Source: a bacterium
GTDB taxonomy: Bacteria > UBP15 > UBA6099 > JAJRTR01
Length of the DNA: 49,097 nucleotides
Direction of reading: 5' to 3'
Assembly: GCA_024278215.1 (NCBI GenBank)
Contig: JAJRTR010000103.1
Span: 1-49,097, forward strand
The notes below the pieces were generated by a model. The model was not told the origin of the DNA and did not search any database. It was given only the letters and a program-made list of their open reading frames with translations. How positions within the stretch are numbered: the stretch's first letter is position 1; each line of letters begins with the position of its first letter. This document shows positions 1 through 49,097 of the stretch, one piece after another. The translations under genes were made by a program, and so were the position numbers.

Positions 1-41
1 ATTTTGAACATTGCATAATATCCGTCTGCTGATATATAGTA

Positions 42-219
42 GAGCCAATTGCAAAATTATGTTCGTAGCGAGGTCGAGCGAAATCGTTCAGAGCAAGGCG
101 GAGAGGTAAAATCCTCGCAGGCGTACTTGTAGAGTACGTCGAGGACGATTTTGCACCGACAACGCAGCTATGGACAATAGCAGCCGATCGCAGCAGAATC
201 ATAATTTTGCAATTGGCGC
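42..219 (+). repeat. Family 1 MITE-like element, copy a
   Basis: The element begins GAGCCAATTGCAAAATT and ends with the near reverse complement (AATTTTGCAATTGGCGC). The 4-bp sequence AGTA lies directly before (38-41) and directly after (220-223) it, which looks like a target-site duplication. The interior holds an imperfect hairpin around a GTACTT/AGTACG core. It carries no coding capacity of its own, but an open frame runs out of its right end into the following gene. Confidence 0.85.
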
Positions 220-235
220 AGTAGTCGAAGATATT

Positions 236-1375
236 ATGAGCGATAATCAGGAAAACAATGAGCGGGCTTCGGGGCGTGATCGAGGCGCAGTGTATTTCTT
301 CTGGTCCACACTGTCGATACTCGTGCTCCTGTGCATCGTCATTTGGTTTTTCGGTCGGATCGGCGACATTATCGGCTACTTCGCGGCTGCCGGAGCGATA
401 GCATATATACTTAATCCGGCTGTGGAGGCTATTACTGCCCGCAGGGTGCCGCGTTCTGTCGCTATTATGATCATGTTTCTCGTGCTGCTCGGCGGCATAA
501 CGGCGGCGATCATGCTGATTATCCCGCCGGCTGTCAACCAGTTTAATATGCTGGCGGACAACATACCTCGGTATTTCGATTCGATGAAAGTGTTATGGGA
601 GAAAGTCGTCAGCCTCTCACAAAGCAGTAATATGCCGGTCAGCCTCGAAGAGTTTCCGCAGCGGCTCGCAGGCGACATGCAGAATGTCATCATGAATGCG
701 GGCCGGAATATTTTCACAAATATCGCCGGTTTTTTCAGCGGACTCGCCACGCTGGTCATTGTCCCCATCCTCGTATATTACTTCCTGAAAGACGGCCCGA
801 AGGTTCGCGGCGCGTTCCTCTCTTATATACCTGCCCGGTATCGCGACGAAACCGGCGAACTGCTGTCCAAAATGAATGTTGCACTCGGCGGATTCATTCG
901 GGGGCAGTTGAAGCTCTGCCTCGCTATGGGTGTGCTTACTTTTGTGAGTCTCATATTCCTGCCGGGCATGGAATACGAACTGATCTTCGGCCTCATCGCG
1001 GGCATCACTGAATTCATACCCTATCTCGGGCCGCTTCTCGCTCTGATCGGGCCACTGATTTTCGCGACAACTGTTTCCTGGCAACTCGTGTCGATGGTCC
1101 TCTTGCTTTTCGTGGTGATCCAACTCATCGAGGGCAATTTGCTCGCCCCCCGCATCATCGGCAAAGATGTCGACATGCACCCCGCAATGATCATGCTCGT
1201 TCTGATGGCGGGCGGTCGGCTCGGCGGCATCGTCGGCATGATCGCCGCAATACCGGCCACCGTAATTCTCAAAGTGCTTTTCGACCACTTCTATGTCGGC
1301 AAAGTTATTCGTCCTTCGGAAGCGGCACAGGAGCCGCCGCCATCCACTCTTCAAAACAGCGACGAACGATTATAA
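236..1375 (+). CDS. AI-2E family transporter (PerM/YdiK-type membrane protein)
   Basis: A polytopic inner-membrane protein of the AI-2E transporter family (PF01594). Members move small molecules or ions across the membrane; the substrate here is unknown. The protein has several long hydrophobic segments, an EFIPYLGP motif near residue 258 and a glycine-rich C-terminal stretch (GGRLGGIVGMIAAIPA), both typical of the family. An in-frame ATG at 170 exists, but the 22 residues it adds are encoded by the right end of repeat copy a, and equivalent residues appear upstream of the unrelated dGTPase gene. I therefore start at ATG 236, just outside the repeat, giving 379 aa. It is a single gene with no obvious operon partner. 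The family call is firm; the transported compound is not. Confidence 0.87.
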   Translation: MSDNQENNERASGRDRGAVYFFWSTLSILVLLCIVIWFFGRIGDIIGYFAAAGAIAYILNPAVEAITARRVPRSVAIMIMFLVLLGGITAAIMLIIPPAVNQFNMLADNIPRYFDSMKVLWEKVVSLSQSSNMPVSLEEFPQRLAGDMQNVIMNAGRNIFTNIAGFFSGLATLVIVPILVYYFLKDGPKVRGAFLSYIPARYRDETGELLSKMNVALGGFIRGQLKLCLAMGVLTFVSLIFLPGMEYELIFGLIAGITEFIPYLGPLLALIGPLIFATTVSWQLVSMVLLLFVVIQLIEGNLLAPRIIGKDVDMHPAMIMLVLMAGGRLGGIVGMIAAIPATVILKVLFDHFYVGKVIRPSEAAQEPPPSTLQNSDERL

Positions 1376-1571
1376 AGCGGCGAATGATCTTCCGGATTCT
1401 GCAATCGGCCTCAGTCGTCGTATGCTTTGAAAAAGGCGGCGCGGGCCGTGAGTTCACGCGCCGGTGCTCGAAGTCGCACCCGTCACCGTCGGCACGCCCG
1501 CATTCGCTTTACCCTTCGATTTCGCTCATCGAAGAAATGCTCTGCACAACGCTATGAAGAGTTACGTCTGT

Positions 1572-1577
1572 TATAAT
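1572..1577 (+). promoter_or_regulatory. Possible -10 box before the acyl-CoA dehydrogenase gene
   Basis: A perfect TATAAT lies 33 bp upstream of the ATG at 1610. I see no good -35 hexamer at 16-18 bp, so only the -10 is proposed. A GAGGAG ribosome-binding site follows at 1597-1602. Confidence 0.4.
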
Positions 1578-1609
1578 AAGGCAATCTTTGCACAACGAGG
1601 AGCACGATT

Positions 1610-2767
1610 ATGTATGGTTACGACCTGAGCGAAGAACAGAAAATGACACTTGATATGGTGAAGAAGTTTATCGGCAACGAACTCGAGCCCATCGCCGCCG
1701 AGATCGACGAAAAAGGCGAGTTCCCGATGCACCTCTATAAAAAAATGGGCGAACTCGGCCTGCTCGGCCTACGGTTCCCGGTGGAATACGGGGGCAGCTC
1801 GAACGGCGAAGAAGATTTCCTGCTGAATAATCTGTGCAACGAGCTGATGGCGGGTGCCAGCGCCGGTTTTACGCTTTCAGTCGGCGCGTCCACTTTGCTG
1901 TTCGGCAACAACGTATTGAAACTCGGCACCGAGGAGCAGAAGAAGAAATACATTCCACCTGTGATCGCTGGCGACAGGATCGGATGCTGGGGACTCACCG
2001 AACCCGAGGCCGGGTCCGACGCTCTCGGCATAAGAACAAAAGCGGTTAAGGACGGTGACCATTATATCCTGAACGGACAGAAAACCTTTATCACGAACGC
2101 GCCGATAGCCGACTATTTCATAATTCTCGCGCGAACGACCGGCGGCTCGGGCGAGATATACGGCGGCTCGGCTTTTCTGCTCGAGCGCGGCATGGAAGGA
2201 CTCGAAACAGGCAAACCGTTCGACAAAATGGGCATGCGGTGTTCGCCCACCGGTGAGATATTCATGGACAATGTGAGGATTCATAAGTCGCAGCTTCTCG
2301 GTGCGCAGGACACGGGTTTCCTCGGCATGATGGATTCGCTCGACGTGGAACGCGCCGGATCGGGCATAATAAACATCGGCATCGCGCAGAAGTGCCTCGA
2401 CATCGTACTGAATTATGTTCGGGAAAGAAAGCAGTTCGGCAGGCCGCTTGCGAAATTTCAGTTGATACAGGAAAAAATAGCTGCAATGTATCGCGACATC
2501 GAGCTTGCGCGTGCATACACATTCCACATACTCGATATGGCCGCAAAAGGCAAAAAGATCACGCGGGAAGCGGGCGTGGCAAAATGGTTCGCCACCGAAA
2601 TGGGCACAAAGGCAGCCCTCGAGGCCATACAGATCATGGGCGGTTACGGCTACATGAAAGAGTATCACGTCGAGAGATACATGCGCGACGCCAAGTTGCT
2701 CGAAATCGGCGCCGGCACAAACGAAATACAAAAACTCCTCATAGCGCGTTTTTTATTGAGCAGGTAA
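1610..2767 (+). CDS. Acyl-CoA dehydrogenase, isovaleryl/long-chain type
   Basis: An FAD enzyme that introduces the alpha-beta double bond into acyl-CoA in fatty-acid or branched-chain amino-acid breakdown, passing electrons to an electron-transfer flavoprotein. The 385 aa are a normal length. The FAD/substrate motif CWGLTEPEAGSD and the C-terminal VERYMRDAK...NEIQ segment are clear. Where medium- and short-chain enzymes carry the catalytic glutamate in a YEGT motif, this protein has IGAGT, as in isovaleryl-CoA and long-chain dehydrogenases. Those use a glutamate in an earlier helix, and the matching LDVER is present here with Glu247. The start has GAGGAG at 7 bp. FadN-like and thiolase genes about 8 kb downstream could complete a beta-oxidation cycle. 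The exact acyl chain cannot be read from sequence. Confidence 0.92.
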   Translation: MYGYDLSEEQKMTLDMVKKFIGNELEPIAAEIDEKGEFPMHLYKKMGELGLLGLRFPVEYGGSSNGEEDFLLNNLCNELMAGASAGFTLSVGASTLLFGNNVLKLGTEEQKKKYIPPVIAGDRIGCWGLTEPEAGSDALGIRTKAVKDGDHYILNGQKTFITNAPIADYFIILARTTGGSGEIYGGSAFLLERGMEGLETGKPFDKMGMRCSPTGEIFMDNVRIHKSQLLGAQDTGFLGMMDSLDVERAGSGIINIGIAQKCLDIVLNYVRERKQFGRPLAKFQLIQEKIAAMYRDIELARAYTFHILDMAAKGKKITREAGVAKWFATEMGTKAALEAIQIMGGYGYMKEYHVERYMRDAKLLEIGAGTNEIQKLLIARFLLSR

Positions 2768-2799
2768 GGGGCGTGTCACCGGAAATGCGGTGCCCTTTT
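2768..2799 (+). terminator. Possible rho-independent terminator
   Basis: Just past the stop of the acyl-CoA dehydrogenase gene, CACCG and CGGTG pair around GAAATG, flanked by GGGG and CCC and followed by TTTT. The outer stem has a bulge, so the terminator is weak or imperfect. Confidence 0.4.
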
Positions 2800-2878
2800 A
2801 CAAAAACGCGCAAGTTCAGTTAGTATTGTAGGCGGAGAGTACGACATCCGCCGGTGTATCAAGTGAAGGAGAGTCATC

Positions 2879-3334
2879 ATGAAAAACAAATTTCCTGCCA
2901 TGTATGTTGTGTTGGCGCTGATAGCAGGCGTCGCTTTGGGTTGGGGAGGGAAACACATAGTCGACCAGCATCGCAACGAGGTGTTGCCCGACAACATCAG
3001 CAGTGAAGAAAAACAAAGAATAATCAGTATCCTTAAAGGGACTTACACCCCGCGCGGCAAGGATTGTCCACGATTCGTTTTCGATGAAACCAGAGTGCGT
3101 ATATTCTGCTACAAGCTGGGGCCGGTAACCTTCGACGGTATCGATCAGGAGTATGAGTATTCTCACGAGCAGCATCTTATCCGAATTCCTATACATATCC
3201 TTGAGGAAGACGGCATAGAGCTTAATCATACGGTGACACTTGAATGGAATGAAGTTAACGAAATCGGTGACGAACATGGCACGATCCTGAGCAAAAGAAA
3301 GAGCTCCGACCCGGATAGCCCGCAGTCACCATGA
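2879..3334 (+). CDS. Hypothetical membrane-anchored protein
   Basis: I do not recognise a family for this 151-aa protein. Residues 1-25 are a short basic start followed by a hydrophobic segment (YVVLALIAGVALGWGG), which reads as an N-terminal membrane anchor or uncleaved signal. The remaining roughly 120 residues are mixed charged sequence, predicted to lie outside the cytoplasm, with two cysteines (DCPRF and IFCYK). A strong AAGGAG ribosome-binding site precedes the ATG. It sits alone between the acyl-CoA dehydrogenase gene and the convergent purC. No function is proposed. Confidence 0.7.
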   Translation: MKNKFPAMYVVLALIAGVALGWGGKHIVDQHRNEVLPDNISSEEKQRIISILKGTYTPRGKDCPRFVFDETRVRIFCYKLGPVTFDGIDQEYEYSHEQHLIRIPIHILEEDGIELNHTVTLEWNEVNEIGDEHGTILSKRKSSDPDSPQSP

Positions 3335-3509
3335 ATACATACAGTGATCGCAAACAGCTTCCTTCCTGAACCGGCAAAGCCGGAACCAAACAGGACGCAT
3401 TTTCGTGCCCGAACTAATGCGGTTTGAGCACGGCACACAGAGTTTCATCAACCCGGATTGCTCACAAAGAAATCCTGAAAGCATGATGTCCCCGGAGTTC
3501 CTGAATTGC

Positions 3510-4298
3510 TCACAGGTTCTTGAACTTTGCAGTGATGGCGGCAATGGCGGCGAATTTATCTTTCACAGTATCGAGATCGCCGCCCATGCGGTAGGTGTCC
3601 TTGTCGAGCCTGCCTGCCGGGTCGAGTTCGCTGAGCACATTATCCTGTTTCATATCCGGGTTCTCTACTTTGAAGGGCCACAGCCTGAATGAACCGCCTG
3701 TGATCTCGTCGATAAGATAGACGTCGTCTTTTATAATGCCGTATTCGAGTTTCATGTCGATGAGTTGGACACCGAAGCGTGCAAAAGCTCTTTCGAGGTG
3801 TTCGAAGACTTCTGCGTTTATCCTGCGTGCTTCGGAATATTCGCGGGCGTTCTTCTCGCAGATCATGAACTCGATGTATGACTCGTCGAGCATCGGATCA
3901 TGGAGGGGATCGTCTTTATAGTGAAATTGTGTAATGACCGGGTCGTAGAGGTCGCCTTCGCTGATGCCCGTGCCCCATTTGAGGATAGAGCCGGTGGCGA
4001 CGCGCCGCGACACTACTTCGAGATTTATCTTGCGTTCGAGTTTTTTAACGATGGAAACCTTTTCTTCGGGACTGGAGACATAGTGTGTGCGAACACCGCA
4101 TCTGTTGAGGTAATCGAAGATGTCCCGGTTTGTCTGCCAGTCTACAAGCGCTTTGCCTTCGATCGTGTCGTGTTTTACGCCGTCGCCAGCCGTGATGTCA
4201 TCTTTGAAAACCATGAATACGGTATCCTTATCGGATGGGTTTTCGTAGATGATTTTTGTTTTCCCTTCAATTATTATTTTCAATTTGCTTGTGTCCAT
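3510..4298 (-). CDS. purC: Phosphoribosylaminoimidazole-succinocarboxamide synthase
   Basis: SAICAR synthetase joins CAIR and aspartate with ATP in de novo purine synthesis, in the cytoplasm. The 262-aa length is normal. Visible family segments are the N-terminal GKTKIIYE strand, FKDDITAGDGVKHDTIEGK, VSRRVATGSILKW and LIDEITGGSFRLWPF. Family members more often have DEI(S/T)PD in the last motif; here it is DEITGGS. The start is supported by GGAGG about 9 bp upstream. No other purine genes are nearby, so it is a stand-alone copy, convergent with the hypothetical gene to its left. Confidence 0.95.
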   Translation of the reverse strand: MDTSKLKIIIEGKTKIIYENPSDKDTVFMVFKDDITAGDGVKHDTIEGKALVDWQTNRDIFDYLNRCGVRTHYVSSPEEKVSIVKKLERKINLEVVSRRVATGSILKWGTGISEGDLYDPVITQFHYKDDPLHDPMLDESYIEFMICEKNAREYSEARRINAEVFEHLERAFARFGVQLIDMKLEYGIIKDDVYLIDEITGGSFRLWPFKVENPDMKQDNVLSELDPAGRLDKDTYRMGGDLDTVKDKFAAIAAITAKFKNL

Positions 4299-4599
4299 TT
4301 TCTTTCCTCCCTATGGTAATGCTCTGTCTGCTGAATGAGTTTCCATGTCCCTGCCGATTTCCCGATTGTTGAGGTGATTTGTAGTCAGCGTCATCACCGG
4401 GGATGGTGGAAACGAGTAATATCTTATTATTTACTCCTTGCGGTTTCAACAGAGACGGTAAAAATGATAAACTACATGGTTGGACTCAGGGTGGGCCGGG
4501 GAACGATAACAACAATAAAGCAGGTGGATGGTAACAGTAAAAAAAATTATTTCTCACGGGAACATTCTTATCACAAGACTGTCAAAAAATATCTATAGG
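4299..4599. other. Intergenic, divergent promoter region, no gene seen
   Basis: This is the left part of the 512-bp gap between purC (leftward) and the ABC exporter operon (rightward). It holds the ribosome-binding site of purC and presumably its promoter. An open frame at 4335-4598 has no family resemblance or good start signal and is not called. The rest of the gap is repeat copy b. Confidence 0.5.
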
Positions 4600-4775
4600 G
4601 AGCCAATTTTAAAATTATGTTCGTAACGAGGCCTATCGAAACTGTTCGGAAGCAGGGCAGGGGCACAAAATCCGCCCGGATGTACTCATAGTGTATGAGG
4701 GTGATTTTGTGTGGCAGCGCCGCAATGGACAATTGCAGCCGACCGCGGCGGAATCAGAATTTTTATAATCGGCTC
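4600..4775 (+). repeat. Family 1 MITE-like element, copy b (diverged)
   Basis: It starts GAGCCAATTTTAAAATTATG and ends ATAATCGGCTC, with the conserved TTCGTAACGAGG and GGACAATTGCAGCCGACCG blocks inside. It is more diverged than the other copies, and its flanks (TAGG, CTGA) show no duplication, so it is probably an old insertion. It sits just upstream of the exporter operon. Confidence 0.8.
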
Positions 4776-4810
4776 CTGAGGGACAGAAAACATAATATCA
4801 GGGTATACAA

Positions 4811-5743
4811 ATGATCAAAGTTGACAGACTGGAAAAATCTTTCGGCGCTACAAAAGCAGTGGATGACGTATCATTCGAGCTGAAAGCGGGCGAAGTGCTG
4901 GGGTTCCTAGGTCCCAACGGCGCAGGCAAGAGCACGACGATGAAGATCATGACCACTTATCTGTCCGCGGATTCGGGCAGTGTGTCCGTCGAGGGTTTCG
5001 ACACGGAGGAAAACGCCATCGAGGTGCGCAGGCGCATCGGGTATCTGCCAGAGAATAATCCGCTTTATGTGGATATGGATGTGCTCGATTACCTGTGTTT
5101 TGTGGCGCAGGTGAGGCGTTTGCCCGCGGCTACAAGGACGAAACGGCTGAAGGAAGTTATCGGGATGTGTGCGCTGGGCGACGTGCAGAGGAAAAACATC
5201 GGGCAGTTGTCGAAAGGATACCGCCAGAGGGTAGGCCTCGCGTCGGCGCTGCTGCATGATCCGGGCTTCCTTATTCTCGACGAGCCCACATCGGGTCTCG
5301 ATCCGTCGCAGATAAAAGAGATAAGAAATATGATACGAGAAATCGGGAAAGAAAAAGCGATCATTATCAGCACACACATACTGCCGGAAGTGGAGGCGAT
5401 GTGCGACCGCGCGATTATCATCAATCGCGGGCGGCTCGTCGCCGAGGGTGTCACAAGTGAATTGAGCGCGAAGGCGGCGGGCGAGAAGATTGTGTATACG
5501 GCGATAAAAAGCGAGGCAAGCGATGTGCGGGAAAAACTGGCGGCTCTCGAAGGTGTGTCCGAGGTGACTGTCAGGGACTCGCTCGCGCAGGGACACAACA
5601 GCTTCGCTTTGAAGTGTTCGCCGGATAAGGAAATTTCTGAAGCTGTTTACGATCTTTCTGTCGCCGAAGGCTGGAAACTCACAGAATTGCACAGCGAGGT
5701 GGCGACGCTCGAGGATGTGTTCCTGCAACTTACGAAGGATTAA
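4811..5743 (+). CDS. ABC transporter ATP-binding protein, GldA-like
   Basis: The ATPase subunit of an ABC-2 type exporter. Walker A is GPNGAGKST (residues 34-42), the signature is LSKGYRQ (133-139), Walker B is LILDEP (154-159), and the H-loop histidine is His189. A C-terminal region of about 90 residues follows the ATPase core, as in GldA/CcmA-type proteins (310 aa in all). It is the first gene of a same-strand set with a permease, a GldG-like protein and a DUF4340 protein. That set resembles the GldA-GldF-GldG module of Bacteroidota, but comparable clusters occur widely in bacteria outside gliding motility. The substrate is unknown. Confidence 0.92.
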   Translation: MIKVDRLEKSFGATKAVDDVSFELKAGEVLGFLGPNGAGKSTTMKIMTTYLSADSGSVSVEGFDTEENAIEVRRRIGYLPENNPLYVDMDVLDYLCFVAQVRRLPAATRTKRLKEVIGMCALGDVQRKNIGQLSKGYRQRVGLASALLHDPGFLILDEPTSGLDPSQIKEIRNMIREIGKEKAIIISTHILPEVEAMCDRAIIINRGRLVAEGVTSELSAKAAGEKIVYTAIKSEASDVREKLAALEGVSEVTVRDSLAQGHNSFALKCSPDKEISEAVYDLSVAEGWKLTELHSEVATLEDVFLQLTKD

Positions 5744-5800
5744 GCCTTTCGGGCCTGTTTGCGCGGGTGCCGTGACGACTAAAGTATAAAGGTGTGAGAA

Positions 5801-6544
5801 ATGTACAACATACTGGCAATTACGAAAAAGGAATTTACCGGCTACTTCAACTCCCCTATCGCCTATGTGGTGATGGTCGTATTCCTCGGAATAGTCAATA
5901 TTCTGTTTTTTAACGGAGCGGGCTTCCAGGGGTTGGCATTCAGTCCGGGGTTGTTCCTGCGGGGAACAGTCGATATGAGGCCGATGCTGACACATCTGCC
6001 GTGGATATTCATAGTAATCGCGCCTGCGATTACTATGAAGCTGTGGGCAGAGGAGCGGAAGCTGGGCACGCTCGAGATACTGCTCACGCTGCCCGTGAGA
6101 GACTACGAAGCGGTGCTGGGCAAGTACCTGGCGAGTTTCCTTTTTCTCGCCCTGAATCTGGCGCTGACGCTTTCTATCCCATACACACTCACGCGGATCG
6201 GCAACCCGGACTTCGGGCCGATAATAGGCGGCTACACAGGCGCGTTGCTGCTGGGCGGTGTGTATCTCGCCGTGGGCCTGTTCGCGTCATCTCTGGCTGT
6301 CGAGCAGATCGTAGCGTTTATCCTGGGCGCTCTGGTGTGTGCGTTTCTCTTTATCATCGGCAACCAGGTGATTGTAATGCAACTCCCGGTGCAGCTCGGC
6401 ACACTGCTGATGCATATATGCACGGCTACTCACTTCGAGAACATATCGCGGGGAGTCATCGATTCGCGCGATGTGATTTATTATCTTTCGGCAACTGTTT
6501 TCTTCCTTGTGTTGACCAATATCACCGTGGAAAGCAGGAGATAG
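5801..6544 (+). CDS. ABC-2 type permease, GldF-like
   Basis: A 247-aa inner-membrane permease with about six hydrophobic segments. The N-terminal FTGYFNSPIAYVVMVVFL stretch is characteristic of GldF-type permeases, and TMKLWAEERKLGTLEILLTL is the conserved ABC-2 cytoplasmic loop that contacts the ATPase. It lies 57 bp after the ATPase gene on the same strand and should form the membrane channel with it. No start conflict: the ATG directly begins the conserved N-terminus. Confidence 0.9.
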   Translation: MYNILAITKKEFTGYFNSPIAYVVMVVFLGIVNILFFNGAGFQGLAFSPGLFLRGTVDMRPMLTHLPWIFIVIAPAITMKLWAEERKLGTLEILLTLPVRDYEAVLGKYLASFLFLALNLALTLSIPYTLTRIGNPDFGPIIGGYTGALLLGGVYLAVGLFASSLAVEQIVAFILGALVCAFLFIIGNQVIVMQLPVQLGTLLMHICTATHFENISRGVIDSRDVIYYLSATVFFLVLTNITVESRR

Positions 6545-6620
6545 GAACCCGGCGCGGCAAAACCCGACGGGCGCGCCCGCAATGTAAATAAATATCACGT
6601 TTTTTGGAGACCTCAACCCG

Positions 6621-8252
6621 ATGGACGGAAAAAAGGCGAAAAGAAGAATCAGCGCACTCACAGCAGGGTTGCTCACGCTGGGCATCCTGGTGGTTGTGAA
6701 CCTGTTCGCGCTACGGCATTTTAAACGTGCCGACCTGACGGAAGAAAAACAGTATACACTGAGCGATTCGAGTAAATCCGCGGTGCGCGGGCTCGACGAC
6801 ACACTCACTGTTACCGTTTATATGTCCGAAGACATCCCGGCAAACCTGATGGAACTCAAGCGCGGTGTCATCGACATGCTCGAGGAGTTTCGCTCGTATT
6901 CCGGCGGTCACATGCGAATCAAGTACATCGACCCGGAAGGTAACGACGAACTGAAGCAGGAACTGGCGCGGCTCGGCATCCAGGAAGCAATGTGGCGGGT
7001 GATCGAAAAAGATAAAGTCGAAACGGCAAAAGGATATTTCGGCATTGGCCTGCGCTACCGCGACAAAGAGGAAGGCATACCGGTCGTGGGGCGGCTCGAC
7101 ACGTTCGAATATGTTATGACCGCGACGATACTGAAAGTCGCCTCGCCGGAAGCTATCACTATCGGCTTCCTTATGGGCAACAAAGAGTTCGAGCCCTATG
7201 TCGAGATGAACACGCTCTGGAACACGCTCCAGAGCCAGTATGAAGTGACGGTTGTGAATCTCGACAACCAGCCACAGGTCCCGAATAATGTCAATGTGCT
7301 GATTATACCGCGACCGTCCGAGGAAATCCCGGATTACCAGAAGTTCGCCATCGACCAGTTCCTGATGAGCGGAGGCCGTGTTGTTATGCTGCTCGACCCG
7401 GTGAAAATGAAGCAGGGAACCCTGCGCGCCGAGCCGATAAAAACAGGCCTGAAAGATATGCTGAAAAGCTACGGCCTGACACTTAACGACGCGCTCGTCC
7501 TCGACCGCTACAACCAGAACGCCCAGTTCAATATGGGCCGCGGCATGATCATGAACACACCCTATCCTTTCTGGGTTAAGGTAGTGCGGAAGAATATGGA
7601 CAAGAACAATCCCGCTCTGACAAATATCGACGAAGTGCTGCTCCCGTGGACCACCTGGATAGATGTCGCCGGGGAAATGCCCGAAGGCCTGAAGGCGAAG
7701 ACGATTCTGCGCAGCAGCGAGTTTTCATGGACTCAGCCTTATTATAATCTGAGCCCGCAGCAGCGGTTCCAGCCGAATCAGGAAGACATGAAATCGCGAC
7801 CGCTCGCCGTGCTCGTGACGGGAAAATTCCCGAGCCATTACGCAGGTCAGGATATACCCGCGAAGCCGGTGGATGAAGCCGCCACGCAGCAGCAGCAGGC
7901 ACAGCCGTCGATGACGTTCCCCGAAGATAAGCGGATCGAGGAAGCTACCGCGGACGGCGCGCTGCTCATCATCGGGAACGCCGAATTCATCACAGGTGGT
8001 TTCACCAGGATGGCACCGACAAACCAGTTGTTCCTCCTGAACGCAATCGACCAGATGGCCTATGGCGACAAGCTGATAAGCCTTCGCGCGCGCGGTATGA
8101 AACCCAGAGCGATCGACAAGGACATCATGGACAACGAAAAACTTAAGAGCAAGATCAAATGGATAAACCTGTTGCTCATGCCCGGATTGGTCATTATCTT
8201 TGGAATCGCCCGCGGTATATTCAGGCGCAACAGGAAAGGGCTGGACGTTTAG
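6621..8252 (+). CDS. GldG-like ABC transporter auxiliary protein
   Basis: A 543-aa protein of the uncharacterised ABC-transport family that includes GldG (PF09822). One membrane segment lies at residues 14-32 and a second near the C-terminus (WINLLLMPGLVIIFGI). Between them is a large extracytoplasmic region with the typical LTEEKQYTLSDSSKS start and a VVMLLDPVK motif. A Gln/Pro-rich stretch near residue 430 looks like a flexible linker. It lies 76 bp downstream of the permease, in the same operon. It probably helps couple the exporter to its periplasmic substrate or to the cell envelope; this is inference from context. Confidence 0.88.
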   Translation: MDGKKAKRRISALTAGLLTLGILVVVNLFALRHFKRADLTEEKQYTLSDSSKSAVRGLDDTLTVTVYMSEDIPANLMELKRGVIDMLEEFRSYSGGHMRIKYIDPEGNDELKQELARLGIQEAMWRVIEKDKVETAKGYFGIGLRYRDKEEGIPVVGRLDTFEYVMTATILKVASPEAITIGFLMGNKEFEPYVEMNTLWNTLQSQYEVTVVNLDNQPQVPNNVNVLIIPRPSEEIPDYQKFAIDQFLMSGGRVVMLLDPVKMKQGTLRAEPIKTGLKDMLKSYGLTLNDALVLDRYNQNAQFNMGRGMIMNTPYPFWVKVVRKNMDKNNPALTNIDEVLLPWTTWIDVAGEMPEGLKAKTILRSSEFSWTQPYYNLSPQQRFQPNQEDMKSRPLAVLVTGKFPSHYAGQDIPAKPVDEAATQQQQAQPSMTFPEDKRIEEATADGALLIIGNAEFITGGFTRMAPTNQLFLLNAIDQMAYGDKLISLRARGMKPRAIDKDIMDNEKLKSKIKWINLLLMPGLVIIFGIARGIFRRNRKGLDV

Positions 8253-8354
8253 AAAAAAGAGGAGCGCCGGAAGCCGCCGGCGTTTCCCCGAATGCGCCTC
8301 ATCAACAATACTGTTTTGAGAGGCCGTTAAAATTATTTCGACAGGTGTAAAGAG

Positions 8355-9425
8355 ATGAAAAACAAGACGATACTTATACTCGCAGTAGCTTTCTTCGCAA
8401 TGCTCGCGGCATACTACATTATGGAAAAACCGGAAACCGACATATACAAAAAGTCGGAAGCGCAGGTGAAACCGCTGTTCGGCAATATCAACGCCGACGA
8501 CATTGCTAAAATCACAATCGCCGCGAAAAACAACAATACCACACTTGTCAAATCCGACAAAGGTTGGGTTGTGAAAGAGGAAAACAACTTCCCGGCAAAT
8601 AAAGATTTGATCGACAAGATCGTCAAGTCGATACCCGCGATGACCGACGAGGAAATCGCATCCGACAACCCCGAAAACGCGGCGCTCTATAAAGTTGATA
8701 AAGATAACGCTGTGCATGTGCAGGTGTTCAACAGCAAAGATAAGGTTATAGCAGATTACTATGTCGGCAAAAACGGCACGGGGAGAACCAGCTACGTGCG
8801 GGCGGAAGGCTCGGACGTCGTGACGCTCCAGAAAGATGTTTTCAGATATCAATACGACAAATCGCCAAAAGCATGGCGGAACAGATCGATAGTGAAATTC
8901 GACGCGGAAAAGGTACAAAGAATAGAGATCACGCGCCCCGATGCCGCTCCGGACACTCCACTCGCCGAAGCCGCGGGCGGTGCCACACAGACTGTCGTCA
9001 TAAGGAAAAACGGAGAAGGCACATGGGAAATGACCGAGCCTGAATTCAGGACAGGCAAAAAAGCCGCGATACAGAACCTTGTACGCACATTCTCGAACCT
9101 CACAGCAAGTGATGTGCCCCCTCAGGATGCCGAAAACACGGGACTCGACGAGCCTTACATCACCGGCAAAGTTGTGCTCGAAGGCGGCACAGAACATGAA
9201 ATACTGATAGGCGCGAAAAAGGAAGGCACGAACAATTATTTCGCACGCAGCGCGGATTCCGACCTGCTGTATCTCATCGCAAAATATCAGGTGGACATAT
9301 TCAGGAAAAAACTCGACGATCTTGGCAACGTGCCTGAACAGAAACCGGTAACCGATTCCGAATCGGGGACCGGCTCCGGGGAACCCCCGGTTGTCCCGGA
9401 TGCCGCACCCCAGGCTCAAGACTAA
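8355..9425 (+). CDS. DUF4340 domain-containing protein
   Basis: A 356-aa protein with an N-terminal membrane anchor (ILILAVAFFAMLAAYYIM) and a periplasmic DUF4340 region, seen in the repeated 'ITI...KGWVVKEE...' and 'IEITRP...GTWEMTEPE' units. The C-terminal 30 residues are Pro/Glu/Gly-rich and likely disordered. DUF4340 proteins are regularly encoded next to GldG-like exporters, as here, which argues for a shared envelope function; no biochemical role is established to my knowledge. The gene ends the operon, about 110 bp before a clear terminator. Confidence 0.87.
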   Translation: MKNKTILILAVAFFAMLAAYYIMEKPETDIYKKSEAQVKPLFGNINADDIAKITIAAKNNNTTLVKSDKGWVVKEENNFPANKDLIDKIVKSIPAMTDEEIASDNPENAALYKVDKDNAVHVQVFNSKDKVIADYYVGKNGTGRTSYVRAEGSDVVTLQKDVFRYQYDKSPKAWRNRSIVKFDAEKVQRIEITRPDAAPDTPLAEAAGGATQTVVIRKNGEGTWEMTEPEFRTGKKAAIQNLVRTFSNLTASDVPPQDAENTGLDEPYITGKVVLEGGTEHEILIGAKKEGTNNYFARSADSDLLYLIAKYQVDIFRKKLDDLGNVPEQKPVTDSESGTGSGEPPVVPDAAPQAQD

Positions 9426-9536
9426 CTTTTTCATGACTTTCGGAGTTGATGGATTCGATGCGGAAAAAGTGTAGTAATAGAGAGGAATATCAGGACAGTA
9501 GTTGGGGCTTACGCCTCTGGGTCAAAAAAACCGAAC

Positions 9537-9571
9537 AAAAAAGCCCCCTCGCATCCGAGGAGGCTTTTTTT
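9537..9571. terminator. Bidirectional rho-independent terminator
   Basis: AAGCCCCCTCG pairs with CGAGGAGGCTT around CATC, with a run of A on the left and a run of T on the right. It lies between the convergent DUF4340 and thiolase genes and could stop transcription from both sides. Confidence 0.85.
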
Positions 9572-9676
9572 ATGGTGACTTTGCCTTAAATTTGCAATGT
9601 CATATATTGCCCCGGACCGGCGTCGGCCCGTGACAATGATGAATTGATCGTGTGTTAACAGCTTCGATTCGCGTGC

Positions 9677-10855
9677 TCAGTACTTCTCGCGCTCGAAGAG
9701 GCCCGCCGCGCCCATGCCGCCGCCTATGCACATCGAGACAATGCCCCACTGCTTGTCGTAGTCTTTCAGTTCATAGAGCAACTGGTTGGTGAGCTTGGCA
9801 CCCGTGCAGCCCAGCGGGTGTCCGAGTGCGACGGCACCGCCGTGCACGTTTACACGGTCCATGTGTTTGTCATAGAGACCGAGTTCGCGAAGACAATAGC
9901 GTGCCTGTGAGGCGAACGCTTCGTTGACTTCGTAGTAGTCGATGTCCGTGATGTCTTTGCTTGTAGCTTTGAGCAGTTTGCGGATCGAGTAGAGAGGTCC
10001 TACGCCCATTTCGTCGGGGTGCGTACCTATGGTCGAGTACCAGCGGAAAGTCGCCATGGGCTTGCATCCAAGCTCTTTCGCCTTTTCCTTGCTCATCACG
10101 AGGACAGCGGCCGCGCCATCGTTCATGGGCGACGAATTGCCTGCTGTGACTGATCCGCCTTTTTTAAAGACGGTGCGAAGTTTAGCGAGACCTTCGACAG
10201 TTGTGTTGTAACGCGGGGCTTCGTCTGTGTCGAACACGACTTCTTTCCAGCCCGCGCCGTCTGCCACACGCGCATTCACGGGAACGATCTGTTCCTTGAA
10301 CTTACCGCCTTCGATGGCGGCTTTGGCCTTCATCTGACTATCGTAAGCGAATTCGTCCTGCATCTCACGTGTGATCCCGTAGCGTGAGGCTACGTTCTCG
10401 GCAGTGATGCCCATGGGGCAGTATGCCGCCGGGAAATCCGTGGCCAGTTTCAGATTGAGCTCCGGGATGTATCCGCCCATGGGAACCATGGTCATGGATT
10501 CGGTGCCGCCCGCGAGGACAACATCGTTCCAGCCCGCCATGACTCTTTCGGCGGCTATCGCTATCGACTCCAGACCGGATGAGCAGAATCTGTTGACGGT
10601 CAGGGCCGCCACTTCAATCGGCATATCCGCGGCGAATGTCGCGATACGCGCTATATTCATACCGAGCGATGCTTCGGGCATCGCGCAGCCGAGGATAACG
10701 TCTTCGACATCCGATTTTTTTATCTCGGCCCTGTCAATGACTTCATTTATGACAATTGCGGCCAGATCGTCGGCTCGCATATTGGCAAGCGTGCCGCGCT
10801 TGGCGCGTCCGATGGCTGTTCGGGCCGCGGCTACTATGACTGCTTCTTTCGCCAT
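9677..10855 (-). CDS. fadA: Acetyl-CoA acyltransferase (thiolase)
   Basis: A thiolase that cleaves 3-ketoacyl-CoA to acetyl-CoA and a shortened acyl-CoA, the last step of beta-oxidation. The 392 aa are the usual length. The catalytic residues are in place: nucleophile Cys91 in RFCSSGLE, His346 in GHPLG and Cys376 in SMCIGGGMG. A GGAGGA site precedes the ATG. It lies 116 bp downstream of the FadN-like gene on the same strand; such a pair usually forms one beta-oxidation operon. A biosynthetic acetoacetyl-CoA role is less likely given that partner. Confidence 0.93.
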   Translation of the reverse strand: MAKEAVIVAAARTAIGRAKRGTLANMRADDLAAIVINEVIDRAEIKKSDVEDVILGCAMPEASLGMNIARIATFAADMPIEVAALTVNRFCSSGLESIAIAAERVMAGWNDVVLAGGTESMTMVPMGGYIPELNLKLATDFPAAYCPMGITAENVASRYGITREMQDEFAYDSQMKAKAAIEGGKFKEQIVPVNARVADGAGWKEVVFDTDEAPRYNTTVEGLAKLRTVFKKGGSVTAGNSSPMNDGAAAVLVMSKEKAKELGCKPMATFRWYSTIGTHPDEMGVGPLYSIRKLLKATSKDITDIDYYEVNEAFASQARYCLRELGLYDKHMDRVNVHGGAVALGHPLGCTGAKLTNQLLYELKDYDKQWGIVSMCIGGGMGAAGLFEREKY

Positions 10856-10971
10856 TTCTATTCCTCCATTCTTTTTTCAATTTGTCATCAGTTGCGAAGC
10901 GGTTTGTTGAACTGCAACATGTGCTGCATGCGCTCCTGTGTCGGTTCCATGCCGCAAAGCGTTACAAATGC

Positions 10972-13377
10972 TTAGCGTTCGAGGTCGAGAATGTGCTGTT
11001 CATCTACTATCGCACCCTGCGGTATATCGCCGCCGGTGAGTACTTTGGCGACATAGTCGGAAACCACCACATCGTGATCCGTCATGAATTGTCCCTGGTG
11101 CATAGTCCATATAGCGTTCTTGAAAGCTGCGTAGTACTGGTGACCCGCCATTTTGATGTCGTCGCGCGGGCTCTTGCGGTTGTAGCCGGCCCTGTACATC
11201 CCGAGCACCATTTGTTTGGCGTCGCCCAGCAGGTAATCCCTGTTAAGGGTGATTTTATCTGTCGGTCTGATGATGTCCATCTCCACCGCTTCCACCGCGT
11301 TCATGGCAACCTTCGCCATCGCGATGTTCTCGAATGCCTTGCGCACATTAAAGAATGTGGAAGGAACATGCGGGTTGCGCAGTGTCGCTTCAAGATTGCG
11401 AATCAGATACTCTTTGCAGCCGCCGCCCGCGGGTATGACACCCACGCCGACTTCCACGAGTCCGATGTACGTCTCAGCCGCCGCGCACATTGCATCTCCG
11501 TGCATTGCCACTTCGCAGCCGCCGCCCAGCGTCATCCCAACAGGTGCCGTAACCACCGGGAACGGCGCATACTTGATTTTCATGTTCGCATTCTGGAGTC
11601 CGGCGACTGCTTTCTCAAGCATGTCCCACTGTTTGCTCCTTGCGCCCATGAGGATCATCATCAGGTTGGCGCCGACCGAGAAATTCTTCTTTTCGTTGCC
11701 CACAACCAGACCGTAAAGGCCCTGTTCCTGGACAACATCAACAGCCTTGTCAAGCAGTTCGATAACATCGTCGTCGACCGGGTTCATGTCCTTGTAGCTG
11801 TGGAATTCGAGGAGCCCGACATTGTCGCCCATATCATATATGGTCGCGCCTGCGCGGCGGAGCATGATGTTGCCCCTGTCCTTCAGGTCGGCGATCTCGA
11901 CTTTCATCGCGGCCGGGTCGGTGATGTAATAGACGGCGTCCACAGTGCGCTGCGCGAGGCCGTCAACATCGACTTCCAGCGATGTCTTCGGCACTTCCTT
12001 ATATGTGAAGTCCGCCGCGTCGAGATATAGATTTTTAAGTCCGTCTTTTTTATAGAAACCACCTTTTCTGGCGGCCATATCAAGCAGTTTCGGCACTTCG
12101 AGTCCATCTGCCTTTATTCTCTTGACGAGTTCCTTCGCGCCTATTGCATCGGCTGTTTCAAATGGGCCTTCTTCCCAGTTGAAACCCCATTTCATGCCGT
12201 TGTCGAGGTTGACTATATCGTCGCATATTTCAGGTATCTTGTTGCACGAATAGATGGTAACATCGCGCACGACTTTCCAGCCGAGTTCGGCGGCTTTGTC
12301 GTCGCCTGCAATGAGTTTCGCGACCTTTTCGCCCGGTGTTTTACCCTTTTTAGCGGCCTTCACCGAGTCGAACTTCGGCTTCGTGCTCTCGACATATTCC
12401 ATCGTGTTGTAGTCGAGCACAAAGTACTTCTTTTTGCCGTCTACTTTTTCCTTCTTATAGAAGCCCTGCTTCGTCTTGTTGCCGAGCCACCCGTTTTCCA
12501 CCATCTTTTCCATCCACTCGGGCGGAAGGAAGACATCGCGTTCCGGGTCGTCGGGGCATCCGTCATAGACACCCATGGACACATGCTTGAAAGTGTCGAG
12601 TCCGACAAGATCGGCGGTGCGGAAAGCAGCACTCTTTGGGCGGCCCATCGGCTCGCCGGCGATAGCGTCGATCTCGTCTATTCGCAGCCCCATATCCATC
12701 ATGTGCTTGACGGTATCCATGATCGCGTACACACCGATGCGGTTGGCCACGAAATTAGGCGTGTCCTTGCCGTATACAATACCTTTGCCGAGCACACGTT
12801 CTCCGAATCCGGCCAGATCGGTCACTATCGACTCGTCTGTGTCTTCGCCCACTATGAACTCGAGGAGTTTCATGTGGCGAACCGGGTTGAAGAAGTGAGT
12901 GACGAAAAAATGCTTCTTCATCTCGGCGGGCATGTCGGCCGACATGTCCTTGATTGGCAGTCCGGACGTGTTCGACGTAACGATGATTCCGGGCTTCCAG
13001 TATTTCGCGACCTGATCGAAAACAATCTTCTTGATTTTAAGGCTCTCCACGACGACTTCGATCACCCAGTCACACTCGGCGATCTTTTCCATATCATCTT
13101 CGAAGTTGCCTACTTCGATGAGCTTGGCGTTCTTTTTCACATATAGCGGCGCCATGGGCTGTTTTGCCTTGATGGCGATATTCAACGCATTCTGTGAAAG
13201 TCTGTTGCGAAACGCCGGGTCAGTTTCTTTAACACCTTTTTTCTTGTCCTCGTCCGTAAGCTTCGGCACGATATCCAGCATAATGCTTGGTATACCGCAG
13301 TTGGCCAGATGGCACGCTATGGCGCACCCCATGACCCCGGAACCGAGAACAGCAGCTTTTTTAATGTCCCTGCTCAT
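10972..13377 (-). CDS. 3-hydroxyacyl-CoA dehydrogenase/enoyl-CoA hydratase, FadN-like
   Basis: A bifunctional beta-oxidation enzyme of 801 aa that hydrates enoyl-CoA and oxidises 3-hydroxyacyl-CoA with NAD. The dehydrogenase comes first: GSGVMG nucleotide-binding loop at residues 12-17 and the HFFNPVRHMKLLE motif. The crotonase domain occupies about the last 270 residues, with the oxyanion-hole segments NFSVGANL and TLGGGCEVAMHGD and the acidic GLVEVGVGVIPAGGG loop. This order matches Bacillus FadN rather than E. coli FadB. A GGGGGT site sits before the ATG. Downstream is the thiolase; the pair would serve fatty-acid breakdown together with an acyl-CoA dehydrogenase such as the one at 1610. 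Confidence 0.92.
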   Translation of the reverse strand: MSRDIKKAAVLGSGVMGCAIACHLANCGIPSIMLDIVPKLTDEDKKKGVKETDPAFRNRLSQNALNIAIKAKQPMAPLYVKKNAKLIEVGNFEDDMEKIAECDWVIEVVVESLKIKKIVFDQVAKYWKPGIIVTSNTSGLPIKDMSADMPAEMKKHFFVTHFFNPVRHMKLLEFIVGEDTDESIVTDLAGFGERVLGKGIVYGKDTPNFVANRIGVYAIMDTVKHMMDMGLRIDEIDAIAGEPMGRPKSAAFRTADLVGLDTFKHVSMGVYDGCPDDPERDVFLPPEWMEKMVENGWLGNKTKQGFYKKEKVDGKKKYFVLDYNTMEYVESTKPKFDSVKAAKKGKTPGEKVAKLIAGDDKAAELGWKVVRDVTIYSCNKIPEICDDIVNLDNGMKWGFNWEEGPFETADAIGAKELVKRIKADGLEVPKLLDMAARKGGFYKKDGLKNLYLDAADFTYKEVPKTSLEVDVDGLAQRTVDAVYYITDPAAMKVEIADLKDRGNIMLRRAGATIYDMGDNVGLLEFHSYKDMNPVDDDVIELLDKAVDVVQEQGLYGLVVGNEKKNFSVGANLMMILMGARSKQWDMLEKAVAGLQNANMKIKYAPFPVVTAPVGMTLGGGCEVAMHGDAMCAAAETYIGLVEVGVGVIPAGGGCKEYLIRNLEATLRNPHVPSTFFNVRKAFENIAMAKVAMNAVEAVEMDIIRPTDKITLNRDYLLGDAKQMVLGMYRAGYNRKSPRDDIKMAGHQYYAAFKNAIWTMHQGQFMTDHDVVVSDYVAKVLTGGDIPQGAIVDEQHILDLER

Positions 13378-13527
13378 TTATACCCCCTTTTGCGTTATTT
13401 GGCTTTTTCTTCCGCCTTACAAACTTCTTACCAGTCAATGCGATAAGAAACTTGTCACACGTACAGAATCATCATTCTATCATTAACAGGTACAAATTTT
13501 CAATGACACAATTAAATATATCCGGTG

Positions 13528-13605
13528 GAGCGAATTTCAATATATATGTTCGTGGCGAGGTCAAGAGAAATTGTTCGGAGCGAGGTGTAAGGGAATATTC
13601 TCACC
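13528..13605 (+). repeat. Family 1 element, decayed left half (copy c)
   Basis: The stretch GGAGCGAATTTCAATATA, then ATGTTCGTGGCGAGGTCAAG and AAATTGTTCGGAGCGAGG, matches the left half of the family 1 consensus with many changes. The right half is not recognisable, so this is a remnant. Confidence 0.65.
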
Positions 13606-13703
13606 AATGGGAAATGCGGCGATCCCGCCCTCATACTTTTACGATTTTCTGATCTGATGTCCCCGGGAATCCGATGATTTCTGTAAAAACGCACAGGATT
13701 CAG

Positions 13704-13726
13704 CCCGCATATTCCACCAATGCGGG
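13704..13726 (+). repeat. Family 2 end hairpin, isolated
   Basis: CCCGCAT and ATGCGGG flank the loop ATTCCACCA, almost the same as the left-end hairpin of the full family 2 copies at 31374 and 37468. The rest of the element is missing or decayed. Confidence 0.6.
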
Positions 13727-13760
13727 TTAGTAGAAAAACGAGACTCCCACCGCTCCTCTC

Positions 13761-13790
13761 TTTACTCTGCAAACAACACAAGCTTATAAT
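13761..13790 (+). promoter_or_regulatory. Probable glnS promoter
   Basis: TTTACT (13761-13766) and a perfect TATAAT (13785-13790) are separated by 18 bp and lie about 50 bp before the glnS start. The -35 matches consensus at four of six positions. Confidence 0.4.
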
Positions 13791-13839
13791 ATCATTTGCC
13801 TTTGCCTTTGGATATTACAAAAAGACTGGATAATATGAG

Positions 13840-15525
13840 ATGACAAAAACGCCGGGACCGGATTTTATCAGGACGATTGTCGAAGAAGACATGAAAACGA
13901 ATAAATGGAACGGGCGCATTGCCACACGCTTCCCGCCCGAGCCCAACGGCTATCTGCACATCGGCCACGCTAAAAGCATCTGCCTCAATTTCGGTATCGC
14001 AAAGCAGTATGACGGCGAGTGCCATCTGCGGTTCGACGACACCAACCCCGCAAAGGAAGAACAGGAATATATCGACTCGATTAAAGATAACGTTCGGTGG
14101 CTGGGTTTCGACTGGGGTGAACATGAATATTATACATCTTCATATTTCGACCGCCTCTACGAATGGGCGGTGCGCCTGATTGAAAGCGGCGACGCTTATG
14201 TTTGCGATCTTGACGCGGAGCAGATAAAGGAATACAGGGGCACACTCACCGAACCAGGCAGAAACAGCCCTTGCAGGGACCGGTCTGTCGAAGAAAATCT
14301 CGCGCTTTTTGAAAAAATGAAGGCCGGCGAATTCGACGAAGGTTCTCACGTGCTGCGAGCGAAAATTGATATGTCGTCGCCGAATATCAACATGCGCGAC
14401 CCCGTTATGTACCGCATCATAAAGGCGAATCATCCGCGAACCGGCGGCAAATGGTGCATCTATCCCACTTATGACTTCGCGCACGGGCAGTCTGATTCCA
14501 TCGAGCGAATCACACATTCGATATGCACGCTCGAATTCGAAGACCACAGGCCGCTCTACGACTGGTATCTCGACAAACTCGGCGAACATCATCCTCGCCA
14601 GATCGAGTTCGCACGCCTTAACATAACATACACGTTGCTCAGCAAGCGCAGATTAATAACACTTGTCGAAGAAGGACACGTCGACGGCTGGGACGACCCG
14701 CGAATGCCGACAATCTCGGGCCTGCGCAGGCGCGGCTTCACTCCCGAATCTATAAGGGATTTCTGCCGCCGCATCGGTGTCGCGAAATCCGATAACACTA
14801 TCGAGATAGAGTATCTCGAACACTGCCTGCGCGAAGACCTCAACAAACGTGCACAGCGTGTGATGGTCGTGCTCAACCCGCTTAAAGTTGTCATCGAGAA
14901 CTATCCGGACGACCTCGAAGAGGAATTCGATGCGGTAAATAATCCTGAAGATGAAGTGATGGGCACGCGCAAAGTACCGTTTTCTAAGGAACTATATATC
15001 GAGCGCGACGATTTCATGGAGGACCCTCCGCGAAAGTTTTTCCGGCTCGCCCCCGGTCGTGAAGTGCGGTTGCGCTACGCTTATTTCATCAGATGCACCG
15101 ACGTTGTTAAAGATGACGCGACTGGTGAGATAAAAGAGTTGATATGCACCTATGATCCGCTGACCCGCGGCGGCGACGCACCCGACGGCAGAAGAGTGAA
15201 AGGCACACTTCACTGGGTATCCGCCCGCCATGCGAAAACGTGCGAAGTCCGGCTCTACGACAGGCTGTTCACAAAACTCAATCCGGCACGCGGCAAAAGA
15301 GGCCGCGACTGGCGCACCAACATCAACCCGGATTCCGTCGTAATCCTGAATAATTGCAAAATGGAACCATTCATCGAGTGCATGAAACGTTTTGATAATA
15401 TTCAGTTTGAAAGAACAGGATATTTCTGTGTCGACCCCGACACCACGCCCGAAAAGTTCGTCTTCAACCGCACCGTCTCACTTCGCGACTCGTGGGCGAA
15501 AATCCAGAAATCTCAGAAAAAGTAA
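13840..15525 (+). CDS. glnS: Glutaminyl-tRNA synthetase
   Basis: A class I synthetase that charges tRNA-Gln directly with glutamine. The 561-aa length fits GlnRS. The N-terminal [10 protein letters not shown] segment precedes [16 protein letters not shown], with HIGH at residues 40-43 and a VMSKR-type loop (LLSKRR) near residue 268. The C-terminal anticodon-binding beta-barrels are present ([29 protein letters not shown]). GlnRS rather than GluRS reads from [17 protein letters not shown] and the C-terminal barrels. Many bacteria instead use the GatCAB transamidation route, so a dedicated GlnRS suggests either a lineage that gained it or one of those that keep it. The ribosome-binding site is weak. 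Confidence 0.95.
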
Positions 15526-15543
15526 AGCGGCAATGTGCTTTTC

Positions 15544-15567
15544 GTTCTCGCTCCCGGGGGCGAGAAC
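15544..15567. terminator. Strong hairpin between convergent genes
   Basis: GTTCTCGC and GCGAGAAC form a perfect 8-bp stem enclosing a further CCCGGG palindrome. It sits in the 47-bp gap between glnS and the convergent ABC-F gene. There is no long T-run on either side, so it may slow or end transcription in both directions without being a classical terminator. Confidence 0.5.
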
Positions 15568-15572
15568 AGCCC

Positions 15573-17552
15573 CTAAAGTCCGGGGAATTCTTTTCGATCA
15601 AAATCCTTTTCGAGCCCGGCAAGTTCGTTCGATCTCATTTCCCATTCATCATAAAGCGATTCCAATTTATTGTTAATGTGTTTGAGTTTACCGGGCAGCG
15701 ATTTAGTCTTTTCCTGGTCGTTATATGTCGCGGGATCTGCAAGCTCCGATTCTATTGTTCCCGCGCTGTCTTCGAGCAGGGCGATCTCCTCTTCGATCCC
15801 GGCGATTCTGTTGCGAATCGGATTCAGGGCTTTCGCCCGCTCGGCGACAAACTTCGCACGTTCGCGGCGCACATCCTTTCTCGATAATGTTTTGTCTCCG
15901 TTTTTGTTGCTTTCGTCATCATCTCGCGCCCTGCCCTCTTCAGCGGCCTGCTCCCTCAATTTTTTCTGTTCTTTGTAATCTTCATAATTTCCGATATATT
16001 CCTCGTAGCCGCCCGGCACTATCTCTATGATTCTCGTTGCAAGATTATTTATGAAATACCTGTCGTGGGAGACGAAACATATTGTGCCGTCGTAGTTAAG
16101 AAAAACGTCTTCAAGCATTCGGCGCGACTGTGGATCAAGATGGTTTGTCGGCTCGTCCAGCAGCAGTAGATTAGCGGGATTCGCCATCATCTTCGCGAAT
16201 AGGAGTCTGCTCTTTTCGCCGCCGCTGAGCATGCAGACTTTCTTTTCCACATCGTCGCCGGAAAAGAGGAAGACACCGAGTATGCCCCTGATGTTTCCAT
16301 CGAAGCCCGCGCCGCACGAGCGTTGCGCTTCACACAATACCGTATTGTCGGGCGAAAGCAGTTCGTATTGATCCTGCGAAAAATAGCTGAAGGATACTTT
16401 GTGCCCGAGTTTTCTGACTCCCTCGAAATCGGTTCTGCCGGCCATTACGCGCATAAGAGTGGTTTTCCCAAGTCCGTTCGCGCCGATAATTCCTACCCTG
16501 TCGCCCCGGTTTACTGTGATGTTTATGCCTTTTAAAACTTCGTGGTCGCCATAAGATTTGCCGACATCCTTAAGCTGGAGAACAACCTTTCCGCTCTTTT
16601 CTCGAGCCTTGAATTTAAAACTCAGATTGCGTTCCGCGCCGGGCAATTCGATGCGGTCTATCTTTTCGAGCATTTTTATCCTGCTCTGCACCTGTCGCGC
16701 CTTTGTCGCCTTATAGCGGAACCGCTCGATAAATCGCTCAGTGCTGCGTATCTCCCGCGCCTGATTTGCGAAACGATTTTTCAGGATCTCCAGCCGTTTC
16801 ACTTTTTCAACTTCGTAATATGAATAATTGCCGTCGTACAGTTCGAGTTTTTTCTGCGTAAACTCAGCGATGCGCCGCACCACTTTATCGAGAAAATACT
16901 GATCGTGCGAAATAATGATTACAGCACCGTCGAAAGTCTGAAGAAAGTTCTCGAACCAGATAATAGCAGGCAGATCGAGATGGTTTGTCGGCTCGTCGAG
17001 CATCAGTATTTCCGGGTCTCGCAGAAGGAGTCGCGCAAGAGCAACACGCATCTGCCACCCACCGCTGAATTCACTCATGTCACGCTCGAAATCCGATTCC
17101 GTGAAACCGAGTCCTGTCAGCACTCTCGCCGTTTCCGTCCTGAATGTGAAACCTCCACGCGTTTCGTATTCCATCTGTAGGTTGCCCACACGCTCGAGAA
17201 ACGCATCTCCGGCGGTTTCGTCTTCCCCGGCAGCAATCTTCCTGTTGAGTTTTTCTATTTTGTCTTCTATTTCTATGAGATCGTCGAAAGCCGCGAGTGC
17301 CGCATCGTATACAGAGCGCCCCTTCTCATAAATGCCGTCCTGTGGAAGACAGCCCGTTACGATGCCTTTTCTTCTCGATATTGTCCCGGAATAGCTACCT
17401 ATCTCGCCTTCGATAATTCGCAGGAGAGTAGTTTTTCCGGCACCGTTCGGCCCGACAATACCGATGCGGTCTCCCGGCCTGACATGCAGCGAAAGCCCCT
17501 CCATGAGCATCCGGCCGTCATAGCCGAAATGTATTTCGTTGAGTTGTATCAT
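15573..17552 (-). CDS. ABC-F family ATPase
   Basis: A soluble protein of 659 aa with two fused ABC ATPase domains and no membrane segments, of the ABC-F class that acts at the ribosome (translation factors, some antibiotic-resistance proteins). First domain: Walker A GPNGAGKTT (about residues 34-42), signature FSGGWQMRVALARLL, Walker B LMLDEPTNHLD. Second domain: GANGLGKTT, LSGGEKSRLLFAK and LLLLDEPTNHLD. The linker between them is basic and helical, and a charged coiled-coil tail of about 130 residues follows, as in Uup/YdiF-type members. The sequence does not show which ABC-F subgroup it belongs to, so no symbol is given. It is convergent with glnS. Confidence 0.92.
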   Translation of the reverse strand: MIQLNEIHFGYDGRMLMEGLSLHVRPGDRIGIVGPNGAGKTTLLRIIEGEIGSYSGTISRRKGIVTGCLPQDGIYEKGRSVYDAALAAFDDLIEIEDKIEKLNRKIAAGEDETAGDAFLERVGNLQMEYETRGGFTFRTETARVLTGLGFTESDFERDMSEFSGGWQMRVALARLLLRDPEILMLDEPTNHLDLPAIIWFENFLQTFDGAVIIISHDQYFLDKVVRRIAEFTQKKLELYDGNYSYYEVEKVKRLEILKNRFANQAREIRSTERFIERFRYKATKARQVQSRIKMLEKIDRIELPGAERNLSFKFKAREKSGKVVLQLKDVGKSYGDHEVLKGINITVNRGDRVGIIGANGLGKTTLMRVMAGRTDFEGVRKLGHKVSFSYFSQDQYELLSPDNTVLCEAQRSCGAGFDGNIRGILGVFLFSGDDVEKKVCMLSGGEKSRLLFAKMMANPANLLLLDEPTNHLDPQSRRMLEDVFLNYDGTICFVSHDRYFINNLATRIIEIVPGGYEEYIGNYEDYKEQKKLREQAAEEGRARDDDESNKNGDKTLSRKDVRRERAKFVAERAKALNPIRNRIAGIEEEIALLEDSAGTIESELADPATYNDQEKTKSLPGKLKHINNKLESLYDEWEMRSNELAGLEKDFDRKEFPGL

Positions 17553-17600
17553 TAACTGTTGCTTATCCTGTTTTCGTGTCGCTCCACATCAATTGATCCA

Positions 17601-18089
17601 TCAATCATCGCAGACGAAACGGTCGTCAGCCGAAGTTTCAGGCGCCGCGTGTGCCGCCTTTTCGATCCAGCCCGACTTTGTCACTTCGACCACATCGAAT
17701 CCCGGCACGTATGGTTTTATGTCGATAACCGGTGTGCCGTCCAGCATATCTGCACCTTTGAAATATATGACATTCCCGTCGACCTTCACGATATTGACGA
17801 TTGACAACCCTATCTGATTGGGCCGCCGCGGTGCCCTGACTGCGAATATGCCATGTTTCTCTTTGTCGAGAAACGGCTTCACTTTCAATTCATATCCCTT
17901 TGACAGGTGAAAATGGAAAAGGACATATATATGTGAAAAGCCGTCCAGGTCTCTCAAGCCTTCCTCATATTCCGGCAAAATCTCGATGCGCCCTTCACGG
18001 GCGCTGCATGTCGACTGAATAGGAGCACCCTGTCTCTGCTTTATATCCGAATGTATGTAACCTATCGGCCTGAAAACTATTTCGTCCAT
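17601..18089 (-). CDS. TsaA/TrmO-like tRNA N6-threonylcarbamoyladenosine methyltransferase
   Basis: A 162-aa single-domain protein of the TsaA/TrmO family (SAM-dependent methylation of t6A37 in some tRNAs; the E. coli member is TrmO). Family signatures are the start IVFRPIGYIHSD, the APIQS segment, LRDLDGFSHIYVLFHFH, and the GIFAVRAPRRPNQIGLS motif near the middle, followed by DMLDGTPVIDIKPYVP. A longer in-frame start at 18152 exists, but GGGAGG lies 9 bp before the ATG at 18089 and the conserved N-terminus begins there. It lacks the extra C-terminal domain found in E. coli TrmO, as do many short homologues. Downstream of it is the ABC-F gene, 48 bp away on the same strand. Confidence 0.87.
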   Translation of the reverse strand: MDEIVFRPIGYIHSDIKQRQGAPIQSTCSAREGRIEILPEYEEGLRDLDGFSHIYVLFHFHLSKGYELKVKPFLDKEKHGIFAVRAPRRPNQIGLSIVNIVKVDGNVIYFKGADMLDGTPVIDIKPYVPGFDVVEVTKSGWIEKAAHAAPETSADDRFVCDD

Positions 18090-18162
18090 CTCCGATTCCT
18101 CCCTTATCGAAAATTTATCTGGAATGTGGTGCAATCCCAAAAAGTTGATCAAGACTCATTTT

Positions 18163-18270
18163 AACAATACCGATTATCACAGGGCAATATGCGATAGGAG
18201 AGGCACGAAGCGCTTTATGATATTAAGTGAACGGTATTGCCGCTGCCCCGCATATTTCGCCAATGCCGGC
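18163..18270. repeat. Remnant of family 2/3 repeat element
   Basis: TTAACAATACCG (from 18162) and TTAAGTGAACGGTATTG (18223-18239) are inverted copies of the CAATACCG...CTTAA motif also seen beside family 2 copy 3 at 40.4-40.7 kb. Directly after it, CCCGCATATTTCGCCAATGC (from 18247) repeats the family 2 end hairpin. It looks like a shortened composite element between trmO and the SPOR gene. Confidence 0.55.
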
Positions 18271-18278
18271 TAAATTTC

Positions 18279-20042
18279 TCAACTGCCGTTTTTTGAAAGG
18301 TTCAGTAGCGCATCGGCAACGGGCTGGTCGGGCGGTGAGAACTCGTCTTTCACTCTGAACTTGTCGATTTCGTCGGGCTTGACAACAGTTATCTCACGGG
18401 TTGAACTATCCGGATCGGCATATACAAAGTAGGCATCCTCCATCCCACTTTCGAAAATCACATTGACCGCATATCCGTATCCCTGGAGTTCCTTGCTGAG
18501 ATCAAGCGCTTCATCCTGATTTTGAAATATTCCGACAAGCACTCCCTGTGGTTTTGTGAATGTTTCGTCTTCAAGATAAACATCGAATCCCCTGCCCCTC
18601 ATTTCCCAGGCCAGATCGCGAAGTTTTTTCTCGAGCGGAATCCCTTCATAACCGACAAGCGAAGGTTGTGTCACCTTTAGCACAGGCCCGGTCGCTATTC
18701 CCGATTCATTTACACCACCGGACTTCCGCCCTCCGGTATCAGAAGTTGCTTCGGCGACAGGTTCCTTTATAATCCTGTCCCGGTCATAGAGTCCCACTGC
18801 GAAATCACTTGCCGAAAGCATTGCGAGAAGGTCTTTGCCGCCGCTGCCGTCGCCGGGAAATATCTCGTCGAGCTTTGTCGATGACAGCAGTCCCGACCCC
18901 GGCCCTCGTGCGCTTCCTGTGCCCAGCACAAAGAAGTCGTTTGAATAGGCTCTTAAATAAACAAGCAATTGTACAGCGCTCTGCGCATCGTCGAAACGCC
19001 CCATATCAAGATAGAAGAATTTATCGCCCGAATCGAGTGTTTCCTCGAGTATCACAGGGTGGTATCCGTGTTTGATCAGCTTGTTTATTAGGTCCACCAG
19101 ATCGTTATCCGCCGTGAGTGCAACAGAGCGGACAAGGAACCTTTTAGGGCTCGTGTCTTCTTCTGTTTTTCGGGTTGGAGAAGGCTTCTTGTCGACAGCA
19201 GCCGTCTCCGCAGGTTTCTTTTCAGCATTTTCATCTACAGGTTGCTTTTCCGGTGGCTTCTGTGCGGTCTTCTTTACAGTCGATGCCGTGGGTGTTGTTG
19301 CCGCGTTTTTTTCAGGCGCAGTCGCGGGAGTTGGTTCGGGCGCGGCGGCGGCAGTAGCGGTTTTCGCTTTGGTTTTCGCTTCAGTTTTTACTTTTGCTTC
19401 TGTTTTTGGACTGACTGCCGTCGCCTTATTTGCAACATCCTGTTTCTTTTCCTGCTGAGGTTTTGTTTCGGGCGCGGCAGGCATTACAGCGGTCTCCGGA
19501 TTCGGTTCAGGCGACTTTTCTTCCTTTTGCGGAACCTGTTTTTCTTGCGCGGGGGGAGTGGACCCGGTCCTGATTATTTCGATCTCAGTGCCCTTGCCGG
19601 AGGCTGCCTCCTGTGTCGAATCTTTCTGTATACTTTGAGACTTCGGTTCATTTGTTTTGTTTTCGAGTTGCTGTTCAGTGATAAGTTCACTCGGTTTTTT
19701 TTCTGTAACAACGGTTTCGTTTGCTTCGGCAGGCGATGTTTCGGATTTGACGGTGTCGTATCTTTTCGAACGCTTTGCTTTCACATTGATTGTTTGGGTT
19801 GCGGCGACAAGTGTCGTCTCCGTCGCCATTGCCGATGGAGTGACCGCCGTTGTTGCAGTCGCCGTCGAGTCTGTAGAAACAGTATCGGTCGCGGCGGTGG
19901 TTTCATGCGTGGCCATCTCTTCCTTCTTCAGGGCGAAGGCATCGGTAGTCCGGACAACCATAAGCACGGCAAGCATAATCACAAATACGGCAGGCACGAA
20001 CATTACCGGCAGCGTTCTCTTATGTTTAAATATTTCAGACAT
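18279..20042 (-). CDS. SPOR-domain membrane protein
   Basis: A 587-aa bitopic protein. A short cytoplasmic start (about 10 residues) leads to one membrane segment (VMFVPAVFVIMLAVLMVV). A low-complexity linker of roughly 250 residues rich in Ala, Lys, Glu, Thr and Pro follows. Two related folded regions come next, one starting RFLVRSVALTADNDLVDLI and one starting VGYEGIPLEKKLRDLA. Both have the length and pattern of SPOR domains, which bind denuded septal peptidoglycan. A role at the division septum or cell envelope is inferred from the domain type. The linker explains the long antisense open frames here, which are not genes. Confidence 0.78.
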   Translation of the reverse strand: MSEIFKHKRTLPVMFVPAVFVIMLAVLMVVRTTDAFALKKEEMATHETTAATDTVSTDSTATATTAVTPSAMATETTLVAATQTINVKAKRSKRYDTVKSETSPAEANETVVTEKKPSELITEQQLENKTNEPKSQSIQKDSTQEAASGKGTEIEIIRTGSTPPAQEKQVPQKEEKSPEPNPETAVMPAAPETKPQQEKKQDVANKATAVSPKTEAKVKTEAKTKAKTATAAAAPEPTPATAPEKNAATTPTASTVKKTAQKPPEKQPVDENAEKKPAETAAVDKKPSPTRKTEEDTSPKRFLVRSVALTADNDLVDLINKLIKHGYHPVILEETLDSGDKFFYLDMGRFDDAQSAVQLLVYLRAYSNDFFVLGTGSARGPGSGLLSSTKLDEIFPGDGSGGKDLLAMLSASDFAVGLYDRDRIIKEPVAEATSDTGGRKSGGVNESGIATGPVLKVTQPSLVGYEGIPLEKKLRDLAWEMRGRGFDVYLEDETFTKPQGVLVGIFQNQDEALDLSKELQGYGYAVNVIFESGMEDAYFVYADPDSSTREITVVKPDEIDKFRVKDEFSPPDQPVADALLNLSKNGS

Positions 20043-20154
20043 ACTTCAGTATATTCCCTGTTGCAATAATAAAGTCCGGTTTCGCGCAGACTTCTTATAC
20101 TATATTTTATATAGCTATCCGGATTCAACTGTCAGTTTCTGAAAAAAAACAATA
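20043..20154. other. Intergenic; upstream region of the SPOR gene
   Basis: This A+T-rich stretch contains the SPOR gene's upstream sequence and leads into repeat copy d. No gene is seen. Confidence 0.45.
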
Positions 20155-20333
20155 GAGCCGATTGCAAAATTCTGTTCGTAGCGAGGTCGAGAGAAATCTT
20201 TCAGAAGCAAGGCGGAGGTGCAAAATCCTCGCAGGCGTACTCGTAGAGTACGTTGAGGACGATTTTATGCCGACAACGCAGCTATGGACAATTGCAGCCG
20301 ACCGCAGCAGAATCATAATTTTTCAACTGGCTC
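20155..20333 (+). repeat. Family 1 MITE-like element, copy d
   Basis: It begins GAGCCGATTGCAAAATT and ends AATTTTTCAACTGGCTC. AATA occurs immediately on both sides (20151-20154 and 20334-20337), a likely 4-bp target duplication. The interior holds the CTCGTAGAGTACG hairpin core. Confidence 0.87.
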
Positions 20334-20357
20334 AATAGCTGAGGGATTGCGGAAAAT

Positions 20358-21503
20358 CTACATGACCTTTCCGATTATTTTCTCATATTCATTTTTCGCA
20401 TACATATCCGTCATACCGGCGATGTAATCGCAAACTATTCGCTCCGGGTCTTCATCGCGGAAACGGTCGGCAAGATCGGCGGGGAGAAGTTTCATGTTGT
20501 CGAGATATACTTCGAAAAGAGAAGCAATTATTCTGCGTGCGACATCCGTCATTTTCACTACACGGGGATGCCTGTAAAAATTTTCGTGGAGGTGGCTTTT
20601 CAACTCATGATTGAGACTTGCCATTTCGGCGCTGAAGCCAACAATTTCGCCGGAGGCGGCACGCACATCATCAAGGTTTCTGATATTGCGCCGCTCAAGT
20701 GCTTCAGATGTGTTCACGAGCAGGTCGGTAACCTGAATATTGATAAGACCGCGCACGAGGTGGTATCTTCTCATTTTTTCGCTGTTTTCAAACTCGGAAC
20801 GTTTCATGGAATCAAAAACACGCGCCGGCAGCCCGACACTGCGAAGTGTCTTCTCGTCGAGGATTCCCGCCTTCTGCCCATCGTCTACATCGTGGCAGGA
20901 ATAAGTGATTTCATCGGCGATATTAACTATCTGGGCTTCGAGCGTCGGCGCGCCGCCGTTTTCGTCGTCCAACATGTTTTTGCCGGGATGATCGTATGCG
21001 GTACTGTGCTTGATGATTCCTTCCCTGATCTCCCAACTGAGGTTGAGACCGGGGAAATCCGGGTAGCGGGTTTCCAGCAGGTCGACAACACGCAGTGACT
21101 GCTCATTATGTTCGAAACCCCCGCACCGGCGCATCAGTTCGTTAAGCACAGATTCGCCGACATGCCCGAAAGGAGAATGGCCGAGGTCGTGTGCCAGAGC
21201 GATTGCTTCGGCGACGTCTTCGTTAAGCCGCAGCGCGCGGGCTATGGTTCGTGAAATCTGCGCCACTTCGATTGTGTGTGTGAGGCGGTTTCGATAGTAG
21301 TCGCCGGTGAATGTAACAAAGACCTGTGTTTTCCCTTCGAGGCGCCGGAAAGCGGATGTGTGAATGATCCTGTCACGATCGCGTTGGAAAGGGCTCCTGT
21401 ACGGATGCTCGACTTCCGGGTACACACGCCCCTTCGACTCAGCGCTCTTTGTGGCGTATGGCGCAAGAATCCGTTCTTCTATTTCGGAGTACGATGTTTT
21501 CAT
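20358..21503 (-). CDS. Deoxyguanosinetriphosphate triphosphohydrolase-like protein
   Basis: An HD-domain hydrolase of the dGTPase family (381 aa), which removes triphosphate from dGTP or related deoxynucleotides. The family start YRSPFQRDRDRIIHTSAFRR and the motif RRLEGKTQVF are followed by the HD residues (RLTHTIEV...ALAHDLGHSPFGH), which bind the metal. An in-frame extension to 21569 encodes MENSSRPPPNQNFSIG; those residues come from repeat copy e, the same repeat-derived peptide seen before the AI-2E gene. The start at 21503, just outside the repeat, begins the conserved sequence, although its ribosome-binding site is weak. Of the homologous groups, it resembles the shorter Dgt-like enzymes rather than E. 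coli Dgt. Confidence 0.87.
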   Translation of the reverse strand: MKTSYSEIEERILAPYATKSAESKGRVYPEVEHPYRSPFQRDRDRIIHTSAFRRLEGKTQVFVTFTGDYYRNRLTHTIEVAQISRTIARALRLNEDVAEAIALAHDLGHSPFGHVGESVLNELMRRCGGFEHNEQSLRVVDLLETRYPDFPGLNLSWEIREGIIKHSTAYDHPGKNMLDDENGGAPTLEAQIVNIADEITYSCHDVDDGQKAGILDEKTLRSVGLPARVFDSMKRSEFENSEKMRRYHLVRGLINIQVTDLLVNTSEALERRNIRNLDDVRAASGEIVGFSAEMASLNHELKSHLHENFYRHPRVVKMTDVARRIIASLFEVYLDNMKLLPADLADRFRDEDPERIVCDYIAGMTDMYAKNEYEKIIGKVM

Positions 21504-21519
21504 ATCTGTTTTTACAAAG

Positions 21520-21698
21520 GAGCCAATTGAAAAATTCTGATTCGGCGGCGGTCGGCTGCTATTTTCCATAGCTGCGTTGTCGGCATAAAATCGTCCTCGA
21601 TGTACTCTACAAGTACGTCTGCGAGGATTTTACACCTCCGCCTTGCTTCTGAATAATTTCGCTCGACCTCGCTACGAACATAATTTTGCAATTGGCTC
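21520..21698 (-). repeat. Family 1 MITE-like element, copy e (inverted)
   Basis: This is an opposite-orientation copy. It begins GAGCCAATTGAAAAATTC and ends AATTTTGCAATTGGCTC, with AAAG on both sides (21516-21519 and 21699-21702), a likely target duplication. It separates the dGTPase and FGE-like genes and lies directly before the dGTPase start. Confidence 0.88.
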
Positions 21699-21707
21699 AA
21701 AGGGAGT

Positions 21708-22517
21708 CTATTCGCTGCTGATGTCGATATCCGGAACGTTTTCCCGGCGCCCACCGACACCGCCGCCTGGCGGTTCGTTCTCATATCCGATTATTTCTCC
21801 ACTGTGGCAGCACCTGACACCGAATTCGACATGGCGATCCTCCGGAGAACGAAGGTCCACGCTGTTGCAGCGGGAGAATATGGAACGGTCTCTGTATGAA
21901 CCACCCTTGAGTATGCGGAGTCTTTCATATTCGCCAAGCGAGGAGACATTTCCATAAGAGTCCGCGACCCATTCCGCAAGGTTGCCGTTCATATCCATCA
22001 CGCCGTCTATGCTTCTGCATTTTTCATTAGATCCACTTGTCTCAAGCGTTTCCGAGTTGATGTTGCACTGATTCTGCACGTAGCGGTATCCATAGCTCCA
22101 TACATTTTCCGCCTGTCCGGCGCAGGCGCGTTCCCATTCTACTTCCCTGCAAAGCCGCTTTCCCGCGCCGGCGCAGATGTTCTGCGCATCGTACCATGTC
22201 ATCCTTGACTGGGGTTGCCGACCAGCTCTGTTCGGGAATTCATACCTGTCGATACAAAAGGAATCAACATGGGCAATCCGCTTTGGCATCTCGTTCTTGA
22301 ACCAGGATTCGTAGCAGCCACCTACCGTCATGTCGCAGAGTTTCACAAGGTACAAAAATTCTTTTTCGGATGTTCCTGTGAAAAAATCGCCGCCGGGTAT
22401 GTATATCATTCCCATAGGGCATATCTCGCGCGTATACAACGTGCTGCGACCATAGAACAGCGCGCCTGCAACCATAAGAAAAACGAGTATTAACTGACCA
22501 ATATGTTTTTGCTTCAT
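21708..22517 (-). CDS. Membrane-anchored formylglycine-generating-enzyme-fold protein
   Basis: A 269-aa protein with one N-terminal hydrophobic segment (IGQLILVFLMVAGALFYG), placing the rest outside the cytoplasm. The rest is an FGE-sulfatase/SUMF1 domain (PF03781): GMIYIPGGDFFTGT, VDSFCIDRYEFPN, MTWYDAQNICAGAGKRLC, GVMDMNGNLAEWVAD, RILKGGSYRD and FGVRC. Proteins with this fold include enzymes that make formylglycine in sulfatases, and many non-enzymatic relatives. No sulfatase gene is in view, so enzyme activity is uncertain. The domain has several extra cysteines, perhaps disulfides. An in-frame start at 22586 adds 23 residues with no signal; I prefer ATG 22517. Confidence 0.78.
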   Translation of the reverse strand: MKQKHIGQLILVFLMVAGALFYGRSTLYTREICPMGMIYIPGGDFFTGTSEKEFLYLVKLCDMTVGGCYESWFKNEMPKRIAHVDSFCIDRYEFPNRAGRQPQSRMTWYDAQNICAGAGKRLCREVEWERACAGQAENVWSYGYRYVQNQCNINSETLETSGSNEKCRSIDGVMDMNGNLAEWVADSYGNVSSLGEYERLRILKGGSYRDRSIFSRCNSVDLRSPEDRHVEFGVRCCHSGEIIGYENEPPGGGVGGRRENVPDIDISSE

Positions 22518-22870
22518 CAAATTCTGCAACTCCACATGACCGCGACCGACACCTGCCGGGCAAACTATTCCCAATATTCTAATCACATTTCGGCATCTGC
22601 GCTACTCTAACAACATTTTAAACAATATCCGGTATACGTTCACAGGTAACTGTTCGCAATGGAACATCTGAAATACCTGGAATGCACCGACTATGTCGTT
22701 GCAACTGTGAAGAAGTCGCATTTCGCAAAAACTGACGTTTTTGCATTCCAGAATTTTCTGATAGTGCCGTTTAACTCAAAATCCGCAGGTTGTCATTCTG
22801 AGCGAAGCGAAGAATCGTCAGGTGTTTAACGCATTACTTTCAATGTCCTCCGTGAACAGTTACAATATCT
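22518..22870. other. Intergenic with a widespread repeat motif
   Basis: This gap lies upstream of the FGE-like gene. Around 22793-22817 it contains TCATTCTGAGCGAAGCGAAG, a short motif that I know from intergenic regions of many unrelated bacterial genomes. No gene was found. Confidence 0.45.
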
Positions 22871-23032
22871 GAGCCAATTGCAAAATTATGTTCGAAGCGA
22901 GGTCGAACGAAATTGTTCAGAGCAAGGCGGAGGTGCAAAATCCCCGCAGGCGTACTCGCCGAGTACGTTGAGGATGTTTTTGTGCCGACAACGCAGCTAT
23001 CCGCAGACGAATCAGAATTTTGCAATTGGCTC
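22871..23032 (+). repeat. Family 1 MITE-like element, copy f (internal deletion)
   Basis: It begins GAGCCAATTGCAAAATT and ends AATTTTGCAATTGGCTC, with ATCT on both sides (22867-22870 and 23033-23036). It is about 16 bp shorter than the full copies because part of the GGACAATTGCAGCCGACC block is missing. It lies just downstream of glmS. Confidence 0.88.
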
Positions 23033-23060
23033 ATCTGTATAATAATCCTTAGTTTTGCAG

Positions 23061-24896
23061 TTACTCGACAGTAACAGATTTCGCAAGGTTACGCGGCTGG
23101 TCGACATCGGAGCCCCGGTTTACAGCTACATAATATGCAAGCAATTGCAGCGGCACGACGACAATCATGGGCGACAGCAACTCGTCGGTATCCGGCACAT
23201 ACATAACATCCTTCGAGTAACTGGTGATGTTGACGTCGCCTGTCGTGGCGACAGCGATCACCATCCCTTCGCGTGCGATTACTTCCTGAATATTGCTGAT
23301 GATCTTTTCATAAGTAGCGCTCCGGGTTGCGATGGCAACGACAGGCATACGGCGGTCGATCAGCGCGATGGGGCCATGTTTCATCTCGCCAGCGGCATAG
23401 GCTTCGGCATGTATATATGATATTTCCTTGAGCTTGAGAGCGCCTTCCATCGCTGTCGGGAAATTGACACCGCGCCCGAGATACAAAAAATCGCGAAATT
23501 CGGAATATCGGTCCGCGATATCTTTTATGGCTTCGATATTGTCCAGTATTTCTTCTATCTTGCTCGGCAGCCCTTTCAACTTTCGTATCAGGCGTCTCGC
23601 TTCGGGCGCTTCGATAAGTTCGCGAATCCTACCAAACTGGATGCTTAGCAGCATCAGCGCGATGAGCATTGCCATGTATGCTTTAGTCGACGCTACGCCG
23701 ATCTCGGGCCCCGCGTGGATATAAAGCGCCCCGTCGACTTCGCGCGCTATCGAGCTGCCCTTAACATTGACGATGCCGATAACTTTCGCACCGCGTTTCT
23801 TCGCCTCCCTCAGCGCCGCGAGCGTATCCGCCGTCTCGCCGCTCTGGCTGATGACTATCACAAGTGTTCTCTCATTCACCATCGGTTCCCGGTATCTAAA
23901 CTCCGATGCGAGGTCCACATCAACATGTACCCGCGCAAGCTTCTCCAGCAGGTATTTGCCCACGCAACCCGAGTAATACGCTGTGCCGCACGCTACAATA
24001 TATATCGTTTCTATATTCTTTATCTCTCCATCCGTCAGTCCTATTTCCTCGAGGTATATCTGTGCGTTCTCTTCGTCTGTGCGACCGCCGATCGTGTTGC
24101 GGATCACCTGCGGCTGCTCGAATATTTCCTTGAGCATGAAGTGATCGTACCCGCTTTTTTCCGCCAGCACAGGATTCCACTCGATGTGCTCGACAGGTTT
24201 TTCGATCCGGTCTCCGTCGAGATTGAATATCTCGACATTATCCTTTGTAAGCACCGCGATCTCTTCGTCGTCGAGATAGATGATACTGCGAGTGTACGGC
24301 AGTATGGCCGGCACGTCTGAGGCAATAAAATTCTCGCCGTCGCCGAGTCCGATGATAAGCGGACTGTCCTTGCGGCCTGCCAGCAGCACATCCGGCCTGT
24401 CTTTGTGTACAACACCGATTGCATACGCGCCTTCAACCCGTTTCAGCGCCCCGCGCATGGCAGCTGCCATGTCGCCGTCTTTCGACATTTCGTCCGCCAT
24501 GAGATGCGCGAGAACTTCCGTGTCGGTCTGCGACACGAACTTGTATCCGTCCGCTTTCAAATCTTCTTTCAGCGACATGTAGTTCTCTATGATGCCGTTG
24601 TGCACAACAGCAATTGAAGATGTGTTGTCGACGTGCGGATGCGCGTTGAATTCAGTCGGACGGCCATGCGTTGCCCAGCGCGTGTGGCCGATCCCGGTGT
24701 GGCCGATTATCGGGTCGACATGGAGACTTCCGGAAAGATTTATCAGCTTTCCCTCGCTTCGCCTCCGTTCGATCACACCGTTGCTCACTATCGCTATACC
24801 GGCGGAATCGTATCCCCGGTACTCCAGCCTCTGAAGTCCCGAAATTATTATCTCCGACGCGTCTTCTTTTCCTATATAGCCTACTATCCCACACAT
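23061..24896 (-). CDS. glmS: Glutamine-fructose-6-phosphate aminotransferase
   Basis: It makes glucosamine-6-phosphate from fructose-6-phosphate and glutamine, the first committed step to UDP-GlcNAc for peptidoglycan and LPS. The 611 aa are the full normal length. The mature N-terminus begins CGIVGYIG, with Cys2 as the glutaminase nucleophile. The glutaminase domain occupies about 1-240, with GHTRWATHGRP. Two SIS isomerase domains follow (ACGTAYYSG, SQSGETADTLAALREAKKRG, AEAYAAGEMKHGPIALI), ending in the usual DQPRNLAKSVTVE. I see no clear glmS ribozyme motif in the upstream gap. It is a single gene flanked by repeats f and g. Confidence 0.96.
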   Translation of the reverse strand: MCGIVGYIGKEDASEIIISGLQRLEYRGYDSAGIAIVSNGVIERRRSEGKLINLSGSLHVDPIIGHTGIGHTRWATHGRPTEFNAHPHVDNTSSIAVVHNGIIENYMSLKEDLKADGYKFVSQTDTEVLAHLMADEMSKDGDMAAAMRGALKRVEGAYAIGVVHKDRPDVLLAGRKDSPLIIGLGDGENFIASDVPAILPYTRSIIYLDDEEIAVLTKDNVEIFNLDGDRIEKPVEHIEWNPVLAEKSGYDHFMLKEIFEQPQVIRNTIGGRTDEENAQIYLEEIGLTDGEIKNIETIYIVACGTAYYSGCVGKYLLEKLARVHVDVDLASEFRYREPMVNERTLVIVISQSGETADTLAALREAKKRGAKVIGIVNVKGSSIAREVDGALYIHAGPEIGVASTKAYMAMLIALMLLSIQFGRIRELIEAPEARRLIRKLKGLPSKIEEILDNIEAIKDIADRYSEFRDFLYLGRGVNFPTAMEGALKLKEISYIHAEAYAAGEMKHGPIALIDRRMPVVAIATRSATYEKIISNIQEVIAREGMVIAVATTGDVNITSYSKDVMYVPDTDELLSPMIVVVPLQLLAYYVAVNRGSDVDQPRNLAKSVTVE

Positions 24897-25034
24897 ATAT
24901 GCACGAATCCTCTCGTATTTATAATAAAGGTTGCAAAGTTTTCCTCATTCCATCGTTCTCAATTGGATCAGATACAACATTTCATATCACTTTAACTGCC
25001 TGAAGTGCCGCAAACAAGATTCCACCGTAAAAAA
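24897..25034. other. Intergenic, glmS upstream region
   Basis: This is the left part of the 349-bp gap between the divergent glmS and radical SAM genes. The remainder is repeat copy g. It presumably holds the glmS promoter; no gene or recognisable riboregulator is seen. Confidence 0.4.
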
Positions 25035-25212
25035 GAGCCAATGCAAAATTGTGTTTGAAACGAGATCGAACGAAATTGTTCAGAAGCAAGGCCGAGGTGA
25101 AAAATCCCCGCAGGCGTACTTGTAGAATACGTCGGGGAAGATTTTGTGCCGGCAAAGCATCTGTTGACATTTGCAACTGACCGCAGCCGAATCAGAATTT
25201 TGCAATTGGTTC
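25035..25212 (+). repeat. Family 1 MITE-like element, copy g
   Basis: It begins GAGCCAATGCAAAATTG and ends AATTTTGCAATTGGTTC. The flanks AAAA and TACA show no duplication, so the copy is either old or has lost an end. Its right end lies 33 bp before the radical SAM gene start. Confidence 0.82.
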
Positions 25213-25231
25213 TACAATTATTCTATTGTGA

Positions 25232-25237
25232 TATAAT
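25232..25237 (+). promoter_or_regulatory. Possible -10 box of the radical SAM gene
   Basis: A perfect TATAAT lies 8 bp before the GTG start at 25246. If used, transcription would begin at or next to the start codon, giving a nearly leaderless mRNA; no strong ribosome-binding site is visible. The -35 would fall in the right end of repeat copy g. Confidence 0.3.
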
Positions 25238-25245
25238 GCTGTTCA

Positions 25246-26712
25246 GTGAGAATACTGTTTATACATATGGGCGTGGAAAGTCTCGGCGTGGAATACCTTG
25301 TAGCGGCGGCACGCCGCGCGGGCCACGAGGCCGATCTCCTGTTTGATCCGTCGGTTTTCGGCGGCCACCTGATGTGGGATGTACCGGCGCTGGCCGCAAT
25401 CTTTTCTCTCAAGAAAAAGATCATTCGCCGCACCCTCGAGGAGAAACCTGATGTCGCGGCGTTCTCCTGTGTCTCGGCGATATACCACTGGTCGCTCTCG
25501 ATTGCCCGGGAGATCAGAGAAAACGATCCGGATATAAAAATCCTTTTCGGCGGTGTGCACCCGACCGCGATGCCCGACATCGTTATCGCCGAAGATGCAG
25601 TCGACGCGATAATACTGGGCGAAGCGGATATTTCACTTCCACTGCTGCTCGACTGCTGGCCGGATGGCATCAACCGTGATGCTCCAGGTGTCTGGTGGAA
25701 AGAAAATGGACAGGTAATAAAAAACGAGTTGCCGGAAACAGTGAAGGACCTCGACACGCTCCCGTTCCCGGCAAAAGATGTTTACTTCAGCAAAGCGCCT
25801 GCTTTCGAAATCAATTACTCTGTGATCGCTGCACGCGGATGCCCCAACAATTGCACATACTGCTATAAAGGCATATGGACTGTAGGGAACACCGGGGGGC
25901 CGGGGGTGCGGCGAAGAAGCATTGACAACGTGATAGAAGAACTCGAACCGGTCGCACGGCGGGGACACGCGAAGATGATAGTCTTCCGCGACGACATTTT
26001 CACGCTGAAAAAGAAGTGGCTTGCCGAATTCACCGAAAAATATCCCGTAAAAGTCGGCATACCTTATTTCTGCAATACCTACCCGCTTGCGCTCGACAGC
26101 GAACGTGCGGACATGCTGAAGGAAAGCGGCTGTGTGTACACAACTGTTGGCGTGCAGTCCGCCGATGAAGACCAGAGAAAAAACATCCTGAACAGGCGCT
26201 ATAAAAACGAGTCCGTCATCAAAACGATGAGCCTGCTCAAGGAGCGGAATATTACAGTTTCCATCGACCACATAATCGGCCTGCCGGGCGACACCGACGA
26301 GATACTTCGTGACGCCGCCGACTTTTATTGCAAACTCAAACCGGATAGATTGCTGACCTACTGGCTCACTTATTTCCCAGGCACCGGGATCATCGAAAAA
26401 GGGCTTGAATGCGGGCACCTGACTGCCGAAGATGTCGAAAAAATAAACGCCGGGTATGTCAACTGTCTGTACGGAGGCAATGACCGGCGAAGGAAAAAAC
26501 CTTCGCTGCGGAAATTTATTGTGCTTTTTTCACTTATTCCCCTTTTCGGGGCGTCAATCTCGAAGATGCTTGCAAGAGAAAACGTATTCCGGTTTATTCC
26601 TACATCAACTTTTTTCACCAATATCGCTATCGCGCTCAATGCCGTATTCAAACGCGACCCTTTTTTCCTGTACAATATAAAATACTTGTTTTCACGAAAA
26701 AAAACGCCCTGA
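25246..26712 (+). CDS. B12-binding-type radical SAM protein
   Basis: A 488-aa radical SAM protein. The N-terminal ~150 residues have the layout of a cobalamin-binding domain (RILFIHMGVESLGVEYLVAA, later KILFGGVHPTAMPD), but I do not see a complete DxHxxG motif. The iron-sulfur cluster motif CxxxCxxC is Cys199, Cys203 and Cys206 (GCPNNCTYC). The C-terminal region has hydrophobic stretches (FIVLFSLIPLFGASI) that may touch the membrane. Relatives in this broad group methylate lipids, hopanoids or natural products, or do other radical chemistry; the substrate is unknown. The start is GTG, which gives the family-typical N-terminus. It is a single gene. Confidence 0.85.
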   Translation: MRILFIHMGVESLGVEYLVAAARRAGHEADLLFDPSVFGGHLMWDVPALAAIFSLKKKIIRRTLEEKPDVAAFSCVSAIYHWSLSIAREIRENDPDIKILFGGVHPTAMPDIVIAEDAVDAIILGEADISLPLLLDCWPDGINRDAPGVWWKENGQVIKNELPETVKDLDTLPFPAKDVYFSKAPAFEINYSVIAARGCPNNCTYCYKGIWTVGNTGGPGVRRRSIDNVIEELEPVARRGHAKMIVFRDDIFTLKKKWLAEFTEKYPVKVGIPYFCNTYPLALDSERADMLKESGCVYTTVGVQSADEDQRKNILNRRYKNESVIKTMSLLKERNITVSIDHIIGLPGDTDEILRDAADFYCKLKPDRLLTYWLTYFPGTGIIEKGLECGHLTAEDVEKINAGYVNCLYGGNDRRRKKPSLRKFIVLFSLIPLFGASISKMLARENVFRFIPTSTFFTNIAIALNAVFKRDPFFLYNIKYLFSRKKTP

Positions 26713-27018
26713 ACTTATACCGGGGAAGCTACGGATAACGGATTGCTGTTAAGCAAACATCGCTATCTATCAGCTTTTTGGGATTCTGCCACCGTTTTTC
26801 CACAAACTTGCGTTTCAGGGGTGGCTTGTAAAAGGTGGTTGCGTGTGCTAAACTTTTCTCCCGTGGTTGCAGATGGCCCGGAAGGGGTTGTCTGTGCCCG
26901 TGACGACACATGTTTCCGGATTTCGGTGAAGGTGCCCGCGGGAGCAGTCCGCCCGGACAGCTCGGGTCTTGCCGGAAGGTGAAGGAAGCAGAGGAAAAAA
27001 CCAACAGGAGGTATCTCA
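26713..27018. other. Long untranslated region before rpsB
   Basis: A 306-bp gap ahead of the ribosomal protein S2 gene. The right half is G+C-rich and folds easily (for example GCCCGCGGG and the GCCGGAAGG segment), so it could be a regulatory leader. It matches no riboswitch or ribosomal leader that I recognise. A promoter-like pair is listed separately. Confidence 0.4.
26826..26854 (+). promoter_or_regulatory. Possible rpsB operon promoter
   Basis: TTGTAA (26826-26831) and TAAACT (26849-26854) are 17 bp apart; each matches the sigma-70 consensus at four of six positions. It would leave a leader of about 160 nt before rpsB. Confidence 0.35.
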
Positions 27019-27942
27019 ATGCCGGTTGTCACTATGAAACAATTACTTGAAGCAGGTGTGCATTTCGGACACCAGACGCGCAGATGGAATCCTAAGATGA
27101 AGCCGTTCATTTTCCAGGAAAGAAACGGCATCTATATTCTTGATCTCCAGCAGACGCTGAAACGGATCGAAGAATCGTATCATTTCCTTAAAGACGTGAC
27201 CGCAAAGGGTGGAAAGGTCCTGTTTGTGGGCACAAAAAAGCAGGCATGTGACGCTATCGAGGAAGAGGCCGGAAGGGCCGGTATGCTCTATATCAACCAA
27301 CGCTGGCTGGGCGGTCTGATGACAAACTTCAAGACGATACATGTGCGGATCAAGAAGCTCAGGGAACTTGAAGCGATGGAGGAAAACGGCGACCTGGAAA
27401 ACATGCCGAAAAAGGAAGCCAAAGTCTACCGCACTCAACTCAACAAGCTGCGGAAGTATCTCGGCGGTGTACGCGACATGGACGAACTTCCACAGGCGCT
27501 TTTTATTGTGGACCTTAAAAAGGAATACATCGCATTTCTCGAAGCCAGGAAACTGAATATTCCTGTCGTGGCGCTCGTCGACACAAACTGCGACCCGACA
27601 GGCGTCGATTACCCGATCCCCGGCAACGACGACGCGATCCGTGCGGTGAGACTGCTCTCCAAGGCTATGGCTACCGCGTGTGAACAAGGTGTAAAGTCGA
27701 GAGAGATGCAGGAATCGGACTTCCAGGCCGAGGAAGGCGCGGAAGCGGCTGCCGAGGCCAAAGACGAGGCCGCCCCGGCTGAGGCGCAGGCAGCGCCGGT
27801 TGCCGAGGCCGAACCGGAACCCAAACCCGAGCCCGCCCCCGAAGTCGACCTGAAGGAAAAGGAAGTTTTCGAAGCCCCGGCGCAGGAAACAGAACCTGAA
27901 GCGCCGACCGGAGAAGCTGCACCTGAAAACCCGGTGCAGTAG
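27019..27942 (+). CDS. rpsB: 30S ribosomal protein S2 with acidic tail
   Basis: S2 binds the 30S subunit between head and body. The conserved core covers about residues 1-235: [22 protein letters not shown] at the start, [20 protein letters not shown], and [22 protein letters not shown]. At 307 aa it is about 65 residues longer than E. coli S2. The extra C-terminal part is Ala/Glu/Pro-rich, with repeated EPEP and EAA motifs, and probably disordered. A strong AGGAGG site precedes the ATG. It opens the rpsB-tsf-pyrH-frr cluster. Confidence 0.97.
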
Positions 27943-27990
27943 ACCGCGATCAAGTCATATATATTCGATATTATGGAGGAAAGCAATAAA

Positions 27991-28584
27991 ATGAAAATCA
28001 CTTCGAAGATGGTAAAAGACCTCAGGGACAAAACCGGACTGGGCATGATGGATTGCAAGAAGGCGCTGGTGGAGTGCGAAGGCGACACGGAGAAGGCAGT
28101 CGAAGTGCTGCGCAAGAAAGGTCTCAAGGTCGCCGAGAAACGAGCGGGCCGTGAGGCGCGACAGGGCATCGTCGAGGCATACATCCACACGGGCGGCAAG
28201 ATCGGTGTGCTTGTCGAATTGAATTGTGAAACAGACTTTGTGGCACGTACCGACGAGTTCAAGGGGCTCGCCCGCGACCTGGCAATGCAGGTAGCGGCGG
28301 CAGACCCGAAATGGCTTGCCCCGGAAGATGTGCCGGAAGATGTGCTCGAGAAGGAAAAGGCGATTTATGCCGAAGCTGCCGCGGGCGAAGGCAAACCGGA
28401 AAAGATAATTCCCAAGATTGTCGAGGGCAAGCTGCGTCGCTTCTTCGAGGACGTCTGCCTGCTCGAGCAGAGTTTTATCAAGGATTCCGATAAGAAGGTT
28501 AAAGAATTGATCACCGAGCAGGTGGCGAAAATCGGCGAGAACATTAAGGTCGGTCGCTTCACACGGATAGTGCTTGGGGAATAA
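27991..28584 (+). CDS. tsf: Elongation factor Ts
   Basis: The nucleotide-exchange factor for EF-Tu. The N-terminal VKDLRDKTGLGMMDCKKAL segment and the TDFVARTDEFKGL core are diagnostic. The 197 aa make it a short-type EF-Ts (similar in length to Thermus and plastid-type proteins) that lacks part of the longer E. coli C-terminal region. An in-frame ATG at 27973 lies inside the ribosome-binding site (GGAGGA), so the start is ATG 27991. It lies 48 bp after rpsB. Confidence 0.95.
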   Translation: MKITSKMVKDLRDKTGLGMMDCKKALVECEGDTEKAVEVLRKKGLKVAEKRAGREARQGIVEAYIHTGGKIGVLVELNCETDFVARTDEFKGLARDLAMQVAAADPKWLAPEDVPEDVLEKEKAIYAEAAAGEGKPEKIIPKIVEGKLRRFFEDVCLLEQSFIKDSDKKVKELITEQVAKIGENIKVGRFTRIVLGE

Positions 28585-28761
28585 GACAATTATTTTCGAC
28601 GGTTTTTACTCGTAAACATTAGTTTTTCATATATAATAATCTATCTGAGAACGGCTCACAGGTGCCGCAGGCACCCTGTGGCGTGTCCGCCGGGCGGCGT
28701 GTTTGCCGTTTGGCGCATCTGCGCGCAACATGAGTTGATAAAGACGACCAGGAGAAAATAT

Positions 28762-29493
28762 ATGACAGAAACGCGAAAACCGGTCTTCAGGAGAATCCTT
28801 CTGAAGGTCAGCGGCGAAGGACTCGCAGGCAAACAGGGCTTCGGCCTCGATGCCGCGACGATGGACTTCTACGCGGAGGAGATTCTCGCCGTGCGAAAGC
28901 TGGGTGTCGAGGTGGCGGTTGTTGTCGGCGGCGGGAACTTCTTCAGGGGCGACTCGGAGGCCGCTCGCGGCATCGAGAGGTCTACTGCCGACCACATGGG
29001 GATGCTGGCCACGGTCATAAATTCACTGGCGCTCCAGAGTGTGCTCGAAAACCACGGCATGGACACCCGCGTGATGTCGGCTATCGAGATGAAGGCTGTT
29101 TGCGAATCCTATATACGCCGGCGCGCTGTGCGCCACATGGAAAAAGGAAGGGTCGTCATCTTCGGCGGTGGCACCGGGAATCCTTATTTCTCCACCGATA
29201 CCGCCGCCGCGCTGCGTGGTTTCGAGATAGGCGCGGACATCATCATGAAAGCGACAAAGGTGGACGGCGTCTACAACAAAGACCCGAAGAAGCACCCGGA
29301 TGCCGAGATGTATGACACCATTACATATATGGATGTCGTCGACCAGCGCCTGAAGGCCATGGACACTACAGCCACGACGATGTGCATGGAAAATAATATG
29401 CCGATCATCGTTTTTAACTTCCTCGAGGAAGGTAATCTCAAGAGAGTCGTGCTCGGCGAAAAAGTGGGGACAACTGTTAAGGAGGACCAATAA
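28762..29493 (+). CDS. pyrH: UMP kinase
   Basis: The bacterial-type UMP kinase, an amino-acid-kinase-fold enzyme converting UMP to UDP. Family motifs are ILLKVSGEGLAG at the start, VVGGGNFFRG for nucleotide binding, GRVVIFGGGTGNPYFSTDTAAALR, and KVDGVYNKDPK. The start is at ATG 28762 with AGGAG 8 bp upstream; an in-frame extension to 28678 has no support. The length of 243 aa is normal. The gene is 177 bp downstream of tsf and directly abuts frr. Confidence 0.96.
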   Translation: MTETRKPVFRRILLKVSGEGLAGKQGFGLDAATMDFYAEEILAVRKLGVEVAVVVGGGNFFRGDSEAARGIERSTADHMGMLATVINSLALQSVLENHGMDTRVMSAIEMKAVCESYIRRRAVRHMEKGRVVIFGGGTGNPYFSTDTAAALRGFEIGADIIMKATKVDGVYNKDPKKHPDAEMYDTITYMDVVDQRLKAMDTTATTMCMENNMPIIVFNFLEEGNLKRVVLGEKVGTTVKEDQ

Positions 29494-29494
29494 T

Positions 29495-30052
29495 ATGCTC
29501 GACGATCTATATGCCGATGTGAAAGACAGGATGAACAAAACTATCGAAGTGACAAAACGCGAATTTAACAGCATACGCACAGGCAGGGCCACACCGGCGC
29601 TGCTCGACGGCATCAATGTGGAAATATACGGATCGAACATGAAGATCAACCAGCTTGCCACTATTGCCATACCGCAACCACGCACGATCATGATCACTCC
29701 ATTCGATAAGAATAATCTGTCTCCCATCGAACGCGCCGTCTCCACTTCCGAACTTAACATCACTCCGCGCAACGACGGCAACCGCGTCATCATCGAAATA
29801 CCCGCACTCACGGAAGAACGCCGCGAAGAACTCGCGAAACAGGTGCGGAAAAAAGCCGAGGAGAAGAAAATCGCCATCCGGAATGTGCGCCGCGACGGCA
29901 ACGACGAATGCAAAATGTACGAAGAAGAAAAAGAGATCAGCGAAGACGATTGCAAACGCGGCAAGGATAAGATACAGGAGATCACCAACGAATACATTAA
30001 GAAAATCGACGAACTTGTCGAAGCGAAAGTTAACGAGATAATGGAGTTTTGA
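29495..30052 (+). CDS. frr: Ribosome recycling factor
   Basis: It releases ribosomes from mRNA after termination together with EF-G. The 185 aa are exactly the usual length. Motifs are the N-terminal FNSIRTGRATPALLDGI, the LATIAIPQPRTIMITPF strand, and the helical KKIDELVEAKVNEIMEF end. The start is one base after the pyrH stop with GGAGG 9 bp upstream, so translational coupling is likely. Confidence 0.97.
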   Translation: MLDDLYADVKDRMNKTIEVTKREFNSIRTGRATPALLDGINVEIYGSNMKINQLATIAIPQPRTIMITPFDKNNLSPIERAVSTSELNITPRNDGNRVIIEIPALTEERREELAKQVRKKAEEKKIAIRNVRRDGNDECKMYEEEKEISEDDCKRGKDKIQEITNEYIKKIDELVEAKVNEIMEF

Positions 30053-30053
30053 T

Positions 30054-30314
30054 GTGATACCCGAAGTGACGGGGATGCCCCTTGAAAAAGCGCGGAGGAC
30101 ACTCGAACAGGCAGGTGTCGCGGTGGCTGTTTTGAAGCCCGCCGCGCCCCCGGAAGGCACCGGCAGGCCGCCGGCGGGCAATGTGGAACTCTCTTTGTTT
30201 GTTGCTTCTCAAACAGAGAATGAAAGCAGGGCCGTCACACTCCGCGTCGTTTCCGTGCCGTCTGTGGACACCGACGCCGCTCCCGGCGCTCCCGCCGCGG
30301 CGCACAGGGAATAA
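30054..30314 (+). CDS. Small PASTA-like protein
   Basis: An 86-aa protein whose N-terminal half reads as one PASTA repeat: (V/M)IPEVTGMPLEKARRTLEQAG, followed by strand-like VAVAVLKP and a proline-rich loop, matching the VPDVxGxxxxxAxxxLxxxG pattern. PASTA domains usually bind peptidoglycan in kinases and penicillin-binding proteins and are rarely free-standing. Here there is no signal peptide or membrane segment. It starts with GTG one base after the frr stop, with the end of frr serving as ribosome-binding site, so it is coupled to frr. Expression is plausible; function is unknown. Confidence 0.62.
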   Translation: MIPEVTGMPLEKARRTLEQAGVAVAVLKPAAPPEGTGRPPAGNVELSLFVASQTENESRAVTLRVVSVPSVDTDAAPGAPAAAHRE

Positions 30315-30355
30315 TCAAACTTCACGGATGAATTGATAGATCAGCGGAAACTATT

Positions 30356-31147
30356 ATGACTGAAGACAAAAACAGGAAACAGGGCAGTTCATACCACAAT
30401 GATGCTTATGACACTTACTGGCGCATTTTACACAAGCTCGCGCCCACGCTGAAAAAACTGCACAGCATCAAGACAATAAACGCTTACAACCTCCCGTATA
30501 ACGGAACCGGCGGAGTGATAATCGCCGCTGTGCATAACGGCGCTGTCGATGCCGCGCTCATCTCGGTGTCCGCGGCAGACCGGATGCGGGCAGTGCGCTG
30601 GGTGGCCGACGAGGGGATATGCAACACGCCCGTTATCGGCCAGGTTATCCGTGATGCAGGCTGCATTCCCATCGCTTCGCACAAGGGCAAAAGCACAGAC
30701 CCAGAGCAGGTGCGTGAAGCCCTGTCGGCAGCGACTACGCTCCTTCGCGAAGGCGGCACGCTCGGCCTGTTCCCCGAGGGGACGATCCATCCATTCTATA
30801 AAAACAGGCGCACTCTTCCGTTCAAGACAGGCGTGATCCGTATCGCTGTCGAGGCCGGAGTGCCGATCGTGCCCGCCTGGGCGCGCGGCGCAGGTGCCAT
30901 ATTCCCGTGGCTGTCTCCGATGTCGGTCAAGAACCTCAGCATGTATCTCGCGCTTCCGCTCTGGACTCCCGTGAAGATCAGGGTGCATTTCGGGGAACCG
31001 TTCCATGTTGATAAAAGCCTGACGCTCGAATCGCCGTACGAGGATATAAAAGCGGAATGTGTGCGGCTTCAGGATGCCGTTGACGAGCTGATACGCGAAA
31101 GCCGCGCGCGCGGCGCGAAACACGACGATTCGCTCGATTATTTCTGA
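30356..31147 (+). CDS. 1-acyl-glycerol-3-phosphate acyltransferase (PlsC-like)
   Basis: A 263-aa lysophospholipid acyltransferase. The catalytic HxxxxD is HNGAVD (His60-Asp65), and the phosphate-binding FPEGT occupies residues 139-143, followed by PFKTGVIRIAVEAGVPIVPAW. The most likely reaction is acylation of lysophosphatidate to phosphatidate in phospholipid synthesis. The protein has no strong membrane segment but should associate with the inner membrane. Its place next to frr, where many genomes have uppS, cdsA and dxr, is uncommon; CdsA uses phosphatidate, so the link to lipid synthesis may be more than chance. Confidence 0.88.
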   Translation: MTEDKNRKQGSSYHNDAYDTYWRILHKLAPTLKKLHSIKTINAYNLPYNGTGGVIIAAVHNGAVDAALISVSAADRMRAVRWVADEGICNTPVIGQVIRDAGCIPIASHKGKSTDPEQVREALSAATTLLREGGTLGLFPEGTIHPFYKNRRTLPFKTGVIRIAVEAGVPIVPAWARGAGAIFPWLSPMSVKNLSMYLALPLWTPVKIRVHFGEPFHVDKSLTLESPYEDIKAECVRLQDAVDELIRESRARGAKHDDSLDYF

Positions 31148-31373
31148 GGTCTGTCGGATGCGACTGCGATTCCACGCACCGGCGTTATTGCTCCATAACG
31201 CAACTTATCGAGAATAATGAATTTGTGGAAACTGAACCGGTGTAAGAATTCGAGCCGTACTTCAAACAGCCGACCGATTTGAAATCTGAGATTTAAACTG
31301 TAAGATACTTTTATGGGGCGCTTCGTAATGCTTTTGCGAATAATGGCGCGAAACGGGTTTTGAATTGTCATAA
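31148..31373. other. Intergenic, no gene seen
   Basis: This is the left part of the 535-bp gap between the acyltransferase gene and rseP. No recognisable gene or regulatory motif is present; the repeat copy at 31374-31549 fills most of the remainder. Confidence 0.4.
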
Positions 31374-31549
31374 CCCGCATATTTCACCAATGCGGGCCAG
31401 TAATCGGGAGAATGCCTTGTAATACAAGATGTGGCAAGTGCGTGGTGAGGGAACATACTGTTAGTATGTGACCGATCCCGAATCGCCGCCGCAACGCAGT
31501 AGAATAGGCGTTATCCCGATTTTCCGGATTTCTTGGTGAGAAATCCGGG
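31374..31549 (+). repeat. Family 2 repeat, copy 1
   Basis: It starts with the hairpin CCCGCAT-ATTTCACCA-ATGCGGG and ends with CGGATTTCT...AGAAATCCG, both ends being palindromic. Internal conserved blocks are GATCCCGAATCGCCGCCGC and AACGCAGTAGAAT. The centre has a 7-bp hairpin, ACATACT-GTT-AGTATGT, at 31453-31469, which the other two full copies replace with a G+C-rich one. Confidence 0.8.
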
Positions 31550-31682
31550 ATAACAGTAAACTGCCCGGCCCGGTGTAATCCGCCGAAAGAAGCGGCAACG
31601 GGTATTTCAACGGAAAGAAAAACAACTGTTCGCAGGATGGTGTCTCCGAAACTGATGCCGGAACAGAAAACAGGGTTATCAG

Positions 31683-33263
31683 ATGATACTGGGTTATGTA
31701 AGGATAGGACTCGAAGTACTTATAGCATTTGGGATCGTGATATTTTTCCATGAATTCGGCCATTTTCTACTTGCGAAGCTCAACGGGGTGGCGGTCCCTG
31801 AATTTGCCATCGGCATGGGGCCGGAAATAGCAGGCTATGATTACAAAGGCACACGCTACAAACTCTGCCTGTTCCCGATCGGCGGCTATTGCCGGATGGT
31901 CGGCGAAGAGGAAGACGAAGAACTCGAATCAACGGTGCCGAGGGAACATAATTTCAGGTATAAAAGACCAATACAGAAGATATCGATTGTGTTTGCCGGG
32001 CCGTTTCTGAACTTTATACTCGCGATCCTTCTTTTCGCTATGATACTGATGATCTGGGGCGCCGCACAGACACCGTCGCTGGAAGATGTGCCGCTCAAGG
32101 TAACTGTCAGTTCGGTCAGCGACGGCTATCCCGCGAAAGCCGGCGGCATGCAGGGCGGCGACATAATCGTGGCGGTCAATGGCGAGACTCCCGCCGACAC
32201 TCAAAACGTCATAGACACAATAAAAGAAAATCCGGGCAAGGCCGTGCAGTTCACTATCCTGCGCGACGGCACGGAGAAAACGCTCGAAATCACTCCGCAG
32301 AAAACTGATAACACCGGCTACGGGCTGATCGGGGCCTATCTTTCAGACTCCATCAACTACCTTTTCGACACTGTGACACTCGCGTTTCTGGACCCCCGCA
32401 GAGAAGGCGCGAGAGCAGGCCTGAAAATGGATGATACCATTATCAGCGTCAACGGACAGGCCGCAACGGGGGTAGCTCAGGTCGGGCGTATTATCTGCGC
32501 CAACCCCGACCGCGAGATACCGATTGTCGTGAAGCGCGGCGGTGTGCAAAAGACGATACACGTGACACCGAAAATGAATAGTGTGACAAATTGCGGCGAA
32601 GTCGGCGCAATGTTCTCACCGCCCTCACCCCGCCTTGTCGAGGAAGTCGCCGCGGGTTCGCCTGCCGCGAAAGCCGGCCTCACAGCAGGCGACATCATAC
32701 TCGATTTCGACAACGACAACTTCTCCGGGCAGGACTATCTGCTTCCTTCCACGACAATATCGCTCAGTGTTTTCAGAAAAAACAAAGGCAAACTCGACCT
32801 GACCGTAACAGGCGCGAAAGGTGCGCCGCTGGGCGTGCGGCTCCAGCCGCTGCACAAGCGTCTCGGCCTCTTCGCGGCGCTGGCCGAAGGCACGCGAAAA
32901 AGCTGGCAGACTGTCGAACTTATAGGCATATCGCTGTACAAGATGGCGCGCCGCGAAGTGTCTGCAAACGATGTCGCCGGCCCTGTAGGCATCATCCAGA
33001 TCGCATCCTCCTTCGCACGCTCCGGCCTGCGCGAGCTGATAGGCTTCTTCGCCACAATCAGCGTCTGCCTCGGCATGATGAACCTGCTGCCCTTCCCCGC
33101 GCTCGACGGCTCAAGAATCGTGTTCCATATCTGGGAAGCCATCATCAGGCGACCGCTCGACCCCCACCGCGAAAACATGATTCATTACGTGGGATTCTGC
33201 ATTCTGATCGCACTGATCCTTTTCATCACATACCGCGACCTGCGCATGTTGTTCGGCATCTGA
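31683..33263 (+). CDS. rseP: RseP-type site-2 protease
   Basis: A zinc membrane metalloprotease that cleaves transmembrane segments, such as an anti-sigma factor. The active-site motif HEFGH (residues 23-27) sits in the first membrane segment, with the LDG motif (PFPALDGSRIVF) near residue 473. Three PDZ-like regions lie between (near DGYPAKAGGMQGGDIIVAVNG, REGARAGLKMDDTIISVNG and AGSPAAKAGLTAGDIILDF). E. coli RseP has two, which explains the length of 526 aa. In many bacteria rseP follows dxr; here dxr is missing and family 2 copy 1 precedes the gene. Confidence 0.92.
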   Translation: MILGYVRIGLEVLIAFGIVIFFHEFGHFLLAKLNGVAVPEFAIGMGPEIAGYDYKGTRYKLCLFPIGGYCRMVGEEEDEELESTVPREHNFRYKRPIQKISIVFAGPFLNFILAILLFAMILMIWGAAQTPSLEDVPLKVTVSSVSDGYPAKAGGMQGGDIIVAVNGETPADTQNVIDTIKENPGKAVQFTILRDGTEKTLEITPQKTDNTGYGLIGAYLSDSINYLFDTVTLAFLDPRREGARAGLKMDDTIISVNGQAATGVAQVGRIICANPDREIPIVVKRGGVQKTIHVTPKMNSVTNCGEVGAMFSPPSPRLVEEVAAGSPAAKAGLTAGDIILDFDNDNFSGQDYLLPSTTISLSVFRKNKGKLDLTVTGAKGAPLGVRLQPLHKRLGLFAALAEGTRKSWQTVELIGISLYKMARREVSANDVAGPVGIIQIASSFARSGLRELIGFFATISVCLGMMNLLPFPALDGSRIVFHIWEAIIRRPLDPHRENMIHYVGFCILIALILFITYRDLRMLFGI

Positions 33264-33285
33264 ATCGTTACTGAAGTGTGGAAAT

Positions 33286-34863
33286 ATGGAAACACGAAGT
33301 GAAAAGATAGTAGTTCTCGGATTCGACGGTGCCGATTATTTCCTGATGAAACAACTTATGGAAGCCGGTGCGCTGCCCAACTTCTCGCGGCTCGCGGCAA
33401 AAGGGGTTTTCGCACCTCTGCGCTCCACCATTCCTCATCACTCCGGTCCTGCGTGGACGACATTCGCCACAGGTGCTCATCCCGGCACAACAGGTATTTT
33501 CAGTTTCTTCCTCCCGCCGGAATCCTATTCCCAGAAACCGGCGTTTTCCACGGATATAAAAGTACCCTCCTTCTGGGACATCGCGAGTCTGGCCGGTGTG
33601 AGATGCGGGGTTCTGGGGGTGCCGCTTACACATCCGCCGCAACCTGTCAACGGCATCATGGTTTCAGGCTATCCGGCAAGGGACGAAAGCGAAGCATACC
33701 CCGAAAATGCACATAAAAAAATATACGACGAGACACCGGCGGAAGCGCCCATGACAAAAACCGTATTCGACGCGGCCGAGTGGATACGGTTTCTCTATAT
33801 GAAAGACATACGGCGGGCTAGGCTGATACCCAGGCTCATGAAGGAATTCGATTTGCAGATACTCACCGCCGTATTCGAGATGACCGACCAGGTACAACAC
33901 TACTACTGGCACGATTTCGACCTGCAACACCCGAACCACGACCCAGACACACCGCACGAGATTCAGGAATTCATACCGAGAACCTATATGACGGCCGATG
34001 CGCTCACCGGCAGGATTATGGACGAAGTCGGCGAAGACGCCAATTACTTCATCGTTTCGGACCACGGTTTCGGCCCCATGGATAAGGTGTACAACATCCT
34101 GTTCGCGTTCCAGAATATCGGCCTCTTGAAAGTTAAAGACCCCACGGCACTTAACGAAGCGCTCTCGAAAGGCTCCAACGACATGAACGACCTGCTCGAC
34201 ATCGAGCACAGCTTTGTTTATTTCACTCACATGGGCCTCACATTCGCAACCGGCATCAATTTGAATCTCGCGGGCCGTGAACCCCGCGGGATCGTACCGC
34301 CGGGCGACGGCGAAAAGCTGCTGACAAACATTAAAACACTTCTGGAAGCGGAGATCGACCCCGAAACCGGCGCGCATGTTTTTACTCAAGTCTCACATAA
34401 AGAAGAAATATACAGCGGCCCGTGCCTCGACAACGCGCCGGACCTGCTTGCCCTCAGCAACTATAAAATAGTCACAACCCCCACTTGCAATGCAAAATTC
34501 AACAGCATCAAAGTACCCGCTTTCGGCGAATCCAGGAACCATTTGAACTGGACCGGTACACACCGTGTCAACGGAGTCTTCATCGCCGCCGGCCCCTCGA
34601 TCGGTAAATGCAACAATGAGATCAAGCCTTCCATCGCCGATGTCGCACCTACCATACTGAAAATCGCCGGTATAAAAAAACCGGATTACATGGACGGCTC
34701 TATTATCCACATTCTGAAAAATTCCGTGATCAACTATCCTGCCGTATATGTAGCACCCGGTAAATATGTCGAAGATGCAGACTCCTGTCACCCCGCCCCA
34801 CCACTCACTGAAGAAGACAAACAAAATGCAATCGACAGACTCAGGGGCATGGGTTATATCTGA
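33286..34863 (+). CDS. Alkaline-phosphatase-superfamily hydrolase
   Basis: A 525-aa metal-dependent phosphodiesterase/nucleotide-pyrophosphatase-like protein. Metal and nucleophile positions are visible: GFDGAD (Asp14), nucleophile Thr58 in AWTTFATG, Asp259-His260 in SDHGFG, the FEMTDQVQHYYWHDFD segment, and a late THRVNG histidine. There is no signal peptide, so it is probably cytoplasmic. It lies 22 bp after rseP on the same strand, probably co-transcribed. The substrate is not evident. Confidence 0.87.
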   Translation: METRSEKIVVLGFDGADYFLMKQLMEAGALPNFSRLAAKGVFAPLRSTIPHHSGPAWTTFATGAHPGTTGIFSFFLPPESYSQKPAFSTDIKVPSFWDIASLAGVRCGVLGVPLTHPPQPVNGIMVSGYPARDESEAYPENAHKKIYDETPAEAPMTKTVFDAAEWIRFLYMKDIRRARLIPRLMKEFDLQILTAVFEMTDQVQHYYWHDFDLQHPNHDPDTPHEIQEFIPRTYMTADALTGRIMDEVGEDANYFIVSDHGFGPMDKVYNILFAFQNIGLLKVKDPTALNEALSKGSNDMNDLLDIEHSFVYFTHMGLTFATGINLNLAGREPRGIVPPGDGEKLLTNIKTLLEAEIDPETGAHVFTQVSHKEEIYSGPCLDNAPDLLALSNYKIVTTPTCNAKFNSIKVPAFGESRNHLNWTGTHRVNGVFIAAGPSIGKCNNEIKPSIADVAPTILKIAGIKKPDYMDGSIIHILKNSVINYPAVYVAPGKYVEDADSCHPAPPLTEEDKQNAIDRLRGMGYI

Positions 34864-37467
34864 TTATTTTCATCAGATAGCCTTGCTCTACAAGTTCTTC
34901 AGGGTCTCCCTTCCGAAGCAAGTTGTTCATTTTTTGTATAGCCTTTTCTCATTCAACCCCACAATACACGTCGTCAATTTCAACTGAATATGCGGACTCA
35001 GACTGCCACCGATTTGAATAATACTTCCATTACAACATACACTTCTACCCTTTTCGATACTATTGCTATATTAGTGCTTTTTAAATCTCATTTCCAAACA
35101 TTTCATCAAAACATATTGCTTTCGGCTTTCAGTGTTTCTCCCATTTGTTTGCGAATACCCTAATTGGTAAATGTCCGTTTCTATAACTCTGCATTTATCA
35201 TTTATCTTTATTCATCACAAAATGTGTAACCAGCTTTCTATGCAACCACAACTCTCAGATCAGCCTCAATTCACTGTGTAAAACTTGATATTATTACATG
35301 TAGCACCATTTAATGTTCTTAAGAATTGTATTTGAGATTGCTCGCCGGCGCTTAAAGTGTATATCAGTCACTTACGTTGATTGGAATCCATTAAAAATAT
35401 CAATTATTCAGTATATAAATGCAAAAAATGCGAATTCTTTACTAAACTATCAGCAGTTGTGTATAAAATTTCGTTTGTAGAATTTACAATCTCCGGGTTT
35501 ATGTCCCCACTACACCTAGTGATATGCCCGCATTCGTTTCAACATCGCGAATATCTACATTCAGTTCAAATACAGACACACTTTTCTCAATCACAGCATA
35601 ACATGTAATTACTTATATATCCCGTATACTTCACCTTAAAATATTTCGCGTTAGATACTAAGAAACACTATTCATTATCAGCTATTTAGTCGTTTCGGGA
35701 AAATGGCCGGTATGCATATTGCTATTACTGCTATATATCGCATTTCTGTATATTCCTTCTTACAGCATTATTTTACTTATAGCTATTAGTTAATATAATC
35801 TTCAAATACAATATAGATTAAATATATTTGCAGTCAATATATTTATTATAATCTTCTTGCATACTCATCAAATTTCAATTACTGATAACCAATAATTACT
35901 ATATTGATATTTGCTCGTGGTTCTGCGATTATCATGCAGTATTTTTTCCTATGATATCATTCCTGTAACCATCAATGAAGTAATTTTTCTCTAATTATCT
36001 ATTGTATTTGATGACGCCTATATACATGCGTTATCCCAGCATGACCAATTGCAACTATCCCAGGTGACAACTACATTATACTCGATAAATGTGCATAGTT
36101 ATTGCTTCCTTATAAGCAATAAATGTGTAATCTGTTTTATCAAAGTATATTTACGCGATAATATACATAATAATATACTCGATTACAAATGTGAGCGATA
36201 TTTGTTTTTTGATTCCTTACATACTATTTCTATTTATCATTAGTTGGTTTTATATATTGCATAGTTGCCAATATTGGATATTAATAATTATAATTTCTAA
36301 AAATGTATTTTTCTATTATCACTCGTATACATAAATAATCATGGCAATATCATTATAGTATCATCTCTGAAATGTATGTTGTGCATTTGTTTTAATCTAA
36401 ACTACTATGCCGGCATCTCAATGTCATATATATTCTTCCAAAACTTATACATTTCTGTGATATTTCCATAATACTTATCAATGTTATATATATTTTTAGC
36501 GGAATGGCATGTATTATTCGAATATATTTTCCGTCGTATATTTATCAATTATCACATATGGAATAATAGAATTAATTAATAATATCACCAATACCGTTAT
36601 ATGCGATTTTTGTAATATTGTGCTATTCCTGATAATATTTGACAAATTATCGTAATTTTGTAATAGCAATCATTATTGTAATATCCGAAATAAATATTGA
36701 CAATACTATATCCAGACAAAAGATGCTACGAATGAGTAACCTATAATGATATTATTGCTTAATACAAGCATCACATAGTATTTAATGAACAATAAGTGAA
36801 GCATAATAATATATAAATAGAATAATAGTGCTGTCAAGTATCTAAGGTGCAATTCTACACTGAGCTAATGTAGTACCAGATATTACGCTAAAAATGTACA
36901 AGTATTTTGATATTCATGCTTATATTTGCAATATTTATATTTCGCAATTTACAATGATGCTATAATGAATATTGAAATACGATTCATCATTACATTATCC
37001 ATTACCTAGTCGTGCTATAATTCCACTATATGTTATTATAGCACGATTATTGAAAATGAGTTAATACTGGATGACATCTCCGTTTATGTCTTTTTGTATT
37101 CATATATGTTATATGGCCCACAATATTATACTAGACAACTAATTATAGAGGAATGCTCTCACACCACATCAACTATGATAGATGCATTGATTAGATGTAT
37201 TACCTCACATGCTACATATAAAATATATTCACATGAATTCAATTTAGAAATGTTCCATGCAAGGAGATCTTCATGCGTATCAGGCAGTTTTATATGATCC
37301 TGGTTTTTACTAACAATATGTGGTACATTCTTAGAAATATACCTGACACTGTCAACATACATATATTGTATTAAATGAGGTATACACATAACTCAACCAA
37401 CATAAAAGGTGAACTGTGCAATATCTTCATTGGATTCCCGCCTAAAAGTGGGAAAATGGCAGAATAA
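34864..37467. other. A+T-rich gene-free island
   Basis: After a short normal stretch, from about 34,990 to 37,370 base composition changes sharply: 35,761-35,820 has 11 G/C of 60 and 36,241-36,300 has 12 of 60, against about half in the flanking genes. No open frame longer than 76 codons occurs and none resembles a protein. I see no tRNA, rRNA or array. One clear hairpin is listed separately. It could be decayed foreign DNA or a structural/replication region. Confidence 0.7.
37010..37046. repeat. Perfect inverted repeat within the A+T-rich island
   Basis: TCGTGCTATAA and TTATAGCACGA form an 11-bp perfect stem around a 15-nt loop. It has no T-run typical of a terminator and no gene on either side. 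Confidence 0.6.
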
Positions 37468-37665
37468 CCCGCATATTTCACAAATGCGAGTGAAAACCGG
37501 AAGAATATCCATAATACAAGGCGCGGCAAGTGAGTGGTGATGGAGCCAGCCGGCCAGCCGGCCTCTTGCGCAAAATACAGGTATGTGACAGATCCCGAAT
37601 CGCCGCCGTAACGCAGTAGAATGGGGATTCTCACGGTTTTCCGGATTTCTTTGTGAGAGATCCGG
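37468..37665 (+). repeat. Family 2 repeat, copy 2
   Basis: It begins CCCGCATATTTCACAAATGC and ends GGATTTC...GAGAGATCCGG. The shared blocks GATCCCGAATCGCCGCCG and ACGCAGTAGAAT are present. Its centre is a G+C-rich palindromic cluster (GCCGGCCAGCCGGC), as in copy 3 but unlike copy 1. Confidence 0.78.
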
Positions 37666-37988
37666 TTTAAATACAAGACAGCTTAAAATATATAATTCAC
37701 GTGAAGACGGAAATCCATTTTAAACCAGGCTGAGTCCAGTATGTCAATACAAAGTTGACGCGACAATATAGCAAGATAATATATATAACGGAAGGACGCA
37801 GAAGTTGACATGTGTATGATTCGGTATACAATAATATTTCAAGCACCATGGCGGTGCCCGTTGACAACTACTTGAAATTGAAATGCAAATACAAAATACA
37901 TGTAGATACGCACAACATAGCAATTAGTGGGCATCATGGTGCTATGCAGTGCTATAGCCTATATTCTATATATATGCACATACTACTG
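37666..37988. other. Intergenic, no gene seen
   Basis: This A+T-rich stretch between family 2 copy 2 and family 1 copy h contains only a small hairpin, GCACC-ATGGC-GGTGC, near 37,847. No gene is supported. Confidence 0.4.
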
Positions 37989-38167
37989 GAGCCAATTGCA
38001 AAATTATGTTCGTAGCGAGGTCGAACGAAATTTTTCAGAAGCAAGGTGGAGGTGCAAAATCCCCGCATGCATACTCGCCGGTTACGTTGAGGATGATTTT
38101 GTACCGACAACGCAGCTACGGACAATTGCAGCCGACCGCCGCAGAATCAGAATTTTGCAATTGGTTC
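37989..38167 (+). repeat. Family 1 MITE-like element, copy h
   Basis: It begins GAGCCAATTGCAAAATT and ends AATTTTGCAATTGGTTC. TACTG occurs directly on both sides (37984-37988 and 38168-38172), a likely target duplication of 5 bp, or 4 bp if the end is taken one base out. Confidence 0.87.
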
Positions 38168-38508
38168 TACTGGGATTATCACGGACAGAAAAAGACCCTA
38201 ATCGAAAGAGAAGGCAGCAGAATTGGGGACAGACTTAGAATTATGCACAGAGCGGAAGTGCAAGGGGCAGGACGTGAAGTAAAAATTTGAGAGTAGTTTA
38301 TTGGTTCGGAATAGTTTTGTTCACGTCAGCTATTTGATGCCTGTTGTTTTTCGAACTCTCTACAAACATAATTTTTCAATTGGCTCTTTAGTAAACAGCC
38401 GTCCCCCACCCTCCTCTGGGACATCTGAAACCGGGTTGCAAATTTCAGCCATGTTCCCGGGATTCCGCGACTTCATTTCAGGTTGCTGAAGTATTGCGCT
38501 GTTTCCTG
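38168..38508. other. Intergenic gap downstream of der
   Basis: This 341-bp stretch contains a family 1 end fragment (38351-38386) and a GTCCC...GGGAC inverted repeat near 38,402-38,423 on the far side of der's stop. No gene is supported. Confidence 0.4.
38351..38386 (-). repeat. Family 1 end fragment (copy i)
   Basis: The fragment reads TCGAACTCTCTACAAACATA then ATTTTTCAATTGGCTC, matching one end of an inverted family 1 copy. The rest is absent. Confidence 0.65.
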
Positions 38509-39963
38509 TTATCCTTTTTTTCGTTTCTTCTTCTTTTTAAGTTTTTCGATGTTTTTCCCAGGAGACTTTTTCTTCTCATTCCTCTTTTTTCCGGGTTGTA
38601 ATATTGAATCTTCTTTTTTCCGGGGGCGCGGTCCGGCAAATTTCAGTTCGAGTGTGACACCACTCAGATTGAATATTGCCCTGATCCTGTTCTCGATAAG
38701 TCTTTTGTAATTCCGGTCGAACAATTCAGGATCGTTCGCGCGGATCACAATACGGGGCGGGTTCGTACTGTCATGAATAACATCGAGGATTTCACCGACC
38801 CTGCCTTTCCTGGCTGCCGGTGAGTACAGAGTCCGTGTATCGTAGATAACATTTTTCAGCAGTTCCAGAGGCAGCAATTCGTTCTGTCTACGGTGAACAT
38901 CGACAATATTGTCCAGCAGTGCATCCATGCCGGACCTCTCCAGCGCGGAAACAAAAAGTATCGGTTTGCTTTTCAGAAACGGCGCGTTGAGAAAAAAATT
39001 ATCGAGAAAATAGTCGTAATCGGGATTATCGATGAGGTCCATTTTATTTACAGCAATGAGAAGCCCCTTCTTATTTGTGATAACAGCGTCGGCGATACGT
39101 TTCTCCCCCTCGAGCAGGCCGTCTTCCGCGTCGACAACAAGCACCGCGAGGTCTGAATCCTCGATGGACCTTTTCGCCCTTGTATAGCCATAATACTCCA
39201 TATTATCCATTTTAGTTTTTTTGCGTTTCACGCCGGCGGTGTCGACGATAATGAAGCGGCGGCCATCGTGAGTAAAGTCTGCGTCCACCATATCGCGAGT
39301 GGTGCCGGGCACGGAAGAAACAACGCATCGTTCCTGTCCGAGAATAGCGTTGGTGATGGATGATTTGCCGACATTCGGGCGACCGACAATGCAGAAACGG
39401 ATCGGTGGTTCCGTAAAGTATTCGGGCTCGAACTCGGGCAGTATTGTCGCGAGCCGTTCTGTGAGTTCGTGGATGTTGCTTCCATGAAGGGCAGAAATCA
39501 TGATGGGATCACCGAGCCCGAGCCCCGCCAGTTCGAGCGCTGTATTCTCGTCGCGGCGACCGTCCGCCTTGTTTGCGACCATGACAACAGGCTTACCGCT
39601 TCGCCTGAGCTTTTCGGCGACAAAAATATCTTCGTGCAGCATTCCGGCCTGCGCGTCCGCCACAAAGACGACTATCGACGCGCTGTTGATGGAAAGCATG
39701 ATCTGTTTTTCGACACCTGCCTCGATCTCGTCGCGGCCCATGTCATAGGTCAGCCCGCCCGTGTCCACAATCTGACAGGGCATCCCCTCGATCCGGCAAC
39801 GCGCGAATATTCTGTCGCGTGTCACTCCCGGCATATCGTCGACAATCGCCACACGCCGTTTCAGCAAGCGATTAAAAAGTGTGGATTTCCCCACATTCGG
39901 CCTGCCGACGATTGTTATCAACGGTATTGCGCTTTTCGTTTCTGTTTGTTTCTGTTTTCCCAT
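38509..39963 (-). CDS. der: GTPase Der (ribosome biogenesis)
   Basis: An essential tandem GTPase in 50S subunit maturation. First G-domain: GRPNVGKST (residues 20-28), DMPGVTRDR, DTGG, NKAD. Second: GRPNVGKSS, GTTRDMVDADF, DTAGVKRK, NKMD. A KH-like C-terminal domain follows (VIDVIHDSTNPP-like strands, ITFELKFAGP-like end) and then a very lysine-rich tail of about 40 residues that may bind RNA. An in-frame extension to 40134 has no support; the start is ATG 39963 and the length is 484 aa. Confidence 0.95.
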   Translation of the reverse strand: MGKQKQTETKSAIPLITIVGRPNVGKSTLFNRLLKRRVAIVDDMPGVTRDRIFARCRIEGMPCQIVDTGGLTYDMGRDEIEAGVEKQIMLSINSASIVVFVADAQAGMLHEDIFVAEKLRRSGKPVVMVANKADGRRDENTALELAGLGLGDPIMISALHGSNIHELTERLATILPEFEPEYFTEPPIRFCIVGRPNVGKSSITNAILGQERCVVSSVPGTTRDMVDADFTHDGRRFIIVDTAGVKRKKTKMDNMEYYGYTRAKRSIEDSDLAVLVVDAEDGLLEGEKRIADAVITNKKGLLIAVNKMDLIDNPDYDYFLDNFFLNAPFLKSKPILFVSALERSGMDALLDNIVDVHRRQNELLPLELLKNVIYDTRTLYSPAARKGRVGEILDVIHDSTNPPRIVIRANDPELFDRNYKRLIENRIRAIFNLSGVTLELKFAGPRPRKKEDSILQPGKKRNEKKKSPGKNIEKLKKKKKRKKG

Positions 39964-40077
39964 CGTTTCAGCTCCGTTTGTGACATTTCGCACGCATCGC
40001 ACGCCGCCGCCTATAAATTTTATAGTACGGGGTCTATAATTAAAACATATACAGCCTTTATTGAAGAAAACCGTGAT

Positions 40078-40410
40078 ATGAAATTCCTGGAAAACATCGA
40101 AAATGTCGAATTTATCGAAGAGGAGATCACCCATTTCGTCAGCGGGCCTTATGGCTATTACGCTATCATCAGAAGCGGAATGCGGATCGACATTACCGCT
40201 GTTTTTACGATCCAGCCGCCAATAGATGATTTCGATACTTACTACTCGTTCCTGTTTGTGGAATCACTGCATGATTTTTTCCTTTTCAGGCAGCTTGTTT
40301 GTGAAAACAAACCAGGTGCGTGGGAAGTATATCTGAGACTGGAAGTTGCGGAACGGAACGGTTTTTTCGCACAGGCACAGGATTACTTCAACCGGATAAA
40401 AGCCGATTAA
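40078..40410 (+). CDS. Hypothetical protein, 110 aa
   Basis: I recognise no family. The protein is acidic at the start (MKFLENIENVEFIEEEITHF), mixed alpha/beta-looking, with a tyrosine/phenylalanine-rich middle and a final helical stretch (AERNGFFAQAQDYFNRIKAD). It has no signal peptide or membrane segment. It starts 114 bp from der in the opposite direction and ends just before the repeat cluster that precedes the cas operon. The frame extends upstream inside der, but this ATG is the first outside it. Confidence 0.6.
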   Translation: MKFLENIENVEFIEEEITHFVSGPYGYYAIIRSGMRIDITAVFTIQPPIDDFDTYYSFLFVESLHDFFLFRQLVCENKPGAWEVYLRLEVAERNGFFAQAQDYFNRIKAD

Positions 40411-40421
40411 GTTGTTTAGCC

Positions 40422-40516
40422 CCAATACCGTTTACTTAAGAGGGTATGGGTATCAATATTCGCAATAAATACAGGCTTTTTTGCGTATCATTGTTGTTAA
40501 AGCAAACGGTATTGGG
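40422..40516. repeat. Family 3 inverted pair
   Basis: CCAATACCGTTTACTTAAG (40422-40440) and its near reverse complement TTAAAGCAAACGGTATTGGG (about 40497-40516) form an inverted repeat around an A+T-rich centre. The same motif recurs at 40723-40740 and at 18223-18239. Confidence 0.6.
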
Positions 40517-40532
40517 TTTAGCCCGGCACAAA

Positions 40533-40715
40533 GAGAAATCCGGAAAATCGCGATAACACCTATTCTACTGCGTTGCGGCGGCGATTCGGGATCGGTCACA
40601 TACCGCATTTTGAGCAAGAGGCCGGCTGGCCGGCGGCTCCCTCACCACTCACTTGCCGCGCCTTGTATTACAGGCATTCTCCCGATTTTTAGCCCGCATT
40701 GGTGAAATATGCGCG
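40533..40715 (-). repeat. Family 2 repeat, copy 3 (inverted)
   Basis: Opposite in orientation to copies 1 and 2. It begins GAGAAATCCGG and ends CCCGCATTGGTGAAATATGC, with ATTCTACTGCGTTGCGGCGG and a central GGCCGGCTGGCCGGC cluster. A family 3 motif follows it on the right. Confidence 0.8.
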
Positions 40716-40747
40716 TTAGTATCAATACCGGTCACTTAAGGCGCTAA

Positions 40748-40771
40748 AAATCATAATTTTGCAATTGGCTC
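40748..40771 (+). repeat. Family 1 end fragment (copy j)
   Basis: AATCATAATTTTGCAATTGG followed by CTC is the right end of a family 1 element. It is 133 bp before the cas12b start. Confidence 0.7.
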
Positions 40772-40903
40772 TTCTGTTCTAATCACCCATTAATGTCGCA
40801 CACAGGTGATATACTTATTTGAGATGTCAGCAATTAACGATAAATGTCGGAGATTCTTTTGCAGGGACACTCTGTGAAGAAAATTTATATCTGGAGGAAG
40901 AAA
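40772..40903 (+). promoter_or_regulatory. cas operon upstream region
   Basis: This 132-bp segment between the last repeat fragment and the effector start must hold the cas promoter unless it lies in the repeats. TATACT at 40810-40815 is a reasonable -10; no convincing -35 precedes it. GGAGGA lies 6 bp before the ATG at 40904. Confidence 0.4.
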
Positions 40904-43900
40904 ATGGCAAAGAAGGATCAGAAACAGACAACTACAAGAGCTTACACGATGCGGCTGAAAGGCATGGATCCGGAAGACAGTAGCTGGCGCGATATGCTGT
41001 GGGAAAGCCATGTCGCTATCAATCGTGGCGCTCGCGCATTCGGGGACTGGCTTCTCACGTTCCGTGGTGGTATCTGCCACACTCTTGCTGATACGCCGGT
41101 GCCTGTGAAAGGAAAGCCGGACAGGGAACCAACGCGCGAGGAGAAAAAAGACAAACGTATTCTCCTGGCTCTTTCCTGGCTTTCTGTGGAGTCGGAAGCT
41201 GGAGCTCCACAGAAATATCTCGTATCACACGAAGGAAAAGGCAAACGTCGAAGGTGGCAGACAGTCGAAGCGCTCGAAGATATTCTGCACACGCGCGGAC
41301 TGCCGCCGGAAGCTATTCGGTCATGGCTGGCGGACTGCGCCCCCGCCGTCTCTTCAGCAATCCGCGACGATGCTGTCTGGGTGAACCGAAGCAAAGCCTT
41401 TGACGACGCTGTGAAAATGATCGGCGATTCTCTAACAAGAGACGAAATCTGGGACCTTCTCGACAGGTTCTTTAATAGCAAAACCCAGTACATCACTCCA
41501 ATTGAAAAACTGTCCGATAAAGATGATGATGCGCCCACGGAAAAAATCGAGAGCAAGGATCTCGTTCAAAAAGCACTGGGATGGATAAGTAACAGATTCG
41601 GGAAAGCCAAAGGTGCTGATTTCGAGTCTATGGCTTATGCGTTTGATGTAATTGCAGATTGGGCGAAGTCGGAGAATGCCGGGATCGATACAAAAGAGGG
41701 ATTATCAAACCTCATCGCGAAATTGAAAGATAAGGGATTGGTTGTATCTCAAGACAACCCGGCAGGGATCATGAACCTGGTGAGCAGGCCAGGACCACCC
41801 AACAAAATGCTGCTGACTATAAAATCCATATCAAAAAAAACGTGTATTGATGACGAAACATTAAACATCCTCAAAGGAGCATCCACAGACGCAGAGGAAT
41901 GCAGAAAAAAGATAGGTCGAAAAGGGCCGAAACCATGGTCGGATGGCATCCTTGCAGACATAGAATCGCAATGCGGTTTTACATATCGAAAACCTGGAGG
42001 TACTGCGGCAAACGCCGAGTTCTCCGTCATGCTCGATCATGCCGCAAGGCGCGTATCCGGAAATCAGTCGTGGATCCGGCTTGCCGAGGCCAATCGGCGA
42101 TCTTTCGACAATGAAGCCGATAAGATTTCACTCGTACTCGACGACGCGAAAACATGGCTCGACGCATATTGCGAGAGAAGAGCCGGCACTTCGGGAGCTA
42201 TCGATGCATACGTAATAAACAAACGCGCTATCGAGGGGTGGGGGCATGTAGTTCAAGCATGGTCACAACCTGATTGCAAAACTGTAGAAGACCGTATCAA
42301 GGCGGCCCGCAATCTGCAGAGCGATCAGGATATCGAGAAATTCGGAGACATCCAACTCTTTGAAGCACTCGCCGATGACGATGCAGTTTGTGTCTGGCTG
42401 AAAGACGGCAAACCATCGCCTGACAATCTCAAAAACTATGTCGCAGCCGCCATCGCCGTGCGCAATAAACTCCGTTTCAAAGTTCCTGCATACAGGCACC
42501 CCGATCCTCTCCTGCATCCTGTCTTCATCGACTATGGCAACTCACGCCTCTTCATAAAGTTCGCCGCTCATAAACCCAAAAAGGGACAGGACATCCGTTC
42601 CCTTGTCATGACCATAATCCGCAATGGCGCGCCTGAAACTGTTTCCCTGTTGTGGCAATCGAAAAAACTCATGGCCGATTTCGACCTGCGAAACAAACTC
42701 CTTGAGTCCAAAAACGAATCATCCGAGCCGGCAAATGTCTCACGCGCCGACAGGCTCGGCCTCGCCGCATCGGCCGCCGACCCCGACGGTGAGATACATA
42801 TAATGAATGTATTCGATGAGAAACACTGGAACGGTCGCCTCCAGGCGCCCCGCGCGCAGCTCGAAGCCCTCGACAGAGCGCTCAGGAAGAACGGAGGCCA
42901 GTGGGATGAGCGAACCCTGCGCATGAAAAACAGCATACAATGGTTCGTCACTTTCTCCCCCAAGCTACAGCCCGCCGGACCATGGATAGACTTCGCGAAA
43001 CATAATGGATTAAACCCTAACAGTAAGTACTACCCACCTGCTACCCTCAACAAGGGCCGCAAAGGCATGGCCCGCATCCTGCTCTCGCGGCTGCCCGGAT
43101 TGCGCATTTTATCTGTAGACCTGGGCCATCGCATCGCCGCTTCCTGTGCTGTCTGGGAAACTCTTTCAAGTGAGCAAATGCAGGCCGCCTGCTCCGCCGC
43201 CGGTCACGATGCACCCGGATCAGACGACATCTTCATTCATCTTTCTTCGCAGAATCCTGAAGGCCAAACCCGAAATGTTATTTACAGGCGAATCGGCGCA
43301 GACCTCCTCCCCGACGGTTCTCCGCACCCGGCACCGTGGGCCAGGCTCGACAGACAGTTTCCTGTCAAGCTCCAGGGAGAAGCCGAAAAACCACGAAAAC
43401 CCGGTCCGCTGGAATACGAAGCCGTTGCCGCCCTCGAACAGAAAATCGGACTCGTCGAAACTGAACCTATAGAAAAACGATTCCATCACGTCGACAAACT
43501 CATGTCCCACGCGGTGCGCATCGGAAGACTCGGGCTCCGAAGGCACACCACCGCTGCCCGCATCGCCTTCAACCTGACAACTGATAAGAAAGCGCTTCCC
43601 GGAGGCTCAGCAGAGAAACTTTCTGACGACGACCGGGTCAAACTCCTCACTGACTCTCTTTTCGAGTGGCATCTATCAGCTTCATCCACCAGGTGGAAAT
43701 CACCAGTTGCGTCCGCCTTGTGGAAAGAACACATACAGCCGCTGACCTCCGGCATCGAACTCCCGGACCCCGATTCACAGGACACCGAGATGTCCGCACC
43801 AGCGAGAAAGAAGAAGAACGACACGCTTAAAGCCACACTTAAACCCGCTGCTGAAAAACTCGCCGGCGACAGAGCTCTTTGTATTAAGCTGCACAAACTA

Positions 43901-45142
43901 TGGGCCGACCTCTGGGCACGCGAAGATAGCGATTGGAAAGTGAGCCTGCGCACCCTGCGAGACTGGTTGCTGCCGTCCGGCAAATCAACCGCCTCGGGCG
44001 CCATCCGCTGCGTCGGCGGTCTCTCTGTCGAGCGCATTACCACTCTGAAATCTCTTTACCAGCTGCAGAAGGCATTCTTCACACGGCTAACTCCCGAAGG
44101 AAGGCAGGTAGATGAATCTTCCGGCCAGCCGCTCACCGCAGGCGAACACTTCGGAAAACGCACTCTCGACGCTATAGAAAAACTCAGGGAAAACCGCGTC
44201 AAGCAGACAGCTTCACGCATTACAGAAGCCGCGCTCGGAATAGGAATCGAATCGAAAAGACCTATCGAAAAAGATTCAAAAAGATTCAAAGGAAAGATGC
44301 CAGCCCGGCCTTCTCGCCAGGTCTTTAAACCCTGTCATGCCGTCATCGTCGAAAATCTCCGGCACTACCGCCCGGAAGAAGTACGCACAAGACGCGAGAA
44401 CAGGCAACTGATGTCGTGGGCCTCCTCGAAAATATTCGACCACCTGGCCAATGCCTGTGAACTCAACGGTTTGCTGCTTCGTGAAGTGTCCGCCGCTTAC
44501 ACATCGAGACAGGACTCACGCACAGGAGCGCCCGGCAGCAGATGCAAAGATGTGCCGGTGAAGGATTTTATTGGAGGAAAATCTTTCTGGAAAAACGAAA
44601 TCGCACGCTCAGACAAGAAATTCAAGAAAGGGACAGCCGACTCCCGTGACGACCTGCTGCTCGATCTGCGAAACTTCTGGGAAGACAAACCGCCCGAAGT
44701 CATCGAAAAAGCCCGCCCGATCCGCATCATCTACAGGGGCGGCGAACTCTTCGTTTCCGCCGATGCTCTCTCGCCTCTCTCCAACGGTATCCAGGCCGAC
44801 ATAAACGCCGCCGCCAATATCGGCCTCAAAGCGTTGCTCGATCCCGACTGGGCCGGTGCATGGTGGTATGTGCCGTGCAACACAAAGACGCACAAACCCC
44901 TCGCCAGGCGCGCTGGAGGCTCGACGGCAATCGACACTTCGCAGTCTCTTAAGGAAGATGACACCAGTGAAAAAAGCGGTAAGAAGAAAAACACAAAGAA
45001 AACCAGGGATGTTGTGAATTTATGGCGCGACCCTTCAGGCGGTCCCGTCCATGATTCTCAATGGAGCCCCACAACCGAATACTGGCAGGATGTCCAGAAA
45101 AGAGTTGTCAGTGTGCTGAGAAAATATAATAAACTGGAGTAA
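40904..45142 (+). CDS. cas12b: Type V-B CRISPR effector, Cas12b (C2c1)-like
   Basis: An RNA-guided DNA endonuclease with a single RuvC nuclease site. RuvC-I is SVDLGHRIAAS (Asp739), RuvC-II is VIVENLRHYRPE (Glu1150) and RuvC-III is QADINAAANIG (Asp1299). The segment after RuvC-II, ENRQLMSWASSKIFDHL and AAYTSRQDSRTGAPGSRC, matches Cas12b closely. Known Cas12b proteins run about 1,100-1,300 aa; this one has 1412. Against the Alicyclobacillus protein (1129 aa; 570, 848, 977) the extra length lies before RuvC-I and between RuvC-I and RuvC-II. An upstream in-frame ATG at 40844 is less likely than 40904, which has GGAGGA 6 bp ahead. Family members need a tracrRNA and recognise T-rich PAMs. First gene of the cas operon. 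Confidence 0.93.
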   Translation: MAKKDQKQTTTRAYTMRLKGMDPEDSSWRDMLWESHVAINRGARAFGDWLLTFRGGICHTLADTPVPVKGKPDREPTREEKKDKRILLALSWLSVESEAGAPQKYLVSHEGKGKRRRWQTVEALEDILHTRGLPPEAIRSWLADCAPAVSSAIRDDAVWVNRSKAFDDAVKMIGDSLTRDEIWDLLDRFFNSKTQYITPIEKLSDKDDDAPTEKIESKDLVQKALGWISNRFGKAKGADFESMAYAFDVIADWAKSENAGIDTKEGLSNLIAKLKDKGLVVSQDNPAGIMNLVSRPGPPNKMLLTIKSISKKTCIDDETLNILKGASTDAEECRKKIGRKGPKPWSDGILADIESQCGFTYRKPGGTAANAEFSVMLDHAARRVSGNQSWIRLAEANRRSFDNEADKISLVLDDAKTWLDAYCERRAGTSGAIDAYVINKRAIEGWGHVVQAWSQPDCKTVEDRIKAARNLQSDQDIEKFGDIQLFEALADDDAVCVWLKDGKPSPDNLKNYVAAAIAVRNKLRFKVPAYRHPDPLLHPVFIDYGNSRLFIKFAAHKPKKGQDIRSLVMTIIRNGAPETVSLLWQSKKLMADFDLRNKLLESKNESSEPANVSRADRLGLAASAADPDGEIHIMNVFDEKHWNGRLQAPRAQLEALDRALRKNGGQWDERTLRMKNSIQWFVTFSPKLQPAGPWIDFAKHNGLNPNSKYYPPATLNKGRKGMARILLSRLPGLRILSVDLGHRIAASCAVWETLSSEQMQAACSAAGHDAPGSDDIFIHLSSQNPEGQTRNVIYRRIGADLLPDGSPHPAPWARLDRQFPVKLQGEAEKPRKPGPLEYEAVAALEQKIGLVETEPIEKRFHHVDKLMSHAVRIGRLGLRRHTTAARIAFNLTTDKKALPGGSAEKLSDDDRVKLLTDSLFEWHLSASSTRWKSPVASALWKEHIQPLTSGIELPDPDSQDTEMSAPARKKKNDTLKATLKPAAEKLAGDRALCIKLHKLWADLWAREDSDWKVSLRTLRDWLLPSGKSTASGAIRCVGGLSVERITTLKSLYQLQKAFFTRLTPEGRQVDESSGQPLTAGEHFGKRTLDAIEKLRENRVKQTASRITEAALGIGIESKRPIEKDSKRFKGKMPARPSRQVFKPCHAVIVENLRHYRPEEVRTRRENRQLMSWASSKIFDHLANACELNGLLLREVSAAYTSRQDSRTGAPGSRCKDVPVKDFIGGKSFWKNEIARSDKKFKKGTADSRDDLLLDLRNFWEDKPPEVIEKARPIRIIYRGGELFVSADALSPLSNGIQADINAAANIGLKALLDPDWAGAWWYVPCNTKTHKPLARRAGGSTAIDTSQSLKEDDTSEKSGKKKNTKKTRDVVNLWRDPSGGPVHDSQWSPTTEYWQDVQKRVVSVLRKYNKLE

Positions 45143-45145
45143 CCC

Positions 45146-46879
45146 GTGACAGACGAATATCTCTGGCCCGCACGAAATGTTGCTGAATACGCGTATTGCC
45201 CGCGACTGTTCTATCTTATGGAAGTCGAAGGCATACACGTGCCGAGCTCGGACACTGAAGAAGGCAATATCGTGCATTCCCGTGTCGACAAGCCCGGCTC
45301 AAAACCGCAGACACCGGACGCTGCACAAGAAGCCGGCGCGCACGTTTCGCAAAAGCCGGAATCCGTGCGCAGCCTTACGCTGACGGACAAAAAACTGCAA
45401 CTGACCGCCACACTCGATCTGGCAGAGCTGAAAGGCGTGGAAGCCGTCCCCGTCGAATATCGAAGAGGGCGTCCACGCCATGCTGTCATAGCGCCCCCTC
45501 CGGACGACCCCGACGACGCGCAACAGAAACCCCTCACACGGCCCGAACCATGGCCCACCGACCGGGTCCAGATCGGACTCCAGTCCATTCTCCTCGAAAA
45601 CAACGGCTACATTGTCCCCAGAGCCGTTCTCTACTACGCGGCAGAAAAACGCAGACTTGAAATCACCATCGACGCAGCTATAAAAGCCGAAGCCATCGAC
45701 ACGCTCGAAGCGGCAAAAGATTGTGCCGCCCACCAGAGGCCGCTCCCTCTGGTTAATGACCCCAGGTGCCCTCGTTGTTCCCTCCAGCCTGTCTGCCTGC
45801 CCGACGAAATAAATTACCAGCGTTTCACGGACAGAAAACCGGAACTCACACCAAGAAAAATATGGCCGCCCCGGGACGACGGCATCCATGTAGTAGCGCA
45901 GAAAGACGGCATACGAATAGGCGTCAGAGGAATGTCGCTATACGTCACAGACCGCAACGGCAAAAAAACAAGTGAAGTGCCCGTCACAAATATCGAAAGC
46001 TTGTCTATCATCGGCAAAGTGCAATTAACCACACAGGCCCTCCATGTACTCGCCGAGCGTAATATTCCCATTGCTTTCCTCTCGGGGGCGGGCCGAATGA
46101 TCGCCATGATCGACCCGCTCGGCCCGGTAAGCGCTTCCGTCAGAGCAGCGCAATTCAAGGGTTTCAACGATCCCGTGAAATGCCTGGAAATCACAAAGCG
46201 CCTGGTAGCCGCAAAGATAAGCAATCAGCGCACCATGCTGCTAAGAAACTTCCCGGACACACCAAAAAAATGCGCCCGCGAACTGAAAACACTCATCAGC
46301 AATACCCTGGATGCCGCGACCATCGATTCCATCAGAGGCCTTGAAGGAAATGCCGCGGCCATATATTTCGAACAATTCCCGAACATGATAAAATGCGACG
46401 CCGCTTCAGAATTCGCCGCACACGGCAGGCAGCGCCGCCCTCCGCCCGACCCGATAAACTCCTGCCTCTCCATGGCCTACACAATGCTTGCTCATGAATG
46501 CACCTCCGCCGCTCGCATCGCCGGGCTCGAACCATCTCTGGGCGCCTATCACGTATACCGCCCGGGCAGACCCGCCCTGGCTCTCGATCTCATGGAGCCC
46601 TTCCGCCCTCTTGTCGCCGACTCCGTCGCTCTCACCGCATTCAACAAAAACGAACTGCGCGACAGCCACTTCCGGCGCACCGCCGCAGGCTGCCTGCTTT
46701 CAGATGCCGGCCGCAGAGCTTTCTTCAACGCCTATGGCAGACGCCTCAACACCGACGTCACACACCCTGTGTTCGATTACAGACTCAGCTACAGACGCAT
46801 GATAATCCTTCATGCACGCATGATAGCCGCATGGCTGAGAGGAGAAATCCCCCGGCTCGAATTCCTCACTACCAGATAG
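45146..46879 (+). CDS. Cas4-Cas1 fusion protein
   Basis: A 577-aa adaptation protein with a Cas4 nuclease joined to a Cas1 integrase, as known in type V-B loci. Cas4 (about residues 1-225) has the four iron-sulfur cysteines Cys18 (AYCPR), Cys208, Cys211 and Cys217 (CPRCSLQPVC) and a VEYRRGRP strand. Cas1 begins near residue 235 (WPPRDDGIHVVAQ) and carries the metal residues Glu400 (LEGNAAAIYFEQF), His469 and Asp481 (YHVYRPGRP...LDLMEPFRP). Cas4 trims and selects prespacers by PAM; Cas1 with Cas2 integrates them. The start is GTG, three bases after the cas12b stop, with GGAG overlapping that stop, so translation is coupled. Confidence 0.95.
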   Translation: MTDEYLWPARNVAEYAYCPRLFYLMEVEGIHVPSSDTEEGNIVHSRVDKPGSKPQTPDAAQEAGAHVSQKPESVRSLTLTDKKLQLTATLDLAELKGVEAVPVEYRRGRPRHAVIAPPPDDPDDAQQKPLTRPEPWPTDRVQIGLQSILLENNGYIVPRAVLYYAAEKRRLEITIDAAIKAEAIDTLEAAKDCAAHQRPLPLVNDPRCPRCSLQPVCLPDEINYQRFTDRKPELTPRKIWPPRDDGIHVVAQKDGIRIGVRGMSLYVTDRNGKKTSEVPVTNIESLSIIGKVQLTTQALHVLAERNIPIAFLSGAGRMIAMIDPLGPVSASVRAAQFKGFNDPVKCLEITKRLVAAKISNQRTMLLRNFPDTPKKCARELKTLISNTLDAATIDSIRGLEGNAAAIYFEQFPNMIKCDAASEFAAHGRQRRPPPDPINSCLSMAYTMLAHECTSAARIAGLEPSLGAYHVYRPGRPALALDLMEPFRPLVADSVALTAFNKNELRDSHFRRTAAGCLLSDAGRRAFFNAYGRRLNTDVTHPVFDYRLSYRRMIILHARMIAAWLRGEIPRLEFLTTR

Positions 46880-46893
46880 AAAGGATATTCCCG

Positions 46894-47184
46894 ATGCGCA
46901 GATGCTACATCGTATGCTACGACATCGCAGACCCAAAAAGACTCAGACTTGTCCACAGAACACTCAAAGGCTACGGCGAAAAATGGCAATACTCCGTCTT
47001 CTTCTGTGTTCTCAAAGACATAGACCGTGTCAGGCTCCAGGGCGACCTGAAAAGCATCATCAACAATGACGCGGACCAGGTCCTTATCATCGACTATGGC
47101 CCCGACGAAACAAAAGCTCGCGAAAATGTCACCACACTCGGCGCCTCACTGCCCGAACAACAAAGTTTCACACTTGTAATCTGA
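46894..47184 (+). CDS. cas2: CRISPR-associated protein Cas2
   Basis: A 96-aa Cas2 of the ferredoxin-like fold, dimeric partner of Cas1 in spacer integration. The N-terminal strand MRRCYIVCYDIADPKRLR carries the conserved Asp10, followed by VHRTLKGYGEKWQYSVFFC and a late strand DQVLIIDYG. The length is normal. It begins 14 bp after the Cas4-Cas1 stop with AAAGGA upstream. Confidence 0.95.
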   Translation: MRRCYIVCYDIADPKRLRLVHRTLKGYGEKWQYSVFFCVLKDIDRVRLQGDLKSIINNDADQVLIIDYGPDETKARENVTTLGASLPEQQSFTLVI

Positions 47185-47223
47185 ACTTGACAGGCAGAGC
47201 CATCGATGCTATCATATTGCTAA

Positions 47224-47312
47224 GGTTCTACAGGAACCGGCACCTCCATGAAAGCGTCTTCCTCCTCAACGAGTTCAGCACATGGCATCGTTCAGGTCTG
47301 CGTCGCCGGGCC
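47224..47312 (+). ncRNA. Candidate tracrRNA
   Basis: Type V-B effectors need a tracrRNA, and the 322-bp gap between cas2 and the array is the likely place. CATCGTTC at 47286-47293 is the exact complement of repeat bases 24-31. GTCTGC at 47296-47301 complements repeat bases 10-15 in the correct order. GCGTC at 47254-47258 complements the last five repeat bases. A small hairpin, GGTTC-TACAG-GAACC (47224-47238), lies 5' of these. A second, weaker anti-repeat, CCGGATTGAC, lies at 47407-47416. The ends of the RNA, and whether the 14-bp hairpin at 47333-47386 belongs to it, are not determined. Confidence 0.45.
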
Positions 47313-47332
47313 GGGCATCTGTCCTTTGACAA

Positions 47333-47386
47333 TATCTTTCGAGCATCCAGGTGGCATAGCTACCCCCGGACCATGCTCGAAAGATA
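47333..47386 (+). other. Strong hairpin between cas2 and the CRISPR array
   Basis: TATCTTTCGAGCAT and ATGCTCGAAAGATA form a perfect 14-bp stem. Inside it GGTGGC pairs with GCTACC (one G-U) around ATA. No T-run follows the stem, so it is not a classical terminator. The segment CCAGGTGGCATAGC resembles CCAGGTGGCAAAGC of the Alicyclobacillus Cas12b tracrRNA as I remember it. Confidence 0.7.
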
Positions 47387-47506
47387 GAATACAAGGGAAG
47401 TTTTGACCGGATTGACAAACAATTCCCCTCCCCCAAAAGGACAAGTTAATGCAAGCTCGAAAAACAGAGAAAAAACCTATATGCATAAGCCGGATTTTCG
47501 CCCGCG
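47387..47506 (+). promoter_or_regulatory. CRISPR leader
   Basis: The 120 bp directly before the first repeat, on the side of the adaptation genes, is the expected leader. It contains TTGACA at 47412-47417 but no clear -10 at standard spacing. The last bases before repeat 1 are TTTTCGCCCGCG. Confidence 0.55.
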
Positions 47507-49097
47507 GTCACACCGGCAGACGACACCCCGAACGATGGACGCCTTCCGCTGCTGTAGTTCGTACGGCCATTGCGCGGTCACACCGGCAGACGACACCCCG
47601 AACGATGGACGCAAAACCAGCAGCACCATTTATGATAGTGCATCCGGTCACACCGGCAGACGACACCCCGAACGATGGACGCCGGTTGCTGCTGCGCTTG
47701 CTGGTGTTACACTAGCAGTCACACCGGCAGACGACACCCCGAACGATGGACGCCACGCGCAGAAATGCCGGTGCCGGGACTCGGATTCAAGTCACACCGG
47801 CAGACGACACCCCGAACGATGGACGCAAGTACCCTTCGCACTTTTTTCCGCTTCATTACTGTCACACCGGCAGACGACACCCCGAACGATGGACGCATGA
47901 AGAAGATAATTTCAGTTACGAAAAAGTTTCACGTCACACCGGCAGACGACACCCCGAACGATGGACGCGAATTGATCGTGAACGCGGCGCAGGCACTCAA
48001 TCGTCACACCGGCAGACGACACCCCGAACGATGGACGCTCTCTGGGAACACGAAAAACGGATATGTGTTTTTAGTCACACCGGCAGACGACACCCCGAAC
48101 GATGGACGCTCAACCGCATAGGATTCGGCATTTATGCACCCTGGTCACACCGGCAGACGACACCCCGAACGATGGACGCTAGACTGTTACTAACTCATCA
48201 GTGAGATAATCAAGTCACACCGGCAGACGACACCCCGAACGATGGACGCTGAAAGTCGAACACGTAGATATATCAGAAGTCTCGTCACACCGGCAGACGA
48301 CACCCCGAACGATGGACGCTAAACATGCAGAGAAATATGATAAAAGTAGATTGAGGTCACACCGGCAGACGACACCCCGAACGATGGACGCCGTTGACGA
48401 TCAGCGAAAAGAAAGCGAGTTGCGAGTCACACCGGCAGACGACACCCCGAACGATGGACGCATCTTGCTGAATCGCGAAAAGCGCGTCGCCGATCGTCAC
48501 ACCGGCAGACGACACCCCGAACGATGGACGCCCGTTATCAGTGTTCCGATTGTCGTATAAGTTCCAGTCACACCGGCAGACGACACCCCGAACGATGGAC
48601 GCATACAATCGTAAGCCGACTTGTAATCTCGCGTTAGTCACACCGGCAGACGACACCCCGAACGATGGACGCGGGAAACCTGATTCGATCGCGGCGCGCG
48701 CGCACGGTCACACCGGCAGACGACACCCCGAACGATGGACGCAATCATCGTTCTGAAGTACCGCTTCACCCATGATTGTCACACCGGCAGACGACACCCC
48801 GAACGATGGACGCTCGTCGAGATCGACTTCAACGAATTCACTATTGGTCACACCGGCAGACGACACCCCGAACGATGGACGCTTCTTATGATTAAAAAAA
48901 ATCTTACTGAAGATGATCGTCACACCGGCAGACGACACCCCGAACGATGGACGCCATCGCCATAGCGTGTCACCGTCTCTGCGCTTTACGGTCACACCGG
49001 CAGACGACACCCCGAACGATGGACGCCATCGCCATAGCGTGTCACCGTCTCTGCGCTTTACGGTCACACCGGCAGACGACACCCCGAACGATGGACG
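47507..49097 (+). CRISPR. Type V-B CRISPR array, 23 repeats, 22 spacers
   Basis: The 36-bp repeat starts GTCACACCGG and ends GATGGACGC, and all 23 copies read identically; the last lacks its final base because the window ends. Spacers are 33-37 bp. The two last spacers (48955-48990 and 49027-49062) are identical. The repeat sequence, read on the + strand, gives long false open frames (HTGRRHPERWT). Orientation on the + strand is inferred from the leader side and the anti-repeats; the array runs off the window. Confidence 0.98.

Follow-up and report, generated by a model that had tools for sequence, protein, structure and literature searches.

The window, as we call the whole stretch of 49,097 nucleotides analysed here, almost certainly carries a type V-B CRISPR-Cas adaptive immune system near its end. 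We base this assignment on NCBIfam, Pfam, PADLOC, a PDB comparison and a tree, all of which give a Cas12b effector. The gene order had been proposed in a preliminary description as cas12b, cas4-cas1, cas2, a gap with a candidate tracrRNA, and the array, and its coordinates are confirmed, with ATG 40904 as the likely start. The sequence itself shows all genes, the RuvC residues, the compensatory change in the pairing of tracrRNA and repeat, and one earlier target in the same genome. The features are as follows.

40904..45142, + strand: cas12b, 1412 aa; NF033949 947 bits (cut-off 150), RuvC tree, aligned catalytic columns
45146..46879, + strand: cas4-cas1 fusion, 577 aa, GTG start; NF049935 630.6 bits (cut-off 560), PDB 7mi4 at E 8e-98
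46894..47184, + strand: cas2, 96 aa; PF09827 62 bits, homologues in seven other Cas12b loci
47187..47215, + strand: sigma-70-like promoter, presumed to serve the tracrRNA; TTGACA-17-TATCAT, 11/12 matches
47222..47316, + strand: predicted tracrRNA, ends inferred; promoter, anti-repeat and a layout common to eight loci
47254..47258, + strand: GCGTC, complement of the repeat 3' end GACGC; compensatory to GTGTC/GACAC in locus L009, at the same offset (-31)
47286..47309, + strand: tracrRNA anti-repeat; duplex of -38.7 kcal/mol, 0/500 dinucleotide shuffles as good
47507..49097, + strand: CRISPR array; the window holds 23 repeats with 22 spacers, and contig C112:1-414 the continuation
48883..48918, + strand: spacer 20; 33/33 match to G000:C46:7706-7738 (-)
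48955..49062, + strand: spacer CATCGCCATAGCG... duplicated in tandem, with three or more full copies when C112 is included

The locus looks complete, with genes, tracrRNA and array present and open frames intact throughout, although the contig end interrupts the array, which goes on in C112; this qualifies the earlier claim of a complete locus. Its expression and activity, from transcription and RNA processing to PAM use, cutting and the capture of spacers, are expected by analogy with characterised relatives. Around cas4-cas1 lie cas12b, cas2, the array and housekeeping genes, among them an engA-like gene (38509-40134).

Two families of dispersed repeats occur in the window. An element of about 179 nt with inverted ends GAGCCAATTGCAAAATTA...TAATTTTGCAATTGGCTC is present in at least 40 scored copies in the genome (482 candidates), and in the window it lies at 42-219, 4715, 20155-20333, 21520-21698, 22871-23037, 25034-25217, 37989-38172 and 40732-40776. 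The last of these is a fragment ahead of cas12b, and another copy lies just past the array (C112:905-1082). The element resembles a MITE; six relatives from the phylum had no copy. A second intergenic repeat, GTATGTGACCGATCCCGAATCGCCGCCGC..., is found at 31371-31553, 37493-37670 and 40529-40718, the copies being 87-97% alike.

The Cas12b effector

We compared the effector with profiles, solved structures and a set of related loci. Its open frame spans 40844-45142, and ATG 40904 is the likely start because GGAGGA stands ahead of it at 40893-40898, giving a protein of 1412 aa. The protein scores 947 bits against the NCBI Cas12b equivalog NF033949, whose cut-off is 150, and PADLOC profiles give 780 bits for Cas12b versus 25 for Cas12i. 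In a tree of the RuvC region with TnpB as outgroup, Cas12b is set apart from TnpB at 100/99 and the effector falls inside Cas12b, together with PDB 9kln and loci L057 and L009 at 90/90; this placement was tested against TnpB, and the comparison with the remaining Cas12 subtypes was made with profiles. The preliminary description had called the protein Cas12b, suggesting an HMM search and naming a grouping outside Cas12b as contrary evidence, and both the profiles and the tree bear out its identification. The clade containing the effector consists of large Cas12b proteins (~1400-1500 aa), apart from the Alicyclobacillus/Bacillus type.

The RuvC residues are D759, E1170 and D1319, numbered along the 1432-aa open frame from 40844, and their D, E, D columns align with those of L009, L057, Alicyclobacillus dauci, 9kln and Alicyclobacillus Cas12b. 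The TGAPGxRC segment, which had been put forward as a sign of type V-B, likewise aligns with its Alicyclobacillus Cas12b counterpart.

A survey of 386 genomes yielded six other Cas12b genomes above the NF033949 cut-off. Seven comparison loci were used, namely five newly fetched loci, the locus of UBA6127 (L009) and that of the A. dauci plasmid (L015); L009 corresponds to one of the six survey genomes, with identical coordinates and contig number. The effectors of L057 (1493 aa) and L009 (1397 aa) are 45% and 34% identical to that of the window, respectively. Trees of the full-length effector and of Cas4-Cas1 both unite the window, L057 and L009 in one clade at 100/100. A search of plasmids for effector relatives returned one record, that of A. 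dauci, and neither a scan of IMG/VR nor tblastn against the phage collection found any. In the deposited A. dauci record (5767-11003), cas12b and cas4-cas1 are each broken into two frames that overlap, which may reflect damage to the locus or errors of sequencing. The Cas12b loci L057 and L058 are arranged differently, as cas4/1-cas2-cas12b, then tracrRNA and array.

Guide RNA, array and spacer targets

The gap after cas2 carries a promoter sequence, TTGACA-17-TATCAT, with 11/12 matches, compared with a mean of 0.3 sites in shuffles of the region. Downstream of it, a 24-nt anti-repeat at 47286-47309, on the same strand as the array (+), pairs with the repeat at -38.7 kcal/mol, a value reached by none of 500 dinucleotide shuffles. 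The strongest anti-repeat of the pre-array gap lies on the gene strand in all eight loci, and in six of the eight the repeat 3' end has an exact complement of 5-6 nt upstream of it; no exact internal complement of at least 5 bases is present in the other two. The repeat/tracrRNA pairs across loci are GACGC/GCGTC, GACAC/GTGTC, TGGCAC/GTGCCA and GGCGG/CCGCC. Specifically, the window has GACGC/GCGTC where L009 has GACAC/GTGTC, both at offset -31, a compensatory change. A survey of V-B systems describes a pairing bulge of this kind and gives CAC as the end of 13 of 15 repeats (PMC11423069). In the window the repeat has CGC there rather than CAC, with the matching change in the tracrRNA. In the Cas12b loci L054 and L056 the repeats end in GGCGG instead of CAC, and CCGCC lies near each tracrRNA anti-repeat.

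Folded alone as a single strand, the tracrRNA is no better than shuffles (z 0.34), so the case for it rests on pairing with the repeat. Rfam gave no match at gathering thresholds. A minus-strand anti-repeat candidate of equal local score inside cas2 was dropped, since its position is within a coding region and the plus strand comes out ahead when the gaps of relatives are searched. The tracrRNA proposed for this gap in the preliminary description is thus backed by the promoter, the duplex and the compensatory pair.

The array begins at 47507 with copies of the 36-nt repeat GTCACACCGGCAGACGACACCCCGAACGATGGACGC, spaced 69-73 nt apart, and its spacers are 33-37 nt long. The 23 copies in the window are identical, the last being one base short at the contig end, whereas one of the six further repeats on C112:1-414 of the same genome has a mismatch; the repeats, described earlier as uniform, are so within the window. 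The array holds about 25 different spacers. The mode of V-B spacer length is 35 nt (PMC9419969), and the 36-nt repeats and 33-37 nt spacers of the window agree with what is expected of V-B. The ends of contigs C76 and C112 both fall in the tandemly repeated spacer CATCGCCATAGCG..., and this duplication is probably the cause of the contig break.

We searched for the targets of the 25 spacers. In the genome itself there was one convincing match, between spacer 20 and contig C46 (33/33 nt, E 2e-9). Positions 1-3 of the spacer, which are PAM-proximal, differ from the C46 target (TTC vs CCT). The 5' flank of the protospacer is GGTTTTT, which is TTN-type, in a single protospacer on a contig where TTN occurs at ~10% of positions. 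This one case fits a 5' TTN PAM and the V-B crRNA orientation; going by it, the three PAM-proximal mismatches would probably let the resident C46 element escape cutting. C46 is an 11-kb contig with a base composition near that of the window (tetranucleotide correlation 0.85). It carries (L034, 192-8223) a row of small proteins on one strand, mostly without known relative, several with a C-terminal membrane helix, two lysine-rich and one of 270 aa with halves alike, and a transglutaminase-like protein is also among its genes. Searches of the small proteins in PHROGs, Pfam, PDB, phage tblastn and IMG/VR gave no informative relative except the transglutaminase-like domain. C46 may be a virus or mobile element, possibly a tailless virus.

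Outside the genome, the spacers gave chance-level matches only in the phage collection (E 2-8) and no match in the plasmid collection, and three spacers searched as exact patterns in IMG/VR gave none. These results, together with the tandem duplication of one spacer, would agree with a decaying or silenced remnant. The intact open frames, the 23 identical repeats, the ~25 different spacers and the strong promoter speak against decay, as does the spacer matching an element in the same genome, and we regard a remnant as very unlikely.

For the V-B system favoured here we propose the following mechanism. The array would be transcribed from the plus strand and the tracrRNA separately, from the promoter at 47187-47215. 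Each repeat would pair with the tracrRNA through the anti-repeat at 47286-47309, while the internal GCGUC would hold the repeat 3' end. Cas12b would load the resulting crRNA-tracrRNA dual guide and, using its single RuvC site, cut double-stranded DNA adjoining a 5' TTN-type PAM. New spacers of ~34-36 nt would be taken up by Cas4-Cas1 and Cas2.

The adaptation module

The cas4-cas1 gene begins after three bases beyond the end of cas12b, and cas2 then follows at 46894-47184. The fusion matches the Geobacter sulfurreducens type I-G Cas4/Cas1 (7mi4) along its full length (E 8e-98) and shares its layout; the Geobacter protein differs in serving a type I effector and in having the motif D-Y-K rather than E-Y-R. 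Cas4 is the DNA-trimming part of such a module, and the lysine of its (D/E)xK motif is normally needed for its chemistry. In our alignment, the motif reads VEYRRG in the window, with R where other Cas4s have K, and VEYRKG, likewise E-Y-R, in L057 and L009, whereas six further Cas4 domains, that of G. sulfurreducens among them, keep the lysine. The remaining Cas4 residues, H, D, E and four Cys, are kept. Thus, the claim that all catalytic residues are visible stands for the D, E, D of the Cas12b RuvC, but the Cas4 motif is E-Y-R and not (D/E)xK; an intact nuclease motif is a usual V-B trait that is not required for the subtype. E-Y-R suggests a changed or weakened nuclease step of Cas4 in this lineage.

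One possible, though rather doubtful, reading is that the effector is intact and adaptation impaired, the lysine-to-arginine change having cost Cas4 its nuclease, so that spacers are taken without PAM selection and useful ones are kept by population selection only. The contrast between E-Y-R in the three loci and the lysine of the six other domains favours this, as do two published observations: the K81A mutant of Alicyclobacillus acidoterrestris V-B Cas4 still acquired spacers while PAM selection was largely abolished, and damaged cas4 is reported from native V-A and V-B hosts (PMC9419969). Against it, H, D, E and the four Cys of Cas4 are still there, the sole protospacer found has a TTN-type flank, and the arginine is common to three lineages only 33-45% identical in effector, which suggests that it is tolerated or useful. 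A tentative proposal, which we also hold to be unlikely, is that the Cas4 half has no need of the canonical PD-(D/E)XK lysine in the large-Cas12b lineage, where it would act either as a module that binds or shields the PAM end or as a nuclease with an arginine active site, and that PAM selection would thus be unlike that in the Alicyclobacillus V-B and type I-G models. NCBIfam and PADLOC name the proteins Cas4g/Cas1g and Cas2g, as would be expected if Cas4-Cas1 and Cas2 formed a type I-G module only secondarily adjacent to cas12b. We give this origin hardly any credence, because the closeness of V-B Cas4/1 to I-G is already known (PMC9419969), the effector and Cas4-Cas1 trees alike group the window with L057 and L009 at 100/100, and the only other Cas1 of the genome lies beside a type II-like Cas9 end. 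No type I-G effector genes are found beside cas4-cas1 at the locus.

The second of the two cas1 genes in the genome is on contig C70 (L011, 219-3088), where a Cas9-like protein end, a 319-aa Cas1 and a Cas2-like frame are followed by apparent repeats. Judged by these genes, it looks like a second CRISPR system, of type II-C.

The locus among V-B systems

The nearest known relative of the effector, and the best solved one in the PDB comparison, is 9kln (C2c1/Cas12b, 1496 aa; also 9klo, 9klp and 9klq). It matches at 1253 bits over nearly the full length, with 56% identity in 305 RuvC-region columns, and shares the large size and catalytic motifs; it comes from another organism and is 84 residues longer. 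Large Cas12b orthologues have been described, including NiCas12b (1440 aa), PhyCas12b (1459 aa) and DtCas12b (1529 aa), and active ones use a TTN PAM (PMC11423069). The order cas12b-cas4/1-cas2-tracrRNA-array occurs in 11 of the 15 published orthologues, and the fusion of Cas4 with Cas1, the tracrRNA, the array and the gene order of the window are as in published V-B loci (PMC11423069). Set against that published description, the window repeat differs in its CGC end. The locus is thus a fresh V-B member whose gene order, effector size and RNA architecture are already published for others.

Among the loci compared, that of the UBP4 MAG UBA6127 (L009) resembles the window in gene order, effector (34-36% identical), Cas4-Cas1 (51% identical), aligned tracrRNA and Cas4 E-Y-R, but its repeat ends in CAC, its record names candidate phylum UBP4, and it was absent from the genomes assigned to the phylum of the window. 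Alicyclobacillus Cas12b (5wqe, 5u30 and the A. dauci plasmid locus) shares the RuvC motifs, TGAPGxRC, Cas4 and Cas1 encoded together, and a tracrRNA with an anti-repeat and an internal complement to the repeat 3' end. It differs in its size of ~1130 aa, in aligning well over the RuvC region alone (~85 bits) and in a Cas4 that keeps the lysine.

Together, these comparisons describe a V-B locus from a sparsely sampled phylum (seven genomes in the set used), with guide RNA parts that are readable from sequence and an effector near a Cas12b of solved structure. The Cas4 substitution is the only feature that stands out, and mildly so. Three diverged V-B loci have arginine in place of the lysine whose mutation, in a studied V-B system, removes most PAM selection, and this poses a small, testable question.
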